In this document: positions 1 to 64,000 of the stretch, piece by piece
Layout: every line of letters starts with the position of its first letter
Position numbering within the stretch: position 1 is the first letter of the stretch
NCBI GenBank assembly: GCA_947501845.1
Contig: CANMXP010000014.1
Location: 62,001-126,000, forward strand
Reading direction: 5' to 3'
Length of the DNA: 64,000 bases
Source of the DNA: an uncultured Flavobacteriaceae bacterium
GTDB lineage: Bacteria > Bacteroidota > Bacteroidia > Flavobacteriales > Flavobacteriaceae
Notes under the pieces: generated by a model
Database searches by the model: none
Seen by the model: the letters and a program-made list of their open reading frames with translations, nothing else
What the model was told of the DNA's origin: nothing
Made by a program: the position numbers and the translations under genes

Positions 1-1934
1 CACTGGGTGGAAACAGGGCACCTAAGCGGAAGGATATCTTATCAATAGAAGAAAAACAATTGGCCGTTAGAAATGCGCTGCGTTATTTTCCAAAAGATTG
101 GCATCAGGAGCTGGCAACTGAATTTGCAGAAGAATTGAAAGCATATGGCAGAATCTACATGTACAGATTCAAACCAGACTATAAAATATATGCAAGACCA
201 GTTTCAGAATACCCTGCTAAATCTTCGCAAGCGGCCGCCATTATGTTGATGATTCAAAATAATCTGGACCCTGCTGTTGCGCAACACCCCGAAGAGTTAA
301 TTACTTATGGAGGCAATGGTGCCGTATTTCAAAATTGGGCACAGTATCTTTTAGTGATGCAATATTTAGCGACTATGACAGATGAGCAAACGTTGCATAT
401 ATATTCTGGTCACCCTATGGGTTTATTTCCTTCTTCTGAAAATGCACCAAGAGTTATTGTAACGAATGGTATGATGATACCTAATTATTCGCAATCAGAT
501 GATTGGGAAAAATTTAATGCATTGGGCGTTACTCAATATGGTCAAATGACGGCAGGATCCTTCATGTATATAGGGCCGCAAGGCATTGTACATGGAACCA
601 CGATTACAGTTATGAATGCTTTCCGTAAAATTTTATCTAAAGGAGAAAATTCCAAAGGGAAAATATTTTTAACTGCAGGACTAGGAGGGATGAGTGGTGC
701 GCAGCCTAAGGCAGGAAATATAGCAGGGTGTATTACTATTTGTGCAGAAGTGAATCCGAAAGCGGCAATTAAACGTTTTGATCAAGGTTGGGTAGATGTG
801 TTGATTGATAAAATGGACGACCTAATCATTAGAGTGCAACAAGCGCAGATAGATAAAGAAGTTGTTTCTATAGCATTTATAGGAAATGTGGTTGACGTAT
901 GGGAGCGCTTTGATGAAGAAAATATTTTTGTTCATGTAGGATCAGATCAAACCTCATTACACATTCCCTGGACAGGTGGCTATTACCCAGTTGATACTAA
1001 GTACGAAGAATCAAACCGATTAATTCGTGAAGCTCCAGAACTGTTTAAGGAAAAGGTAAAAGCATCATTGCGTAGGCATGTCTCAGCCATAAATAAGCAC
1101 ACTAAGAAAGGGACTTATTTTTTTGACTATGGCAATGCGTTTTTGTTGGAGGCATCTAGAGCAGGAGCAGATGTGATGGCAGAAAATGGGATTGATTTTA
1201 AATACCCATCATACGTACAAGATATTTTAGGACCTATGTGCTTTGACTATGGTTTTGGACCTTTCCGTTGGGTCTGCACTTCTGGAAAACAGGAAGATTT
1301 AGATGCAACTGATGCCATAGCAGCAACCGTTTTGCAAGAGATCATGGAGAGTTCACCAGAGGAGATTCAATTGCAAATGCAGGATAATATTACCTGGATT
1401 AAAAATGCTAAAAAGAATAAAATGGTCGTAGGATCTCAAGCACGTATATTATATGCAGATGCAGAAGGACGCTCTAAGATTGCAGAAGCATTTAACCATG
1501 CTATTGCGGCAGGTAAGATAGGACCTGTAGTTTTAGGAAGAGATCATCATGATGTAAGTGGAACAGATTCTCCATTTAGAGAAACATCTAATATTTATGA
1601 TGGCAGTAAGTTTACGGCAGATATGGCTATTCACAATGTTATTGGCGATAGTTTTAGAGGAGCCACATGGGTATCCATTCATAACGGAGGTGGTGTAGGC
1701 TGGGGAGAAGTTATTAATGGTGGTTTTGGATTACTGTTAGATGGTACACCAGAAGCAGAAACCCGTTTAAAAAGTATGCTGTTCTATGATGTGAACAATG
1801 GGATTGCCCGTAGAAGTTGGGCCAGAAATAATGAAGCTATCTTTGCGATAAAGCGAGAAATGGAAAGAACCCCCAATTTAAAGGTAACAATCCCTAATTT
1901 AGTAGAAGATAATATACTTAACAATTTATTTTAA
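1..1934 (+). CDS. hutU: Urocanate hydratase (5'-truncated by window edge)
   Basis: Urocanase converts urocanate to 4-imidazolone-5-propionate, the second step of cytoplasmic histidine degradation, using NAD+ as an electrophilic cofactor. The reading frame is open to the window's first bases (first whole codon at position 3, reading LGGNRAPKRKDIL), so the true start lies outside and the apparent TTG start near position 60 is false. About 640 residues are present. Family signatures include the YGGNG and GLGGMSGAQP glycine-rich segments of the NAD site, and GRDHHDVSGTDSP and HNGGGVGWGE near the C-terminus. The stop codon overlaps the hutI start by one base, so the two genes are translationally coupled. 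The identification is secure; only the N-terminus is missing. Confidence 0.97.
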   Translation, partial: LGGNRAPKRKDILSIEEKQLAVRNALRYFPKDWHQELATEFAEELKAYGRIYMYRFKPDYKIYARPVSEYPAKSSQAAAIMLMIQNNLDPAVAQHPEELITYGGNGAVFQNWAQYLLVMQYLATMTDEQTLHIYSGHPMGLFPSSENAPRVIVTNGMMIPNYSQSDDWEKFNALGVTQYGQMTAGSFMYIGPQGIVHGTTITVMNAFRKILSKGENSKGKIFLTAGLGGMSGAQPKAGNIAGCITICAEVNPKAAIKRFDQGWVDVLIDKMDDLIIRVQQAQIDKEVVSIAFIGNVVDVWERFDEENIFVHVGSDQTSLHIPWTGGYYPVDTKYEESNRLIREAPELFKEKVKASLRRHVSAINKHTKKGTYFFDYGNAFLLEASRAGADVMAENGIDFKYPSYVQDILGPMCFDYGFGPFRWVCTSGKQEDLDATDAIAATVLQEIMESSPEEIQLQMQDNITWIKNAKKNKMVVGSQARILYADAEGRSKIAEAFNHAIAAGKIGPVVLGRDHHDVSGTDSPFRETSNIYDGSKFTADMAIHNVIGDSFRGATWVSIHNGGGVGWGEVINGGFGLLLDGTPEAETRLKSMLFYDVNNGIARRSWARNNEAIFAIKREMERTPNLKVTIPNLVEDNILNNLF

Positions 1935-3175
1935 TGGCTACTTTGTTTAAAAATATAAAAGAACTTATTCAAGTTCGTACAGAATCCATTCCATTTGTTT
2001 CTGGAAAAGCAATGGATGAATTACCTACTATTAAAAATGCCTTTTTATTGGTTGAGGATGGATTGATTTCTGATTTTGGAAAAATGGAAGACTGTCCTAA
2101 AAAAGATTTTTCAGAAGTTATTGATGCTACAGGAAAGATGATATTGCCATCTTGGTGCGATTCCCATACACATATTGTTTATGCAGGAAATAGAGAAGGC
2201 GAATTTATAGATAGAATTAAAGGATTGTCTTATGAAGCTATTGCAGCCAATGGTGGAGGTATTTTAAATTCAGCAAAGAAATTACAAGAAACTTCAGAGG
2301 AAGTTTTATACCAGCAAAGCAAGGTTCGTTTAGAAGAGGTTATACAATTAGGGACTGGAGCCATCGAAATTAAATCGGGCTATGGTTTAACTTTGGATTC
2401 TGAGTTAAAAATGCTACGTGTTATTAAACGCTTGAAGAAACATTACCCAATAGCCATTAAAGCTACTTTTCTAGGGGCGCATGCAGTTCCTTTAGTATAT
2501 AAAGAGAATAAACAGGGGTATTTAAAACTAGTAATAGATGAAATGCTTCCAAAAATAGCTGAAGATAATTTAGCAGAATTTATCGATGTTTTTTGTGAGA
2601 CCAATTACTTTTCCGTTGGCGAAACAGAATTAATTCTAGAAGCAGCTAAGACCTATGGATTGATACCAAAAATACATGTAAATCAGTTTACAGCCATTGG
2701 AGGTGTGCAAGTAGGGGTGAAACATCATGCTTTGTCTGTAGATCATTTAGAAGAAATGAGAAATGAGGATATTGAAACTTTAAAAAATACAAATACCATG
2801 CCCGTGGCTTTACCTGGCTGTTCTTATTTTTTAAACATTCCATACACACCAGCTCGTAAAATGATTGATGTTGGACTGCCATTAGCATTGGCAACAGATT
2901 ATAACCCAGGTTCAGCTCCGTCTGGAAACATGAACTTTGTGGTTTCTATTGCATGTATAAAAATGAAAATGACACCAGAAGAAGCTATTAACGCTGTCAC
3001 CATAAATGGGGCTTATGCAATGGGGTTAGAAGACAAAGTTGGTTCAATAACTAAAGGAAAGCAGGCCAATTTAATTCTCACTAAACCAATTAACTCTTAT
3101 GGAGTTATTCCGTATGCATTTGGAACGAATCAAATAGAGAAGGTGTATCTAGGAGGGAAAGGGATCTGTGCTTAA
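1934..3175 (+). CDS. hutI: Imidazolonepropionase
   Basis: Imidazolonepropionase hydrolyses 4-imidazolone-5-propionate to N-formimino-L-glutamate, the third step of histidine degradation. The protein has 413 residues, normal for the family. It is an amidohydrolase-fold metalloenzyme. The metal-binding DSHTH motif is near residue 78, the GAHAVP and HVNQF segments supply later ligands, and ATDYNPGS near residue 320 is a strong HutI signature. The ATG overlaps the last base of hutU, which fixes the start and implies one operon. No hutH or formiminoglutamase gene follows; the remaining hut genes presumably lie upstream of the window. Downstream begins an intergenic repeat and a gene on the opposite strand. 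Confidence 0.96.
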   Translation: MATLFKNIKELIQVRTESIPFVSGKAMDELPTIKNAFLLVEDGLISDFGKMEDCPKKDFSEVIDATGKMILPSWCDSHTHIVYAGNREGEFIDRIKGLSYEAIAANGGGILNSAKKLQETSEEVLYQQSKVRLEEVIQLGTGAIEIKSGYGLTLDSELKMLRVIKRLKKHYPIAIKATFLGAHAVPLVYKENKQGYLKLVIDEMLPKIAEDNLAEFIDVFCETNYFSVGETELILEAAKTYGLIPKIHVNQFTAIGGVQVGVKHHALSVDHLEEMRNEDIETLKNTNTMPVALPGCSYFLNIPYTPARKMIDVGLPLALATDYNPGSAPSGNMNFVVSIACIKMKMTPEEAINAVTINGAYAMGLEDKVGSITKGKQANLILTKPINSYGVIPYAFGTNQIEKVYLGGKGICA

Positions 3176-3176
3176 G

Positions 3177-3290
3177 AATGTGAGATCTCTCTTTTGTACT
3201 TTAAGTCATTTCGCGTAAGGAGAAATCACATCATAACACGGGTGGTAGAAATATAACAATGCGGTGTCTCACATTTGTTCGACATGACTT
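3177..3290. repeat. Flavobacterial intergenic palindromic repeat
   Basis: Just after the hutI stop, a 9-base inverted repeat (AATGTGAGA at 3177-3185, TCTCACATT at 3267-3275) interleaves with a second one (AAGTCAT at 3203-3209, ATGACTT at 3284-3290). The inner text includes the GTCATTTCG and AAGGAGAAATCACAT modules that I recognise from dispersed intergenic repeats of Flavobacteriaceae. It lies between convergent genes and carries no plausible ORF. Its function is unknown; it may fold as RNA and act at transcript ends. Confidence 0.6.
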
Positions 3291-3382
3291 CCAGATACAG
3301 TTTAAGGCTTTGAATTATTTCGACGATAATAGAGATGACATATATGAGTAAAATAAAGAAATGTTTCTAAGAGACAAGCATT

Positions 3383-4420
3383 CTACTTTTCAATAATCTC
3401 TACTTCAAATAATTTATCCCAATGCTTACCAGTTACAAAAATAGTATTGGTTTTTGAATTATAGGCAATACCATTAAGGACATCTAGTGTTTCATGCTGG
3501 GTAACTAGTTTTTTAAGAGGTGAAAAGTTGATTACCCCTGTAACAGCACCATTTTTTGGGTTAATAATAGCAACCCCATCTTTTTGATAGCGATTTGTAT
3601 ATATTTTTCCGTCTATCCATTCCATTTCATTGATGCCTATAATTTTTCCTTTATTGGTATACACTTGAATATAGGATTCCTCAACTAAAGTTTCTGGGTT
3701 TAAAAGCCAAATTTTTTCTGTACCATCACTTTTATAAATAGTGTTTTCGTTGTTGCACAATCCCCAACCTTCCTTACTGTTTCCATACTTGAAACTACTT
3801 ATTTTATTGAATGAATTGACATCATAAACAAAACCAGTGCTTTCTTTCCATGTTAATTGGTATATTTTATCATTTAATATGGTTAGTCCTTCTCCAAAAT
3901 ATTCGTTAGCTAAGTCAATGTTTTTGATAATTTCTCCCGTTTTATAATCAATCTTTCTAAGCTTGGATTTTTTATATTGACCAGTACTTTCGTATAGTGT
4001 GTCATTAAAAAATTCAATGCCCTGAGTATATGAAGTGATATCGTGAGGATACTCATTTATAATTTTATAGCTATATACTTTTGGTGGTGTATCATTTAAT
4101 ATGGTTACCGCTGTATTAACCGTTTCTTTTTCACTAGTATCAAAATATATAGTTGCCTCAATAGTTTGTTTTCCTAATTTAAAATTATTTAATGGAATAT
4201 TTTCACTAACCTTAATACCATCTAAAGTATAAGAGACAGAATCTATAGTATGATTTTTTTTGTTCTCTAAAGACAATAATAAAGCTTCATTATTAGAAAT
4301 ATCCCCTTTATTGGCATTCGTTTTTATAGAAAAAGCACTTTTATTTTTACCAGAATTAGAGCCGCAAGAAATAATTAGCCCACATAAAAATATGATTAAT
4401 AGATATTTGAATGTATTCAT
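3383..4420 (-). CDS. Glutaminyl-peptide cyclotransferase-like lipoprotein
   Basis: The protein resembles the plant/bacterial-type glutamine cyclotransferase family (Glu_cyclase_2), five-bladed beta-propellers that turn N-terminal glutamine into pyroglutamate on exported proteins. The first 20 residues form a lipoprotein signal ending in LIISC, so it is probably anchored in the envelope. Residues about 30-110 form a small beta-rich domain without a recognised family. From residue about 120 come the propeller segments with typical text such as SYTQGIEF, GEGLT, GWGLC, NEMEW and LNGIAY. The 345-residue length fits lipoprotein members in Bacteroidota. It is a single gene, divergent from ffs. The family is confident; the N-terminal domain's role is unknown. 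Confidence 0.85.
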   Translation of the reverse strand: MNTFKYLLIIFLCGLIISCGSNSGKNKSAFSIKTNANKGDISNNEALLLSLENKKNHTIDSVSYTLDGIKVSENIPLNNFKLGKQTIEATIYFDTSEKETVNTAVTILNDTPPKVYSYKIINEYPHDITSYTQGIEFFNDTLYESTGQYKKSKLRKIDYKTGEIIKNIDLANEYFGEGLTILNDKIYQLTWKESTGFVYDVNSFNKISSFKYGNSKEGWGLCNNENTIYKSDGTEKIWLLNPETLVEESYIQVYTNKGKIIGINEMEWIDGKIYTNRYQKDGVAIINPKNGAVTGVINFSPLKKLVTQHETLDVLNGIAYNSKTNTIFVTGKHWDKLFEVEIIEK

Positions 4421-4474
4421 TGTTCATTTTTAATTTGAAGCAAGATATTTATTTAAAATCAGTTTAAAAAATCA

Positions 4475-4504
4475 TTGTGAAAATTTTAAAAGATTGTATC
4501 TTTG
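4475..4504 (+). promoter_or_regulatory. Promoter of the SRP RNA gene
   Basis: A Bacteroidota-type promoter with TTG at 4475-4477, a 19-base spacer and TATCTTTG (TAnnTTTG) at 4497-4504. Initiation six bases downstream would fall at about 4510, exactly the first base of the mature RNA stem. Confidence 0.8.
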
Positions 4505-4509
4505 CACTC

Positions 4510-4603
4510 GGCAAGTCCTACACAACCAGCTCCTGTTGAATCCTCCAGGTCGGGAACGAAGCAAAGGTAAATGGTCGTAGCGGTGTGATGTAGGTAGCTT
4601 GCC
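4510..4603 (+). ncRNA. ffs: Small signal recognition particle RNA (4.5S-type)
   Basis: This is the bacterial SRP RNA, which binds Ffh and targets nascent membrane proteins to the membrane. The 94-base segment starts GGCAAG and ends CTTGCC, closing a long hairpin. The conserved apical part is visible as CCAGGTCGGGAACGAAGCA near 4553-4570, matching the Ffh-binding loop region, and the opposite arm includes GATGTAGGTAGC. A seven-T run follows at once. A spurious minus-strand ORF (4486-4677) covers the gene and should not be annotated. Confidence 0.93.
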
Positions 4604-4610
4604 TTTTTTT
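4590..4610 (+). terminator. ffs terminator
   Basis: The 3' arm of the SRP RNA hairpin ends at 4603 and runs directly into seven T residues (4604-4610), so the RNA's own closing stem serves as an intrinsic terminator. Confidence 0.7.
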
Positions 4611-4733
4611 GTACAATAAACTTAAATCTTGAAAGCTCTGGCGAATCGAGATTTTTTAGTTTAATGTATTCCCGCATAAAAGGGAACCTTCTAATTTTAA
4701 TTGTATTTTTGATACTTCAATTATTTAAAAAAT

Positions 4734-5537
4734 ATGTCTAAAGTTGTTTTAATTACAGGCGGTTCTTCAGGAATTGGAAAATCTATTGGAGGTTATCTAA
4801 TCCAAAAAAACTTTATAGTTTATGGTACCAGTAGAAACCCCGATAAATATAAAGATAGTAAGTTCCCTATTTTAGCATTGGATGTTAAAGAAAAGGATAC
4901 TATAGTAAATACAGTTAATACTATTATAGAAAAGGAGGGCAGGCTGGATGTTGTTATTAACAATGCAGGAGCAGGTATTACAGGGCCTATTGAAGAAACA
5001 CCAGAGGCGGAAATTAAAAACAATTTTGAGACTAATTTTTTTGGTCCCATAAATGTTATTAAAGCTGTATTGCCTCAAATGCGTGGGCAACAATCTGGAT
5101 TAATTATAAATATAACCTCTATAGCAGGTTATATGGGATTGCCTTATCGAGGTATTTATAGTGCAAGTAAAGGAGCTTTAGAACTTTTAACAGAGGCTTT
5201 TAGAATGGAACTTAAAGGTTTTAATATTAATATGACCAATGTTGCCCCTGGCGATTTTGCAACAAATATTGCTGCCGGACGTTACCATGCGCCACTTCTT
5301 GAAACGTCACCTTATAAAAAACCATATGGTGATACATTAAGTTTAATGGATGCACATGTAGATAATGGAAGTAATCCAAACCTAATGGCAGAAGCTGTAT
5401 ATAAAATTATAAATACAAGTAATCCGAAAGTACATTATAAAGTAGGAGAGTTTATGCAAAAATTCTCAATTGTTTTAAAACGCGTGTTACCAGATAAGGT
5501 TTATGAAAAGCTATTAATGAATCACTATAAGCTTTAA
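4734..5537 (+). CDS. Short-chain dehydrogenase/reductase (classical SDR)
   Basis: This is an NAD(P)-dependent oxidoreductase of the classical SDR family; the substrate is not evident. The Rossmann cofactor motif TGGSSGIG is at residues 8-15, NNAG at 76-79, the catalytic serine in NITS at about 129, and YSASK with Tyr142 and Lys146. There is no signal peptide, so it is cytoplasmic. The 267-residue length is usual. The C-terminal tail after residue 200 is the part that normally sets substrate choice and has no recognised motif. The gene stands alone after ffs. A weak TATTTTTG box at 4704-4711 lies ahead of the ATG but has no clear -33 TTG. Confidence 0.92.
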   Translation: MSKVVLITGGSSGIGKSIGGYLIQKNFIVYGTSRNPDKYKDSKFPILALDVKEKDTIVNTVNTIIEKEGRLDVVINNAGAGITGPIEETPEAEIKNNFETNFFGPINVIKAVLPQMRGQQSGLIINITSIAGYMGLPYRGIYSASKGALELLTEAFRMELKGFNINMTNVAPGDFATNIAAGRYHAPLLETSPYKKPYGDTLSLMDAHVDNGSNPNLMAEAVYKIINTSNPKVHYKVGEFMQKFSIVLKRVLPDKVYEKLLMNHYKL

Positions 5538-5586
5538 AACATTTTCGGCATATTATTTGATAATTATTGTTTTTAAACTGAATATT

Positions 5587-5997
5587 ATGAAACGATATTT
5601 ACCTATAATTCTTTTAATTTCCTTTTTTTCTTTAAGCGGTTGTGATGATGTATTAGATTGTATTATTAATGTAAGACCAGAATTACATGCCAAAACGTTG
5701 GCTGTTGGATTGGTTGATGAGTACTATTCTGAAATTATTACTGCAGAGATTAAAAATGAACCTAATGATAATGATTATGATTATTATTTCGATGTGTCGG
5801 GTAGGTTACCAGAAGGGATAGAAGTTGTTTATAATAGGCATAGAGAAGTTGTTTTTAAAGGAGTACCTAAAGAATCTGGACGATTTAATATTAAAGTTTA
5901 TTTAGAAGTGATACCACATTATAACGAATACGGAAGAAGTAATGGACCACTATGCTCTGATGACACTTCGAGATCTTATGTGCTTGCCATTAAATAG
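5587..5997 (+). CDS. Small lipoprotein, Ig-like fold suspected
   Basis: The 136-residue protein has a type II signal peptide (MKRYLPIILL, lipobox LSGC). The ATG at 5587 is preferred over an upstream ATG at 5557 because it places the charged residues directly before the hydrophobic core. The mature part is acidic and rich in Asn and Tyr. The text GRLPEGIEVVYN, then VFKGVPKESGRFNIKVY, resembles the putative-Ig / cadherin-like repeats seen in secreted bacterial proteins, in which a 'PxGl' turn precedes a 'G.p..sG.y' strand. It contains a CDD pair near the lipobox and a late CSDD. No enzyme motif is visible; function is unknown. Confidence 0.75.
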   Translation: MKRYLPIILLISFFSLSGCDDVLDCIINVRPELHAKTLAVGLVDEYYSEIITAEIKNEPNDNDYDYYFDVSGRLPEGIEVVYNRHREVVFKGVPKESGRFNIKVYLEVIPHYNEYGRSNGPLCSDDTSRSYVLAIK

Positions 5998-6009
5998 GCC
6001 TATTTTCAT

Positions 6010-7428
6010 TTATTGATTTATTAAACCCAAAAGCTGTTTCTCAAATTTTACAGAAAAAATATTCGTGTTATTATTTACTATTTTTTTATTTTGGTCAACT
6101 ATAATGGCCTTAGTCATAGGGTGAATAGCTAGAGCTTTGGTAGCTTCCTTGGGGTTTTTAAATACATATTCATTTTTGCAAGAAAACCTATTTCTTTTTA
6201 ATGATTTTTTCGATTTCTCCAAGCCATAATCATCAATATTAATAGTGATGAACACAACTTCGGGATATTTTATTCTTAGTTTTTTTATCTCTTTATGACT
6301 GTCTTTAAAATGTTTGTGGTAAGTATGAGACCAAAAACTAATAACAGTAGGTGCATCTATAATGGCTTCCATATCAACTTCATTATTTTCATGATTAACA
6401 AGTTTAATATCAGGAACGTTAGACCCAATTTTTAACTCGTTCAATGAATTTGTGAAGCTTATCATCTTTTGTTTTTTCTTTTCACTTTTTGCTTTACTTA
6501 AATAAGATTTTAAAATGATATTATTATTTTCAACATGCTTATTATTTGAAATATAATTCATTGCTAAATCATAAAGCAACCCATCTTTAATAGAAGTATT
6601 GGTTATTAAACTATCAATAAGTTTTAATCTATCTAAGTTATAGCACAAAGAAAACCTGTTGAAGTGCTTATTATTAGAATGGGTGTAGTGTTCTTTCATA
6701 GAAATATTACTAAGACTATATCTTAAAAACTTGTTGTATTTATAGTAATGAATAGATAGATCATCATTATAGTCGATGTTTTTTCTATAACTATAAAAAT
6801 CTTCTGGAAGCGATTTTAGGATATCTTCTTTATTCTTGCCGTAATGAACAAAAGGATATACTTCTTTGCTGGAATAATAGTCATAATCTATATTGGCTCG
6901 CGCAATTTTTTCAAATAGAGGAGATGTTTCGTATTTACTTTTAAAAGTTTCAAATTTTTTAAGCTTTAAAGTTCTTAATGAATCTATACGGTTTTGGTAT
7001 ACCGTTGAAGTTAATTGACAAAGCTTAAAAATATATTTTTCCTCAATTTCGTTTTCTAAAAATTCATTTATTAAATAATTATTTTTTTTAGCACCTTTAC
7101 CAGTATAAACAAGCGATTCATCAAAATCTAATGTATTTAATCTAAAAAGTACACTATCCTTTGGCTCTAATAATACCATTTGATATTCGTAGCCATGTCT
7201 AAATGAATATAGGCCAGTTTCTAGATTATTGACTTTGTATAAAAATCGGTTTTTATCGTCAAGTTTAATAGTGTCTAAAGTCTCTTCAAACTTTAATAAT
7301 ACGACGTAATTAGCAGTCGGATTAATAATTTCGCCACCAATATATGCGTAATTATATGCCGTTTCACTTTTGTCCTTACAGCCCCAAAGTGTTAATAACA
7401 CTAATATTATCGAAAAGTATAACTTCAT
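6010..7428 (-). CDS. Thioredoxin-fold lipoprotein lacking the CxxC motif
   Basis: The 472-residue protein has a lipobox (LTLWGC at about residues 12-17) and is likely anchored in the envelope. Residues 25-130 resemble the DUF4369-type beta domain that precedes TlpA/ResA-like domains in Bacteroidota. The middle (130-330) is helical and Tyr/Asn-rich. From about residue 335 the text follows a TlpA/AhpC-TSA fold (GSNVPDIKL, then PTVISFW, ITINIDDYG, AIIVDQN). The position where W-C-x-x-C should occur reads FWSHTYHKH, so both redox cysteines are gone. It can therefore hardly act as a disulfide reductase; a binding or structural role is inferred. It stands alone, convergent with the preceding small lipoprotein gene. 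Confidence 0.75.
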   Translation of the reverse strand: MKLYFSIILVLLTLWGCKDKSETAYNYAYIGGEIINPTANYVVLLKFEETLDTIKLDDKNRFLYKVNNLETGLYSFRHGYEYQMVLLEPKDSVLFRLNTLDFDESLVYTGKGAKKNNYLINEFLENEIEEKYIFKLCQLTSTVYQNRIDSLRTLKLKKFETFKSKYETSPLFEKIARANIDYDYYSSKEVYPFVHYGKNKEDILKSLPEDFYSYRKNIDYNDDLSIHYYKYNKFLRYSLSNISMKEHYTHSNNKHFNRFSLCYNLDRLKLIDSLITNTSIKDGLLYDLAMNYISNNKHVENNNIILKSYLSKAKSEKKKQKMISFTNSLNELKIGSNVPDIKLVNHENNEVDMEAIIDAPTVISFWSHTYHKHFKDSHKEIKKLRIKYPEVVFITINIDDYGLEKSKKSLKRNRFSCKNEYVFKNPKEATKALAIHPMTKAIIVDQNKKIVNNNTNIFSVKFEKQLLGLINQ

Positions 7429-7576
7429 AAAATCCCCCTAACAGTATTAAATTAATACAAATTATGATACAAAAATATGTGTTGTATTTCTAAAGTGCTG
7501 TTAATGCGTTGTTAAATATTACTGTAGCTGACTAAAACGAAACTTTTTTATTCAAAAAGAGTATAACTAAGTTTCT

Positions 7577-7603
7577 TTGTGCCATTTGAATTTTCTACTT
7601 TTG
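7577..7603 (+). promoter_or_regulatory. Possible promoter of the ABC-F gene
   Basis: TACTTTTG (TAnnTTTG type) lies at 7596-7603 with a TTG at 7577-7579, a short 16-base spacer. This leaves a leader of about 107 bases before the ATG at 7716. The rest of the 287-base gap (7429-7715) is AT-rich and shows nothing else. Confidence 0.45.
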
Positions 7604-7709
7604 CAAAACTTTACAAATTAAGGTTTATGTCAAGGAGTAAATCTTATTTAATAAGTAAGTTTGTAAGGCCTATTTGGTAAATAAAAATGTCTGAGTAAAT
7701 AAAAAATAA

Positions 7710-9341
<1,632 letters not shown>

Positions 9342-9489
9342 CTAATAGATCTTGAAAGCCTAATATGTATGAGATAGTACTTATTAGAATGGATAGAAAG
9401 CTGAATACAAAATTTTATATGTCTTTATGTGTTCGCGTTGGCATTACTATGAGTTTAAAAGAAATAGTATCTTACGATTTTAATATTCT

Positions 9490-9720
9490 TTATAGCTCAG
9501 AATTTATACTTTCAACAATAGGAACTGCTATGTCAAGTTCGTCCTTATTTACAAAAATTTCCTGAAACCCAGGCTGTATACCATTAGCATAACCACCTAG
9601 ACGGGCAGATTCAGCAGGGTCTTTAATAATGGGGTTAATATTAATAGCCTTTAATTCACTAATGATGCGTTGAACAATCATGAAATTTCCTGTGAATATT
9701 TTTATATAATTTGAGTCCAT
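9490..9720 (-). CDS. DUF2007 domain protein
   Basis: A 76-residue cytoplasmic protein matching the DUF2007 family of putative signal-transducing proteins: an N-terminal IKIFTGNF strand, a helix with VQRIISELKA, the strand NPIIKD, and a C-terminal LDIAVPIVE motif. These proteins are ferredoxin-like folds of unknown role, sometimes joined to zinc-finger domains. The gene sits between the convergent ABC-F gene and a PAP2 gene on its own strand. Identity is fairly sure; function is unknown. Confidence 0.8.
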   Translation of the reverse strand: MDSNYIKIFTGNFMIVQRIISELKAININPIIKDPAESARLGGYANGIQPGFQEIFVNKDELDIAVPIVESINSEL

Positions 9721-9773
9721 AATGTTTAAGAGTTTATGCGTGTATCGTAAAGATATAAAATTATATAAAACGG

Positions 9774-10628
9774 TTAAAATAAACCGACAACTCCAATTTT
9801 ATTTCCAGTAAAATGGAACTTCCAGGAAATACGATTCTTTTGCTTTAAAGAGTTTTTATAGGCGTTTGTGTTGAACAAAAATTTATCAACAGAATCTACA
9901 ACAACGATGCTTATAGCGGTTCCCAATGCAATATCGGTAAGCCAGTGAGCACCTGAAAACAATCTAGATATAGGTGCGACAGAACCTAACGTATATACAC
10001 CAACTTTAGACCATATATTGCCAAATTGTTTAGCAATGGCATGAGACATGGTCATGGATAAAATAGTATGCCCAGATGGGAATGAATGAAATTGAGGCTC
10101 GTTAGACCAAAATCTAAATTCTGTACTCTTATAGCCATTTTTAGGACGAACTCTACCAAAGGTAGTTTTGCTTAAACTTTGTATTAGTCCTGTTGTAAAT
10201 GAAGACGAAATAATTAGGACGCTTGTTTTTCTAATCGTTTCATTTTTAGTGAATAACCCAAAACAATATAATCCAGCATTTGTTATAAAATAGACTTGTG
10301 GGCTTCCAAACCGAGTACCTGCTTCTTGAAATATTTTTGGGACATTCGGTTCTTGACGAATGAAGAAATGGCTACTTTCATCATCTATAGTAGAAAGCGC
10401 TAAGGTTCCTAAGCCTATAGTACCTAAAGTTACAAAATCTTTCTTTTTCCAATGAAAAGGTCTGGTTAAAGAATGTTTAATGCCTAAAAAAGCCTGTTTC
10501 GCATCATAACCAGCTAATTGCACAATAGAAGAACTGTCTTTAGTTTTTTTTAAAAGCGTTTCTTGTGCGTTTAATTTAAAAAAAACAAGGCACATAATTA
10601 TTAAAATGAAAGCTCTTAGCAACACCAT
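9774..10628 (-). CDS. PAP2-family membrane phosphatase
   Basis: This is a phosphatidic acid phosphatase type 2 protein, probably acting on lipid or isoprenoid phosphates at the membrane. An N-terminal signal (about 20 residues ending near LNAQ) is followed by several hydrophobic segments. All three catalytic motifs are present in order: KTTFGRVRP (KxxxxxxRP), FPSGH, and SRLFSGAHWLTDI (SRxxxxxHxxxD). The 284-residue length is normal for Bacteroidota. Its start lies one base from the pheT stop, so it is probably the second gene of a pheT operon. The C-terminus after residue 235 is a short basic tail. Substrate is undetermined; undecaprenyl or lipid A phosphates are possible. Confidence 0.9.
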   Translation of the reverse strand: MVLLRAFILIIMCLVFFKLNAQETLLKKTKDSSSIVQLAGYDAKQAFLGIKHSLTRPFHWKKKDFVTLGTIGLGTLALSTIDDESSHFFIRQEPNVPKIFQEAGTRFGSPQVYFITNAGLYCFGLFTKNETIRKTSVLIISSSFTTGLIQSLSKTTFGRVRPKNGYKSTEFRFWSNEPQFHSFPSGHTILSMTMSHAIAKQFGNIWSKVGVYTLGSVAPISRLFSGAHWLTDIALGTAISIVVVDSVDKFLFNTNAYKNSLKQKNRISWKFHFTGNKIGVVGLF

Positions 10629-10629
10629 A

Positions 10630-13056
10630 TTATCTCAGTTCTGCACCTAGTTGCTTCTCAAAGTTGGTTTGTAACTTATTCATTATTTTGTCTATTTGCT
10701 TATCTGTAAGGGTTTTGTTTTCGTCTTGTAACGTAAAGCTAACGGCATAACTCTTTTTGCCTTTAGGCAAGTTTTTACCTTGATAAACATCAAATAGATT
10801 AATGTCTTTTAATAATTGTTTTTCACTTTGTTTTGCAATCTTATAAATAGATTCAAAAGTTACTTTATCATCTAGTAATAAGGCAAAATCGCGTCGTACT
10901 TCTGGGTATTTGGGAATCGCCTTAAATTTAATCTTGTTATGCTTCACTAAATCCAGAATAGCATCCCAATTAAAATTAGCAAATAGTACTTCTTGAGAAA
11001 TATCAAAATGTTTTAATATGGGCTTTTTTACCAATCCAAAGTCAACTAATTTGTTTTTTCCTTGACTAAATTCCAGTCCCTCACTAAAAAAGTCATTCTT
11101 AACAGGCGTTTCATTGAATCTTGAAATACCTAAACGTTGTAGTGCAGCAATAATATACCCTTTAATTAAAAAGAAATCACTTTTTTTGTTTGGACTATGC
11201 CAATTCTCTAATGTTTGGTTACCAGTTACAAATAGCGATAAATGTTTAAATTCCTCTCTTTTATCACCAAAACCGTGATAGGTTTTTCCGTATTCAAACA
11301 ATTTTAAATCTGCTCGTTTTCTATTGATATTAAAAGATATAGCTTCTAAACCAGAAAACAATAGGGATTGTCTTAAAACAGACAGATCATTACTCAGCGC
11401 GTTTAAGATATTAACGTGGTGTTCTTCCTGTAATTGTTCGCTTAAGGCAGTATAATTGGGAGTTGTTAATGAATTAGAAAGAATTTCGTAGAATCCTTGT
11501 GAAACCAATTGATCTCCTATTATATTTTGTATCTTATAATCTTCAAATTTTGATGTACCAGAAATCGAAGCGTTTAATTTTTTGGTGGTTTTAATATTGT
11601 TATAACCATATACGCGCAATACTTCTTCTATAATATCAGCTTCTCTTTGTACATCATTTCTGTAAGCAGGAACCGTTAAGCCCAAACCTGTTTCTGTAAC
11701 ATTGTTCACTTTAATGTCTAATGACGATAAAATACGTTTTATAATCTCTTTCGGGATGTCTTCTCCAATAAGTTTTTTTGCATTCTCGAAACTTAATCGA
11801 ACTTCAAAATCTTTAATTTTATTCGGGTAAAGATCAATCAAATCACTAGTAATTTCACCACCAGCTATTTCTTGAATTAATATTGCAGCACGTTTTAAGG
11901 CATATTCTGTAATATTGGGATCTATACCACGTTCGAATCTAAAAGAAGCATCTGTATTTAATCCATGTCTTTTAGCAGACTTACGAATGCTAACAGGATT
12001 AAAATAAGCACTTTCTAAAAAGATGCTAGTCGTGGCTTCTGTTACTCCAGAGTCGATACCCCCAAAAACACCAGCGATACACATTGGTTTTTCTGCATCG
12101 CAGATCATTAAGTCATCTTCATGCAATTCACGTTCTATACCATCTAAAGTTGTAAACTTGGTGCCTTTGTCCAATGTTTTTACTTCAACTTTATTGCCAG
12201 TAATTTTTACAGCATCAAAAGCGTGCAATGGTTGCCCTAACTCGTGCAACACATAATTTGTAGCATCAACGATATTGTTTATAGGACTTAAACCAATAGC
12301 TTTTAATCGGTGCTGTAACCAGATAGGGGACTCTTTAACCTTTAGTCCAGATATGGTAACACCACAATAGCGTGGTGCTAAATCTTTATTTTTTACGTCA
12401 ATATCAATCTTTAGGGTGCGGTTATCTATACGAAATGCACTTACCGATGGTGTAATAAGCTCTAAGTTGATATCTTTTTGTAATAAACCAGCTTTTAAAT
12501 CGCGAGCAGTCCCTAAATGACTCATGGCATCTGCTCTGTTAGGGGTCAGACCAATTTCGAATACTTGATCGTTCTCGATTTCAAAAATATCTGAAGCAAG
12601 TGTTCCAACTTTAATGGTATTTTTTAAAACCATAATACCATCGTGAGATTTTCCTAAGCCAAGTTCATCTTCGGCACAAATCATTCCATGACTTTCTTCT
12701 CCACGTATTTTGCCTTTTTTAATGGTCCAGGCTTCTCCTTCTTCAGTATATAAAGTAGTACCAATAGTTGCAACAGGTACTTTTTGCCCTGCATCTACAT
12801 TAGGAGCACCACAAACTATTTGCAAAGGAGCGTCACCTCCTATATTTACAGTAGTGATTTTTAGCTTATCGGCATTCGGGTGCTTCGCACAAGTTAAAAC
12901 CTCTCCAACAACAACACCTTTCAGGCCCCCTTTAACAGATTGGTAGGCTTCAATACCTTCAACTTCAAGTCCTAAATCTGTAAGTAATTCGCCAGTTTGT
13001 TCGGGTGTCCACTCCGTTTTTAAAAACTGCTTTAGCCAATTGTAAGAAATTTTCAT
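10630..13056 (-). CDS. pheT: Phenylalanyl-tRNA synthetase beta subunit
   Basis: PheT pairs with PheS to charge tRNA-Phe. The start is set at the ATG of MKISYNWLKQFL (13056) and not at an upstream TTG/CTG-type extension, because the promoter begins only 26 bases upstream. The 808 residues contain, in order, an OB-fold tRNA-binding domain (about 40-150, with HPNADKLKI), the B3/B4 editing domain with ERGID, the B5 domain, the synthetase core, and a C-terminal FDX-ACB domain (YPEVRRDFAL near 710). No pheS lies nearby. The PAP2 gene follows one base after the stop, in the same transcript. Confidence 0.97.
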   Translation of the reverse strand: MKISYNWLKQFLKTEWTPEQTGELLTDLGLEVEGIEAYQSVKGGLKGVVVGEVLTCAKHPNADKLKITTVNIGGDAPLQIVCGAPNVDAGQKVPVATIGTTLYTEEGEAWTIKKGKIRGEESHGMICAEDELGLGKSHDGIMVLKNTIKVGTLASDIFEIENDQVFEIGLTPNRADAMSHLGTARDLKAGLLQKDINLELITPSVSAFRIDNRTLKIDIDVKNKDLAPRYCGVTISGLKVKESPIWLQHRLKAIGLSPINNIVDATNYVLHELGQPLHAFDAVKITGNKVEVKTLDKGTKFTTLDGIERELHEDDLMICDAEKPMCIAGVFGGIDSGVTEATTSIFLESAYFNPVSIRKSAKRHGLNTDASFRFERGIDPNITEYALKRAAILIQEIAGGEITSDLIDLYPNKIKDFEVRLSFENAKKLIGEDIPKEIIKRILSSLDIKVNNVTETGLGLTVPAYRNDVQREADIIEEVLRVYGYNNIKTTKKLNASISGTSKFEDYKIQNIIGDQLVSQGFYEILSNSLTTPNYTALSEQLQEEHHVNILNALSNDLSVLRQSLLFSGLEAISFNINRKRADLKLFEYGKTYHGFGDKREEFKHLSLFVTGNQTLENWHSPNKKSDFFLIKGYIIAALQRLGISRFNETPVKNDFFSEGLEFSQGKNKLVDFGLVKKPILKHFDISQEVLFANFNWDAILDLVKHNKIKFKAIPKYPEVRRDFALLLDDKVTFESIYKIAKQSEKQLLKDINLFDVYQGKNLPKGKKSYAVSFTLQDENKTLTDKQIDKIMNKLQTNFEKQLGAELR

Positions 13057-13081
13057 AAAAAAATTTACTATTTTAAGAGTG

Positions 13082-13111
13082 CAAAGATAAAATATTGAAG
13101 CTAGCATTCAA
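13082..13111 (-). promoter_or_regulatory. pheT promoter
   Basis: On the minus strand, TTG (13109-13111), a 19-base spacer and TATCTTTG (13082-13089) form a full Bacteroidota promoter. Initiation near 13076 would give a leader of about 20 bases. Confidence 0.8.
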
Positions 13112-13210
13112 ACATTGCTTGCAATTTGTGGAGGTAAAAAGTAGAATTATTATCTTTTATTTGTTAGTAATAAGTTGTTATTTCGAATAATGTAATTCAA
13201 ATGATCTTTT

Positions 13211-14419
13211 ATGAAACATATCACCATTGGTTTATTGTTTGTTTTTGTATTTGCCTGTAAACAAGAGGTTAAAATAAATAAATTAGAAACAGGAACGTAT
13301 CGGGCTTTATTAGAGGTAAATAATGTTGAAGATTTGCCGTTTAATTTTGAGGTAATTTCTGAAAATAAGCTAAACATTTTCAACGCAGATGAAGTTATTG
13401 AAGTTGATACTGTTACTTATAAAAATGACTCAGTTTATATGAAAATGCCTGTTTATGAAGGGTATTTGGTAGCCAAAATTGAAAACAATAAACTGTCTGG
13501 AAGTTTTGTAAAAGCAAGTTTGAATAAAGTAATGCCATTTTCTGCAGAAAAAAACGCAATACGATTTGCTACAAAAGAAAACGCCGAACACGATGTTTCT
13601 GGTAATTGGGAAACCGTTTTTAGCCCAGACTCTGAAGAAGATACTATATAGCAAAAGGTATTTTTAGCCAGAAGCAAAATATAGTCACGGGAACTTTTAG
13701 AACAACCACGGGCGATTATCGTTATTTGGAGGGTGTAATAAACGGTCATCAACTTAAATTATCAACTTTTGATGGTGCCCATGCTTTTTTATTCACAGCT
13801 ACGGTAACCGATAGTACTATGGTTGGTACTTTTTATTCTGGAAATGATTTTCAAAAACCTTTTATTGCTAAACGTCATGCTACTTATGAATTACCAGATG
13901 CAGATAGTCTGACTTTTTTAAAAGAGGGATATGAAAAGGTCGAATTTTCATTCCCTGATGAAAACGGAGCAATGATTTCTTTAAGTGATGCCCATTTTAA
14001 AGATAAAGTTGTTTTGGTGCAAATTATGGGAACTTGGTGCCCTAATTGTTTGGATGAAAGTAATTTTTATTCAGAATTTTATAAAAATAATCAAGATAAA
14101 GACCTCAAAATTGTGGCTTTGGCTTTTGAGTATGTAAAAACCGAAGCAGCAGCTTTTAAGAATATTAAGCGTTTAAAAGATAAAACAGGCATTGCTTACC
14201 CCGTTTTGTTAGCGCAGTATGGCTCTGCCAGTAAAGTTAAGGCTCAAGAAAAGTTACCGATGCTTAACCATTTATTGTCTTACCCAACCACTTTTTATTG
14301 ATAAAAAAGGAGTCGTTAGAAAAATTCATACTGGTTTTAACGGGCTAGTGACTGGAGACAAGTATGAGACTTTAAAAAAGGAATTTGATACGTTTGTAGA
14401 TGGGTTGCTTAGTGAGTAA
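13211..14419 (+). pseudogene. TlpA-type thioredoxin lipoprotein gene with two frameshifts
   Basis: Three consecutive ORF pieces form one TlpA-family protein of about 400 residues. The first (13211-13651) has a lipoprotein signal (FVFACK) and a DUF4369-like domain and stops at EEDT. The frame resumes one base back at about 13645, reading YIAKGIFSQKQ. The second piece holds the thioredoxin motif GTWCPNCLDE and runs to SYPTT. Comparison with the usual YPTTxFIDKKG of this family implies a two-base loss at the T-run near 14291. The third frame then gives FIDKKGVVRKIHTGF and the natural end. The net loss is three bases. It is probably an inactivated gene, though sequencing errors in T/A-rich tracts cannot be excluded. 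The cysteine pair is intact. Confidence 0.85.
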
Positions 14420-14810
14420 TTAGGGTTTAATACCTTATTTATATAATAGCTTTTGTAAAATGTCTAGGTCTTTTACAGCGTGAAAAAGTTATCTGAAAAT
14501 TAAAAAATCATTAGTTTGTAATTTGACTGCATTAATAAGTTTAGATCATTACTTTACTTTCCTCTTGTTTATATGGCCTTCTTTATTTCATGTTATAACC
14601 TTAGTAGCTCTACCTGTTAGTATTTTTTGATACCGTTGTTAGTTCTTTGCCAGTTGATTAATCTCCTTTTATAAACTTATCAACTCTTAAAAACTGCATA
14701 TTAATTTATTAATTCATAAGCTTTGCAGAGCGACTAAAATGTAGCTAATAAAATACTTTTACAACACTATTTTAAGTATGGTAAGTTTTAAAAAAAATTC
14801 TCAAAAGTGT
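14420..14810. other. AT-rich intergenic region, nothing recognised
   Basis: About 390 bases between the broken TlpA gene and the next promoter. No ORF of note, no RNA gene and no strong hairpin were seen. Confidence 0.5.
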
Positions 14811-14826
14811 ATTTTATCGATAAAAT
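14811..14826. promoter_or_regulatory. 16-bp perfect palindrome abutting a -33 element
   Basis: ATTTTATCGATAAAAT is an exact 16-base palindrome ending directly before the TTG of the promoter at 14827. Its position is suitable for an operator or activator site. No regulator gene lies beside it. Confidence 0.4.
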
Positions 14827-14857
14827 TTGCATTTCGTGGATTATAATTGTATGTTTG
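14827..14857 (+). promoter_or_regulatory. Promoter of the beta-helix/TonB_C gene
   Basis: TTG at 14827-14829, a 20-base spacer and TATGTTTG at 14850-14857 match the Bacteroidota consensus. Initiation near 14863 leaves about 24 bases before the ATG. Confidence 0.75.
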
Positions 14858-14886
14858 GGCTGTGCTATTATTAACGATTATTTAAC

Positions 14887-16542
14887 ATGAAAAATTTTTT
14901 TACAATATTTTGGGTCTTTTTTTTGCTGACCTATAGTATAAGTGCTCAGCAGGTAGAAGAAATAATAACCAAGAATCAATGGTTAAAACATTGGACGGAT
15001 TTTAAGCCAAATTTAGCGGAAAATAATGAACCTTCAGAGATATTAACAGGTGAAATAGCTGAAGATCTTAATCTTTATAAAAAAGAAACCTACTTATTGT
15101 TAGGGCATGTTTTTGTAAAAGAAGGGGTCACACTTACTATAGAACCAGGTACAGTAATCATTGGAGATCATAAAACAAAAGCATCTTTAACTATAGCCAA
15201 AGGAGCAAGTATAATTGCTGATGGTTTAGAAACAGACCCTATTGTCTTTACTTCAAATAAAAGTGTTAAGAAAGCTGGAGATTGGGGAGGTATCATTTTG
15301 TTAGGTGATGGCCCTTCAAATAAATTTGGAAGAGCTTCTGTTTCTTCTTTTTATTCAGAATTAGATTCAAAGTTTTATAGACATACAAACTATGGAGGAG
15401 AAAATGTAGCAGGTAATTCTGGTATTTTAAGGTATGTAAGAATAGAATATGCTGGTAAAAAAGAATATACAGCCAATGGTAGTTTTAGCGGTTTACTTTT
15501 AGCAGGTGTAGGTAATGAAACTATTATTGAAAATGTGATGGTAAGTTATTCTGCTGGAGATTCTTTTAAAGTTTGGGGTGGTGAGGTCAATTTAAAGAAT
15601 ATGGTTTCTTACAGGTCTAATGGAAGTGATTTTAGTTTTAATTTTGGTTCTAAAAATCAGTTATCCAAAGCATTAGCTATTAGGTTTCCTTATACATCCA
15701 ATAGTAGAGGCGCAAGATGTTTAGACATAAAGTCTTACGACAAAAAAGAAAATGTTGATTTTTCTAAAGAGGGTACAAGTTTAGTTGCTGAAAATTTAGA
15801 ATTAATTAATTACAGTAAGGATTTAGAATTTGATATTCAAGCAGGATTGATAAAAGAAGGAATTTATGTAGGACACAATGCTTTAGTTAGCATGAATAAA
15901 AGTATAATTTCTGCTTTTAAACCAGCAATTATATTAGAGGGTAAAATTCAGCCAAACCAAGAAAACTTAGGGAAAATTAAAATTACAGATATACATTTTA
16001 AAAATTGTTTTGGATATGTATTGTCGAAAGATAGTTCTAATAATACAGGTTTAGAAAATTGGTATTCTAATAAAGAATTCTCAAATATGTTCTCTACAGG
16101 TAACCGTCCAAAAATACTTATTGCCGATGCCAAAAAAGCAGAAATCGAGAATAAAATAGCCAAAAAGAAAACTGTTATAAATAAAGATATACCTATGCCC
16201 TTTGATCTTGTTGAAAAAGCACCTACTCTTCCAGGGTGTGAAAGGGTGGCTAAAGAAGAATCTAAAGATTGTTTTAAAAAGAAAATGCGATCTCATATAG
16301 CTAAAAATTTCCACTATCCAGAAACGGCACAGGATAATAATATAGAAGGACGGGTATTAGTTTTATTTAATATAGATTCTAACGGTAATATTGCTAATAT
16401 CCGATCAAGAGGACCAGATAGAAGTCTAGAAGAAGAAGCAGAGCGTATTATTAAATTATTGCCTAAAATGCGACCTGGAGAAAAACAAGGACAACCAGTT
16501 AAGGTAGCTTATGGAATTCCTATTGCTTTTAAAAAGCTGTAA
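14887..16542 (+). CDS. Beta-helix-like secreted protein fused to a TonB C-terminal domain
   Basis: The 551-residue protein has a Sec signal (to about SISAQQ, residue 21). Residues about 60-350 follow the pattern of right-handed beta-helix proteins common in Bacteroidota: GHVFVKEGVTLTIEPGTVI, GDWGGIILLG, and repeated short strands with 'LEG'/'V.N' turns. A linker rich in Lys and Ile follows. From about residue 455 a TonB_C (energy-transducer C-terminal) domain appears: HYPETAQDNNIEGRVLVLF, then NGNIANIRSRGPD and VKVAYGIPIAFKKL. TonB_C domains normally sit behind an inner-membrane anchor; here it follows a signal peptide and a putative beta-helix, so the protein is periplasmic or exposed. This fusion is unusual. 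It is a single gene with its own promoter. Confidence 0.8.
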   Translation: MKNFFTIFWVFFLLTYSISAQQVEEIITKNQWLKHWTDFKPNLAENNEPSEILTGEIAEDLNLYKKETYLLLGHVFVKEGVTLTIEPGTVIIGDHKTKASLTIAKGASIIADGLETDPIVFTSNKSVKKAGDWGGIILLGDGPSNKFGRASVSSFYSELDSKFYRHTNYGGENVAGNSGILRYVRIEYAGKKEYTANGSFSGLLLAGVGNETIIENVMVSYSAGDSFKVWGGEVNLKNMVSYRSNGSDFSFNFGSKNQLSKALAIRFPYTSNSRGARCLDIKSYDKKENVDFSKEGTSLVAENLELINYSKDLEFDIQAGLIKEGIYVGHNALVSMNKSIISAFKPAIILEGKIQPNQENLGKIKITDIHFKNCFGYVLSKDSSNNTGLENWYSNKEFSNMFSTGNRPKILIADAKKAEIENKIAKKKTVINKDIPMPFDLVEKAPTLPGCERVAKEESKDCFKKKMRSHIAKNFHYPETAQDNNIEGRVLVLFNIDSNGNIANIRSRGPDRSLEEEAERIIKLLPKMRPGEKQGQPVKVAYGIPIAFKKL

Positions 16543-16884
16543 GGTCTACTTCGCTTTGTGTTTGACGGTTAATGGTTAATTAGTAAAAAGCGAGTAGAGA
16601 TTAACTTCGATTTATTAAATAATTTATTTTGTATTAATAATGACCAAAAACTTAAGCAACAATCAATAACTACTGTCTGTTAAATTAAGTCTTACTCATT
16701 ACAATTTAATAGGGTTAGGGTGAAATTATAGATACTTGTTAGCAGTTGGCTATTTTTGGTAGTATCTCAGCAAGCTACGCTTGTTATACTAATTTTTAGC
16801 TTCTGTAAATCATGTCCCTTTACAAACATTGTTTTTTGGAATTTAAGAATCAATATAATTTTTACAATAAAAGTTTTCAACGTC
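16543..16884. other. Intergenic region, nothing recognised
   Basis: About 340 AT-rich bases between convergent genes. No ORF, RNA gene or convincing terminator hairpin was seen. Confidence 0.5.
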
Positions 16885-17355
16885 CTATAAATCATCCAAC
16901 ATAACATTATAATCATATTGTAAATCTTCATGTAATTTAGAAATGATTTTTTTGGCTAGTAAGAGCTGTCTATTATACATATTTTGTAGTTGGACACTTT
17001 TATTAATGCTAGGCGTGAAATCTTTTAATTTTTGGCAGAAGTAGAGGAGTAGTTCGACCTCTGTTTCTTTGTTTTGCGAATAGCGAACGTATTTTTTTAT
17101 ATTTCTTAAAATTTTCCGAACACTTTTTCTAATATAAAAATAGCTGTCCCTGTTAATCAATTCAAATGCTTCATCTATATAACTTTTTACACTTTCAATA
17201 TAACCAGATTCATTATGGGATTCAAAGAGTAAATAGGTTAGAAGCTCTTTGTTTTCCTTTTTAAACCTAGAAAGACGCAGGCAAAGCTCTTGAATCTCTT
17301 GTGTTGAAAGCGTATTTAGTTCTTGCTTAATCTCTCTTAGTGTTACTGCTTTCAT
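16885..17355 (-). CDS. Conserved hypothetical helical protein
   Basis: A 156-residue cytoplasmic protein that I do not recognise. It is almost entirely helical by composition and strongly basic in the middle (SVRKILRNIKKYVRY). There is no signal peptide, cysteine motif or catalytic signature. It begins one base after the methyltransferase stop, so the two are co-transcribed and probably work together. The N-terminal KAVTLREIKQELNTLS resembles the opening of proteins that dimerise by helical bundles. A partner or stability role for the methyltransferase is only a guess from linkage. Confidence 0.7.
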   Translation of the reverse strand: MKAVTLREIKQELNTLSTQEIQELCLRLSRFKKENKELLTYLLFESHNESGYIESVKSYIDEAFELINRDSYFYIRKSVRKILRNIKKYVRYSQNKETEVELLLYFCQKLKDFTPSINKSVQLQNMYNRQLLLAKKIISKLHEDLQYDYNVMLDDL

Positions 17356-17356
17356 T

Positions 17357-18961
17357 TTAATGTCCTTTTAATAGGTTAATGCTAACCGTGGCTAATTCGT
17401 TATTAGGAAATGTTGTAAAATAATTAGGGTCTGGGTGTAAACCAGCTTCTGAGGCCACTTTATTAAAAAGATCGACTTCCAGGATGTATTGGTCGCTATA
17501 ACCGTGTGTGGCATCGTAAGCGGTGGCAGCTGTTTTGCCCAAGTTATTAGCTGTTAATTTTGGAGCTATAGTATGTAATTCTATAATTAATAAACCAAAT
17601 CGTTCCACGTAGGGTTTCCATTTTTGTAAATGTTCCAGCAAAGAACTTTCTACTAAATTATTACTAATTCGCTTGCCTTCATGGCTATAAGCTCCTGTTG
17701 AGTTGCTTATTCGATCTGTAATTTGTTTTGGAGCTTCCCATATACGATTGTGGTCTAAAAAGGTTCTAACGTTTAGCAAATCTTTTAAATCGATATTATA
17801 GTCTTCTTTTAAGTCTTTAGCCAACAAATCGGGTCTACCAATGTTGCCCCAAATAACCTTTGCCCAAATATCTGCTTTAATTAAATTAGCTCTGGTTACT
17901 TTTAGGGCAGCTTGATTAAAATCGGCACCAACAAGTAGTAATGGGTATTCGTCAAGCATTTTGCCTCTTGCAGTTTTAAATTCTATAACATCAAAAATAT
18001 GCTGAATAAAAGCGCCGTTGCCACAGCCCATATCTAAAATTCCTTTCGGCTGTTCGTCAATAGGTTTATTAAATAATTTAATAATGATGTCATCTATTAT
18101 TTTGAAATAAGTGGCATGTGCACCACCGCTTCCCCAAACATTCATTTCTCTATCTACATGTTTTTCTTTTTCGTCTGGTGAATTTGTTTTTAGTACTAAA
18201 GGGTTGCCAAAAATGAGTTCATCCAATTTCATAAATGTTGGTAAATATGAAATGGTAACACCGTATGCACTGGCTCGTTTTGCAAAAAACAACCCTTTGT
18301 TAGTAAATTGATAGGTATCTTTTTTTTTACTAAACCAACCTAAGTGCGATAAAAAATCAAGTATTTTTTTGAAGCTTTCGGGATTTTTATGATATTCTTC
18401 GGCTCTAAAAGAGGCTTCCATAAAGTATTTATGAAAAAAACCATTAAGACCTAATAATACGATAATAGGTGCAGCTATAGCACCTTCTATGTGTTTTAAT
18501 ATTTGATATTCAATAGAGCCTGTTTTAATCTTAGAAAGCCCGAAGTTTTGCTCATATTTTATAAATATTTTTTCCAAAGTATTAAACGCATCAGACCCAA
18601 TGCCCTCTTCAGGAAATTTAACAGAATAGTTCAATAAATTTACAGCATCTTTATAAATAGGTACTAGTTTAAAAGCTTTTTCACTTTTAGAATTCGTTTC
18701 ATAATAGACAGTGTTATTGGTATTATTAATGTGCATGTCCAACCAGCCTTGAGAGGCTAATACTCGTAAACTTACATTTAGGTACCCTTCGTTTGCATTA
18801 AATGCTTTAGACAGATTTTCGATGCTAGATTTTTTATGAGTCAATATATATTGAAGTACTCCTTTTTTGTAAAGAGAATGAGCAGTAGTTGCTGTAGCAA
18901 TACCATCGAGGTGTCTAAAAATAATACTTCTAAATTGTTCTTTATCTAGCTTTGTTAACAT
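17357..18961 (-). CDS. SAM-dependent methyltransferase with N-terminal winged-helix region
   Basis: A 534-residue cytoplasmic protein. The SAM-binding motif I, ILDMGCGNGAFIQ, is near residue 305, and GADFN about 45 residues later provides motif II. The first 80 residues (TAHSLYKKGVLQYI, then SIENLSKAFNANEGYLNVSLRVL) look like the winged-helix dimerisation domain of O-methyltransferases. A second similar region lies around 150-250. The duplicated N-terminal part makes it longer than ordinary small-molecule O-methyltransferases (330-350 residues). Its substrate is unknown; no biosynthetic enzymes lie beside it except the small helical protein encoded one base downstream. Confidence 0.8.
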   Translation of the reverse strand: MLTKLDKEQFRSIIFRHLDGIATATTAHSLYKKGVLQYILTHKKSSIENLSKAFNANEGYLNVSLRVLASQGWLDMHINNTNNTVYYETNSKSEKAFKLVPIYKDAVNLLNYSVKFPEEGIGSDAFNTLEKIFIKYEQNFGLSKIKTGSIEYQILKHIEGAIAAPIIVLLGLNGFFHKYFMEASFRAEEYHKNPESFKKILDFLSHLGWFSKKKDTYQFTNKGLFFAKRASAYGVTISYLPTFMKLDELIFGNPLVLKTNSPDEKEKHVDREMNVWGSGGAHATYFKIIDDIIIKLFNKPIDEQPKGILDMGCGNGAFIQHIFDVIEFKTARGKMLDEYPLLLVGADFNQAALKVTRANLIKADIWAKVIWGNIGRPDLLAKDLKEDYNIDLKDLLNVRTFLDHNRIWEAPKQITDRISNSTGAYSHEGKRISNNLVESSLLEHLQKWKPYVERFGLLIIELHTIAPKLTANNLGKTAATAYDATHGYSDQYILEVDLFNKVASEAGLHPDPNYFTTFPNNELATVSINLLKGH

Positions 18962-19051
18962 ACGATGCGTTTGGTATTTAATATAAATATAAAAAGAAAA
19001 ACCCGACCAATTTAGATGGGAAGGGCTTTTAAATATATTTTGTTTTTTTGA

Positions 19052-21463
19052 TTATCGTAGTTTTGGAAAATCTGCGGGATTCAATTCGTGCATGACATCA
19101 TAGACCGCTTCAAAGATATCTTCTGCTGAAGGTTTTGAGAAATAGTCACCATCATTTCCATAAGCAGGTCTGTGTGCTTTTGCGGTAAGCGTTTTTGGTT
19201 GACTGTCAAGGTGTTGGTAAGCGTTTTGAATATTTAATATTTCGTTTAAAATGTATGCTGAAGCACCTCCAGGGACGTCTTCATCAATAACCATAACACG
19301 ATTTGTTTTTGCTATACTCTTTACTATATCATGATTTAAATCAAAAGGAAGTAAGGACTGTACGTCTATAATTTCTACATCAATACCAATTGCTAAAAGC
19401 TCTTTTGCTGTCTGCTCAACGATACGTAAGGTAGACCCATAGGAGACTAAGGTGATATCTGTACCTTCTTTAACGATTTCAACAACGCCAATAGGTGTTT
19501 TAATAGCATTTAGGTTATTTGGCATTTTTTCTTTTAACCTGTATCCGTTAAGGCATTCAATAACAATAGCTGGATCATCACCTTGCAAAAGGGTATTGTA
19601 AAAACCAGCAGCCTTGGTCATATTTCTTGGCACTAAAACATGTACGCCTCTTACTAAATTTAAGATACCACCCATTTGAGAGCCAGAATGCCAAATACCT
19701 TCAAGTCTATGTCCTCTGGTTCTTATTATCAATGGCGCTTTTTGTTTCCCTTTTGTTCTGTAGTGCAAGGTTGCTAAATCGTCACTGATTATCTGAAGCG
19801 CATATAAAATATAGTCTAGATATTGAATCTCAGCAATAGGTCTTAAACCTCTTAAAGACATGCCTATACCTTGTCCAATAATGGTAGCTTCTCGTATACC
19901 GGTATCAGCTACACGTAACTCCCCATGCTTTTCTTGTAAGCCTTCTAAACCTTGATTTACATCGCCAATATTACCTGTATCTTCCCCAAAAACTAGTGCT
20001 TCAGGGTGGTTGCTAAAAATAGCATCAAAGTTATCACGTAAAATGATACGGGCATCAACTTGAGTAGCATCATTATCGTAAGTAGGTTTTACTTCTTTTA
20101 TAAGAATGTTAGCCCTATCGGTTTCAGAATATAAATGCGAACTAAAGTCAGGTTGTATTTTTTCAAAAATGTTGTTAATCCAATCACTAAGTTGTTGCTT
20201 TTCCTTAGAAGATTCACCTATAACATATCTTAAAACTTTTCTCGCTGCAGATAAGATGTCTTTTCTGGTCGGTTCATCAATATGGGCTAGGTCATCCTTT
20301 ATCTTAGAAATGAATGCCTTATTAGGACTAGACAAAGCAACTTGTGTTAAAATAGAAACTAACTCTTGTTTCTCTTTTAAGATGGGTTTTAAAAAGGTAT
20401 TCCAAGCTTTCTTTTTTGCTTCTCTGACATCCCTTTTAATAGTTCTTTCAATATCGGTAAGCGCTTCATTGGTAGCTATGCCACTTTCTATAATCCACTC
20501 ACGAAATTTTAAGTTACAATCGTGCTGGTTTTCCCATTTTAAGCGCTCTGCTGTTTTATATCTTTCATGAGATCCAGAAGTTGAATGCCCTTGTGGTTGT
20601 GTTAATTCCAATACATGGATTAGTACAGGGACATGTTCTTCTCTGGCTATATTGGAAGCTTCTTGATAAGTTTCTATAAGATTGGCATAATCCCAACCTT
20701 TTACACGTAGTATCTCGTAGCCTTTATATTCGTCATCTCTCTGAAATCCTTTTAATATTTCAGATATATTTTCTTTTGTTGTTTGATGTTTGGCGTGTAC
20801 AGATATGCCATATTCGTCATCCCACACACTTATAACCATGGGTACTTGTAAAACACCAGCAGCATTAATAGTTTCAAAAAACAAACCTTCACTTGTACTT
20901 GCATTTCCTATAGTGCCCCAAGCGACTTCATTTCCATTAATAGAGAAATTATTCGCGTTTATGTTATCAACGTTTCTGAAGATTTTTGAAGCTTGGGCTA
21001 AACCTAGTAAACGAGGCATCTGTCCTGCGGTAGGAGAAATATCTGCACTTGAGTTATATTGCTTGGTAAGATCTTTCCAATTACCGTCTTCGTTTAAACT
21101 GTGCGTTACAAAATGTCCTCCCATTTGGCGACCAGCCGACATGGGTTCCATTTCTAAATTGGTATTAGCATATAGGCCAGCAAAGAACTGTTCAATAGTT
21201 AGTTCGCCAATAGCCATCATGAATGTTTGATCTCTATAGTAACCAGATCTCCAATCACCTTTTAAAAAAGCTTTTGCCATAGCTAATTGAGGAACTTCCT
21301 TACCATCTCCAAAAATTCCAAATTTGGCTTTTCCAGTTAAAACTTCCCGTCTACCAAGTAAACTACATTCACGACTTTTTATAGCGATTCTGTAGTCATT
21401 TAGAACTTCTGCTTTAAAATCATCAAATGATATGTCGGTCTTCAAATTTGGAATGGTTTGCAT
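19052..21463 (-). CDS. Fused 2-oxoacid dehydrogenase E1 (alpha-beta)
   Basis: This thiamine diphosphate enzyme is the decarboxylating E1 of a 2-oxoacid dehydrogenase complex, most like branched-chain (2-oxoisovalerate) E1. The 803 residues join an alpha-type part (1-about 400; RDQTFMMAIG, MGGHF, GNASTSEGLFFE) to a beta-type part (about 470-803; LVFGEDTG, REATIIGQGIGM, RTRGHRLEGIWHSG, DVQSLLPFD). Separate subunits are usual elsewhere; the fused form is common in Bacteroidota. No E2 or E3 gene is adjacent, so it must use lipoyl proteins encoded elsewhere. It has its own promoter and a leader of about 17 bases. The substrate assignment is by family resemblance only. Confidence 0.9.
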   Translation of the reverse strand: MQTIPNLKTDISFDDFKAEVLNDYRIAIKSRECSLLGRREVLTGKAKFGIFGDGKEVPQLAMAKAFLKGDWRSGYYRDQTFMMAIGELTIEQFFAGLYANTNLEMEPMSAGRQMGGHFVTHSLNEDGNWKDLTKQYNSSADISPTAGQMPRLLGLAQASKIFRNVDNINANNFSINGNEVAWGTIGNASTSEGLFFETINAAGVLQVPMVISVWDDEYGISVHAKHQTTKENISEILKGFQRDDEYKGYEILRVKGWDYANLIETYQEASNIAREEHVPVLIHVLELTQPQGHSTSGSHERYKTAERLKWENQHDCNLKFREWIIESGIATNEALTDIERTIKRDVREAKKKAWNTFLKPILKEKQELVSILTQVALSSPNKAFISKIKDDLAHIDEPTRKDILSAARKVLRYVIGESSKEKQQLSDWINNIFEKIQPDFSSHLYSETDRANILIKEVKPTYDNDATQVDARIILRDNFDAIFSNHPEALVFGEDTGNIGDVNQGLEGLQEKHGELRVADTGIREATIIGQGIGMSLRGLRPIAEIQYLDYILYALQIISDDLATLHYRTKGKQKAPLIIRTRGHRLEGIWHSGSQMGGILNLVRGVHVLVPRNMTKAAGFYNTLLQGDDPAIVIECLNGYRLKEKMPNNLNAIKTPIGVVEIVKEGTDITLVSYGSTLRIVEQTAKELLAIGIDVEIIDVQSLLPFDLNHDIVKSIAKTNRVMVIDEDVPGGASAYILNEILNIQNAYQHLDSQPKTLTAKAHRPAYGNDGDYFSKPSAEDIFEAVYDVMHELNPADFPKLR

Positions 21464-21485
21464 TTAGCTGTGCTTTTTGCTCGTG

Positions 21486-21516
21486 CAAAAGTAGTTAAAA
21501 CATGTCGTTTTTGCAA
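21486..21516 (-). promoter_or_regulatory. Promoter of the E1 gene
   Basis: Read on the minus strand: TTG (21514-21516), a 20-base spacer and TACTTTTG (21486-21493), a full Bacteroidota promoter placed about 23 bases ahead of the start codon. Confidence 0.78.
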
Positions 21517-21626
21517 TTTTTTAAAGCCCTAAATGCTTGTTGTATTGTTAAAAATATCTAAAAAAAAGAAATTTTAGTATTAATTATTTAATAAAAACTA
21601 TATAAAAATGAATATTCAATAAAATA

Positions 21627-24470
21627 TTAGTACCAACGCCTTCTAAATAAGCCTAAAAGTATTTGTGGGTCTACAGTAAATTTAAATCTGATTTTTTCAT
21701 CGTAATTTGGTTGCCCTATTTCCCAACCAAGATTAGAATATATGGGGAAATAAATTTCGAAATAATCGGTAACCAAATTAACCCTAACGCCAGAATCGTA
21801 TGCAAAATAAGGGGCATTATGCTTGTTTTTAACTAGACCAATGTCTCCATATGCCAATACGTATTTCCACAACGTAGTACTTGCATTAAATGTGGTAATC
21901 CATTGGTTAGCAAAAGGTGTTTCTAGTTTAGATTTAAATCCACCTTCGGCATCGATATATTGTTGACTAAAGATACCAGTAGCTTCAGAACGTCCTAAAT
22001 AAGGAAGGTCGAATAAGTAATCTGTTGGTCTGTCCAAGGCAAAACTGAAATAGTCTGAAGTTATGTCCGTTTTATTTTTTAAAAAAGCACCTGCAAATAT
22101 GCGTAGGTTTAATTGTCTATTGCTTTGAAATAGGCGCCTATATTCATAATTGAAAGCGATTTTGCTAAACTTTTCTCCAATTTGAAAATCGGTATACCAT
22201 TTATTAAAGTTTATTAGATTATCATTTGAGTTTCGATAACGGATATTGAAAAGTTTGTAATTGGGTCTAAAGGTAGGGGAGACATTATTCACATCTTCAT
22301 CTCTTTGTATGTCAAGATATCTAAACCTTAATGTTTGCCTTTTGTTTGATCGTAAATCGCTGTTTCTTCTGAAATACAATGTTACAGAAGGTTTTATTTG
22401 TCTAACAAATAAATCTTCAGCGTAAGATGTGTAACTACTAACTATCCCATAGTTAATAGCAAATAGGTTGTTATCGAAATAATGTATTTTATATAGAGAA
22501 GCTGAACCTGTTAGGGATTTGGACTTAAACCCATATGAGGGTTCAATTTTGTAATTAAAAAGCTTTCTTAATACCGTTGTATTATAGGCACGCATACCTA
22601 AAGTAAGTCCATCGTAAATATTGTTAAATTCTGCGACGGGCAATAAGAATACTTGGTTGAAATGAGGGTCTTCTATATCCTTAAAAAGCCTAAATTGTAG
22701 TGGTTTGTTATTAAAAAAGAAGCCTTTTAATGATTTCCAGTTATCTCTTAGGTTGATTTCGGGAACATACTTTTCGTAGTTTAAGACAAGTTTATTAGCA
22801 TCATTTCTAGGGATAGTAAGTGTTTTGCTCCCTATTATGTTTTCTATCCATCTTTTAGAGATAATGCTATCATTATTTAAAGTGTACAAAGAGATTGGCA
22901 TATTATTATCTCGTTTGTTCTTTATGGTAAGCGTTATGGAATCTTCAGTTTTAGTTACCTTCTTAATTTTAAAATCTATTTTTTTTCGAGTGGTTAAATA
23001 ATCTTCAAAAAACCAATCAATATTTTTGTCGGTTTTAGATTTTAAATAGGTTTCAAAGTCTTTAGTAGAGGTTTGTTTTAGTTTACGTTCCAACAAAAAC
23101 GATGTGATACTGGTTTCTAATATTTGATCGTTTATAAAATCATCCAAGTATTTAAGTCCAATACCCGATTTGTATTTATTTGCTATGTTGGTATTAAATT
23201 TAAGTAAAGAGTCCTTTTGCATGGTGAGTGGCTGGTCTCTATTTGTTCTAGCTGCAGACATGGCGGCTAAGGTGTATTTGTCATTAAATTTCATATCTGC
23301 AATATGAAAGGATTTAATGCCCCAGAAATTAGCAAGCGCTCCAAGAAATTTCATGTCAGGATAGTGTTCTTGAACATAATTCATCAAAAAATAAATTTGA
23401 ATACCATCAAATAGCCATTGTTCTTTTCTTGGATTTATAAGCAGCGTATTTTCTAAATAATTGTGTAGTGCAATTTTTAATAATTTAAGTTCGTATTGAA
23501 AATGATTAGGATATGTTTTTATGAATTTAGGCAAAAAATTCACTCCATAAACAGGGTCTTTTACATTGTCTATTTCTGTTAGAAGGAGTCTCTTGTGCGG
23601 ATACTCCCCAAAGTTTTTTAAAATGAATTTTGTTACTTTTTCTGTAATTAAAACTCTATCTAAGATCTCCAATCCTTCATCGCTTATATTTGAAACGATA
23701 GCGAAATCATCAGATTGTATGGTACTAAAATCTGAGCCCTTACTTAAAAATAATTTATTGTTATTTCTATTTTTTCCACTAAGTTTAACTATTTGTTTGT
23801 TAGGTAATTGTGTCTTCTCTGTTAAATCTAATTCTGAAGTTAGTGTATGTGTGTTTGGGTGCTCGATTTCTAGGGTAACATCTGATTTTGGAATGTATAA
23901 ATCATCCAGATTTTTATTACTGTAGTATTGCCATGCGCCATTATAAACAGCTGGTGTAATGTACCAATATCTTAAGTTTAAATTACCCGAATCTGTAATA
24001 CCATAACTTGTAAATTTAGCATTAGGAATCTGAACGATATATTCTAAATCAATTGTATAAGAATCGTTTGGTTTTAAAGGGGTGTTTAATTCAACTTTAA
24101 CAACGTCTATTTGATCCTTTAGTTGCTGAAATACTAAATCGACATTATTTTGTTTAATGGAAGTGATAGCAGAATAGCCTCGATCCCTATTTTTTGCTAA
24201 ATGAAAGTCGTTTTTGTATTCATCTGCAATTCGTATAGCTAGCGCTGTTTTTTTTGTTGAATAACTATTGTTCCAGTCGTTTAAATAAATAGACTGTAAT
24301 ACATCTTGCGTCGTATTTTGATATTGAATGGTTTGCGATATTTTGATCTGTTTGTTCTCAATATCAAAAACCGCCTTTACATCAATTTTATTTTGACTAA
24401 AACTAGTAAAGCATATTAGCGAGCAAATAGTGCAATAAAAAAAATGTAATTTCAATTTATTATAAAACAT
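21627..24470 (-). CDS. M1-peptidase-like protein with degenerate zinc site and C-terminal outer-membrane barrel
   Basis: A 947-residue exported protein (signal to about SFSQ, residue 26). Residues 30-500 follow the aminopeptidase N layout: an N-terminal beta saddle, then a gluzincin-like domain. The zinc motif HExxH is replaced by HNYLE at 336-340, and the downstream WLxEG reads WLFDG at 352-356, so the base and two metal ligands are changed. Peptidase activity is unlikely. From about residue 600 the text shows alternating strands with aromatic girdles (RYRNSNDNLINF, YRRLFQSNRQLNLRI) and ends in RRRWY, like a 14- to 16-strand outer-membrane beta-barrel of the surface-antigen/BamA type. The start is at ATG 24470. 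It is a single gene; its role is unknown. Confidence 0.75.
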   Translation of the reverse strand: MFYNKLKLHFFYCTICSLICFTSFSQNKIDVKAVFDIENKQIKISQTIQYQNTTQDVLQSIYLNDWNNSYSTKKTALAIRIADEYKNDFHLAKNRDRGYSAITSIKQNNVDLVFQQLKDQIDVVKVELNTPLKPNDSYTIDLEYIVQIPNAKFTSYGITDSGNLNLRYWYITPAVYNGAWQYYSNKNLDDLYIPKSDVTLEIEHPNTHTLTSELDLTEKTQLPNKQIVKLSGKNRNNNKLFLSKGSDFSTIQSDDFAIVSNISDEGLEILDRVLITEKVTKFILKNFGEYPHKRLLLTEIDNVKDPVYGVNFLPKFIKTYPNHFQYELKLLKIALHNYLENTLLINPRKEQWLFDGIQIYFLMNYVQEHYPDMKFLGALANFWGIKSFHIADMKFNDKYTLAAMSAARTNRDQPLTMQKDSLLKFNTNIANKYKSGIGLKYLDDFINDQILETSITSFLLERKLKQTSTKDFETYLKSKTDKNIDWFFEDYLTTRKKIDFKIKKVTKTEDSITLTIKNKRDNNMPISLYTLNNDSIISKRWIENIIGSKTLTIPRNDANKLVLNYEKYVPEINLRDNWKSLKGFFFNNKPLQFRLFKDIEDPHFNQVFLLPVAEFNNIYDGLTLGMRAYNTTVLRKLFNYKIEPSYGFKSKSLTGSASLYKIHYFDNNLFAINYGIVSSYTSYAEDLFVRQIKPSVTLYFRRNSDLRSNKRQTLRFRYLDIQRDEDVNNVSPTFRPNYKLFNIRYRNSNDNLINFNKWYTDFQIGEKFSKIAFNYEYRRLFQSNRQLNLRIFAGAFLKNKTDITSDYFSFALDRPTDYLFDLPYLGRSEATGIFSQQYIDAEGGFKSKLETPFANQWITTFNASTTLWKYVLAYGDIGLVKNKHNAPYFAYDSGVRVNLVTDYFEIYFPIYSNLGWEIGQPNYDEKIRFKFTVDPQILLGLFRRRWY

Positions 24471-24581
24471 TTAACGGTTATAATTCATAATAAGGCTTTG
24501 CAATATAACAAAATAAGGTGGTTTTAAAATTCACCAATGTCTACAGAACCTAAATACTTAGTCGTAAAAAGTGTGTAATAT

Positions 24582-25271
24582 TTAAAAGTTAGGACTTAAG
24601 CCTGACTCTTTATAGAATGAATCGAGAATAGTTATAACTTCATCTTCAGTATCCACTAAATGAATTAAATCTAAATCTTTGGGGCTTATATTAGAAAAAG
24701 AATCCAATAAGGTATTTTTTACCCAATCTAATAAACCTTCCCAAAAATCTGTACCTACAAGGATAATGGGGAACTTTCCAATTTTATGTGTTTGAATGAG
24801 TGTCATGGCTTCAAACAGTTCATCTAAAGTACCAAAGCCACCAGGCATTACAACAAAACCCTGTGAGTATTTAACAAACATAACTTTGCGAACGAAGAAA
24901 TAATCGAAATCTAAGCTTTTGTCTGAATCAATATAAGGATTGTCATGCTGCTCGAAAGGGAGATCGATATTTAGTCCTACAGAGGTACCGCCACCTAAGT
25001 GAGCTCCCTTGTTTCCAGCTTCCATAATTCCAGGACCACCACCAGTAATAACACCATAACCAGCTTCTACAATCTTTTTTGCTACTTTTTCTGCTAATAA
25101 ATAGTATCTGTCTTCTGGTTTTGTCCTAGCCGATCCAAAAATAGACACACAAGGGCCTATTTTACTCATTTTTTCAAAACCATTAACAAACTCGCCCATT
25201 ATTTTAAAAATAGCCCAAGAATCGTTTGTTTTTATTTCATTCCATCCTTTATGGTGTTGTTCTTTTCTCAT
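24582..25271 (-). CDS. LOG family protein (TIGR00730 type)
   Basis: A Rossmann-like protein of the LOG / lysine decarboxylase-like family. Characterised members are cytokinin riboside 5'-monophosphate phosphoribohydrolases, and bacterial ones act as nucleotide 5'-monophosphate nucleosidases. The signature motifs GGGPGIMEAGNKGA (near residue 75) and PGGFGTLDE (near 143) are intact. The ATG at 25271 (MRKEQHHKGW) is preferred over a TTG two codons upstream. The 229-residue length is typical. It lies 122 bases downstream of uvrA on the same strand; co-transcription is possible. Its substrate in this organism is unknown. Confidence 0.9.
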   Translation of the reverse strand: MRKEQHHKGWNEIKTNDSWAIFKIMGEFVNGFEKMSKIGPCVSIFGSARTKPEDRYYLLAEKVAKKIVEAGYGVITGGGPGIMEAGNKGAHLGGGTSVGLNIDLPFEQHDNPYIDSDKSLDFDYFFVRKVMFVKYSQGFVVMPGGFGTLDELFEAMTLIQTHKIGKFPIILVGTDFWEGLLDWVKNTLLDSFSNISPKDLDLIHLVDTEDEVITILDSFYKESGLSPNF

Positions 25272-25393
25272 ATGCAAAAATTTATGCGTTTATCTTTTTC
25301 TTTGTGTATTTATATTTTTACTAAAATCAATTTTTCCAAATTTATCTCTTTTCTATGGTTTGTAGGCGGGAAACTGCTAACTATGCTTGTTTA

Positions 25394-28225
25394 CTAATTC
25401 AATTCTTTTTTAAGGAATTTGGCAGTATGACTTTTTTTATGCTTGATGATTTCTTCTGGCGATCCTTCTACAATGATTTGCCCACCACCTTGTCCGCCTT
25501 CGTATCCAATATCAATAATATGATCAACGGTTTTTATTACGTCTAAATTGTGTTCGATGATAAGAACTGTATTTCCTTTGTCTGCTAGCTTGTTAAGCAC
25601 GATCATAAGTACTCTAATATCTTCAAAATGCAGACCTGTTGTGGGTTCGTCAAGGATATAAAAGGTATTTCCTGTATCACGTTTACTTAATTCTGTAGCC
25701 AATTTAATGCGCTGTGCTTCACCACCAGAAAGTGTTGTACTTTGTTGGCCTAGAGTAATATAACCCAGTCCGACATCCTTAATAGTCTTTAGTTTTTTGT
25801 GAATTTTGGGAATGTGCTCGAAAAATACAACAGCTTCGTTAATAGTCATGTTTAATACATCACTAATTGATTTTCCTTTATAACGAATCTCCAAAGTTTC
25901 TCTATTAAAGCGTTTGCCTTGGCAGGTTTCACATTCAACATATACGTCTGGAAGAAAATTCATTTCAATAACTCGCAATCCGCCACCCTGACAAGTTTCG
26001 CAACGCCCCCCTTTAACATTAAAGCTAAAGCGGCCTGCTTTATAACCACGAATCATGGCTTCAGGAATTTTGGCATATAAAGCTCTAATTTCACTAAAGG
26101 TACCTGTATAGGTAACAGGGTTGCTTCGCGGGGTTCTTCCAATAGGAGATTGGTTGATATCGATGACTTTATCAATATGTTCTAAGCCCTTAATGCTTTT
26201 ATAAGGCATCGGTTTTTTTACACCATTAAAATAATGGGCATTTAAAATAGGGTATAGGGTCTCGTTGATTAATGTGGATTTCCCACTACCTGAAACACCT
26301 GTGACTCCTATCATTTTTCCTAAAGGAAATTTTACCGAAACATTTTTTAAATTATTTCCAGTACAGCCCTTAAGTTCAAGAAATTTACCATTACCTTTTC
26401 TACGCTTTTTAGGGACTTCAATTTCTTTGGTACCATTTAAATAATCGGCAGTTAACGTTTTATGTGTTTTCAGCTCATCAGGATCTCCAATACTAATTAT
26501 TTCACCACCATGCTTGCCTGCTTTAGGGCCAATATCAATAACGTAATCGGCACGTTCTATCATGTCTTTGTCATGCTCTACAACGATCACCGAATTTCCA
26601 ATATCGCGAAGTGATACCAAAGAATTAATGAGTTTTTCGTTGTCACGTTGGTGCAAACCAATACTGGGTTCGTCTAAAATGTATAATACGCCTACCAATT
26701 GAGAACCTATTTGAGTTGCCAAACGAATACGCTGAGCTTCACCTCCTGATAAGGATTTGGAACTTCTGTTTAATGATAAATAGTCTAATCCTACATCCAG
26801 TAAAAATTGCAATCTAGACTTTATCTCTTTTAAGATTTCTTCAGCAATTTTGATTTGTTTTTCTGATAAATGCTCATGTAAATTGTTAAACCAAGTTGCT
26901 AGCTCAATAACATCTGTATTAGCTAGTTCTGCTATGTTTTTGTTATTTATTTTAAAATAAAGCGATTCCTTTTTTAATCTGGAACCATGACATTCTGGAC
27001 ATTTAATTTTATCCATATAGTCTTTGGCCCATCGCTTTAATGATGTAGATTCGGCTGTTTTGTACTGATTTTCAATAAAATTAGCAACTCCTTCAAAATC
27101 TATTTTATAATCGCGAGTAACTCCCAGTGTTTTGCTTTCTACAGAGAATTTTTCATTCCCGCCATACAAAATCATTTGCTTGGCCTCTTCTGGAATATTT
27201 TTGTAAGCATCAGTTAATTTAAAATTAAAGCGTTGCGCAATAGTTTGAAACTGTTTAAAAATCCAACTGTTTTTTTCTGGGCCATGTGGTGCTAATGCTC
27301 CAGATTTTATTGATAGGCTGTCATCTGGAACAATTTTTTTTTCGTTTACTTGATATAGTTCACCAATACCGTTACAATTTGAACAAGCACCTTTTGGGGA
27401 GTTGAAAGAGAAGTTATTAGGCTCTGGATTTGGATATGAAATTCCAGAAGTCGGACACATTAAATTTCTACTAAAGTAGCGTGCTTCGTTGGTGTCCTGA
27501 TCGATAACCAAAAGTACGTCTTCGCCATGATACATAGCCGTATTGATAGTTTCGGTAAGGCGTTTATCGTTATCTACAGAGGTATCAATAACCAATCTAT
27601 CAATAACAATCTCAATATCGTGTGTTTTATAACGGTCTAGTTTCATGCCTTTGGTAAGGTCTTTTATTTCACCATCTGTTCTTACCTTCACAAAACCTTG
27701 TTTTGCGATTTGTTCGAACAGTTCACGATAATGCCCTTTACGAGAACGTATTACTGGGGCCAGTATGTTAATGCGCTTTCCACTAAAATCATTAATAATG
27801 AGCTTCTTAATTTGTTCATCACTGTAGCTCACCATTTTGTCTCCAGTGTTGTAACTATAAGCATCACTGGCGCGTGCAAATAATAAACGCATAAAGTCGT
27901 AAATCTCGGTGATAGTTCCCACCGTAGAACGTGGCGATTTACTTGTTGTTTTTTGTTCGATGGCAATAACAGGAGATAATCCGTCAATCTTATCAACATC
28001 TGGTCTTTCTAAACCGCCAAGAAATTGTCTTGCATAGGCTGAAAATGTTTCAATATACCGACGTTGTCCTTCGGCATAAATAGTATCAAAGGCTAAAGAT
28101 GATTTCCCACTTCCAGACAATCCTGTTATAACAACAAGTTTTTCTCTGGGGATAGATATATCTATGTTTTTCAGATTATGCGCACGGGCACCTTTTACTT
28201 CAATAAAATCATCAAATTGACTCAT
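25394..28225 (-). CDS. uvrA: Excinuclease ABC subunit A
   Basis: UvrA is the damage-sensing ATPase of nucleotide excision repair and loads UvrB. The start at 28225 ([19 protein letters not shown]) is preferred over a 15-residue upstream extension because family members begin here; 943 residues is normal. It has two ABC cassettes with Walker A GLSGSGKS at 35-42 and GVSGSGKS in the second half, each followed by an SGGEAQRI signature. Zinc-finger pairs CPEC and two CETCQG are present, but the first module reads CPTSG before CSNC and so lacks one cysteine, as I recall is typical in Bacteroidota UvrA. There are no neighbours of the pathway. Confidence 0.97.
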
Positions 28226-28438
28226 AAAATTGCAAAATTGCGAAGTTACGATTTTAGTTGTTAAGTTCATGTGAAGTTTTATTGCATTTCTAAGTAGGTG
28301 GAAATCTCATAGTTTTAAAACTTGATCTAATATTTGGAAAAATTGTATTTCAATTTTATATATTTATTTTTGATGAGATTTTTGTTTAACCATAAGTAGA
28401 TTTGCGCTTTCGCGGAAATAAAAAAATACAATAAATAG

Positions 28439-28963
28439 ATGAAATTATTAGGAATAGGCTCAAGAATTAATCATTCGGAATACGGAAAAGGTGTAGTAAC
28501 TAATGTGACGACCCAGCATTATTGGGTAACTTTTATTGAAGGCGGATTAGAAACCATAGATTTAGATAGTGATTTTGATATTATTGAAGCTGCAGATGGT
28601 GATGTAGATACCGTTAGTTTTTTTGATGTTGAAAGTAGTTTGGTAAATATTTTAAAAAAATGGAGCGATGCCAGTGAAGTTGTGCCCATCTCAGATAAAT
28701 ATAAAGGAGGCAAGTTAATTTTAGAGCCAGCTGATACCAGTTTAAAATCTTATGAATTACCCATAGACACTTTTTTTCATAAAATAACGATGGTTAGAGA
28801 TCGATTACGTGTTATGGAGCAGCGTATAAACTCCAGCAACCTTGAAGAACAAGGTAAAATAGATTTACAGCAGTATATAACCAGAATTTACGGTAGTCTG
28901 ACTAGTTTTAATGAATTGTTTAAGTCTAAAAGTCATAATTTTGTAGGGCAGAAAAGTAAGTAA
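28439..28963 (+). CDS. Conserved hypothetical protein with UvrD-tail-like N-terminus
   Basis: A 174-residue cytoplasmic protein that I know only as a Bacteroidota conserved hypothetical. The first 40 residues (GIGSRINHSEYGKGVVTNV) resemble the Tudor-like C-terminal element of UvrD/PcrA helicases (GxxVxHxxFGxGxV), a small beta-barrel that binds proteins or nucleic acid. The remainder (about 85-165) is helical and charged. It is divergent from uvrA with 213 bases between the genes. A link to DNA transactions is an inference from the Tudor-like text only. Confidence 0.72.
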   Translation: MKLLGIGSRINHSEYGKGVVTNVTTQHYWVTFIEGGLETIDLDSDFDIIEAADGDVDTVSFFDVESSLVNILKKWSDASEVVPISDKYKGGKLILEPADTSLKSYELPIDTFFHKITMVRDRLRVMEQRINSSNLEEQGKIDLQQYITRIYGSLTSFNELFKSKSHNFVGQKSK

Positions 28964-29051
28964 GAAAGTTTGTTTTTGTTTAGTGCCTTTGCTTGTTTTT
29001 GAATAATGAAGATTGATTAGACGCATTTCAAAAACAAGTGATAATAAAATC

Positions 29052-29086
29052 AAAACAGCAATCAATTTGATTGCTGTTTTGTTTAT
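29052..29086. terminator. Strong intrinsic terminator hairpin
   Basis: A 14-base perfect inverted repeat (AAAACAGCAATCAA at 29052-29065 and TTGATTGCTGTTTT at 29067-29080) with a T-rich exit on the plus strand and A-rich start that serves the minus strand. It lies between the convergent genes ending at 28963 and 29250. The rest of the 286-base gap shows nothing else. Confidence 0.8.
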
Positions 29087-29249
29087 TTCTGGTATCATAT
29101 AGTTAGAAAAAAAATTCACGTAATAACTTCTTGGCCTCTTAGATGTAGACAAAAAATTTAAAACTGATCTTAAATTTTTAAAGATTTCACCTTTATCAAA
29201 TTATTGCCTACTAATTCAAACAGTTTCATAAATTAAATATGATAAGTTG

Positions 29250-29975
29250 CTAATCGTTAGTTCCTTTAATATGTGTTATTTCTAATCCTAAAACAAGTAG
29301 TTTGTGAAATGTTGGTAATTGTGCGCCACTTTTAGTAGTTATCCAATCGCTCCATGAAGCTTCTAAACCATCTATAGGGAGTATCGATGTCCACATCTTA
29401 AAGCTTGTTGGTTTGCCAGTACTATCTAGTAGCCATAAATAAGAATCTCCTGGTGTGGAACCTCCCGAAGTATATGTAACCAAAAGCGCTTCATCACCGT
29501 TTTTAAGTTTTACGAGCCTGCGCTCTGTGCCATCATCAAAGATTGTATAGGGAGCAACCACCCAAAATGAATCGTTATTAAAATAATTTAAAGCCTTTGC
29601 TATTAAGTCTTCAGAAATATCACTTTCAACTTTAAAACTGTGTATATAAGCTTTGCTTTTAGAATGGTCATTTAAATCTAAATTTACTTTGAATTCTTTC
29701 CAGTAAACTTCACAAGTGTTTTTTACTTTATCCCATTCATAGTGACGTCTTTTTTTGAAGGTCCATTCAATATAGTCGGTATTTTTAAAAGCATCATAGT
29801 CTAAAGCATCGAGCATATTATAAGCCAGAGCATCGGCTTCATCTCCTTGAACGCCTTCAGGTAAATCTTCATCGTATTTAAAGAATAAAAAACCAAAAAA
29901 CAAAAAGCTGGGTAGGGTAAGAAATATAATTATTCCAGTTATTATTTTAAATATTTTTTTTGATTTTTTCGTCAT
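29250..29975 (-). CDS. Hypothetical membrane-anchored protein
   Basis: A 241-residue protein with one N-terminal membrane segment (residues about 10-30, ITGIIIFLTLPSFLFFGFLF) and a soluble outer domain. The domain has ordered strand/turn text such as NMLDALDYDAFKNTDYIEWTF, RRHYEWDK, and SFWVVAPYTIFDDGTERR. I recognise it only as a family frequent in Flavobacteriaceae, without assigned function. The pattern 'YIEWTF ..H.Y.WD ... V.W' suggests a small beta-sandwich. It is 73 bases downstream of ggt on the same strand and may be in that transcript. Confidence 0.7.
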   Translation of the reverse strand: MTKKSKKIFKIITGIIIFLTLPSFLFFGFLFFKYDEDLPEGVQGDEADALAYNMLDALDYDAFKNTDYIEWTFKKRRHYEWDKVKNTCEVYWKEFKVNLDLNDHSKSKAYIHSFKVESDISEDLIAKALNYFNNDSFWVVAPYTIFDDGTERRLVKLKNGDEALLVTYTSGGSTPGDSYLWLLDSTGKPTSFKMWTSILPIDGLEASWSDWITTKSGAQLPTFHKLLVLGLEITHIKGTND

Positions 29976-30048
29976 AAAACCTTCGTGTAGTTTTTTGTAA
30001 CTAGAGCTCTAAATTATTAAATACTATTGTTTTAGTGAAGATAAAACT

Positions 30049-31737
30049 TTAAAAACCGACAGCCGTATCATCACCTCGATGATCTGCACCCCCCTCTAAC
30101 GATTCATCATTTAAAATTAGTATTCCATCGACCTTGCCAATTACAGGAGAATCTTTTTCGTTTATAGAATAGCCTAATTTTTCAAGCTGAAGAATTAAAG
30201 TATCGTCAAATAAATTTGGTTCCATTCGAATTTCATCTGGTAACCACTGGTGATGAAAACGGGGGGCGTTTACTGCCTCTTGCATAGTCATATTATACTC
30301 ATGTACATTAAGAATTGTTTGTAAAACAGAGGTTATAATTGTGGAACCACCAGGCGTTCCAACGGCCATAAATAATTTATCATTTTTTTCAACGATGGTA
30401 GGGGTCATGGTACTTAACATGCGTTTTTCTGGAACAATGCTATTTGCAACAGCTCCTATGAGTCCAAACATATTAGGAACACCAGGTTTACTACTAAAAT
30501 CGTCCATTTCATTATTTAAAAAGAACCCTAAATCTGAACAGTATAATTTTGAACCATATGCACCATTTATGGTTGTGGTTACAGATACGGCATTACCAAA
30601 TGGGTCGACAATAGAGTAGTGGGTCGTTTCGTCACTTTCAATTACTTGAACATTGCCATGCGAGACATCGCTAGATAATGTTGCCTTTTCGAAAGAAAAG
30701 CTATGCATTCTATCATTTAAATAGGATGTGCTTATTAATGTATCTCCAGGTATATTAACGAAATCTGGATCTCCTAAATAAAAACTTCTATCGGCATATG
30801 CACGACGTTCGGCTTCAGTTATGACCTGAATGGATTTTACCGAATTATGCCCGAATTTATCTAAATCGTAAGGTTCAATCATTCTCATTATTTGTGCTAA
30901 ACAAATACCTCCGCTAGATGGAGGTGACATAGAAATGATTTTTAAATCATCATATTTAAATGTAACTGGCTTACGCCATTTAACCTCATACTTTGCTAAA
31001 TCTTCTTCGGTTAAAATCCCGCCACTTTCTTGAATAAACTTAACGAGTCGTTTGGCGGTTTCACCTGTGTAAAATTCATTTACACCATTATCTAAAATAC
31101 GTTCTAAGGTTTTTGCAAGAGCAGGATACTTTATGGTATCGCCCATTTTCCATGCCTTATCAAATAGAATAGTATCTTTGTTAGCTTTTAAAAAATAGGG
31201 CTGATACCTTTTTATTTTTGCTTCTTGTTTTTTAGTGACTATAACACCTTTATAAGCCAGGTCAATTGATGGCTTTATAATGTCTTCTATGGGTAAACTG
31301 CCAAATTTTTCATGAACAGCAAAAATACCAGCTACAGACCCAGGTACGCCTACCGCCATGGCTCCTAAAGTACTTTTTTCAGGTATCACATCGCCATTTT
31401 CATCTAGGTACATGTCTTTTGTGGCCGCTAATGGTGCTTTTTCTCTATAATCTAATGCTCCAATATCGCCGTTAGATTTTCGGTATACCATAAAACCGCC
31501 TCCGCCTATATTACCAGCATAGGGGTAAGCAACTGCTAAGGCTAGTTGCATGGCTGCCATAGCATCAAATGCATTACCACCTTTTTTAAGAATGTTACTG
31601 CCAATTTCTGAAGCTTCTGACCGCGCAGAAACAACCATGGCATTTTTTGTTATTAATCCTGTTTTTTTAAGTTTAACGGTGTTTTTACAAGAAATACAAG
31701 CGATTAATAATAAAAGAGCGTATAGGATTTTTTTCAT
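30049..31737 (-). CDS. ggt: Gamma-glutamyltransferase (lipoprotein form)
   Basis: GGT cleaves gamma-glutamyl bonds of glutathione and related peptides after self-cleavage into two chains. The 562-residue precursor has a lipobox (ACISC, Cys17), so it is an envelope protein. Arg98 in DYREKAP matches the substrate-carboxylate arginine, and the cleavage/nucleophile site is the TTHYS segment at 371-375. GTPGGS near residue 470 contributes the oxyanion and substrate loop. It starts four bases after the stop of the AcpH-like gene, so both are one operon. Length and all key motifs are normal. Confidence 0.95.
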   Translation of the reverse strand: MKKILYALLLLIACISCKNTVKLKKTGLITKNAMVVSARSEASEIGSNILKKGGNAFDAMAAMQLALAVAYPYAGNIGGGGFMVYRKSNGDIGALDYREKAPLAATKDMYLDENGDVIPEKSTLGAMAVGVPGSVAGIFAVHEKFGSLPIEDIIKPSIDLAYKGVIVTKKQEAKIKRYQPYFLKANKDTILFDKAWKMGDTIKYPALAKTLERILDNGVNEFYTGETAKRLVKFIQESGGILTEEDLAKYEVKWRKPVTFKYDDLKIISMSPPSSGGICLAQIMRMIEPYDLDKFGHNSVKSIQVITEAERRAYADRSFYLGDPDFVNIPGDTLISTSYLNDRMHSFSFEKATLSSDVSHGNVQVIESDETTHYSIVDPFGNAVSVTTTINGAYGSKLYCSDLGFFLNNEMDDFSSKPGVPNMFGLIGAVANSIVPEKRMLSTMTPTIVEKNDKLFMAVGTPGGSTIITSVLQTILNVHEYNMTMQEAVNAPRFHHQWLPDEIRMEPNLFDDTLILQLEKLGYSINEKDSPVIGKVDGILILNDESLEGGADHRGDDTAVGF

Positions 31738-31740
31738 AGT

Positions 31741-32334
31741 TTATGCCTCGTTTAATTCTTTAAGTTTCTGTTTAGAAAAAGCTATTAATTCATTAAAAAA
31801 TACGGTAAATTCATTTTCAAATTCTTTGTAAAATTCTTCAAGTTCGACAATGGCTTCATGCATTCCAGACCTATTTTTGGTTCTTCTGTTCATACCATGT
31901 AAAACTCTGGAGATACCATCAACAGATGCGTAACTTAAAAGCCAATTGTCGGCTATCATGTAAGGCATCATTTTTTGTATTCTTGAGGGAAGTATGTTAT
32001 AGTGTTCTTCTAGCGAATCATAAAAAGTATCCACATAAGCATCTAAAGCTACTGTGCTGTATTTATTCCAGTTTTTAGCAAGAAAATGATCATAAAGGAT
32101 ATCTACTATAATACCTGAGTAATGGCCATACTTTTCATGTAACCTTTTTGTGCTTAGTCTAACTGTTTTATGCGCATCGGTATACGTATCTATATTTCGA
32201 TGTAATAGGATGCCTGTTTGAATATCTTTCGGGTATTTCTTGTAACTTTTTCCTTTAATGCCATCAGCAATAAAATTACCGATAGTTATTAAATCATTAT
32301 CACCAGAAAGATAAATATGTGCCAAGTAGTTCAT
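31741..32334 (-). CDS. Acyl carrier protein phosphodiesterase-like protein (DUF479)
   Basis: A 197-residue protein of the AcpH/DUF479 family. The E. coli member removes 4'-phosphopantetheine from acyl carrier protein; HD-like fold members use metal ligands in the N-terminal half. MNYLAHIYLS at the start, GNFIADGIKG (17-30) and LLHRNIDTYTDAH (about 42-54) are family hallmarks that carry the likely metal-binding His/Asp residues. DHFLAKNW follows near residue 83. No signal peptide is present. It is the first gene of a two-gene unit with ggt, with a three-base gap. Actual activity in Bacteroidota has not been shown to my knowledge. Confidence 0.88.
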   Translation of the reverse strand: MNYLAHIYLSGDNDLITIGNFIADGIKGKSYKKYPKDIQTGILLHRNIDTYTDAHKTVRLSTKRLHEKYGHYSGIIVDILYDHFLAKNWNKYSTVALDAYVDTFYDSLEEHYNILPSRIQKMMPYMIADNWLLSYASVDGISRVLHGMNRRTKNRSGMHEAIVELEEFYKEFENEFTVFFNELIAFSKQKLKELNEA

Positions 32335-32381
32335 TTGTGAAATTTACGAATTCCGATTTAAGAATTACAATTTTGGAATTG

Positions 32382-32389
32382 TATATTTG
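32382..32389 (+). promoter_or_regulatory. Possible -7 box for glmM
   Basis: TATATTTG lies 24 bases ahead of the glmM ATG and fits TAnnTTTG. A -33 TTG at the right distance is not visible, so support is partial. Confidence 0.4.
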
Positions 32390-32412
32390 CCCTTTAATTT
32401 GAAAATAACGAA

Positions 32413-33801
32413 ATGACACTTATAAAATCAATCTCAGGAATTAGAGGAACTATTGGCGGACAAGTGGGTGAAAACCTGACTCCTATTGATGCTGTAAAAT
32501 TTGCGGCAGCTTATGGCACTTGGCTAAAACAACATAGAGAAAAAGAAAATTATCGTGTAGTGGTTGGTAGAGATGCCCGTATTTCAGGAAAAATGATCCA
32601 AAATTTAGTCATGAATACCTTAGTTGGCATGGGAATTCATGTTATTGATGTTGGACTTTCTACAACGCCAACAGTAGAAGTTGCTGTGCCAATGGAGCAT
32701 GCAGATGGCGGTATTATTTTAACAGCAAGCCATAATCCGAAACAATGGAACGCTTTGAAGTTATTAAATGAAAAAGGTGAGTTTTTAGATGCTGTTGAAG
32801 GTGCAAAAATATTAGATATAGCAGAAAGCGATCGTATGAATTTCGCTGATGTTGATAGCCTAGGAAAAATAACAAAAAACAAAGCCTATATAGATTTGCA
32901 CATTATAGAAGTTTTAGATTTACCATTGGTAACAGTAAAACCTATAGAAGCAGCCCGTTTTAGAGTTGTAGTAGATGGCGTGAACTCGACAGGAGGTATT
33001 GCGATTCCTTTATTATTAGAGCGCTTAGGTGTAGATGTTATAAAATTATACTGTGAACCAAATGGGCATTTCCCGCATAATCCAGAACCTTTAAAGGAAC
33101 ATTTAACAGATCTATCTGCAGCAGTAAAGAAGCACAAAGCAGATTTTGGTATTGTAGTAGACCCAGATGTAGATCGTTTAGCTTTTATGGATGAAAATGG
33201 CGAGATGTTTGGTGAAGAATATACTTTAGTGGCTTGTGCAGATTATGTATTGAGCAGAACACCAGGTAATACAGTGAGCAATATGAGTTCAACCAGAGCA
33301 TTAAGGGATGTGACCGAAAAGTATGGTGGTACGTATGAAGCAAGTGCAGTGGGGGAGGTTAATGTTGTAAAACTCATGAAAAAGAACAAGGTCGTTATTG
33401 GAGGCGAAGGTAATGGCGGTATTATTTACCCAGAATCTCACTATGGTCGAGATGCCTTGGTTGGTATTGCTTTGTTTTTAAGTTTATTGGCAGATAAGAA
33501 TATAAGTGTTAGTGCGCTTAGAAAAACGTATCCGAGCTATTTTATGAGTAAAAAGAAAATTGAGTTAACACCAGGTTTAGATGTTGATGGCATTTTAAAA
33601 GCGATGGAAGATCGTTATAAAAATGAACAGTTAACGACCATTGATGGGGTTAAAATTGATTTTCCTGAAAGTTGGGTACACCTACGTAAAAGTAATACGG
33701 AACCTATTATTAGAATATACACGGAAGCTAAATCTCAAGAAGAAGCTGACAGTTTAGCAGATAAATTTATTGAGGAGATTGGTGGCATTGCCAATGCATG
33801 A
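32413..33801 (+). CDS. glmM: Phosphoglucosamine mutase
   Basis: GlmM isomerises glucosamine-6-phosphate to glucosamine-1-phosphate for UDP-GlcNAc, hence peptidoglycan and lipid A. The alpha-D-phosphohexomutase layout is complete: phosphoserine loop TASHNP with Ser106, metal loop DPDVDRLAF near residue 253, sugar-binding GEGNGG near 335, and the phosphate-binding RKSNTEPIIR near 425. The 462-residue length is normal. The distinction from phosphomannomutase is by overall resemblance to Bacteroidota GlmM and not by experiment. It stands alone with an intrinsic terminator 25 bases downstream. Confidence 0.93.
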   Translation: MTLIKSISGIRGTIGGQVGENLTPIDAVKFAAAYGTWLKQHREKENYRVVVGRDARISGKMIQNLVMNTLVGMGIHVIDVGLSTTPTVEVAVPMEHADGGIILTASHNPKQWNALKLLNEKGEFLDAVEGAKILDIAESDRMNFADVDSLGKITKNKAYIDLHIIEVLDLPLVTVKPIEAARFRVVVDGVNSTGGIAIPLLLERLGVDVIKLYCEPNGHFPHNPEPLKEHLTDLSAAVKKHKADFGIVVDPDVDRLAFMDENGEMFGEEYTLVACADYVLSRTPGNTVSNMSSTRALRDVTEKYGGTYEASAVGEVNVVKLMKKNKVVIGGEGNGGIIYPESHYGRDALVGIALFLSLLADKNISVSALRKTYPSYFMSKKKIELTPGLDVDGILKAMEDRYKNEQLTTIDGVKIDFPESWVHLRKSNTEPIIRIYTEAKSQEEADSLADKFIEEIGGIANA

Positions 33802-33825
33802 TCAACTTGAGTTTATAATATTTAA

Positions 33826-33855
33826 AGGCGCAAAATTGTTTTGCGCTTTTTTTTG
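33826..33855 (+). terminator. glmM terminator
   Basis: GCGCAAAA at 33828-33835 pairs with TTTTGCGC at 33839-33846, followed by a T-run. It is a standard intrinsic terminator. Confidence 0.85.
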
Positions 33856-34057
33856 TTCAATATGTTATGGAATGATTGGACCTTTTAAGCAAAATATAAA
33901 TTATAATTCTTAAAATTTGAAGGAATTTATGGTTCTGCAAAAGTGATTATGTAATTGATGGTCAAACATATGTAACTAATGGTCATTTAAAGCAATGACA
34001 GTCGGAGGTGTGGTTCTAAATCGCTAGATTTATCAAAAAGAAATAATACCTTAGGTT

Positions 34058-35590
34058 ATGAGCTTAAAAAAATATTCACGGACCATACAATTACTTCTAT
34101 TAATTTTTGCAGTTTCTTGTCAATCAAAAAAAGAGACGAAAAAAGAAATTGCAGATCATATAGATGTAAAGCCTAATATTGTTTTTATAATAGCTGATGA
34201 TGTAAGTTGGAATGATATTGCAGTGTATGGACACCCGAATATAAAAACCCCCAATTTAGACAAACTGGCTAAAGAAGGGATGCGTTTTAATCAAGCGTTT
34301 TTAACAACTAGTTCTTGTAGCCCAAGTAGAACAAGCATTATATCGGGGCTTTATCCGCACAATACAGATGCAGAACAATTGTCGTGGCCATTGCCAGAAG
34401 GTAAAAATACTTTTGTGCAACAATTAAAAAATACAGGGTATTGGACTGGATTGGCTGGTAAATATCATATGGGGGATCCTGTTAGAGGCGATTTTGATGT
34501 TTTGTTAGAAATGCAATGGAAAGATGCACCTATAGGTTTGGACAGGAGGTTAGTAGGTGACGGAAGTGGTTGTGATGAATGGATTAAGCTGTTAAAAAGT
34601 AGACCAAAAGGAAAACCCTTTTTTACTTGGTTGGCATCGTTTGATGCTCACAGACCATTTTATGAAGGTATATCCAATACCCCTTATAAGCCAAAAGATG
34701 CTGTCATACCACCTTATATGCCAAAAACCGATGCGGTTAAAAAAGATTTTGCCCTGTATTATGATGAGATATCAAGAATGGATGCTTATATAGGTAAGGT
34801 CATTGCCGAATTAGATGCTCAAGGGGTTGCAGAAAATACGCTGGTTTTATTTATATCGGACAACGGAAGAGCCTTCCCCAGAGATAAAACGACATTATAT
34901 GATGGTGGCATAAAAACCCCATGGATTGTTAAATGGCCTGCTAAAGTGGCAGCGGGGAGCATAAATAACAATTTGGTAAGTTCTGTAGATATCGCTTCGA
35001 CTTTTATGAGTGTTGCGGGGTTAAAACCATTGGACGTATTTGATGGAGAAGATATTAGCTCTTTATTGATGGGAGAAACCAAAGATATACATCATGAAGT
35101 GTATGCAGAAGACCATTTTCATGATTTCGAGGATTATACACGTGCTATTAGAACCCAAAAGTATAAGTATATAAAAAATTATTATCCAGATTTACCAAAT
35201 ACGCCTTCTGCAGATGTACTAAGGGATCGGACTTGGAAAAGTATGGTACAACAAAATAAAGCAGGAACATTAGAGGAAGCCCAAAAACGTTGTTTTGAAA
35301 TTCCGAGGCCAGAAGAAGAACTTTTTGATATTGTTGCAGACCCTTATGAATTAAATAATCTTGCTCAAAATAAAGCATATGCAGATGTTTTAAATGATAT
35401 GCGAGCTAGGCTGCGTACTATTAGAGAAAAAACAAAAGATTATATGCCCACGGAACGTACTCCAGATGATTTCTTTAGAGAGACTGGATTACCTACCAAA
35501 TATCGTATTAGACCAAGACCATCAAAAGCAGTTTATATGAAAGCCCGTAAAGAAGGTAAAGTGTTAATTAATCCAGACTTCAATGGGTGA
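34058..35590 (+). CDS. Sulfatase (formylglycine type), lipoprotein
   Basis: A 510-residue sulfate-ester hydrolase of the S1 family. The signal peptide ends in a lipobox (FAVSC, Cys21), which places it at the cell envelope. Metal ligands appear in IIADDVSWNDI (Asp47-Asp48), and the catalytic cysteine is Cys87 in CSPSR, the sequence that is converted to formylglycine. GKYHMGD and a late ISDNGRAFP supply other active-site residues. Flavobacteria use such enzymes on sulfated algal polysaccharides. This gene stands alone: no carbohydrate-utilisation locus, SusCD pair or maturase is adjacent, so the substrate cannot be inferred. Confidence 0.92.
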   Translation: MSLKKYSRTIQLLLLIFAVSCQSKKETKKEIADHIDVKPNIVFIIADDVSWNDIAVYGHPNIKTPNLDKLAKEGMRFNQAFLTTSSCSPSRTSIISGLYPHNTDAEQLSWPLPEGKNTFVQQLKNTGYWTGLAGKYHMGDPVRGDFDVLLEMQWKDAPIGLDRRLVGDGSGCDEWIKLLKSRPKGKPFFTWLASFDAHRPFYEGISNTPYKPKDAVIPPYMPKTDAVKKDFALYYDEISRMDAYIGKVIAELDAQGVAENTLVLFISDNGRAFPRDKTTLYDGGIKTPWIVKWPAKVAAGSINNNLVSSVDIASTFMSVAGLKPLDVFDGEDISSLLMGETKDIHHEVYAEDHFHDFEDYTRAIRTQKYKYIKNYYPDLPNTPSADVLRDRTWKSMVQQNKAGTLEEAQKRCFEIPRPEEELFDIVADPYELNNLAQNKAYADVLNDMRARLRTIREKTKDYMPTERTPDDFFRETGLPTKYRIRPRPSKAVYMKARKEGKVLINPDFNG

Positions 35591-35611
35591 AAAAAGGGCT
35601 AATACAATGTG

Positions 35612-36490
35612 TTAGTCCTTATCTTTTTTATGCTTCCAGCGTTTATGTGTCCAAAAATAATATTCAGGAGCTTTATGAATTTGCTTTTCCACTTCTTTAA
35701 GAAAAAGATCTGTTAACTCATAGTTTTCATACTTATTGGAATCTTCAGCAAGTGTTATAATTTCTGCTTCATAAAATCCACGTTTTGCTTTAGTAACTTT
35801 CAAATAAGCAGTAGATAGATCCAGCTTTTTTGCTAAGCGCTCTGCTCCAGTAAAGCAGGGTACATCAATTCCCATAAAATTTCCCCAATAGACATCTTTA
35901 CTTAATCTGGGAGATTGATCGCTTAAAAAACCTGTAATGCTCTTTATGCCTTCAGATTCGTTTTGGTTTATAATACTGGTTGTTTCTTTGGTGCTTATTA
36001 GTGTTGTATTAAATTTAGAACGAATGTCCCTAACCAGCTTATCAAAATGACGGTTTGCTAGTTTCTTATAAACAGCTAGACCTTTAAAGTTTATATAATT
36101 TTGAAGGACTATAGACCATTCCCAACTTGCATAATGACCAAATATTAAAATAACACTTTTGTTTAGAGACTCTAAGCGTTTAAACTCTTCTGGATTGGTT
36201 ATTTTAAAACGTTTTTTCAGTTCTTTTTCAGAAATGGACATGGTTTTTGCCATTTCTAAAAACATGTCACATAAATGCTTGTAGAATTTTTTTCTAATAG
36301 TGGTGATTTCTTTGTCCGTTTTATCAGGAAAAACAAGCCTTAAATTGTTGTTAACTACCTTTTTTCTATAGCCAATTATATGATAGATTAATATGTAAAA
36401 AACATCTGAAACGATATACAATAGCCTAAAGGGAAGTTTGGATATAGACCATAAAAAAGGATAAACAATAAGATAAATTAGAAATTGCAT
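35612..36490 (-). CDS. Lysophospholipid / lipid A acyltransferase (LpxL/HtrB family)
   Basis: A 292-residue protein of the HtrB/LpxL acyltransferase family, which transfers fatty acyl chains to lipid A precursors at the inner membrane. Residues 1-40 form a hydrophobic anchor. The catalytic HxxxxE motif is His119 and Glu124 in FGHYASWEW. LSDQSPR near residue 187 is a conserved substrate-site segment. The extreme C-terminus is Lys/His-rich. The gene converges with the sulfatase gene (21 bases between stops) and diverges from the rhomboid gene. A CAAATATA box at 36515-36522 (TATATTTG on the minus strand) may be its -7 element. Confidence 0.88.
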   Translation of the reverse strand: MQFLIYLIVYPFLWSISKLPFRLLYIVSDVFYILIYHIIGYRKKVVNNNLRLVFPDKTDKEITTIRKKFYKHLCDMFLEMAKTMSISEKELKKRFKITNPEEFKRLESLNKSVILIFGHYASWEWSIVLQNYINFKGLAVYKKLANRHFDKLVRDIRSKFNTTLISTKETTSIINQNESEGIKSITGFLSDQSPRLSKDVYWGNFMGIDVPCFTGAERLAKKLDLSTAYLKVTKAKRGFYEAEIITLAEDSNKYENYELTDLFLKEVEKQIHKAPEYYFWTHKRWKHKKDKD

Positions 36491-36552
36491 TAATTAGTTT
36501 TAGATTTGTAGCAGCAAATATATGTTAAATTGATTTTAAACGTTTACGCTAC

Positions 36553-37203
36553 ATGGGCAAATTAGACTTAATTACTATAATTATAATCGCTGCTAATGTC
36601 ATTATATCCTATAAGGGATTTGGTGATTATAGTTTTTTTGATAGATATAAATTTCAGGTAGGAGGCGTACAAAGGGGTGAGCAAATTAGGATGTTTAGTT
36701 CGGGGTTTTTGCATGTGGATACACAACACCTGTTGTTTAACATGCTGACTTTGTATTTTTTTGCACCTGTAGTCGTTAAGCTGTTAAATCCGTTTTATTT
36801 TATTTTAATCTATTTGGGCAGTTTATTGTTTGGTAGTTTGCTATCACTGTATTTTCATAAAAATGAATATCATTATAGTGCAGTAGGGGCGAGTGGAGCT
36901 GTTACTGGAGTTTTATATTCAGCTATTTTATTACGCCCAGGAATGGAATTATATATGTTTTTCATTCCAATTCCAATACCAGCATATATTTTCGGGATAG
37001 GTTATTTATTATACTCTATTTACGGAATGAAAAACAGAATAGGCAATATAGGGCACGATGCTCATTTTGGTGGCGCTATAGGGGGGTATCTTATAACTTT
37101 AATAGTATCGCCTGGGTTATTTAAAACCAATTTACTTATGATTGGCTTATTGGCTATCCCTATTGTTTTGTTATTTGTTTTGAAGAAAATGGGGAAAATG
37201 TGA
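36553..37203 (+). CDS. Rhomboid intramembrane serine protease
   Basis: A 216-residue polytopic membrane protein with six hydrophobic segments. The rhomboid catalytic pair is visible: Ser114 in GASGAVTG and His171 in GHDAHFGGAIGG. HLLFNM (His59, Asn63) gives the oxyanion-stabilising residues of helix 2, and the GxxxG-type glycines of the last helix follow. It lacks the N- and C-terminal extensions of longer rhomboids. Its substrates are unknown; in other bacteria rhomboids clear orphan membrane proteins or process exported ones. It is a single gene, followed by a weak hairpin at 37232-37260. Confidence 0.9.
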   Translation: MGKLDLITIIIIAANVIISYKGFGDYSFFDRYKFQVGGVQRGEQIRMFSSGFLHVDTQHLLFNMLTLYFFAPVVVKLLNPFYFILIYLGSLLFGSLLSLYFHKNEYHYSAVGASGAVTGVLYSAILLRPGMELYMFFIPIPIPAYIFGIGYLLYSIYGMKNRIGNIGHDAHFGGAIGGYLITLIVSPGLFKTNLLMIGLLAIPIVLLFVLKKMGKM

Positions 37204-37227
37204 TGTTGTACGGGAAATAAGCTTAAA

Positions 37228-37266
37228 AAAACGCTGATTCTAATAATTGAAGAAACAGCGCTTTTA
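37228..37266 (+). terminator. Weak terminator after the rhomboid gene
   Basis: CGCTG (37232-37236) pairs with CAGCG (37256-37260), with A-rich and T-rich flanks. The five-base stem and large loop make it a weak candidate. Confidence 0.4.
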
Positions 37267-37287
37267 GGCTAGAGAGAATTTTAATTG

Positions 37288-37533
37288 TTATTCGTAAAAG
37301 TATTCTATGGTAGATACCTCATCAGGACAAGTAGTTATGTGTTGTGAGGTTTTTAGATAGTCATTGTTATTCGTAAGTATAGTTGGTTGTTATTACTTCG
37401 TCATCAAAAGTTTCAATAGTTTTTTTAATAAAGTTGCATCATTAACAGGTTCCTCAGTGGTGTTTACAGATTCAGTACTACAAGAAAAAAGAATCATACA
37501 TGGCACAAAAAGTAATGCGTTTTTGGGATCATA
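37288..37533 (-). pseudogene. Decayed lipoprotein gene remnant
   Basis: Minus-strand translation gives a lipoprotein start (KNALLFVPCMILFSC, then STESVNTTEEPVND) at about 37527-37430. It shifts frame within the A-run near 37420 to IKKTIETFDDEV, then hits stop codons, and ends in a segment reading TCPDEVSTIEYFYE before a natural stop at 37288-37290. The order of lipobox, 'LLKK.IETF..' and 'IEYFYE' matches small lipoproteins abundant in Flavobacteriaceae, with the internal part deleted. The ATG near 37532 is also out of frame with the signal peptide. There are several independent lesions, so this is a true pseudogene and too broken to appear as an ORF. Confidence 0.7.
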
Positions 37534-37665
37534 ATTAATAGAGGGTTTTTGAGAGTTTTTGAAGTGACAAAGCTAATATTTTATATATGAAAAATCTCAT
37601 GTAAAACAGAAATTTTCTGATGTTATTAAAAATAATTAGCAGCATTACATACTGTGGCATAGCTA

Positions 37666-37695
37666 TTGAATTTATAGTAGTAATGTATATCTTTG
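37666..37695 (+). promoter_or_regulatory. lon promoter
   Basis: TTG at 37666-37668, a 19-base spacer and TATCTTTG at 37688-37695 form a full Bacteroidota promoter. Initiation near 37701 leaves an untranslated leader of about 97 bases before lon. No heat-shock inverted repeat was recognised. Confidence 0.75.
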
Positions 37696-37797
37696 TTCAC
37701 TATTTAAATGCTTGATATCCATTGATTTAATCTTTTTAAGAATTAATATAATAAATGATCGATTTTGTTTTAATGACAGATTGACCTAAATATATAC

Positions 37798-40248
37798 ATG
37801 AAGAAATCTAATTTTATAGCCCTTGACAGTTTGTCATTACAGGAATTTGATGAGAACTCAGAATTAATTCCATTAATGACTCCAGAAGATGAAGAAGCCA
37901 TCAATAATGAAGAATTACCAGAAACGCTGCCCATTTTATCACTGAGAAATACCGTATTGTTCCCAGGTGTTGTGATTCCAATTACAGCAGGCAGAGATAA
38001 ATCTATTAAACTAATAAATGATGCTAATAAAGGCGGAAAAGTTATTGGTGTCGTATCTCAAAAAGACGAGTCTGTAGAAAACCCAACAGCAAAAGATATT
38101 AATGAAACTGGTACAGTGGCAAGAATACTACGTGTTTTAAAAATGCCAGATGGCAACGTAACCGTGATTATCCAAGGAAAAAAGCGTTTTAAAGTAGCAG
38201 AAGTCCTTACAGAGGAGCCATACATGAACGCGACTATTAGAGATATAGCAGAGGCAAAGCCAGCTGTTAATAATAAAGAGTTTACTGCGATTATAGATTC
38301 TATAAAAGACTTAGCTCTGGAAATTATTAAGGAGAGTCCTAATATTCCTAGTGAAGCATCTTTTGCTATAAAAAATATAGAAAGCAATTCATTTCTAATA
38401 AACTTCGTGTCATCTAATATGAATCTTTCGGTGGCAGAGAAGCAGACTCTTTTAGAAATGGATGATCTTAAAAAGCGTGCTTTGGCGACACTCAAGTATA
38501 TGAATGTTGAATTTCAAAAGTTAGAACTTAAGAATGATATTCAATCTAAAGTTCAAATGGATATGAGTCAACAACAGCGTGAGTATTTCTTGCATCAGCA
38601 AATGAAAACCATTCAGGAAGAACTGGGAGGCGTAAGCCATGACGAAGAACTTGAAGAAATGAAAATGCGTGCCAGTGAAAAACTATGGGACGAGAAAGTA
38701 GCTAAGCATTTTGAAAAGGAAATAGCTAAAATGCAGCGTATGAATCCGCAAGTTGCAGAATATTCCATTCAACGTAATTATTTAGAATTATTTCTGGATT
38801 TGCCTTGGAATGAGTTTAGTACCGATAAATTTGATTTAAAACGTGCTAAAAAAGTTCTGGATAGAGATCATTTTGGATTAGAAGACGTTAAACGAAGAAT
38901 CATAGAATATCTTGCTGTATTAAAATTGCGTAACGATATGAAATCGCCAATTTTATGTCTTTACGGACCTCCAGGGGTTGGAAAAACGTCTCTTGGTAAA
39001 TCTATTGCAGAAGCATTAGGTAGAGAGTATGTACGTATTTCATTGGGGGGGTTACGAGATGAAGCAGAAATTAGAGGACATCGTAAAACTTATATTGGTG
39101 CTATGCCAGGGCGTATTATTCAAAGCTTGAAGAAGGCGGGTACATCAAACCCAGTTTTTGTTTTGGATGAAATAGATAAGCTATCGAACTCGCATCAAGG
39201 TGACCCGTCATCAGCGATGTTGGAGGTTCTAGATCCTGAACAAAATAGTGAATTCTATGATAATTTCTTAGAAATGGGATACGACCTTTCTAAAGTCATG
39301 TTTATAGCCACATCTAATAGCTTGTCTACCATTCAACCAGCATTGCGTGATCGTATGGAGATTATCAACGTAACAGGGTATACTATTGAAGAGAAAGTTG
39401 AAATAGCAAAACGACACCTATTGCCTAAGCAGTTAAAAGAACATGGCTTATCGACCGAACATCTAAAGATTGGTAAAGCGCAATTAGAAAAAATTGTTGA
39501 AGGATATACACGAGAATCTGGTGTTCGTGGTTTAGAAAAACAAATTGCAAAAATGGTACGCTATGCTGCCAAAAATATTGCAATGGAAGAAGATTATAAT
39601 GTTAAAGTGTCTAATGAAGATGTTATTGAAGTTTTAGGTGGCGCCAAGTTAGAGCGAGATAAATATGAAAACAATAATGTAGCAGGAGTTGTTACTGGGT
39701 TAGCGTGGACACGTGTTGGTGGAGATATCCTGTTTATTGAATCTATTTTATCAAAAGGAAAAGGCACGCTCTCTATTACTGGGAACTTAGGTAAGGTGAT
39801 GAAAGAATCTGCTACCATTGCTATGGAGTACATAAAATCTAATGCAGATAATTTTGGAATAGATGCTACAATCTTTGATAAATATAATGTACACATTCAC
39901 GTGCCCGAAGGAGCAACTCCAAAAGATGGGCCAAGTGCAGGAGTCACTATGCTAACATCTTTAGTTTCTCTGTTTACTCAGAAGAAAGTTAAGAAAAGTA
40001 TAGCGATGACGGGTGAGATCACACTGCGTGGAAAAGTCCTTCCTGTAGGAGGTATTAAGGAAAAAATTCTGGCAGCAAAACGAGCACGTATAAAAGAAAT
40101 TTTGTTATGTGAGGAAAATAGACGTGATATAGAGGAAATAAAAGCAGATTACTTAAAAGGGCTTACATTTCACTATGTAACAGATATGAGTGATGTTATT
40201 AAAATAGCACTTACTGGCCAGAAAGTCAAGAACGCTAAAAAGCTTTAA
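37798..40248 (+). CDS. lon: ATP-dependent protease Lon
   Basis: Lon degrades misfolded and regulatory proteins in the cytoplasm. The 816 residues hold an N-terminal substrate domain (about 45-250, [16 protein letters not shown]), a coiled coil, the AAA+ module with GPPGVGKT at 390-397 and Walker B FVLDEID, and the C-terminal protease with the Ser713/Lys756 dyad in GPSAG and GGIKEK. Length and all motifs are normal. It is followed by a strong terminator and then porQ. The leader of about 97 bases between promoter and ATG may carry control, but no known element is visible. Confidence 0.97.
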
Positions 40249-40251
40249 AAC

Positions 40252-40282
40252 AAAACCTCGATTTACTTCGAGGTTTTTTTAT
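40252..40282 (+). terminator. lon terminator
   Basis: AAAACCTCG (40252-40260) pairs with CGAGGTTTT (40269-40277) and runs into T residues. Confidence 0.88.
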
Positions 40283-40345
40283 TATTTAAAATAAAAGATA
40301 CTTACCATCGTTTTAAGATAGATTTGTTTACTTTGTGTTGTAAAT

Positions 40346-41365
40346 ATGCTAAAGAAAATTATTACTTTTTTTTGTTTATCTTTTAGTACGATATCCATAG
40401 CGCAAGTTGGAGGAGAAACAACATATCAATTTTTAAATTTGATATCGTCACCTCGTCAAGCAGCATTAGGTGGTAAAATATTGACCAATGTCGATTACGA
40501 TGTTACCCAAGGTCTTTTCAATCCAGCAACCATTAATGTTGAAATGGATAATCAGCTAGCGATAAATTATACAAGTTACCTAGGTGGAATTAGTTATGGT
40601 ACAGCTTCTTATGCGTATACTATTGATAGACGTACACAAACATTTCATGCAGGGATTACTTATATTAACTATGGTTCATTTGATGGATATGATGAAAATG
40701 GTAATAGCACAGGGACCTTTACTGGCAATGAAGCAGCGCTTTCTATGGGATATGCACTTCAAATTGGTTATTCCGATTTTTACTTTGGCGCTAATGTGAA
40801 GCTCATCACATCAAAACTAGAACAATACAATTCACTGGGAGTGGCTGCAGATTTAGGTTTGATTTATATTAATGAGGATTTAGATTTTAATGCTGCCATC
40901 GCTATTAGAAATTTAGGGACTCAAATAACCACTTATGCGGGGCTTAATGAACGTCTTCCGTTTGAAGTTGATTTTGGAATGTCCCAACGATTAGAAAATG
41001 TACCAATTCGTTGGCATGTTACTTTTGAAAATCTTCAAAAATGGCCAATAGCACGATCTAATCCCGCACGATCGGTTAGCGATTTAGGAGGCAATCAAAC
41101 TAATGAAAAGGTTGGTTTTTTAGGACAATTAATAAGACATACCATTATTGGAGCAGAAATATTTCCTGAAGGCGGTTTTAATATAAGACTTGGTTATAAT
41201 TTTCGTAGAGGAGAGGAACTACGAATTGTAGATCAGCGTAACTTTTCAGGGCTTTCTGCAGGTATATCAATTAAAATGAATAAAATGCGCTTTAGTTATA
41301 CACATGCAAAGTACACAAGCGCAGCAAATTCAAACTTTTTTGGTTTACAAATAGATTTGCAGTAA
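40346..41365 (+). CDS. porQ: Type IX secretion system protein PorQ
   Basis: PorQ is an outer-membrane protein of the T9SS; with PorU, PorV and PorZ it belongs to the attachment complex that removes C-terminal signals and links cargo to the surface. The 339 residues start with a signal peptide (to SIAQ, residue 20) followed by the hallmark GGETTYQFLNL and SPRQAALGG, shared by the PorV/PorQ FadL-like barrel group. The rest is a repeated beta-strand pattern ending in FFGLQIDLQ. Its position near cmk fits the frequent porQ-cmk neighbourhood in Bacteroidota. Its presence implies that this organism runs a T9SS. Confidence 0.92.
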   Translation: MLKKIITFFCLSFSTISIAQVGGETTYQFLNLISSPRQAALGGKILTNVDYDVTQGLFNPATINVEMDNQLAINYTSYLGGISYGTASYAYTIDRRTQTFHAGITYINYGSFDGYDENGNSTGTFTGNEAALSMGYALQIGYSDFYFGANVKLITSKLEQYNSLGVAADLGLIYINEDLDFNAAIAIRNLGTQITTYAGLNERLPFEVDFGMSQRLENVPIRWHVTFENLQKWPIARSNPARSVSDLGGNQTNEKVGFLGQLIRHTIIGAEIFPEGGFNIRLGYNFRRGEELRIVDQRNFSGLSAGISIKMNKMRFSYTHAKYTSAANSNFFGLQIDLQ

Positions 41366-41444
41366 TAGAGAAGTTACTTTGATAATAGTCTATTAAAAAC
41401 TAAGAAGAAAAGAATCTGCCTTTAAAGGATTAAATATTAAAAAT

Positions 41445-41510
41445 GACTATATCGAGCGAAGTCTAGATATTGTTTGAAATATTCTGGACTGCGCTCGAAC
41501 AGACATCCGA
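41445..41510. repeat. Intergenic palindromic repeat
   Basis: TCGAGCGAAGTC (41452-41463) is an inverted copy of GACTGCGCTCGA (41487-41498) with one mismatch. The 'GAGCGAAGTC' core belongs to the dispersed palindromes common between flavobacterial genes. It lies between convergent porQ and the FN3-like gene and could act as a two-way terminator. Confidence 0.6.
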
Positions 41511-41543
41511 TGATTCTTATTTTTTTTAATATTATTACTTGTT

Positions 41544-42236
41544 TTAATTAACACTAAAACTCCAAACCTGTCCTGTTGTTTCACCTCCTTTATCATCTTT
41601 AACAACGATTTTCCAGTAATATGTAGTTGATGTACTTAAGTTAACTGTTAAGGTTTTTTCGGTTTGATTGTCTCCAACTTTAGTTACTGGAGGATTTACA
41701 GTATCAAAATAAACATCATAGATTAAAGGATCATTATCAACATCACTGGCATCCCACTGTAAATTAGTAGATGCACCAGAAATCGATTCATCTATAGCAG
41801 GAGTAACTAATTGGGGGCTAAATGGTAAATGGTTTATTTCAGCGTTACCTTCAGTGTAAAATTGAAAAACAGTAGAGTAATCGCCAGATAAGCCTTTGCT
41901 GTCAATAGCTTTTACGCGCCAATAATAAGCAATATTTTTTTCTAGAGTAACAGCTTCAAAATTATCAGCGGTATTAATAGATTCATCAAGACTTGCAAAT
42001 TGATTGTCCTTTGAAATTTCAAGAAGGTATTCTACAGTGTCTCCATCTGGATCTGTTACGGTATCCCATTTAAACTCTAAGGTATTGGTGGTACACAAAA
42101 GGTTATTGGTAGGGTATGTTAACGATGTTACTTTTCCAGGGGCTTCATTTTCTTTAGGTGTTTCTGGTGAATCGCCACCACCAGAACAAGAGACTAAAAT
42201 GATTCCAATTGAAATTAATAAGCCTATTTTTTTCAT
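41544..42236 (-). CDS. Lipoprotein with two fibronectin type III-like domains
   Basis: A 230-residue lipoprotein (lipobox ILVSC at residues 13-17, then a GGGDSPETP linker). Two Ig-like repeats follow: about 35-130 and 135-230. Each has an 'LxWxxxDxDGD/ND...YxxY...W.V.A.D..G' pattern (LEFKWDTVTDPDGD ... YYWRVKAID and LQWDASDVDND ... YYWKIVVKDD), typical of FN3-like domains in surface proteins. There is no catalytic domain, so it is probably a binding or spacer lipoprotein. It converges with porQ across a palindromic repeat. Confidence 0.82.
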   Translation of the reverse strand: MKKIGLLISIGIILVSCSGGGDSPETPKENEAPGKVTSLTYPTNNLLCTTNTLEFKWDTVTDPDGDTVEYLLEISKDNQFASLDESINTADNFEAVTLEKNIAYYWRVKAIDSKGLSGDYSTVFQFYTEGNAEINHLPFSPQLVTPAIDESISGASTNLQWDASDVDNDPLIYDVYFDTVNPPVTKVGDNQTEKTLTVNLSTSTTYYWKIVVKDDKGGETTGQVWSFSVN

Positions 42237-42491
42237 AGTTTTAATTCTTTAAAATTTTAATGTTATTTATTAACCACACTTACTAAGTTTTATTAATGAC
42301 AAGCAAGAAATAAAGATTAGGACAAAAGAACAGATTCATTAAGTTTTTTTTCAATAACATATGGTTTTGCATGTCATATAGTCTTTCAATTTTATTAATG
42401 GTTTAAACTCAGAGCTCATTTTAATTTCAATTCGACATATCTAGTTTTTTTTTTAGCAGCTAAAGACTATTTTTGTCTCTTATTATACCTT

Positions 42492-43187
42492 ATGAATAAA
42501 ATAACGATAGCCATAGATGGATTTTCTTCAACAGGGAAAAGTACTGTGGCCAAACAACTAGCCAAATATTTAGGTTACATTTATGTTGATACTGGGGCTA
42601 TGTACAGAGCAGTTACACTATATGCTATGGAAAAGGGACTCATTAGCAATGATGATTTTAATAAAGAGGCATTGGTTTATCAATTACCAAATATTGGAAT
42701 AAGCTTTAAGTTTAATGACATACTTGGTTTTGCAGAAGTATATTTAAATGGAGTTAATGTAGAAAAAGAAATTAGAACTTTAAAAGTGTCTGGTTTTGTT
42801 AGCCAGGTGGCCGCCGTATCTCAAGTGCGGCATAAATTGGTGGAGCAGCAACAAAAAATGGGTAAAGATAAAGGTGTAGTGATGGATGGAAGAGATATTG
42901 GTACTGTTGTTTTTCCTGATGCTGAACTAAAATTGTTTATGACGGCTTCTGCTGAAAAAAGAGCCATAAGACGTTATGAAGAACTTATAGGCCGTGGCGA
43001 TAAAGTTATTTATGAGGATGTTCTACATAATGTTCAAGAACGAGATCATATTGATACGACCCGTAAAGATTCCCCTTTAGAAAGAGCTGAAGATGCTATA
43101 GAAATTGATAACTCAAGCCTTAGTTTGGAAGAACAGTTTGATAAAATTTTGCAATTAGCAAAAATGACTATTGAAGATATAGAATAA
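42492..43187 (+). CDS. cmk: Cytidylate kinase
   Basis: CMP/dCMP kinase. The P-loop GFSSTGKST is at residues 9-17, YVDTGAMYRA at about 31-40 is the nucleoside-binding signature, and DGRDIGTVVFPDA (about 136-148) and the LID arginines near RRYEEL are present. The 231-residue length is typical. The gene lies upstream of rpsA as in many bacteria, but with a minus-strand LysM gene between them. A TATTTTTG box at 42470-42477 precedes the ATG by 14 bases without a clear -33 element. The transcript ends in a hairpin that embeds a palindromic repeat. Confidence 0.96.
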   Translation: MNKITIAIDGFSSTGKSTVAKQLAKYLGYIYVDTGAMYRAVTLYAMEKGLISNDDFNKEALVYQLPNIGISFKFNDILGFAEVYLNGVNVEKEIRTLKVSGFVSQVAAVSQVRHKLVEQQQKMGKDKGVVMDGRDIGTVVFPDAELKLFMTASAEKRAIRRYEELIGRGDKVIYEDVLHNVQERDHIDTTRKDSPLERAEDAIEIDNSSLSLEEQFDKILQLAKMTIEDIE

Positions 43188-43236
43188 AAAACGGCTTGGT
43201 CACTGAGCGTAGTCGAAGTGCAGCCGTTTTTTATTA
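43186..43236. terminator. Bidirectional terminator carrying a dispersed palindrome
   Basis: AAAAAACGGCT (43186-43196) pairs with AGCCGTTTTTT (43222-43232). The loop holds CACTGAGCGTAGTCGAAGTG (43201-43220), a widespread palindrome in Bacteroidota intergenic DNA. It separates the convergent cmk and LysM genes and can terminate in both directions. Confidence 0.85.
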
Positions 43237-43250
43237 AATCAATTCCTAAA

Positions 43251-43625
43251 TTACAGATTAGGAATAATTAATTCTTGGTCTGGATGAATTAAATCAGGGT
43301 TCTTTAAAATATCAGAATTAGCTTTAAAAATATCTTGATATTTTGATGCATTACCATAATATTGTATAGCTATTTTTCCTAAAGTTTCCCCACTTTTAAC
43401 AGTGTGTCTGTGAAAAACACTTTCATCTGCAACTTTGATATCGGCCATAATATCTGTTGGGCTTTCACCACCAATTTCTTTTATTTTATCCCAAATTAGA
43501 TTTTTTTCATAAGGTGTATTTGCAGTCCCCCAAACTTTTAAAACGCCGTTTTCTTCTTGTACATCGCCGTTTTGAATGTTTAAAGATTCCCCTAGATCTA
43601 ATACTGCTTGGTATTTTGCTTTCAT
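43251..43625 (-). CDS. BON-LysM protein (YgaU/Kbp-like)
   Basis: A 124-residue cytoplasmic protein. Residues about 10-65 resemble a BON-like domain (VLKVWGTANTPYEKNLIW). Residues 74-122 form a LysM domain (HTVKSGETLGKIAIQYYGNASKYQDIF ending in PDQELIIP; quoted in parts: HTVKSGETLGKIA, IQYYGNA, DQELIIP). There is no signal peptide, which agrees with E. coli YgaU/Kbp, a cytoplasmic potassium-binding protein with the same BON-LysM order. A potassium-sensing role is inferred by analogy only. It converges with cmk. Confidence 0.85.
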   Translation of the reverse strand: MKAKYQAVLDLGESLNIQNGDVQEENGVLKVWGTANTPYEKNLIWDKIKEIGGESPTDIMADIKVADESVFHRHTVKSGETLGKIAIQYYGNASKYQDIFKANSDILKNPDLIHPDQELIIPNL

Positions 43626-43799
43626 AGTTTTATAAGTGTTAAATTATTCTGTTATTTCATTTTACAATATAATAAATTTCTTATTATAAAATTCATTAAA
43701 GGTTAAGCTTTTGTTTCTATTTTTTGGACACAAAATAGATGTAAAAGTCACACTATAAAAGTTTGTTTTGTCAAATTAGGCTAATTTCCTGAAAATATG

Positions 43800-43929
43800 T
43801 ATTTTTGCACTCCTTTTAGCGAATTAATGGAAAGATAAAAGGATGAAACAGAAATTATTTATAACACTTCTGTGTGTTAATCGCGTAAGGCTTTCCTAAA
43901 ACATACAGAATACAAATTTTAATCAGCAC
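43800..43929 (+). promoter_or_regulatory. rpsA -7 box and long leader
   Basis: TATTTTTG at 43800-43807 fits TAnnTTTG, though no TTG lies at the usual spacing. It would give a leader of about 115 bases before the rpsA start at 43930. In other bacteria S1 represses its own mRNA through the leader; whether that holds here is not visible. No known riboswitch was recognised. Confidence 0.4.
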
Positions 43930-45762
43930 ATGGCTGAAAAAGCAAAACAAGCTGAAGTTGAAGCAACAGATGCTCCAAAAGCAGAAGCTCCAGTAGTATC
44001 TGAAGCTCAGGCAAATCCAGAAAAATTCTTAAAAGAGTTCAATTGGCACAATTACCAAGAAGGTATTGATGAGGTTGATGACAAGCAACTTAAAGAATTT
44101 GAAAAATTAGTAGCAGAAAATTTCGTTGACACCCTTAATGATGAGGTTGTTGAAGGTACTGTGGTTCACATTACTGACAGAGATGCAATTATTGACATCA
44201 ATGCAAAGTCTGAAGGTGTTATTTCTTTAAACGAATTTCGTTACAACCCTAACTTAGCAGTGGGTGATAAAGTAGAAGTATTAATCGATGTTCGTGAAGA
44301 TGCAACAGGTCAATTAGTACTATCTCACAGAAAAGCACGTGTTATCAAAGCTTGGGATCGTGTTAATGCGGCCCATGATAGTGGTGAAATCGTTAATGGT
44401 TTTGTTAAATGCAGAACTAAAGGTGGTATGATTGTAGATGTTTTTGGAATTGAAGCATTCTTACCTGGTTCTCAAATTGATGTAAAACCAATTAGAGATT
44501 ACGATCAGTACGTAAATAAAACTATGGAATTTAAAGTTGTTAAAATCAACCACGAATTCAAAAACGTAGTAGTATCTCATAAAGCTTTAATTGAAGCTGA
44601 TATTGAAATACAGAAAAAAGAAATTATTGGTCAATTAGAAAAAGGTCAAGTACTAGAAGGTGTTGTTAAAAACATTACTTCTTATGGTGTATTTATTGAT
44701 CTTGGTGGCGTTGATGGTTTAGTTCACATCACAGATTTATCTTGGTCTAGAATTAATCATCCAAACGAAATTGTAGAATTAGACCAAAAACTTAATGTTG
44801 TAATCCTCGATTTTGATGAGAACAAATCAAGAATCCAATTAGGATTAAAACAATTAAGCAAACACCCATGGGAAGCTCTTGCAGAAGAGGTGAAAGTAGG
44901 TGATAAAGTAAAAGGTAAAGTAGTTGTTATTGCAGATTACGGTGCGTTTATTGAAGTAGCCGATGGTGTTGAAGGATTGATTCACGTATCTGAAATGTCA
45001 TGGTCTACACATTTACGTTCAGCTCAAGATTTCGTTTCTGTAGGAGATGAGGTTGAAGCTGTTATCTTAACTCTTGATAGAGAAGATCGTAAAATGTCTC
45101 TTGGTATTAAGCAATTAACTCCAGATCCATGGACAGATATTACAGGTAAATACCCATTAGCTTCTAAACATACAGGAGTTGTACGTAACTTTACAAACTT
45201 TGGTGTTTTTGTTGAGCTAGAAGAAGGTATTGATGGATTGATTTACATCTCAGATTTATCTTGGACTAAGAAAATCAAGCACCCATCTGAATTCTGTGCA
45301 GTAGGTGATAAGTTAGATGTTATTGTATTAGAATTGGATGTTGAAGGACGCAAATTAAGTTTAGGTCATAAACAAACCACTGAAAACCCTTGGGATAAGT
45401 ATGAAACAGAATTCGCTTTAGAAACTGTTCATAATGCATCAATTGCTGAAATAGTTGATAAAGGCGCTACAGTAGAGTTTAATGAGGATATCGTTGCTTT
45501 TGTACCTTCTCGTCATCTTGAAAAAGAAGATGGAAGCAAACTTAAGAAAGGTGAAGCTGCAGAATTCAAAATCATTGAATTTAATAAAGAGTTTAAACGT
45601 GTTGTAGCATCTCATACAGCTGTATTCAAAGCTGAAGAAGTTGCAAATGTTAAAGCAGCAGTTAAGAAAGCGGCTAGTGCAGCGGCAGAAGCAAAACCAA
45701 CTTTAGGTGATGCTAATGATGCTTTACAAGCTCTTAAAGATAAAATGGACGGGAAAGCATAA
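43930..45762 (+). CDS. rpsA: 30S ribosomal protein S1
   Basis: S1 binds mRNA and helps start translation on the 30S subunit, although Bacteroidota rely less on Shine-Dalgarno pairing. The 610 residues hold six S1 repeats, seen from their starts: VVEGTVVHITD, GEIVNGFVKCR, GQVLEGVVKNITSYGVFIDL, GDKVKGKVVVIADYGAF, HTGVVRNFTNFGVFVEL and VHNASIAEIVDKGATVEF. An acidic-Ala N-terminus (KAQQAEVEATDAPKAE-like) and an Ala/Lys-rich tail flank them. The first two repeats are less canonical, as usual in S1 where they bind the ribosome. The gene ends in a strong terminator. Confidence 0.97.
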   Translation: MAEKAKQAEVEATDAPKAEAPVVSEAQANPEKFLKEFNWHNYQEGIDEVDDKQLKEFEKLVAENFVDTLNDEVVEGTVVHITDRDAIIDINAKSEGVISLNEFRYNPNLAVGDKVEVLIDVREDATGQLVLSHRKARVIKAWDRVNAAHDSGEIVNGFVKCRTKGGMIVDVFGIEAFLPGSQIDVKPIRDYDQYVNKTMEFKVVKINHEFKNVVVSHKALIEADIEIQKKEIIGQLEKGQVLEGVVKNITSYGVFIDLGGVDGLVHITDLSWSRINHPNEIVELDQKLNVVILDFDENKSRIQLGLKQLSKHPWEALAEEVKVGDKVKGKVVVIADYGAFIEVADGVEGLIHVSEMSWSTHLRSAQDFVSVGDEVEAVILTLDREDRKMSLGIKQLTPDPWTDITGKYPLASKHTGVVRNFTNFGVFVELEEGIDGLIYISDLSWTKKIKHPSEFCAVGDKLDVIVLELDVEGRKLSLGHKQTTENPWDKYETEFALETVHNASIAEIVDKGATVEFNEDIVAFVPSRHLEKEDGSKLKKGEAAEFKIIEFNKEFKRVVASHTAVFKAEEVANVKAAVKKAASAAAEAKPTLGDANDALQALKDKMDGKA

Positions 45763-45785
45763 TATTCCTAATCTTTTATAAAATG

Positions 45786-45816
45786 AAAGCCTTCAAGAAA
45801 TTGAAGGCTTTTTTGT
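45786..45816. terminator. rpsA terminator
   Basis: AAAGCCTTCAA (45786-45796), loop GAAA, TTGAAGGCTTT (45801-45811), then T residues. It may also serve the convergent gene. Confidence 0.9.
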
Positions 45817-45863
45817 TTAATGATTGTCTCCTTTAAATAAAATCAATTAATTAAAGTAAAAAC

Positions 45864-46463
45864 TTAATATATAGATTGTATTCTTTTCGATATAGAATTG
45901 AGCTCAAAGACCTTAAGCAAGCCTACGAGTAAAAATAAAACCATGGATATGTACGTATTTAAAAATGCAGATGATAACCCAATAACATAAATAGATACAC
46001 AGATATAATCCATAGTGTGCCTATCTAGGTGTGTGGCTATTGGAGAAGTTTTTTCATGAATTTTGATAATAGAATTTCTTAAGAGTAGAAATGATAACTG
46101 ACTCATAAGAAGTACAAAACCATATAAAACAACGGGGACAACATCTGTATGGTGATCACCTTTTCCAATCCAACCTGTTGTGAATGGGATTACAGATAAC
46201 CAAAATAATAGGTATAAATTAGCCCATAAGATTTTTCCATTTATTTTTTCTGCCATTTTAAAGAGTTGATGATGAGTGACCCAATAAACACTAACATATA
46301 AGAAGCTTACTAGATAACTAATAAATATTGGCACGATTTCAAAAAAAGCTTTTAAAGTATATTCGCTTGGTGCTTCTAATTCTAAAACCATAATAGTAAT
46401 AATAATAGCAATTACACCATCACTAAAGGCCTCTAATCTTTCAGAGGTCATTCCATTTTTCAT
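45864..46463 (-). CDS. TMEM175-family (DUF1211) channel-like protein
   Basis: A 199-residue membrane protein with about six hydrophobic segments. RLEAFSDGVIAI at residues 9-20 is the RxxxFSDG signature of the TMEM175 family, whose bacterial members are potassium channels that work as tetramers of one six-helix domain. VTHHQLF and a short acidic-His loop (KGDHHTDV) follow. The length matches prokaryotic members. It lies downstream of a six-gene minus-strand cluster but 174 bases away, so linkage to that unit is doubtful. Confidence 0.85.
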   Translation of the reverse strand: MKNGMTSERLEAFSDGVIAIIITIMVLELEAPSEYTLKAFFEIVPIFISYLVSFLYVSVYWVTHHQLFKMAEKINGKILWANLYLLFWLSVIPFTTGWIGKGDHHTDVVPVVLYGFVLLMSQLSFLLLRNSIIKIHEKTSPIATHLDRHTMDYICVSIYVIGLSSAFLNTYISMVLFLLVGLLKVFELNSISKRIQSIY

Positions 46464-46637
46464 TGTAAATTCAAATTAATAATTAGAGATATTGGTTCTT
46501 TATAAATTTGCATTTATAACCTTGTATTAAAGAGGAAAGTGAATTTCACTTTCCCCTGTTTTTTTACATTGATATTAGTGCTGCGTAGAAATTTATAAAG
46601 ATCCGTTCCATTTTTTTAGGTGGAAATATTTCTCTTT

Positions 46638-47039
46638 TTATTTATAATAATTGCGATCGTCTGGTGCTTCATTTAAAGTGAATGTATGTTGATATTCAGG
46701 ATCATACACATTCAATATTGTATACGTTCCTGATGTTTTCCAAGATTCGCCATCCCAGGTACCATCACTATTTAGTAGTTTTTGAATATGCTGTGACTGA
46801 ATTAGAACACGCCCCCAAAATAGCCATTTACCATTTATGTTATGTACAAAATAAACCCTAACAGGGTCCAATTGGAAAATTCTGGCACTAGGCTTATCTT
46901 TAAATTCAAATACCATACCTTCTACATCTTTAAGTGTGATTGGTGTTTTCTGGTGTTTTTCCAGATCGAAAATATGAACAGGGAACCCCTGTTCTGTTGT
47001 TAATTGTAATGTGTCATTGATTTCTACGAAACTTCCCAT
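46638..47039 (-). CDS. Hypothetical small protein, last gene of the PLD/GMC/ferritin-like cluster
   Basis: A 133-residue soluble protein, not recognised. It is beta-rich by pattern: VEINDTLQLTTEQGFP, VEGMVFEFKDKPSARIFQL, RVYFVHNINGKWLFWGRVL, and a C-terminal TYTILNVYDPEYQHTFTL. The alternation and a central 'VYFVHN..GKW.FWGR' suggest a compact barrel. There is no signal peptide and no catalytic motif. It starts 11 bases after the SRPBCC gene's stop. A binding or accessory role in the cluster's reaction is a guess from linkage. Confidence 0.72.
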   Translation of the reverse strand: MGSFVEINDTLQLTTEQGFPVHIFDLEKHQKTPITLKDVEGMVFEFKDKPSARIFQLDPVRVYFVHNINGKWLFWGRVLIQSQHIQKLLNSDGTWDGESWKTSGTYTILNVYDPEYQHTFTLNEAPDDRNYYK

Positions 47040-47050
47040 TTTTATATTTT

Positions 47051-47503
47051 TTAGTTATTAATTAATTTTCCTCCAAACATATTTACCAAATTTTCAAATC
47101 CATTCTTATAAAATTGTGTGACCCCATCTTCTGAAGAATAAAATTCAGAAGACCACTGCACTAAACAGCGCTTATTGAGTTCTGTTTCTACGACTTGGAT
47201 TTGGGCATGGTATCTTTGTGTTGTTTCTCCCCATTCTCCTTTATGCCATTTATATTTATAACGCATATTTTCATTATCCATAAAAACTAATTCTTCCCAT
47301 GTAGGCGTTTGGCCAGGAAAGGTTAATTTTCTACGAATATCTCTTTCTTCTCCCTGTCCTTCAGGAACTTCAGAAAATGTAATATCTGAATGCCATTGAT
47401 TGATATTATAAAAGCCTCCAACAAGATGCCATACTTTGGCTGCCGAAGCATTTAATTCGCATACCACAACGACCTGCCAATTTTTAGAATCTTTTGTGTT
47501 CAT
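47051..47503 (-). CDS. SRPBCC-superfamily (START-like) protein
   Basis: A 150-residue protein of the polyketide cyclase/dehydrase-like SRPBCC group, whose helix-grip fold holds a hydrophobic ligand. The start MNTKDSKNW (47503) is preferred over an upstream start that would run back through the preceding gene's end. Family text: VVVVCELNASAAKVWHLVGGFYNINQWH (in parts: NASAAKVWHLVGGF, NINQWH), then RKLTFPG and LVQWSSEF near the C-terminus. Members bind or reshape aromatic or lipid-like small molecules. It begins 13 bases after the ferritin-like gene, consistent with a role in that pathway as a ligand-binding or cyclase step. Substrate unknown. Confidence 0.8.
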   Translation of the reverse strand: MNTKDSKNWQVVVVCELNASAAKVWHLVGGFYNINQWHSDITFSEVPEGQGEERDIRRKLTFPGQTPTWEELVFMDNENMRYKYKWHKGEWGETTQRYHAQIQVVETELNKRCLVQWSSEFYSSEDGVTQFYKNGFENLVNMFGGKLINN

Positions 47504-47516
47504 TTTAATATTTAAA

Positions 47517-48653
47517 TTATAGCATTCTAAAACAAGGTCCATAATGTAATCCGTCCTTATCTGGAATTGGTATCTGCATAAGAGGTAGGGCAAATTGTTC
47601 TAATTTAAACATAACCTCAATGGCATTTACCAAGGCTGCTTGTCCTCGTCCGTTTATGGCCCAGGCATCTTCTAAGAACTTTACTAAATCTGTATAAACT
47701 TCATCAAAACTGTTTATCAAGTGCCAAACTTCTGGTGACACATCATCCTTTTTATACCCTCCCTCAGGTATTCTTGCAATATTATGTGTCTCTGGTCTTG
47801 GAACGGGGTCTTTGAAGTAATATTTATCCCCCTCTTGAACAATTTTCTTTTGGTAATACACTTCCCAAAAGCGATAGAAATGGGCTAAGTTATCCATGCC
47901 TGTGCTAGCAGGCGTTACATTTTCAGAGCCTTCTCCTTGTTCTTTAATCATATCTATAGCTTTGGAAACGCTTTCAGCATCTGCCATAACCCACCAAGAT
48001 AAAGGACCTGCTAATTGGCGTTCGACATCCATTTTTGGCTGTAACTCCTGAAATAATTCATTAATACGATCGTACAGCTCACCTATGGTCGTATTGTGTT
48101 CATGACTTTGAATATGCTTGGTGTTGCCAATTTTCCCTTCTTGGTTGCATAGACCTCCTATACCCACTAACTCTTTTGTTTCGTAATCATATATTTCGGC
48201 AATTTCTTCTGGTAACTCGATTTCCATGAAATTTCTAAGCGAGCAATCATTTAACCCTTCTAGATATAGAAAAAGCTCTGGATGTACACCGCCAGGCAGA
48301 CCTGAAGGGAAGTTTAGTCTGTTCTCCGTGTTATATATCCTTGGTTCACCACCAATTCCAACAATCATATTACAGACCATTGCCATATGAAGCATTTCTT
48401 CCTGAAAAATATTACGAATCGATTTTGCGACCTCAGACTCATTGTCTTTAATAGTCCACATGGCTTGTAAATAAATAGGAATGGTTGCAAATTCTAATAC
48501 AACAGCACTGTTTAATAGTTCTTTTAAAACATGTAATTTGTCTTCTTCAACATTGTCTACAGATTTTGAGTGTTGAATTAATTCTTTTACATTGTTTAAT
48601 TTAGTTGCTTTCTCTTGAAAGGCATTCTTGAATTGTATTTGTTTTGTTAGCAT
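47517..48653 (-). CDS. VioB-type ferritin-like protein
   Basis: A 378-residue protein of the ferritin-like family that includes the iminophenyl-pyruvate dimer synthase domain of VioB and the RebD/StaD group. The start MLTKQIQF (48653) lies inside the end of the GMC gene, a 53-base overlap. Di-iron-type ligands are visible: Glu54 in VLEFATIPIYLQAMW (quoted in part, LEFATIPIY) and ExxH at Glu86-His89 in FQEEMLHMAM. Other conserved text is FPSGLPGGVHPEL and DNLAHFYRFWEVYYQ. It is much shorter than VioB (about 1000 residues) and lacks its other domain. Its immediate partner is an FAD oxidoreductase, recalling VioA/VioB coupling. Substrate unknown. Confidence 0.82.
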   Translation of the reverse strand: MLTKQIQFKNAFQEKATKLNNVKELIQHSKSVDNVEEDKLHVLKELLNSAVVLEFATIPIYLQAMWTIKDNESEVAKSIRNIFQEEMLHMAMVCNMIVGIGGEPRIYNTENRLNFPSGLPGGVHPELFLYLEGLNDCSLRNFMEIELPEEIAEIYDYETKELVGIGGLCNQEGKIGNTKHIQSHEHNTTIGELYDRINELFQELQPKMDVERQLAGPLSWWVMADAESVSKAIDMIKEQGEGSENVTPASTGMDNLAHFYRFWEVYYQKKIVQEGDKYYFKDPVPRPETHNIARIPEGGYKKDDVSPEVWHLINSFDEVYTDLVKFLEDAWAINGRGQAALVNAIEVMFKLEQFALPLMQIPIPDKDGLHYGPCFRML

Positions 48654-50274
48654 TATTTGTATTGGAATTAGTTTGGTTTGTTTGTTTTTCAATAAGGTGA
48701 TTTACTAATCTAAAGGCCATTGCTGTAAGTGTAAGAGTTGGGTTTACGGCACTTCCAGTAGGAAAAGCAGCATTGGAGCATACATATAGATTATCGGTAT
48801 TATGTACCTTCATAAATTTGTCGGTAACACTGTTTTCGGGGCTTGTTCCCATACGTGCAGTACCAGTTGTATGATGCCCTCCTGGTTTGTCCACCCTAGA
48901 TGATGTCACCTCTAGTCCCATTTTTTCAATGATCTGTTCCAGTAATTTCAAACGATCATTGGCATTTTTCATTTCTTCTTCTGTTCTACTGAAATGTACG
49001 GTTGTTTGTGGCAGGCCAAAGCGATCTTTTCCAGGCTTTGCTTCTAATCTATTGCGATGTTTGCCCTTTTCTTCTAAAAAAGCTTGAATATTAATAGTCA
49101 TTTCTCCATAAACTATTTCATCAATTTCTTCTCTGGTTTTCCCATCAATCATTAATTGAGCAATATCAACATTTGGAGTCGTACGATTTTTAAACATAAA
49201 AATCTTTCCTTTCTTTTGATGCTCTTTAGTATTGTAACTATGCGACATTAGAGTTGGGAAATCATATTCTTGAAACCAACCGTTGGGGTTGGATGACGCT
49301 TTACCAACCACATTTAGCATAGAATGTGATACAACAAAACGCCCTACTAAATCATGGTCATTACCAATGCCATCTTTCCAGAATTCGTTTTTAGAAGCTC
49401 TTAATAATTTAGGAACATTATAGGCTCCAGATGCTAAAATTATGGTACTGCCCTTAACGGTATATTCATTACCGCTTAAGTTATCTGTGTATGTTACAGA
49501 TTCTATTTTAGATTTACTGGAAACGTTTACTTGGTGTACTGGGGAGTTTACTCGAACTTCAAAATTGATGAATCGCGTATCGTTTTTTAAATCATCTAAT
49601 ACGTATTGTGCATTAAACCGTCCACCAATTGGACAATATTTACAAGTTCCAGTAGTCATACATTTTCGATAACGAGCAATTGGCATTTTGCCAGATTGTA
49701 TCTTGCTTTTTTTACCAGGGTTTATATCGCCATCTTGGTATACAACATCTAACTGTTCCCATGCCTTGATCATTTCACCGTCGGCTGCAGTCCATTCGAA
49801 AGGCGGTACGGGATAAGGTTTTGATCTTGGAACCCAATTAGCATTATCATCACCACATACAGATAAAAATGCTTCGGCATCATTATAATAGGTTTCCAAA
49901 TCTTCATAATTAATAGGCCAATCTGCGCCTTCACCTGTATTAGTAAATAGATTAAAATCTTCTGGCCTAAATCGTAAACACCAAGCTCCCCAGTGCATGG
50001 TAGAGCCTCCATATGCTTTTACACGAACCCCATCAGTTTGATAATCGATATTACCTGTGGAGTCGGCTTCAAATTTTTGGTCGTAAGTAAATGTATATGG
50101 CCTTTCTCCTCGGGTAATATAATCCCACCAAAAACGTCTGTCTTTGGCTATAATTTCGGGACCAGCCTCCAAAATTAATATGGAAGTATCATGCTTGTGT
50201 TCTAACAAACCTTTGGCTGTAGTTGCTGCCGCAACGCCACCACCAACAATTATATAGTCAAATTGGTTTTTCAT
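48601..50274 (-). CDS. GMC-type FAD-dependent oxidoreductase
   Basis: A 557-residue flavoenzyme. The FAD Rossmann motif IIVGGGVAAATTA is at 8-20 and Glu36 in LEAG binds the ribose. KAYGGSTMHWGAW near residue 87 is the flavin-contact segment. HHTTGTARMG and NPTLTLTAMAFRL near the C-terminus supply the GMC active-site His and Asn. CMTTGTCKYCPIGG near residue 200 is a cysteine cluster like those in the large subunits of membrane sugar dehydrogenases. There is no signal peptide. The start overlaps the previous gene by four bases (ATGA) and its end overlaps the next start by 53 bases. The C-terminal tail is Asn/Thr-rich (TNQTNSNTNNANKT). Confidence 0.9.
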   Translation of the reverse strand: MKNQFDYIIVGGGVAAATTAKGLLEHKHDTSILILEAGPEIIAKDRRFWWDYITRGERPYTFTYDQKFEADSTGNIDYQTDGVRVKAYGGSTMHWGAWCLRFRPEDFNLFTNTGEGADWPINYEDLETYYNDAEAFLSVCGDDNANWVPRSKPYPVPPFEWTAADGEMIKAWEQLDVVYQDGDINPGKKSKIQSGKMPIARYRKCMTTGTCKYCPIGGRFNAQYVLDDLKNDTRFINFEVRVNSPVHQVNVSSKSKIESVTYTDNLSGNEYTVKGSTIILASGAYNVPKLLRASKNEFWKDGIGNDHDLVGRFVVSHSMLNVVGKASSNPNGWFQEYDFPTLMSHSYNTKEHQKKGKIFMFKNRTTPNVDIAQLMIDGKTREEIDEIVYGEMTINIQAFLEEKGKHRNRLEAKPGKDRFGLPQTTVHFSRTEEEMKNANDRLKLLEQIIEKMGLEVTSSRVDKPGGHHTTGTARMGTSPENSVTDKFMKVHNTDNLYVCSNAAFPTGSAVNPTLTLTAMAFRLVNHLIEKQTNQTNSNTNNANKTNTIQECLSRESN

Positions 50275-50828
50275 TCCTGATTATTTTTTAGATTATTAGT
50301 ATCTGGATCATAGGCACGTACTCTGGGGGTACGATTGTATCGTGTGCCTCCTAAGAATCCATGATAATTTCTCGCTTGTTCTCCACCATACTTAGTTCCC
50401 CAACTCTTAAACCCTCCCGCGGTAATTTGCATTCGGATAAACTCGTTAACTACATATATTTTACAATGTGCTAATCGGGTAGTTGGTGGAGCACTGTTAT
50501 CTAAGCCGCTTTCAAAGAATAATTTTTTATAGGCACCTCCTGTTCCATACATGGCTTTTAGTTCGTTAATTACATAAATAGCATTTACATATTCTCCTGC
50601 ATAATTAGGTGCATTTTCGGTTTTTGCCTTTAGCATTTCATACCATGAGCTTCTTTGGTTATTGGAATTGTAAATGGTATTAGACCAATTGGTTCCAATT
50701 GCTTCAAAGATTTCCCATAAGGCTTCTTTATTTTGATGTGTAAGACTTTGTCCCTCTGCAAAAATTAAACCTGCTGGAAGCGTTTCATTGCAGACAGGAC
50801 CTCCAATAGAAGTAAGTTCTTTATTCAT
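50271..50828 (-). CDS. Hypothetical small protein preceding the GMC oxidoreductase
   Basis: A 185-residue protein without a signal peptide, not recognised with certainty. Text such as LPAGLIFAEGQSLT, NAIYVINELKAMYG, CKIYVVNEFIRMQITAGGFK and NYHGFLGGTRYN suggests a helical fold. A small protein directly ahead of a GMC-type large subunit recalls the small subunits of sugar dehydrogenases (gluconate, sorbitol or fructose type), but those carry a Tat signal, absent here. The four-base overlap with the GMC gene implies equal production and a stable complex. The small-subunit role is inferred. Confidence 0.7.
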   Translation of the reverse strand: MNKELTSIGGPVCNETLPAGLIFAEGQSLTHQNKEALWEIFEAIGTNWSNTIYNSNNQRSSWYEMLKAKTENAPNYAGEYVNAIYVINELKAMYGTGGAYKKLFFESGLDNSAPPTTRLAHCKIYVVNEFIRMQITAGGFKSWGTKYGGEQARNYHGFLGGTRYNRTPRVRAYDPDTNNLKNNQE

Positions 50829-50879
50829 AAAATGTGTGTGTTTAAAAGATTAATTACGTATATATTTCGAATCTTTTTA

Positions 50880-52487
50880 TTAACTGAAGAGTTCACGTTC
50901 CATGTAATGTTGTGTCCCTTTTTTGAAATAAATATTGGTCCAAGAATTGTCTGTAGCCAAATAATCACTAAAATAGACCTCGTCAAGTCCATTGTTTGCT
51001 AATTGATCACGGAATTCAAAGTGATTAAACAAGCGTGTGAACTCTGTAAGATACACGTCTACTACATTAGTGTTTCCTCGAATAATGATCATATTCTCAT
51101 CGTTGTTTTGTGTAGAAGCTTTCGAAAAGTTAGCTGATCCAGTAATAAGGATGGGGTCTTCAGTTAGTGGGTCTACAAAAAGATATTTGGTATGTAAATA
51201 TTTTACATGATCGTTTAAGCCCGTAAGGTGTTCGGCTTCCCAATTTTTTAGGCCTTCTTCTTCTATTTCTTGCTCATTAAGTACAGCGCCTAAAGCAATT
51301 CTATTGTTGGGGGTGTCTTTAAAGTCATCAAATGTATTTCCTTCATGCTCTAATAAAATGTATCGAAATGAGTCGTCCTCTTTACTCATGATATCTGCAA
51401 AATCTTGGTTCACTCCAAATGCTGCAGTAAATCCAATAGATTGTTTTGCTTCTTCAATTTGTTTTCCATACCAATCTAAAACACTTAAATCTGGTCTGGG
51501 ACTAAAAATAGGGGTGATTCCTTTTGGTACTCCTTTTTTAGGGGTTGGGGTATGATCTTCATTTAAAGGGCGAATTTCTTTCATTTGAGGATCTTTAGAG
51601 AGTCGTGTCCAATACTCAAAATATGCTTCAGCAATGGTTTTGTCTCTTACTATATGGCCAACATTTGATTGTCCAAAAATGCCTCCTTTTGTGAAATTGG
51701 TAGAACCCATCCATACTTCTATGGGTTTTCCTTTATGTAGTAGTACAATATATTTATTGTGTTTTATAGACGAATTTGCTGTTCTGGGAATCAATAGCTT
51801 TTCAACACCAGGGACTTTAGCTACAGCTTTATCTGTATTTTCCCAAGGACCAGTTTTTGATCTGTCGTATATGATTTTTACATCTGCGCCTCTTTTTGAA
51901 GCATCGTATAAAGCTTGAATAACTGGTACATAATCAAATTCGTAAGCAGCTACGCGTAAGGCATAGTCTTTTCCTTTGGCCTCACCGATAAAAGCTAACA
52001 TGGCTTCTTCTAAACCTCTGGACAACCATTTGTAAGCTTCATTATCTGGAACTTTTTCAGGGTTTTTATTATCAAACTTTCTAGCATAGGCTTGACCAAC
52101 GGTACCACGGTTAAAAAAGACACCGTGTTTGCCCGAATTTGGGTTTTCGGTAGTAATCTCTACTTTAATTTCACTACCATTTTTTCTGTTTTCAGGAGTG
52201 CCATAAACTGGTGTCGCAGAATACTCATAATTGGTATTGGGCTTTGCTGTATAATCCCCCCAAAGAAAAGCTTGAATTAAGCCTTCATCATTTTTAGTGC
52301 CATTTTCTTTAAACTCTTTAAATCCTTTAAGTGTTGTTGATTTTCCAGTGGCAATTTCTTTTCGTTTAAGTAAAAAACCTAATAGTTCTTTTCTTGCGGT
52401 TTCGTTTACATCTAAACAAAGTAATACAACATGGGTTCCTGCTATAACATGCAATGAAACACCATTTGCTTGATTTCTTAATCTCAT
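50880..52487 (-). CDS. Phospholipase D-like protein, first gene of the cluster
   Basis: A 535-residue protein with two PLD-type halves behind an N-terminal beta-rich domain of about 110 residues. The second HKD motif is complete: His432-x-Lys434-x4-Asp439 with GSAN at 450-453. In the first, His243 and Lys245 are present with GSTN at 261-264, but the Asp position is a leucine (Leu250). No signal peptide is present. PLD-fold enzymes act on phosphodiesters of lipids or nucleic acids; which one is unclear. The gene lies 51 bases ahead of the next and starts a six-gene unit. No clear TAnnTTTG box lies before it. Confidence 0.82.
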   Translation of the reverse strand: MRLRNQANGVSLHVIAGTHVVLLCLDVNETARKELLGFLLKRKEIATGKSTTLKGFKEFKENGTKNDEGLIQAFLWGDYTAKPNTNYEYSATPVYGTPENRKNGSEIKVEITTENPNSGKHGVFFNRGTVGQAYARKFDNKNPEKVPDNEAYKWLSRGLEEAMLAFIGEAKGKDYALRVAAYEFDYVPVIQALYDASKRGADVKIIYDRSKTGPWENTDKAVAKVPGVEKLLIPRTANSSIKHNKYIVLLHKGKPIEVWMGSTNFTKGGIFGQSNVGHIVRDKTIAEAYFEYWTRLSKDPQMKEIRPLNEDHTPTPKKGVPKGITPIFSPRPDLSVLDWYGKQIEEAKQSIGFTAAFGVNQDFADIMSKEDDSFRYILLEHEGNTFDDFKDTPNNRIALGAVLNEQEIEEEGLKNWEAEHLTGLNDHVKYLHTKYLFVDPLTEDPILITGSANFSKASTQNNDENMIIIRGNTNVVDVYLTEFTRLFNHFEFRDQLANNGLDEVYFSDYLATDNSWTNIYFKKGTQHYMERELFS

Positions 52488-52906
52488 ATATTCAATTTAT
52501 TGGTTACATTAAATAGTCTTATTAAATATGTAAAACAATTAATACATATTTAGGTTAAAAGACAGAAATTAATTTGTCTTATGAGAGAAATTTCGCTACT
52601 AATCTAGTTTTAATTTTTTATAAAACCAAGAAAAATCATACACTCTTTTTTAATTGATAATTTTTTATACTTTCATTTAGGGCTAAAATTTTAAAGCATA
52701 AAAGGTGTGAAGTATTGTTAATGTATGAGTTATGTATGCTATGGACTAAAATTAAAAATTGAGGTTATTAAAATGTTTTTATATTGTAAAAAGGTCTTAT
52801 CAAAGATTTGAGATTTTCTAGTAATTTAATAGTCTCTTTATTGACATCATCTCATTGGTGGTGTTATAAGTGTTAACTTTATGTTTTTACTTCTAAAATT
52901 TTGCAT
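52488..52906. other. Intergenic region between divergent transcription units
   Basis: About 420 AT-rich bases. No ORF or RNA gene was recognised. The only clear signal is the pyrR promoter at its right end; the promoter of the PLD-led cluster could not be located. Confidence 0.5.
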
Positions 52907-52933
52907 TATCTTTGTATTCCAAATACGTTTGGA
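52907..52933 (+). promoter_or_regulatory. pyrR -7 box and palindrome at the transcription start
   Basis: TATCTTTG at 52907-52914 is a good -7 element, without a matching TTG upstream. It is followed by the inverted repeat TCCAAA-TACG-TTTGGA (52918-52933), which would sit right at the start of the transcript. The repeat could be an operator or a leader hairpin ahead of the ATG at 52942. Confidence 0.5.
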
Positions 52934-52941
52934 TAGTATAT

Positions 52942-53481
52942 ATGAGTCAAAAAGTTTTACTTAACGCAAAAGAGGTAAACATCATTCTTCATCGATTGGC
53001 TTGTCAACTTATTGAAAATCACGATGATTTTTCTAACACTGTTTTAATTGGCTTACAACCCCGAGGTGTCTTTTTAGCCGATAGATTAGCAAAAATCTTA
53101 AAGGAAGATTACAAAGTAAAAAACATTCAATTAGGACATCTAGATATTACGTTTTATAGAGACGATTTTCGTAGAGGAGAAAAAACGCTTGAAGCAAATA
53201 CCACAAAACTTAATTTTTTAGTTGAGGATAAAAATATTGTCTTTATAGATGATGTTTTATATACAGGACGTAGTATTAGAGCGGCTTTAACCGCTATTCA
53301 ATCTTTTGGAAGACCGAATGAAATAGAATTATTAACATTGATAGATAGGCGTTTTAGTAGGCATTTGCCCATACAGCCAAACTATAGGGGTAGGCAAGTA
53401 GATGTTATAAATAACGAAAAAGTAAAAGTAAATTGGGAAGAACATGATAATGAAGATTCGGTTTACTTAATTGAAAAATAA
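52942..53481 (+). CDS. pyrR: PyrR-type uracil phosphoribosyltransferase/regulator
   Basis: PyrR proteins are phosphoribosyltransferase-fold proteins that salvage uracil and, in Firmicutes, attenuate pyrimidine operons by binding mRNA. The 179-residue length is standard. The PRPP loop VFIDDVLYTGRSIRAAL (in parts: FIDDVLYTGRS) is near residues 92-104, with GLQPRGVFLA near 40. The start is ATG 52942 (MSQKVLLNA) and not the upstream TTG that lies inside the promoter. It is followed 133 bases later by pyrB. No Firmicutes-type PyrR-binding loop or antiterminator was recognised in the leader. Confidence 0.93.
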   Translation: MSQKVLLNAKEVNIILHRLACQLIENHDDFSNTVLIGLQPRGVFLADRLAKILKEDYKVKNIQLGHLDITFYRDDFRRGEKTLEANTTKLNFLVEDKNIVFIDDVLYTGRSIRAALTAIQSFGRPNEIELLTLIDRRFSRHLPIQPNYRGRQVDVINNEKVKVNWEEHDNEDSVYLIEK

Positions 53482-53614
53482 TAATTTACTAGAAGTTAGG
53501 CATGGGATTGAAATGTTAGACCGAGTTTTTTTGGCTTCGATTAAAACAGGTATAAGTCAAGACCTAATTTAAAACAACAGGCAACTGAAAATTGCCACAG
53601 AATATTAAAAAAAC

Positions 53615-54544
53615 ATGAGCGAATTAAGTGTCAATCACTTATTAGGAATAAAATATCTTAAAAAACAAGATATCCAACTTATTTTTGAAACTGCCGATCA
53701 TTTTAAAGAAGTTATTAATAGGCCTATTAAAAAAGTTCCTTCGCTTAGAGATATTACCATTGCCAACCTTTTCTTTGAAAATTCAACGAGAACAAAATTA
53801 TCATTCGAATTAGCTGAAAAAAGGCTATCTGCAGATGTTATTAATTTTTCGTCAGGTCAGTCTTCGGTTAAAAAAGGGGAAACCTTAATAGATACGGTTA
53901 ATAATATTTTATCTATGAAAGTTGATATGGTTGTTATGAGACATCCAAACCCTGGGGCTGGAGTCTTTTTATCAAAGCATATCAATGCTAGTATTATAAA
54001 TGCGGGTGACGGAGCTCATGAGCATCCTACGCAAGCCCTTTTAGATTCGTATTCCATAAGAGAGAAATTAGGAGATGTAAAAGGAAAGAAAGTTGTTATA
54101 GTTGGAGATATTCTTCATAGTCGTGTAGCGCTTTCTAATATATTTGCACTACAACTTCAAGGTGCGCAAGTCATGGTTTGTGGGCCAAAAACATTATTGC
54201 CAAAGTATATTGATAAACTTGGAGTAAAAGTTGAAACAAATTTGCGTAAAGCATTAAATTGGTGTGATGTAGCTAATATGTTACGTGTTCAGAATGAACG
54301 TATGGATATTAGTTATTTTCCATCAACTAGAGAGTATACGCAGCAGTTTGGTGTTAATAAAGAATTGCTAGATTCATTAGATAAAGAAATAACGATCATG
54401 CACCCAGGTCCTATTAATAGGGGCGTGGAAATTACCAGTGATGTTGCCGATTCAAAACAATCAATTATTTTAGACCAGGTTCAAAACGGTGTCGCTATAA
54501 GAATGGCAGCTATATATTTATTAGCATCTAAAATAAAACAGTAG
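53615..54544 (+). CDS. pyrB: Aspartate carbamoyltransferase catalytic subunit
   Basis: PyrB condenses carbamoyl phosphate and aspartate, the committed step of pyrimidine synthesis. The 309 residues carry the carbamoyl-phosphate motif ENSTRTKLSFE (near 51), HPTQALLDSYSI (near 131), and HPGPINRGVEI near 262. Lengths and motifs are normal. No pyrI regulatory subunit follows; instead three bases later comes a small gene of unknown role. The pyrR-pyrB order suggests joint control by pyrimidine supply. Confidence 0.97.
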   Translation: MSELSVNHLLGIKYLKKQDIQLIFETADHFKEVINRPIKKVPSLRDITIANLFFENSTRTKLSFELAEKRLSADVINFSSGQSSVKKGETLIDTVNNILSMKVDMVVMRHPNPGAGVFLSKHINASIINAGDGAHEHPTQALLDSYSIREKLGDVKGKKVVIVGDILHSRVALSNIFALQLQGAQVMVCGPKTLLPKYIDKLGVKVETNLRKALNWCDVANMLRVQNERMDISYFPSTREYTQQFGVNKELLDSLDKEITIMHPGPINRGVEITSDVADSKQSIILDQVQNGVAIRMAAIYLLASKIKQ

Positions 54545-54547
54545 ATT

Positions 54548-54880
54548 ATGATTTTAGACCAAAACGGAAATACTTCTATAATCACACAAGAAAAGGCCAC
54601 GGTTATAGAATTAGTTAAAAAATTACAGGCTTTATATCCCAAATTTAAAAACAATAATATTATTGTGGTCTTAACAACTTTAGATAAGTTAAGTTTACAA
54701 GATATTGTTGAATTTCTTGAAGTTTCAAATAATCACCGTGCATCCAAACAATCTTTTGTAATCGTTTCAAATAATATTAATTTGAATGATATTCCAGACG
54801 AAATTATAGTTGTACCAACTGTTCAAGAAGCTTATGATCTTATTGAGATGGAAGAAATGGAGCGAGATTTAGGGCTATAA
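54548..54880 (+). CDS. Conserved hypothetical, STAS-like
   Basis: A 110-residue protein three bases downstream of pyrB. The pattern of a strand (NIIVVLTTLDKLSLQDIVEFL) then a helix, then SKQSFVIVSNNIN and IIVVPTVQEAYDLIEMEEM fits a STAS / anti-sigma-factor-antagonist-like alpha/beta fold, which ends in a 'vv.T..EA..li..E..er.l' segment. There is no phosphorylatable Ser evident. I know this family only as a neighbour of rnz in Flavobacteriaceae. Function is unknown. Confidence 0.75.
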   Translation: MILDQNGNTSIITQEKATVIELVKKLQALYPKFKNNNIIVVLTTLDKLSLQDIVEFLEVSNNHRASKQSFVIVSNNINLNDIPDEIIVVPTVQEAYDLIEMEEMERDLGL

Positions 54881-54882
54881 AT

Positions 54883-55353
54883 ATGAGTGAATTACATCTA
54901 GCACAGATAAATATAGCAAAAAGATTAGCTCCATTGGATGATCCCATCATGCGAGATTTTGTGAACAATTTAGATAGAATTAATGCTTTAGCAGATAAAA
55001 GTGAAGGCTTTGTATGGCGCTTAAAAGATGAAGATAAGGAGTTAGGGGCTCGAGTTTTCCAAGACGAAGCGTTACTCATTAATATGTCTGTATGGGAAAA
55101 TATGGAAACGTTATTTAATTACACATATAAATCGGGGCATATAGAAGTTTTTAAACGTAAAAAAGAGTGGTTTGGTAAAATGAAAATGATGCATATGGCA
55201 TTTTGGTATGTCCCTAAGGGGCATGAACCAACATTTTTAGAAGCCAAAAATAGACTGGATTATTTAAATAAACATGGAGAATCCCCATATGCTTTTAGTT
55301 TTAAAAGTAAATTTACAGTCTCAGATTCATTAAATTACAAACTTCTTTTGTAA
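54883..55353 (+). CDS. DUF3291 domain protein
   Basis: A 156-residue cytoplasmic protein of the DUF3291 family, an alpha/beta-barrel-like (dimeric ferredoxin-type) fold of unknown role. Signature text: LHLAQINIAKRLAPLDDP at the start, SEGFVWRL, LINMSVWENMETLF near residue 68, and MAFWYVPKGHEPTFLEAKNRL (in parts: AFWYVPKGHEPT). It lies two bases after the preceding gene and one base ahead of rnz, so it is translated from the same message. The conserved WYVP-G segment suggests a ligand site. Related folds bind haem or act as monooxygenases, but nothing here proves that. Confidence 0.82.
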   Translation: MSELHLAQINIAKRLAPLDDPIMRDFVNNLDRINALADKSEGFVWRLKDEDKELGARVFQDEALLINMSVWENMETLFNYTYKSGHIEVFKRKKEWFGKMKMMHMAFWYVPKGHEPTFLEAKNRLDYLNKHGESPYAFSFKSKFTVSDSLNYKLLL

Positions 55354-55354
55354 T

Positions 55355-56260
55355 ATGAAGCTAACAATTTTAGGCTGTTATAGTGCAACACCAAGGACAT
55401 TAAACAATACAACATCCCAAGTATTAGAGATTAATAATCATATGTTTTTGATTGATTGTGGGGAAGGGACTCAAGTACAACTTCGTAAGCATAAAATAAA
55501 GTTTAATCGTATTAAACATATATTTATATCGCATCTACACGGTGATCATTTTTTTGGATTGGTTGGTCTGATATCAACTTTTAGATTGCTTACCAGAGAA
55601 GCAGATTTACACATTTACGGGCCAAAAGGTATTAAAGAAGTGGTTACATTACAAATGAAGTTAGCCGATTCTTGGACGAATTACAATCTGATCTTTCACG
55701 AATTAACTTCAAACGAATCAGAGCTAATTTTTGAAGATGATAAGGTTGAAGTATACACAGTGCCATTAAATCACAGAGTTTATACTAATGGATTTCTATT
55801 TAAGGGAAAGGAAGGCGATAGAAAGTTGAATATTGATGCCGTTGAAGCTGCAAATATCAATGTTGCTTATTACCGAAAACTAACACAAGGTTTTGACGTT
55901 ATTAATGAAGATGGTGAAACTATAAAAAACGAATCGGTAACTAAAGCTGGTTTAAAACCAAAAAGTTATGCGTTTTGTAGCGATACGATGTATAAAGAAG
56001 ACATTGTACCTATTATAAATAATGTGGATGTGCTATATCATGAATCTACTTTTCTAGAAAAACATGCACATTTAGGCCCAAAAACTAAGCATTCAACAGC
56101 AAAAGAAGCAGCTACGATAGCTAAGTTGGCTAAGGCAGGCACCTTGTTGCTAGGGCATTATTCAACGCGTTACAACGGCTTGAATGCTTTTAAAGAAGAA
56201 GCTCAAGAGATTTTTGATAATGTAGAGTTATGCGAAGATGGCAAAACTTTTGAGTTTTAA
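55355..56260 (+). CDS. rnz: Ribonuclease Z
   Basis: RNase Z trims the 3' ends of tRNA precursors. The 301 residues carry the beta-lactamase-fold zinc motif HLHGDH at 60-65, a second ligand set in FCSDT and YHESTF, and GHYSTRY near the C-terminus. NHRVYTNGF marks the short-form RNase Z. Length is normal. It ends a run with pyrB and two small genes with gaps of one to three bases. Its stop codon overlaps that of the convergent gene by two bases. Confidence 0.95.
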   Translation: MKLTILGCYSATPRTLNNTTSQVLEINNHMFLIDCGEGTQVQLRKHKIKFNRIKHIFISHLHGDHFFGLVGLISTFRLLTREADLHIYGPKGIKEVVTLQMKLADSWTNYNLIFHELTSNESELIFEDDKVEVYTVPLNHRVYTNGFLFKGKEGDRKLNIDAVEAANINVAYYRKLTQGFDVINEDGETIKNESVTKAGLKPKSYAFCSDTMYKEDIVPIINNVDVLYHESTFLEKHAHLGPKTKHSTAKEAATIAKLAKAGTLLLGHYSTRYNGLNAFKEEAQEIFDNVELCEDGKTFEF

Positions 56261-56667
56261 TTTACTTTTTCCAAGTTTAGAACCCAATCCATAGCCTCAT
56301 CTAAAGATAAGCAAGGATGAATTTTAATTTTAGAAAATCTTTTTTCTAAAGTTGCATTCATATACATCATGTGGTTATAATACACGATAGCACTCCTCTT
56401 AATTATATTGTATTGCTCAATTTTGATCCAGTTTTGAGGGTCTATTGAATACGAATTTACTCTATTTGATATAAAGTCTAATTTGGCATCTTTACCATAA
56501 AACTCAATAATTTCTTTAACGAGTATTTCAATCTTGGACCAATCTAGGTGTAAACCAGCATGTAATTCTGATATTATTAATTTTTCACAGAAGTAAAAAT
56601 TCCCAAAAGGCATTTCTAGTTTGTAATATTTTAACGTACTACTGTAGGTAGAGTTTTCAAATTTCAT
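56257..56667 (-). CDS. Hypothetical protein, tandem paralogue A (STAS/SpoIIAA-like)
   Basis: A 136-residue soluble protein that closely resembles the next gene upstream on its strand (about 60 percent identical by eye). Shared segments are MKFENS, YYKLEMPFGNF, EKRFS and PCLSLDEAMDWVLNLE. The pattern of strands then a helix ending in 'L.EA.dWVl.le' recalls small alpha/beta proteins of the STAS / SpoIIAA-like type. No catalytic motif is seen. It lacks three residues relative to copy B near position 88. The 5' flank is also homologous to that of copy B. Confidence 0.75.
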   Translation of the reverse strand: MKFENSTYSSTLKYYKLEMPFGNFYFCEKLIISELHAGLHLDWSKIEILVKEIIEFYGKDAKLDFISNRVNSYSIDPQNWIKIEQYNIIKRSAIVYYNHMMYMNATLEKRFSKIKIHPCLSLDEAMDWVLNLEKVN

Positions 56668-56800
56668 AAAGGGGCAATTTAGGGCGGTACGAATTTACGA
56701 CGTTTTATGAAATATTAATACTTACAAAAAAAATATTTTCTTAATATTTTGTAGTCTGCTGATAATAATTGTAGTAGGTGAAGTCTTATGAAAAAAAAGA
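56668..56800. repeat. Duplicated upstream region with decayed start of pdxH
   Basis: This stretch aligns with 57322-57455: both have AATTTACGA[C/T]GTTTTAT, then TATTTT, then TTTTGTAGTCT. After that, copy B begins pdxH (ATGGAAAAGG... GGAAGTCTTACGAAAA), whereas copy A reads GCTGATAATAATTG... GAAGTCTTATGAAAA. It looks like a tandem duplication that took the promoter and the first codons of pdxH, now without the ATG. Confidence 0.65.
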
Positions 56801-56901
56801 GAAAATTTTTTAAATTAAAATATCCGAATTTTGTAAAGTTTCATCAGTTTTTGAATACCATTTTTATAATTGGTGATATGTAAGATGGAAAACTTTAAAC
56901 T

Positions 56902-57321
56902 TTATTTTGTTGCTTCTAGATTTAGCACCCAATCTATAGCTTCACCTAAAGATAAACAGGGGAGGACCCTAACTGTAGAAAACCTTTTTTCTAAAGAAGC
57001 ATTCAAGAACATCATGTCGTTGTAAAAAACAATAGAACCTCCTAATACCATATTATTTCTGTTAAATCTTTGTGCTTTTGTCCAAACTTGTGGATCTACC
57101 GAATAAGAATTGATTCTATTAGATATATAGCCTATTTTATCATCTTCTCCATAAAACTCTAAAACTTCTTTTGCAACTAGTTCAATTTTAGGAAAGTCAA
57201 GGTGTATATCGGCATTTAACTCGGAGATTATAAATTTTTCACATAAAAAAAAGTTTCCGAAAGGCATTTCTAATTTGTAATAGCTAATCGTTTTACTAAA
57301 TGGGGAGTTTTCAAATTTCAT
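56902..57321 (-). CDS. Hypothetical protein, tandem paralogue B (STAS/SpoIIAA-like)
   Basis: A 139-residue paralogue of the neighbouring gene. The start is set at ATG 57321 (MKFENSPFSK), equal to the start of copy A; the longer ORF upstream would overlap pdxH. Shared text includes YYKLEMPFGNF, FISELNADIHLD and EKRFSTVRV, and CLSLGEAIDWVLNLE ends the protein. There is no signal peptide. It is divergent from pdxH with 88 bases between the starts, so both promoters lie in that short gap. Function is unknown. Confidence 0.75.
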   Translation of the reverse strand: MKFENSPFSKTISYYKLEMPFGNFFLCEKFIISELNADIHLDFPKIELVAKEVLEFYGEDDKIGYISNRINSYSVDPQVWTKAQRFNRNNMVLGGSIVFYNDMMFLNASLEKRFSTVRVLPCLSLGEAIDWVLNLEATK

Positions 57322-57409
57322 AAAGATTTTAATTGATGGTAATAATGCTAATTTACGATGTTTTATAAAATTGTAATCCCAAAGAAATATTTTTGTTATT
57401 TTGTAGTCT

Positions 57410-58057
57410 ATGGAAAAGGATTTAAGCAATTATAGGAAGTCTTACGAAAAGCATGAATTACTACTAAAAGATGTGCCAGAAAACCCAATGGAATTATTCC
57501 AAAAATGGTTTTATGAAGTGGATAAATTTTTCACTAAAGGCGAAACAAATGCTATGACAGTTGCTACTATTGGCTTGGATGGATTTCCAAAGAATAGGGT
57601 TGTACTTCTTAAGCGTTTTACTTATGAAGGTTTTATTTTTTATACAAATTATAATAGCGAAAAAGGCAAGGCAATTGCTCAAAATCCTAACGTTTGTTTA
57701 TCTTTTTTTTGGCATGGAGCAGAGCGCCAAGTTATTATAAAAGGAAAAGCAGAAAGGATTGCTGAAAATTTAAGTGATGGTTACTTTGAATCTAGACCAA
57801 GAGGAAGCCAATTAGGAGCCATCGTTTCAGAACAGAGTGAGGTTATTGAAAACAGAGACGCTATCGAAAAAAAGCTTTTAGAATTAGAAAAAGAATTTGA
57901 AGGAAAAGAAATACCAAGACCGACCCATTGGGGTGGTTATATAGTAAAGCCTTCAGAAATAGAGTTCTGGCAAGGCCGCCCTAATCGATTACATGACAGA
58001 ATCAGATTTATGCTTCAACCAGATTATAATTGGAAAATTGATCGACTATCTCCTTAA
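57410..58057 (+). CDS. pdxH: Pyridoxamine 5'-phosphate oxidase
   Basis: PdxH oxidises pyridoxine or pyridoxamine 5'-phosphate to pyridoxal phosphate using FMN and oxygen. The 215-residue length is standard. FMN and substrate contacts are seen in NRVVLLKRF (near 64), FIFYTNYNSEKGKAI (near 82), FWHGAERQV (near 102), RPRGSQLGAIVS (near 130), and the C-terminal GRPNRLHDRI. The ATG at 57410 sits directly after the TTTTGTAGTCT segment and gives the canonical N-terminus. The gene is single. A partial decayed copy of its start lies at 56758-56800. Confidence 0.96.
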   Translation: MEKDLSNYRKSYEKHELLLKDVPENPMELFQKWFYEVDKFFTKGETNAMTVATIGLDGFPKNRVVLLKRFTYEGFIFYTNYNSEKGKAIAQNPNVCLSFFWHGAERQVIIKGKAERIAENLSDGYFESRPRGSQLGAIVSEQSEVIENRDAIEKKLLELEKEFEGKEIPRPTHWGGYIVKPSEIEFWQGRPNRLHDRIRFMLQPDYNWKIDRLSP

Positions 58058-58220
58058 ACAATCGTTTAAATGACCATATTATCGGTTAAAACAACGCTTT
58101 GTCGATTAAAAACAAAATAACACGACAAAAAGCACGTTTTTAATCGATTTTAACATTTTTTTAACATTCACTTCAGGGTAGGCTGCTAATTTTACAAAAC
58201 CTAATCTAAATAACCTACTT

Positions 58221-58718
58221 ATGAAGTCATTAATCAAACTGCCATTATTGGCATTGTTGGCTGTGTTGACGTTTACCTCTTGTTCAACAGATAGCATAGA
58301 TGATAAAGCAGATACTGCTGAATTAAACCTTATTGCACAAGAAGCCAAAACCATAGAAGTAGATATACTTGAGCTTATAAATGACTATAGATTATCATTG
58401 GGATTAAACCCTTTGAACGATATGTCTGTAGTAAAATCTGTTGCGTTTAGTCATACAGATTATATGATTGACAATGATCAGGTATCGCATGATAATTTTT
58501 TTACTCGCAGTAATTACTTGAAAGCAAATGCTGGTGCTAAAAAAGTGTCTGAGAATGTAGCATATGGATATAGTTCTGCTGAAACCGTAGTTAAAGCTTG
58601 GATTAAAAGTGAAGGGCATAGAGGCACCATTGAAGGCGACTTTACAAACTTTGATATTTCAGCCGAAAAAAATAATAATGGAAGATGGTATTTTACGAAC
58701 ATCTTTATAAAGAAATAA
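58221..58718 (+). CDS. CAP-domain (SCP-like) lipoprotein
   Basis: A 165-residue lipoprotein with lipobox FTSC (Cys21). Residues about 45-165 form a CAP/SCP-PR1 domain: DILELINDYRLSLGLNPL (in parts: LINDYRLSLGLNPL), AFSHTDYMI with the first site His, a middle SENVAYGY, and EGHRGTIEGDF with the second His; the last strand is RWYFTNIFIK. The two His and the Glu in SENVA match the family's cavity residues. Bacterial CAP proteins occur at the surface with little known activity. It is a single gene, followed at a distance by a strong terminator. Confidence 0.88.
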   Translation: MKSLIKLPLLALLAVLTFTSCSTDSIDDKADTAELNLIAQEAKTIEVDILELINDYRLSLGLNPLNDMSVVKSVAFSHTDYMIDNDQVSHDNFFTRSNYLKANAGAKKVSENVAYGYSSAETVVKAWIKSEGHRGTIEGDFTNFDISAEKNNNGRWYFTNIFIKK

Positions 58719-58847
58719 ATTGCTTTTATTTAAGCAATTAAAAGCATAACCTATTTAATGTACTAATTTTTTGCAATGTAAAATTTTATGATTAAATGGG
58801 TTATTATTGATAACTTAATCGTTATTGAATTTAGCTTTAGGTAAAGG

Positions 58848-58876
58848 TCCTCCCAAGAATTTGGGAGGATTTTTTG
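58848..58876 (+). terminator. Intrinsic terminator downstream of the CAP gene
   Basis: TCCTCCCAA (58848-58856), loop GAAT, TTGGGAGGA (58861-58869) and a T-run. It is 130 bases past the stop of the CAP gene; the space between holds a second, weaker hairpin (AATTGCTT/AAGCAATT near 58716-58740). Confidence 0.85.
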
Positions 58877-58964
58877 TTTATTGGTTTAACTTGATGTTGA
58901 CGCAAAAACTATTTAAGTTTTTGATATCAAGTATTTTATATTGATCTAATATGGGTTTTATGAA

Positions 58965-59005
58965 AAAAGAAAAGCCATTAGAAAATTTTACCTTCTAATG
59001 GCTTT
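58965..59005 (-). terminator. Terminator of the OmpA operon
   Basis: AAAGCCATTAGAA (58971-58983) pairs with TTCTAATGGCTTT (58993-59005). On the minus strand the hairpin is followed by a T-rich tract, ending the operon that begins with the adhesin. Confidence 0.88.
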
Positions 59006-59029
59006 AATTATTATTGAACTTAGGCTTAA

Positions 59030-60952
59030 TTATTCCATTTTAACCACAATAAATTGTGTACGTCTGTTGGCTTGATGCTGCTCTTCTGTACAATTTATTG
59101 TATTATCGCAATCATTAGCTAATTTTTGCTCGCCATAACCTTTGTATTCAGTAATTCTAGCAGGGTCTACGCCTTTATCTACTAAATACTTGTAAGTAGC
59201 GTTTGCTCTGTCTAAAGACAGCTTGTTGTTGTACTCTGATGAACCTCTAGAATCTGTATGTGATTCTATTTTAATAACCATACTTGGGTATGTATTCATC
59301 ATTAAATTAACGATTCGATCTAATTCGACTGTACCATCACGCCTAATATCGAACTTATTAAAATCAAAGTAAATAGGGTAGAGCTCTGTAATTGGAGTCA
59401 CCTTTTTTACCACACGATTTAAGTTAAAATCGGCAGTAATGCTTGTAACTTTATTTTCTACACCTTTAGAAGTAACCTGTCTGGTGTCTTCTATATAATT
59501 GTCCTTTTTAATGTTTATAACATAGTCGGCGTCTCTATCTATATTTATTTCATAATTGCCATCTTCATCTGTTTCTAAATGTGCAATTTCTTTATTATTG
59601 CTATCAAGAAGCGTAACAATTGCATTTGGTACAGGTGTATTTGTAGTTATGTCTGTAATAGTACCTTCTATTTTTAATTGTGGAATTCTGTCATATGCAT
59701 AAATATCATCGCTACCAATGCCACCATTTCTATTTGACGCAAAATAACCTGACAGACCATCTTCATTCATAAAAAATGAAAAATCGTCTTTGCTTGAATT
59801 TACAGGAACCCCTAGGTTAAGAACGCTAATAATATTATTGTTTTTGTCTGAAACGGTTCCGAAAATATCTAATAAACCTAAGCCAGGATGGCCATCTGAG
59901 GCAAGAAAAAGAACACCTTCATTATTAATAAAAGGAAATCTTTCATTTTTATCTGTATTAACAATATTTCCCATATTTTGTGGTTTGCCAAAAGTACCAT
60001 CGCTATTTATATCTACATGGTAAATATCTGTTCCTCCAAAGCCATCAGGCATATTGGAAGCAAAATATAACTTGGTTCCATCATTATTTAATGCAGGATG
60101 ACCGTTAGAGAAGTCGTTACTATTAAAAGGAAGTTCTTCAATATTTGTCCATTTATCTTCAATTAAGGAAGCTTTATAAATTTTAAGGTTGGTCATGCCT
60201 TCATCATCTTTTCCTAAAACATTTTTGCTAAAATTATTTCTGGAAAAATATATCGTTTTACCATCTTTTGTTATGGTAACAGGACCTTCGTGATAAATAG
60301 AGTTTATATCACCTTTAAGTTTAGATTTGTGATCTACAATACTATCATTGGCACTTTTATCTGTTACATAAATGTCTAAAAAAGGTTCTTCGTTCCAACC
60401 GTAAATGTGTTTTGTTGAAACACCTGTATTTCTGGACGAAGCGAAATAGATATTGCCATCATGCTCATAAGCTCCAAAATCACTATATTTTGAATTGAAA
60501 TTAACATCAGTTAAAAAATATTGTTGTTTTGCATTGAAAATAGAATTAATAAAATCTGAGTCCTTTAAAAATTTCTCTTCATTTATTTCTCCTCCAGCCT
60601 TTTTATAACGTTTTAGCCAAACACGAGATTCTTTATAATCTTTTATGCCTCTTAGTGCTTGGGCATAATTGTAATAGTAGGCTATAGGTACATTAGGTTG
60701 TTCTACAACTTTTTTATAGTACACTACCGCACTATCTGGATTTCGCATAAAGGCATAGCTATCTGCAAGCTGTCTGGTTGCATAATCTGCGTTAAAGTCT
60801 TTTTCTATAAGATTATGATACACTTGGGCAGCATTAACAAACGAAAATTTGTTAAATAGGTTATCTGCCTTCTTTTGAGAACCATATTGGGCAAGTACTG
60901 ATAAGCTTGTAAGCAATATGATGCCAGTTAATATATAATTTCTTAATCTCAT
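59030..60952 (-). CDS. OmpA-family protein with TPR and beta-propeller-like repeats (copy 1)
   Basis: A 640-residue outer-membrane-associated protein. After a signal peptide (to LAQY, residue 22), residues 25-140 are TPR-like helices (QVYHNLIEKDFNADYATRQLADSYAF, in parts: YATRQLADSYAFM). WD40/PD40-like beta segments follow (DGKTIYFSRNNF, DGTKLYFASNMPDGFGGTDIY, in parts), then a carboxypeptidase-regulatory-like fold (about 420-500). The C-terminus is an OmpA peptidoglycan-binding domain with IYFDFNKFDIR and IESHTDSRGSSEYN. The DFxK and NxxLSxxRA motifs are intact. It is a paralogue of the next gene upstream (about 60 percent by eye) and is last in an operon with PorP/SprF and an adhesin. Confidence 0.92.
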   Translation of the reverse strand: MRLRNYILTGIILLTSLSVLAQYGSQKKADNLFNKFSFVNAAQVYHNLIEKDFNADYATRQLADSYAFMRNPDSAVVYYKKVVEQPNVPIAYYYNYAQALRGIKDYKESRVWLKRYKKAGGEINEEKFLKDSDFINSIFNAKQQYFLTDVNFNSKYSDFGAYEHDGNIYFASSRNTGVSTKHIYGWNEEPFLDIYVTDKSANDSIVDHKSKLKGDINSIYHEGPVTITKDGKTIYFSRNNFSKNVLGKDDEGMTNLKIYKASLIEDKWTNIEELPFNSNDFSNGHPALNNDGTKLYFASNMPDGFGGTDIYHVDINSDGTFGKPQNMGNIVNTDKNERFPFINNEGVLFLASDGHPGLGLLDIFGTVSDKNNNIISVLNLGVPVNSSKDDFSFFMNEDGLSGYFASNRNGGIGSDDIYAYDRIPQLKIEGTITDITTNTPVPNAIVTLLDSNNKEIAHLETDEDGNYEINIDRDADYVINIKKDNYIEDTRQVTSKGVENKVTSITADFNLNRVVKKVTPITELYPIYFDFNKFDIRRDGTVELDRIVNLMMNTYPSMVIKIESHTDSRGSSEYNNKLSLDRANATYKYLVDKGVDPARITEYKGYGEQKLANDCDNTINCTEEQHQANRRTQFIVVKME

Positions 60953-61045
60953 GGGGTCATTAGTTTTAATTTAAAAACCTTCACTAATCGGTTAATTAGT
61001 TGTCGTTTTTGTTTATTTAAACATAGATTGGTTTAAGCTTTGTTA

Positions 61046-62965
61046 TTATTCCATTTTTACAACGATAAATTGAGTACGTCTGTTTAATTGGTGGTCTTTT
61101 TCTTCACAGTCTTGCCCATCTTCACAACCATTAGTTAATCTACGTTCTCCAAAACCTTGATGCTCTGTAATTCTTTCTGGGGCAATGCCTTTAGAAATTA
61201 AATACGCGTAGGTTGAATTTGCTCTATCTATAGATAGTTTATCATTGTATGTTAGATTACCTCTTGAATCGGTATGAGACTCAATACGGATGACCATATC
61301 TGGATAATCGTTTTGCATTAGGCTAACAATTTTATCGAGCTCTAAAGCTGCATCTTCTCTAATGTTATATTTGTTGAAATCAAAGTAAATAGTATTTAAC
61401 TCTGCAAGTTTTATAACATTAGGTACTGGATTTAATAATAAATTGGCATTAATAGTGACAAGTTCTGTCTGAATATTTTTAGAAGTGAATGTTCTGTAAT
61501 CATCAATATATTTGTCTTGACTAGCAACAATTTTATAATCTTTATTTCTGTCAATATTTATTTGATAATAGCCGTTTTCATCGGTTATCATATTAGCAAT
61601 CTTGTTACCTTTATCATCAAATAAAGTGATAACAGAATTAGCAATAGGGTTCATGTTAATAGCATCTGTTACAACACCTTCAACATGTAGAACAGGTTCT
61701 CTATGATAAGCATATATATCATCACTACCACGCCCCCCTTTTCTATTGGATGCAAAATAGCCCGTAATACCGTTTGGATTCATTGAAAATGAAAAGTCAT
61801 CTTTATTAGAATTTACAGGGACTCCTAAATTTATAACATCTACGATGCTGTCATCATCTTCTCCTTTAATCGTTGCAAAAATATCTAACAAGCCTAGGCC
61901 AGTATGTCCATCTGAAGAAAAGAATAAAACCCCTTCGTTATTTATAAAAGGAAATCCTTCGGCACTTTCGGTATTTACAGTATCTCCAACATTTTGTATT
62001 TCTGTTAGCGAGCCATCTGGTTGTATGTTAACAACCCATATATCTGAACCTCCTCTAGTTCCAGGTCTATCGGATGTAAAGTATAACTTGGTATCATCAA
62101 TATTTAAAGCTGGGTGTTGTGTTGAAAAGTCATCACTATTAATTGATAAATCTTCTATATTGGTCCATTCACCATCAATTAAAGTAGCTCTATAAATCTT
62201 CATGTTGGTCAAGCCCTTTTTGTCTTTTGCTTCAACGCCTTCGGTGAAATTATTTCTAGAAAAGTACATGGTACGGCCATTCTTTGTAATAGTTACTGGG
62301 CCATCGTGATAAATGGAGTTTACATCTCCTTTTACTTTTCCTGTATGATCAACATTTTTTCTAGATCCAACCTCAGTTACATAAACATCTAAAAAAGGTT
62401 GTTCGTTCCAGCCATAAAGTCTTTTTACGGAAACACCTTCATCTCTGGAAGAGGCAAAATATACTTTACCATCATGTTCAAAGGCACCAAAATCACTATA
62501 TTTTGAGTTGAAACGAACTCTATCTAAGAAATACTGCTGTTTCGCACCAAAAACACTGGTGATAAAATTGATATCTTTAGAAAAATCATTGGCATTTACG
62601 ACGCCTCCAGAATCTTTGAAACGTTTTAACCAAACTTGAGAGTCGTCATATTTTTTCATACCTCTAAGCGATTGTGCATATTTGTAGTAATACTCAACAG
62701 GCACATTTTCTTGCTTAACGACATTTTTATAATATCTTGAAGCATTTCTTGGGTCTCTTAAATAAGCATAGCAATCTGCTAATTGACGGGTTGCATAATC
62801 CTTATTATAGTTGTTTTGAATAAGTTCTCTATAAACTTTTGCAGCTTTTACAAAAGAGAATTTATTGAATAATGTATCGGCTCTTTTCTGTTTTCCTTGT
62901 TGTGAAAATACAGAAAAGCTTAACATTAAAGCGATACAGACTAATATGTAGTTTTTATTTTTCAT
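61046..62965 (-). CDS. OmpA-family protein with TPR and beta-propeller-like repeats (copy 2)
   Basis: A 639-residue paralogue with the same layout: signal peptide (to FSQQG), TPR-like helices (25-140), PD40-like repeats with KVYFASSRD and KLYFTSDRPGTRGGSDIW, a carboxypeptidase-regulatory-like insert, and a C-terminal OmpA domain (IYFDFNKYNIR, HTDSRGNLTYNDKLS). It ends in the same RRTQFIVVKME tail as copy 1, in parts QFIVVKME. Acting with PorP/SprF-type proteins, such OmpA proteins are thought to tie the outer-membrane adhesin module to peptidoglycan. It starts 12 bases after the PorP/SprF stop, so both are one transcript. Confidence 0.92.
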   Translation of the reverse strand: MKNKNYILVCIALMLSFSVFSQQGKQKRADTLFNKFSFVKAAKVYRELIQNNYNKDYATRQLADCYAYLRDPRNASRYYKNVVKQENVPVEYYYKYAQSLRGMKKYDDSQVWLKRFKDSGGVVNANDFSKDINFITSVFGAKQQYFLDRVRFNSKYSDFGAFEHDGKVYFASSRDEGVSVKRLYGWNEQPFLDVYVTEVGSRKNVDHTGKVKGDVNSIYHDGPVTITKNGRTMYFSRNNFTEGVEAKDKKGLTNMKIYRATLIDGEWTNIEDLSINSDDFSTQHPALNIDDTKLYFTSDRPGTRGGSDIWVVNIQPDGSLTEIQNVGDTVNTESAEGFPFINNEGVLFFSSDGHTGLGLLDIFATIKGEDDDSIVDVINLGVPVNSNKDDFSFSMNPNGITGYFASNRKGGRGSDDIYAYHREPVLHVEGVVTDAINMNPIANSVITLFDDKGNKIANMITDENGYYQINIDRNKDYKIVASQDKYIDDYRTFTSKNIQTELVTINANLLLNPVPNVIKLAELNTIYFDFNKYNIREDAALELDKIVSLMQNDYPDMVIRIESHTDSRGNLTYNDKLSIDRANSTYAYLISKGIAPERITEHQGFGERRLTNGCEDGQDCEEKDHQLNRRTQFIVVKME

Positions 62966-62977
62966 ATAAAAATCGTA

Positions 62978-63904
62978 TTAGAAATATCTTGGTGATTTTA
63001 ATTTAGAACTTAAGAATTTAAATTCGTAAATAAGTAATATTTCATGAGTTCCAGTAGTGTAGTTAGCTATGTCTGAAATTGGTTTTTCATAAGCATAGCC
63101 TACACGTAATTGTCTAGAAACTTGAAAGTCTGCAATACCGCCTATAGCAGCTGTTTGCTCATTAATTCTATAAGAACCTCCTATCCAAAATTTCTCATTA
63201 TACAAGAAATTAGCGGTAAGATCGAATGATAGTGGAGCACCATTAGTTGCTTTTATTAAACCAGCAGGCTTAAATTTAAAACTTTTGCTTATGTCTAGAA
63301 CGCCACCAAGTGTAAAGTAATAACTAATACGTTCTAAAGCTTTATAGTCACCTTGCTTATTTTCATCTGTATTTAATATTCTAGGAGCAGACAATCCAGC
63401 ATAAAATCTATTGGTATGGTAATACACCCCAGCACCAATATTAGGAGCCCAGCGGTTTTCTGTTCCGTTAAAGAAGGGATCACTCGATACAGTTGGATCA
63501 TTTATAAAGTCCTGATCAAAACTATAACCTGTAAAACCACCTTTTACACCAAAAGCTAATTTACCACTCCTTCCAGTAGGGATCGTATATGAGAAATCAC
63601 CATATAGATACGAATAGTTTTGCGGACCTAAATCATCCTCAATAAAAGTTAGACCTAGCCCAATTCTATCATTCCTTAACGGTGTGTGTATAGAAAGAGT
63701 CTGTGTTATAGGACCTCCTTTAAAACCAACCCATTGGCTTCTATGTAATCCAACGATGCTTAAAGCTTCTCGACTTCCAGCATAGGCTGGATTTATTGAG
63801 ATTGTATTGTACATATACTGTGTGAATTGCGGTAATTGTTGTGCAACTCCAACCGTACAGCTTAACAATGCAATAGCGATTATATTAAATTTAATAAGTC
63901 TCAT
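62978..63904 (-). CDS. PorP/SprF family outer-membrane protein
   Basis: A 308-residue beta-barrel-like protein of the PorP/SprF family, needed for surface localisation of SprB-like adhesins with T9SS type-B C-terminal signals. The signal peptide ends near VGVAQQ (residue 22), followed by the hallmark LPQFTQYMYNTISINPAYAGSRE (in parts: FTQYMYN, NPAYAGSR). Later segments show the strand pattern GGSYRINEQTAAIGGIADF and KPISDIANYTTGTHEILL, the usual C-terminal signature. It follows the partial adhesin gene by 11 bases. SprB-SprF pairing infers that this protein escorts that adhesin. Confidence 0.93.
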   Translation of the reverse strand: MRLIKFNIIAIALLSCTVGVAQQLPQFTQYMYNTISINPAYAGSREALSIVGLHRSQWVGFKGGPITQTLSIHTPLRNDRIGLGLTFIEDDLGPQNYSYLYGDFSYTIPTGRSGKLAFGVKGGFTGYSFDQDFINDPTVSSDPFFNGTENRWAPNIGAGVYYHTNRFYAGLSAPRILNTDENKQGDYKALERISYYFTLGGVLDISKSFKFKPAGLIKATNGAPLSFDLTANFLYNEKFWIGGSYRINEQTAAIGGIADFQVSRQLRVGYAYEKPISDIANYTTGTHEILLIYEFKFLSSKLKSPRYF

Positions 63905-63915
63905 AGGTTATGTTT

Positions 63916-64000
63916 TTATTTGGTTCCTAAGTAAACAGGTCCTGTAATAGGATTCAATCCACTATTTTGTAATTTTATTATATAATAATATGTTCCGTTA
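63916..64000 (-). CDS. C-terminal end of a T9SS-type surface protein (partial)
   Basis: The minus strand from 63999 reads in frame through NGTYYYIIKLQNSGLNPITG, PVYLGTK and a stop at 63916-63918; only 27 residues lie in the window. 'NGTYYYII' before a short 'G.VYL' end is the pattern of the type-B (gliding motility-associated, CHU) C-terminal signal of large secreted adhesins. The adjacent PorP/SprF and OmpA genes agree. The rest of the gene lies beyond the window edge, so size and domains cannot be stated. Confidence 0.8.
   Translation of the reverse strand, partial: NGTYYYIIKLQNSGLNPITGPVYLGTK

Follow-up and report, generated by a model that had tools for sequence, protein, structure and literature searches.

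A six-gene block in Flavivirga

The window, a stretch of 64,000 nt from a marine bacterium of the genus Flavivirga, carries six open reading frames (ORFs) in a row on the minus strand at 46638-52487. They are listed here from upstream to downstream, together with the gene that follows them.

50880..52487, minus strand: PLD-like phosphodiesterase, 535 aa (PLDc_2, 6e-23)
50271..50828, minus strand: predicted leaderless small subunit of the GMC dehydrogenase, 185 aa (homology and position before the GMC gene)
48601..50274, minus strand: GMC FAD dehydrogenase, 557 aa (Pfam GMC_oxred_N and GMC_oxred_C; FAD-GDH 6a2u, E 1e-42)
47517..48653, minus strand: VioB-type ferritin-like protein, 378 aa (Pfam PF12902, 2.5e-45)
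47051..47503, minus strand: predicted SRPBCC ligand-binding protein, 150 aa (Pfam Polyketide_cyc2, 4.6e-15)
46638..47039, minus strand: uncharacterized 133-aa protein (no family match; counterparts in other phyla)
45864..46463, minus strand: TMEM175-like potassium-channel protein (PF06736, 2.9e-30)

Coordinates of the ferritin-like and SRPBCC genes are counted from ATG, where the ORF listing starts at TTG (48692 and 47593, respectively). The intergenic gaps in the unit are 51, 13 and 11 nt, while the 185-aa and GMC genes overlap by 4 nt and the GMC and ferritin-like genes by 53 nt. Two loci from other phyla, L036 and L037, repeat the identical six genes in identical order, so the arrangement is not a product of chance. 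A sequence-only reading had described a closed six-gene unit. Its six ORFs, gaps and overlaps are confirmed, but the unit may reach beyond its sixth gene, because the TMEM175-like gene sits downstream of the block in all ten collected Flavobacteriaceae loci (in L032 as two broken frames). It was not seen in seven non-Flavobacteriaceae loci, with the sequences of L038 and L108 ending too early to judge, and is probably a lineage-specific member of the block.

In Flavivirga the block is flanked by a putative rpsA (an S1-domain gene) and a putative pyrR (a phosphoribosyltransferase gene); the flanks at 43000-56000 are otherwise housekeeping-like (ORFs read by eye, two of them checked). A simple hydrophobicity check revealed no clear N-terminal signal peptide in the proteins of the unit. 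The PLD-like protein has a moderately hydrophobic segment near residues 14-25.

The dehydrogenase, its small subunit and the ferritin-like protein

The GMC protein aligns over residues 5-529 with the catalytic subunit of FAD-glucose dehydrogenase (FAD-GDH; 6a2u) and also matches fructose dehydrogenase (7w2j, E 1e-39). These are its closest solved relatives, which makes plausible the alcohol or sugar-like substrate proposed in the sequence-only reading. C205, C211 and C214, as well as H468 and N511, are unchanged across all 17 collected loci. We take H468 and N511 to be the active-site pair, following the GMC motif, and the three cysteines would form an iron-sulfur cluster site.

The 185-aa gene lies directly before the GMC gene in every one of the 17 loci, and homology points to its product being the leaderless small subunit of the dehydrogenase. 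It shares 32% identity over 113 residues with a twin-arginine-type protein in genome G266, whose gene overlaps a GMC gene, and it is homologous to a protein of L030 that adjoins a GMC gene; hhalign gives the small-subunit homology a probability of 98.6 (E 1e-15). The same hydrophobicity check found no hydrophobic leader on the window protein. Distances among small subunits follow those among GMC proteins (r 0.80, none of 2000 permutations as high, n = 8, keeping a single Flavobacteriaceae member), but under the same restriction the correlation between GMC and ferritin-like distances drops to r 0.46 (154 of 2000 permutations), a point against the oxidase reading given below. Neither the 185-aa nor the 133-aa protein has a Pfam family above cut-off, an acceptable NCBIfam or PADLOC family, or a PHROG at E 0.01, and profiles of both families found nothing below E 0.3 in the PDB. 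The Pfam small-subunit family matched none of the 13 members of the 185-aa family, and the AlphaFold model of the 185-aa protein (pLDDT 70.8) had no usable PDB match. A phage tail collar assignment was dropped (E 0.029, below cut-off, in one of 13 members). The small-subunit identity of this gene had been missed in the earlier reading. Because the 185-aa gene appears to encode a GMC small subunit, the flavoenzyme resembles FAD-glucose and fructose dehydrogenases: it looks like a small-subunit dehydrogenase with a cysteine cluster, not a simple VioA-like oxidase.

VioB ferritin-like domains have been described mainly in pathways to bisindole pigments. In the window protein, residues E54, E86, H89, E146, E241 and H258 are conserved without exception in the 14 aligned relatives and are probable metal ligands; the check on iron ligands that had been proposed thus finds them intact by sequence alignment rather than by structure. 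The suggested echo of the VioA-VioB pair is not supported. The VioB equivalog model TIGR04492 (NCBIfam) scores the protein at 10 bits (E 0.13) against a cut-off of 1250, the 378-aa protein corresponds only to the ferritin-like half of VioB, with no N-half fused to it, and the GMC enzyme is dehydrogenase-like with a small subunit. No amino-acid oxidase is present in the unit. A 590-aa protein of L022, presumably a VioB N-half, matched one of 14 genomes, its own source G013, and found no match in the host and 12 other triad genomes, though a diverged half could escape this single query. Violacein-like dimerization was dropped on the model score and the missing N-half match with that query.

Ferritin-like proteins of the 17 loci that hold the small-subunit, GMC and ferritin-like genes together (the triad) fall on one side of a branch (98/92), and the triad trait changes once on the tree, with none of 500 shuffles as low. 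The same association recurs in another, separate region of the ferritin-like tree, represented by G087, S. meliloti, a Streptomyces and a Streptosporangium. It also occurs on plasmids of Methylorubrum and of Rhizobium, whose proteins are outside that tree. The small subunit of G087 matches FAD-SLDH just under cut-off. In the Rhizobium relative L125, an upstream gene encodes a CXXCH protein that probably has a signal peptide, so a cytochrome may take the electrons there.

A DyP peroxidase gene is inserted in the Tenacibaculum copies and adjoins the Streptomyces and Streptosporangium relatives. Peroxidases near related genes suggest H2O2 chemistry rather than O2 reduction at the ferritin-like protein. 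They would also fit an oxidative-stress unit, in which the ferritin-like protein, its ligand residues kept, stores iron or destroys peroxide made by the GMC enzyme while the other proteins serve stress repair. Such a unit is very improbable, as it leaves the small subunit, the cysteine cluster, the SRPBCC protein and the recurring phosphodiesterase unexplained.

Other members of the ferritin-like family occur in biosynthetic contexts: in rhizobia with a radical SAM protein plus an FAD monooxygenase or tryptophan halogenase, and in Aureibacter and Mycetohabitans with ebo genes. Together with the SRPBCC protein of the Polyketide_cyc2 family, they speak for specialized-metabolite tailoring, in which the GMC enzyme would make an aldehyde or ketone, the di-iron protein would oxygenate, couple or deformylate it, the SRPBCC protein would carry a hydrophobic intermediate and the PLD-like enzyme would make or trim a lipid. 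We consider this unlikely, if the most credible of the alternatives: a Pfam scan of seven window proteins found no core synthase or carrier protein, the flanks are housekeeping-like, and the adjoining hydrolase varies between hosts, which is unusual for a single fixed product. A link to ebo and scytonemin was dropped, since, of the contexts examined, only those of the VioB-N-half-type relatives L014 and L016 include adjoining ebo genes.

Recurrence of the block and its exchangeable hydrolase

The 17 triad loci span five phyla and are a lower bound, since the contig scan retained the best 80 of 537 loci. Seven lie outside Bacteroidota, six of these in metagenome-assembled genomes. The SRPBCC gene is present in 13 of the 17 and the 133-aa gene in 15. 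The view that these genes form one conserved unit is borne out by this recurrence: the ferritin-like, GMC and small-subunit genes, mostly with the PLD gene, return together in other genomes. The block is patchy and mobile in its distribution. In a sample of 299 Flavobacteriaceae genomes, the small-subunit, 133-aa and PLD genes reach full score in the identical four; the block is absent from its site in some congeners and at another site in one. A small-subunit search matched one of 392 Planctomycetota genomes, the source of the query itself, and the 133-aa protein had no match on the plasmids searched. In G308, a match of 53 residues to the 133-aa protein was set aside as too weak.

Of the 17 loci, 16 have an adjoining gene of nuclease or phosphodiesterase type, a functional class into which these genes were grouped only after inspection. 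The PLD gene is one occupant of a slot: it is found in 12 loci, and elsewhere the slot is filled by a PF04185 gene, alone or together with DNase II, by an S1/P1 nuclease or by Endonuclease_NS. Searches of G351 and G354 found a single PF04185 gene per genome, and it lies in the triad locus. The PLD-like protein carries two HKD half-motifs (H243/K245 and H432/K434/D439), with the His and Lys of both invariant in 12 of 12 orthologues and no distal Asp in the first. Its N-terminal ~150 aa have no Pfam match, and it shows sub-threshold matches to the nucleases NucT (NCBIfam) and DrmC (PADLOC). The sequence-only reading had missed the exchangeable slot.

The 133-aa protein is 51-71% identical to its counterparts from other phyla. 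Its structure model (pLDDT 83.4) has a weak best Foldseek match (E 0.048) and resembles 2nwa ytmB (Z 5.8) and EVE 2eve (Z 4.6, rmsd 4.4, 102 aligned), with all Z scores below 8; a viral structure library gave nothing at E <= 0.001, the best match being a viral DUF72 protein (9.7e-3). If matches such as EVE are PUA-like, as we assume, the protein is possibly a PUA-like barrel.

A swappable nuclease beside such a protein invites comparison with defense or antagonism cassettes, in which a redox- or base-sensing core (the 133-aa, GMC and ferritin-like proteins) would control or accompany a nuclease or phospholipase directed against incoming foreign DNA or against the cell. The patchy, mobile distribution fits, as do the SIR2 and VapC genes adjoining the Methylorubrum copy and the TIR, MBL and S8 peptidase genes adjoining the Rhizobium copy. 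A role of this kind is quite unlikely, however. PADLOC returns only partial DrmC/ZacB matches on the PLD-like protein (best E 2.7e-11), weak chance-level matches on the ferritin-like protein and none for the 185-aa, GMC, SRPBCC and 133-aa proteins; the unit contains no NTPase; the 133-aa fold scores are low; and the Flavivirga block lies between putative rpsA and putative pyrR.

Metabolic-looking contexts further count against defense. The triad of L040 (Limibaculum), with no SRPBCC or 133-aa homologue and no phosphodiesterase among five neighbors scanned, adjoins genes for a TPP enzyme, an AMP-binding ligase, a DUF3237 protein and a GntR/FCD regulator, and the sister triad of S. meliloti has metabolic surroundings with inositol-type genes. 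Triads placed among metabolic genes would suit a catabolic role, and the inositol-type genes favor a cyclitol or sugar over a nucleoside.

A proposed alcohol oxidase and its relation to known systems

The reading we prefer, with a probability of roughly 0.4, is a cytoplasmic alcohol oxidase of several subunits, encoded by the unit along with its feeding enzymes. The PLD-like phosphodiesterase, or another nuclease or phosphoesterase in other hosts, would free an alcohol from a phosphodiester, and the small subunit would hold the GMC dehydrogenase, which would oxidize this alcohol on FAD. The ferritin-like di-iron protein would then receive the electrons by way of a Cys-X5-Cys-X2-Cys iron-sulfur cluster and would reduce or activate O2, so replacing the cytochrome of related sugar dehydrogenases. 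The SRPBCC and 133-aa proteins may bind the ligand or product. Nucleosides, phospholipid head groups and cyclitols are the leading substrate candidates. Against this reading stand the one-residue difference in cysteine spacing from FAD-GDH, the L040 triad with no phosphodiesterase in the five neighbors scanned, the possible cytochrome acceptor of L125 and the DyP genes near relatives. A more specific version is doubtful: a soluble oxidase running from the GMC enzyme through the iron-sulfur cluster to a VioB-type di-iron O2 site, carried as an interphylum cassette with an exchangeable nuclease, acting on nucleic-acid-derived alcohols and possibly part of a conflict system.

The open literature searched (on the combination, ebo, nucleoside oxidase and VioB relatives) contained no description of a GMC/VioB-ferritin cluster. 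A paper on Caulobacter and one on Bradyrhizobium each name a GMC gene, and the Caulobacter paper also names a ferritin-like gene, at a locus number distant from that of the GMC gene. The unit looks like an undescribed O2-using, alcohol-oxidizing enzyme paired with an interchangeable phosphodiester-cutting enzyme. Separate lineages pair a ferritin-like VioB domain with a small-subunit GMC dehydrogenase. This suggests that the cytochrome partner of these enzymes can be replaced by a di-iron protein; the operon provides short, expressible gene sets, some from isolates, for testing that idea. Its slot for exchangeable phosphodiesterases and its highly conserved 133-aa orphan mark a functional unit unnamed in Pfam, NCBIfam, PADLOC and PHROGs.

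Several known systems share parts of this unit. The bisindole-forming enzymes VioB, RebD and StaD have the PF12902 ferritin-like domain with its ligand residues, whereas the unit lacks their amino-acid oxidase, falls far below the VioB cut-off and yielded no N-half match with one query. Split VioB-like clusters with ebo genes (Aureibacter L014, Mycetohabitans L016) contain a stand-alone ferritin-like protein of the same family, yet it is partnered by a relative of the 590-aa L022 protein, 587-675 aa long, rather than by a GMC enzyme, and it belongs to a different part of the tree. A related PLD adjoins a redox enzyme in PLD-DyP-glycyl-radical clusters (Hymenobacter L120 and L157 of G205) and in the host's own PLD/DyP/SRPBCC/cupin locus (L156), whose SRPBCC protein is 48% identical to that of the window; the redox partner in these loci is a DyP or pyruvate-formate-lyase-like enzyme in place of the GMC and ferritin-like proteins. 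The nucleoside oxidase of Flavobacterium meningosepticum, said to have been described by Koga et al. in 1997, reportedly consists of several subunits, contains FAD and iron or haem, and oxidizes the 5'-alcohol of nucleosides with O2; as a relative of the unit it is a lead only.

FAD-GDH (6a2u) and fructose dehydrogenase (7w2j) form complexes with small and cytochrome subunits. Like the unit, they combine a GMC catalytic subunit that has three clustered cysteines with a small-subunit gene lying immediately upstream. The small subunit of the unit differs in lacking a twin-arginine leader, the cysteine spacing is one residue shorter than the Cys-X5-Cys-X3-Cys of 6a2u, and no cytochrome family was found among the seven window proteins scanned with Pfam; the unit, which lacks a gene for cytochrome c, continues with a ferritin-like gene in its place.

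The six-gene unit and its recurrence

A closed cluster of six minus-strand genes had been proposed by the sequence-only reading, and this arrangement was confirmed at 46638-52487; neighbouring genes are either separated by 51, 13 or 11 nt or overlap by 4 or 53 nt. Pfam matches in the unit are PLDc_2, the GMC N- and C-terminal domains, Ferritin-like (PF12902) and Polyketide_cyc2; neither the 185-aa nor the 133-aa protein reaches the cut-off of any family. The ferritin-like protein is present in 8 of 99 genomes searched, namely that of the host, those of 5 among 11 further Flavivirga and two that are less closely related. This search and a one-genome-per-species scan, of which the best 80 of 537 loci were used, together give, with same-contig pairs counted once (L031 with L017; L032 with L018), at least 17 distinct loci with the triad of 185-aa-type, GMC and ferritin-like genes (the window, L019, L020, L021, L029, L031, L032, L033-L041 and L108). 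Flavobacteriaceae account for 10 of the 17; the others are listed below.

Triad loci outside Flavobacteriaceae and the nuclease- or phosphodiesterase-type gene beside the triad (hydrolase slot)
L036: Pseudomonadota, MAG; all six genes in window order
L037: Planctomycetota, MAG; all six genes in window order
L038: Pseudomonadota, MAG; PF04185 phosphoesterase upstream, gene cut by contig end
L039: Acidobacteriota, MAG; S1/P1 nuclease about 15 nt upstream
L040: Pseudomonadota, not a MAG; none among five neighbours scanned (TPP enzyme, AMP-binding ligase, GntR/FCD regulator, DUF3237, cyclase-domain protein)
L041: Actinomycetota, MAG; PF04185 gene and DNase II inside the run
L108: Planctomycetota, MAG; Trypsin_2/Endonuclease_NS gene, divergent and adjoining

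Because six of these seven (L040 is the exception) are MAGs, any single case could reflect contamination. The SRPBCC gene occurs in 13 of 17 triad loci (not found in L031, L032 and L040; L108 breaks off within its ferritin-like gene) and the 133-aa gene in 15 (not found in L040; L108 cut). In a midpoint-rooted tree of 96 ferritin-like proteins, which carries long-branch and composition warnings, the 17 triad members fall on one side of a branch (98/92); the grouping takes one change, a value as low being reached in 0 of 500 shuffles. Small-subunit and GMC distances correlate (r 0.80, 0/2000 permutations) at n = 8 with one Flavobacteriaceae member kept, and other pairs correlate less well on these few loci, GMC with ferritin-like, for instance, at r 0.46 (154/2000). 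In the family sample (299 genomes, apparently the same one), four genomes, the same in each case, score at operon grade for the small subunit, for the 133-aa protein and for full-length PLD; weaker matches are found in G266 (small subunit), G308 (133-aa) and G205 (PLD), with 31% PLD paralogues in G000, the host, and G002.

Redox proteins of the triad

The best solved relatives of the GMC protein are an FAD-glucose dehydrogenase (6a2u, E 1e-42) and the large subunit of fructose dehydrogenase (7w2j, E 1e-39), with pyranose oxidases ranking behind both (best 3.5e-13). C205, C211, C214, H468 and N511 are invariant in 17/17 operon GMC proteins. In the ferritin-like protein, E54, E86, H89, E146, E241 and H258 are invariant in 14/14 aligned relatives. 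On the VioB equivalog model, whose cut-off is 1250, this protein scores 10 bits, and a single VioB-N-half-type query found no relative in the host genome. At L014, L016 and L022, homologous proteins of 587-675 aa, which we take to be the VioB N-half, are encoded apart from the ferritin-like half; at L014 and L016 the gene adjoins ebo genes. Two rhizobial plasmids encode proteins of about 910 aa (L010, 5273-8002; L011, 5219-7966) with a long N-terminal part and the ferritin-like domain at the end, transcribed divergently from a gene run that includes radical SAM together with FAD monooxygenase or tryptophan halogenase.

The 185-aa protein has a relative in G266 (32% identity over 113 residues, E 1e-6; hhalign probability 98.6, E 1e-15 over 130 columns). 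That relative starts with a leader of twin-arginine type (RR motif by eye; PF10518 at E 0.0099, short of the cut-off), and its gene runs into the beginning of a GMC gene whose product is 34% identical to the window GMC. In G087, the protein at the same position matches the D-sorbitol dehydrogenase family (PF12318, E 1.3e-4, 22.7 bits, cut-off 24.2). None of 13 members of the 185-aa family has a Pfam small-subunit match, and the structure model was of poor quality and gave no structural match. The window copy has no leader. We conclude from sequence comparison that the 185-aa protein is the small subunit of a GMC dehydrogenase located in the cytoplasm.

Hydrolase slot, mobility and wider relatives

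PLD occupies the slot in 12 of 17 triad loci. In eight genomes, PF04185 has 0 to 5 matches (the sole copies of G351 and of G354 lie in this locus), S1/P1 has 0 to 3 (one of the two in G352 lies here) and PLDc_2 has 1 to 11. Given these base rates, which cover PF04185, S1/P1 and PLDc_2, such neighbours are judged unlikely to have arisen by chance, although the slot families were grouped into one class after they were seen.

The operon's site in Flavivirga lies between a phosphoribosyltransferase gene (read as pyrR) and an S1-repeat gene (read as rpsA). Among 12 Flavivirga genomes, PLD is beside pyrR in 5, rpsA and pyrR are no more than about 1.2 kb apart in 5, and 2 are unreadable within 1.5 kb. 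In G004 only about 160 nt separate pyrR and rpsA, and the operon is found elsewhere, at a distance of about 3 Mb by contig coordinates, together with its TMEM175-like gene. A TMEM175-like gene is downstream in 10/10 Flavobacteriaceae loci and was not seen in the other 7 triad loci, two of which end too soon. An extra protein of 188-190 aa with a probable signal peptide is encoded between ferritin-like and SRPBCC in L019, L020 (with an Lcl_C domain), L021, L029 and L034; its gene is absent from the window, L031, L032, L033 and L035, and L031 and L032 also lack SRPBCC.

Triads whose ferritin-like proteins are less closely related are found in G087, in S. meliloti beside inositol-type genes, in one Streptomyces and one Streptosporangium, each near a DyP peroxidase gene, and on a Methylorubrum plasmid with PLD downstream (23% to the window PLD) and SIR2 upstream. 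On a Rhizobium sp. NZLR1 plasmid (L125, 1-12384), the triad follows the gene of a CXXCH protein that probably carries a signal peptide, and the set has TIR proteins to one side and MBL and an S8 peptidase to the other. Rhizobium johnstonii has an apparently decayed set of this type (L127, 7554-12086), with the CXXCH and ferritin-like genes split between frames.

Tenacibaculum operon copies add DyP and cupin genes. A second host locus (L156, G000:C1:326001-344000, at 8071-12731) encodes a related PLD (29%), a cupin, an SRPBCC protein (48% to that of the window) and a DyP peroxidase; two tail-collar-type proteins and a Het-C-like protein are encoded nearby. On a Hymenobacter plasmid (L120) and in G205 (L157), PLD adjoins genes for a DyP-type peroxidase and a pyruvate-formate-lyase-like enzyme; the two loci may represent a further, undescribed cluster of redox and hydrolase genes. 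Among the PLD-bearing plasmid loci examined, five (L121, L122, L123, L126 and L128) have no triad; the PLD family is therefore not bound to it. In L121 and L128 (Undibacterium and Methylobacterium plasmids), PLD is paired with a DUF2278 gene.

Proposed function and known systems

The favoured reading is a soluble alcohol oxidase with a phosphodiesterase feeding it: the phosphodiesterase would supply the oxidase, and the GMC dehydrogenase would pass electrons to the ferritin-like di-iron protein. Metabolite tailoring and defence are live rival explanations of the unit. Comparison of the window with the five other-phylum loci that carry the 133-aa protein gives 51-71% identity for it, and in each of those loci it is the best conserved member, followed by GMC. 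Its structure model (pLDDT 83.4) has weak matches only: ytmB at the top (Z 5.8), EVE (Z 4.6), and phage and Hcp tube proteins (Z 3.3-3.6). Many of the matches are to PUA-like folds (SRA, EVE, YTH, ASCH, Lon-N), and the model hints that the protein may bind a nucleobase or nucleic acid. Together with the nuclease-type neighbours, this fold hints at nucleosides as substrate; the gene surroundings in S. meliloti and at L040, like the PF04185 and PLD families, allow cyclitols, phospholipid head groups or other alcohols just as well.

No description of the GMC/ferritin-like combination was found in the open-licence literature searched. In known enzymes of the FAD-glucose/fructose dehydrogenase type, the three-Cys motif holds a 3Fe-4S cluster that feeds a cytochrome; no cytochrome was found among this unit's proteins, and the window Cys-X5-Cys-X2-Cys spacing is one residue shorter than that of 6a2u. 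A nucleoside oxidase reported from Flavobacterium meningosepticum would fit the alcohol-oxidase reading.
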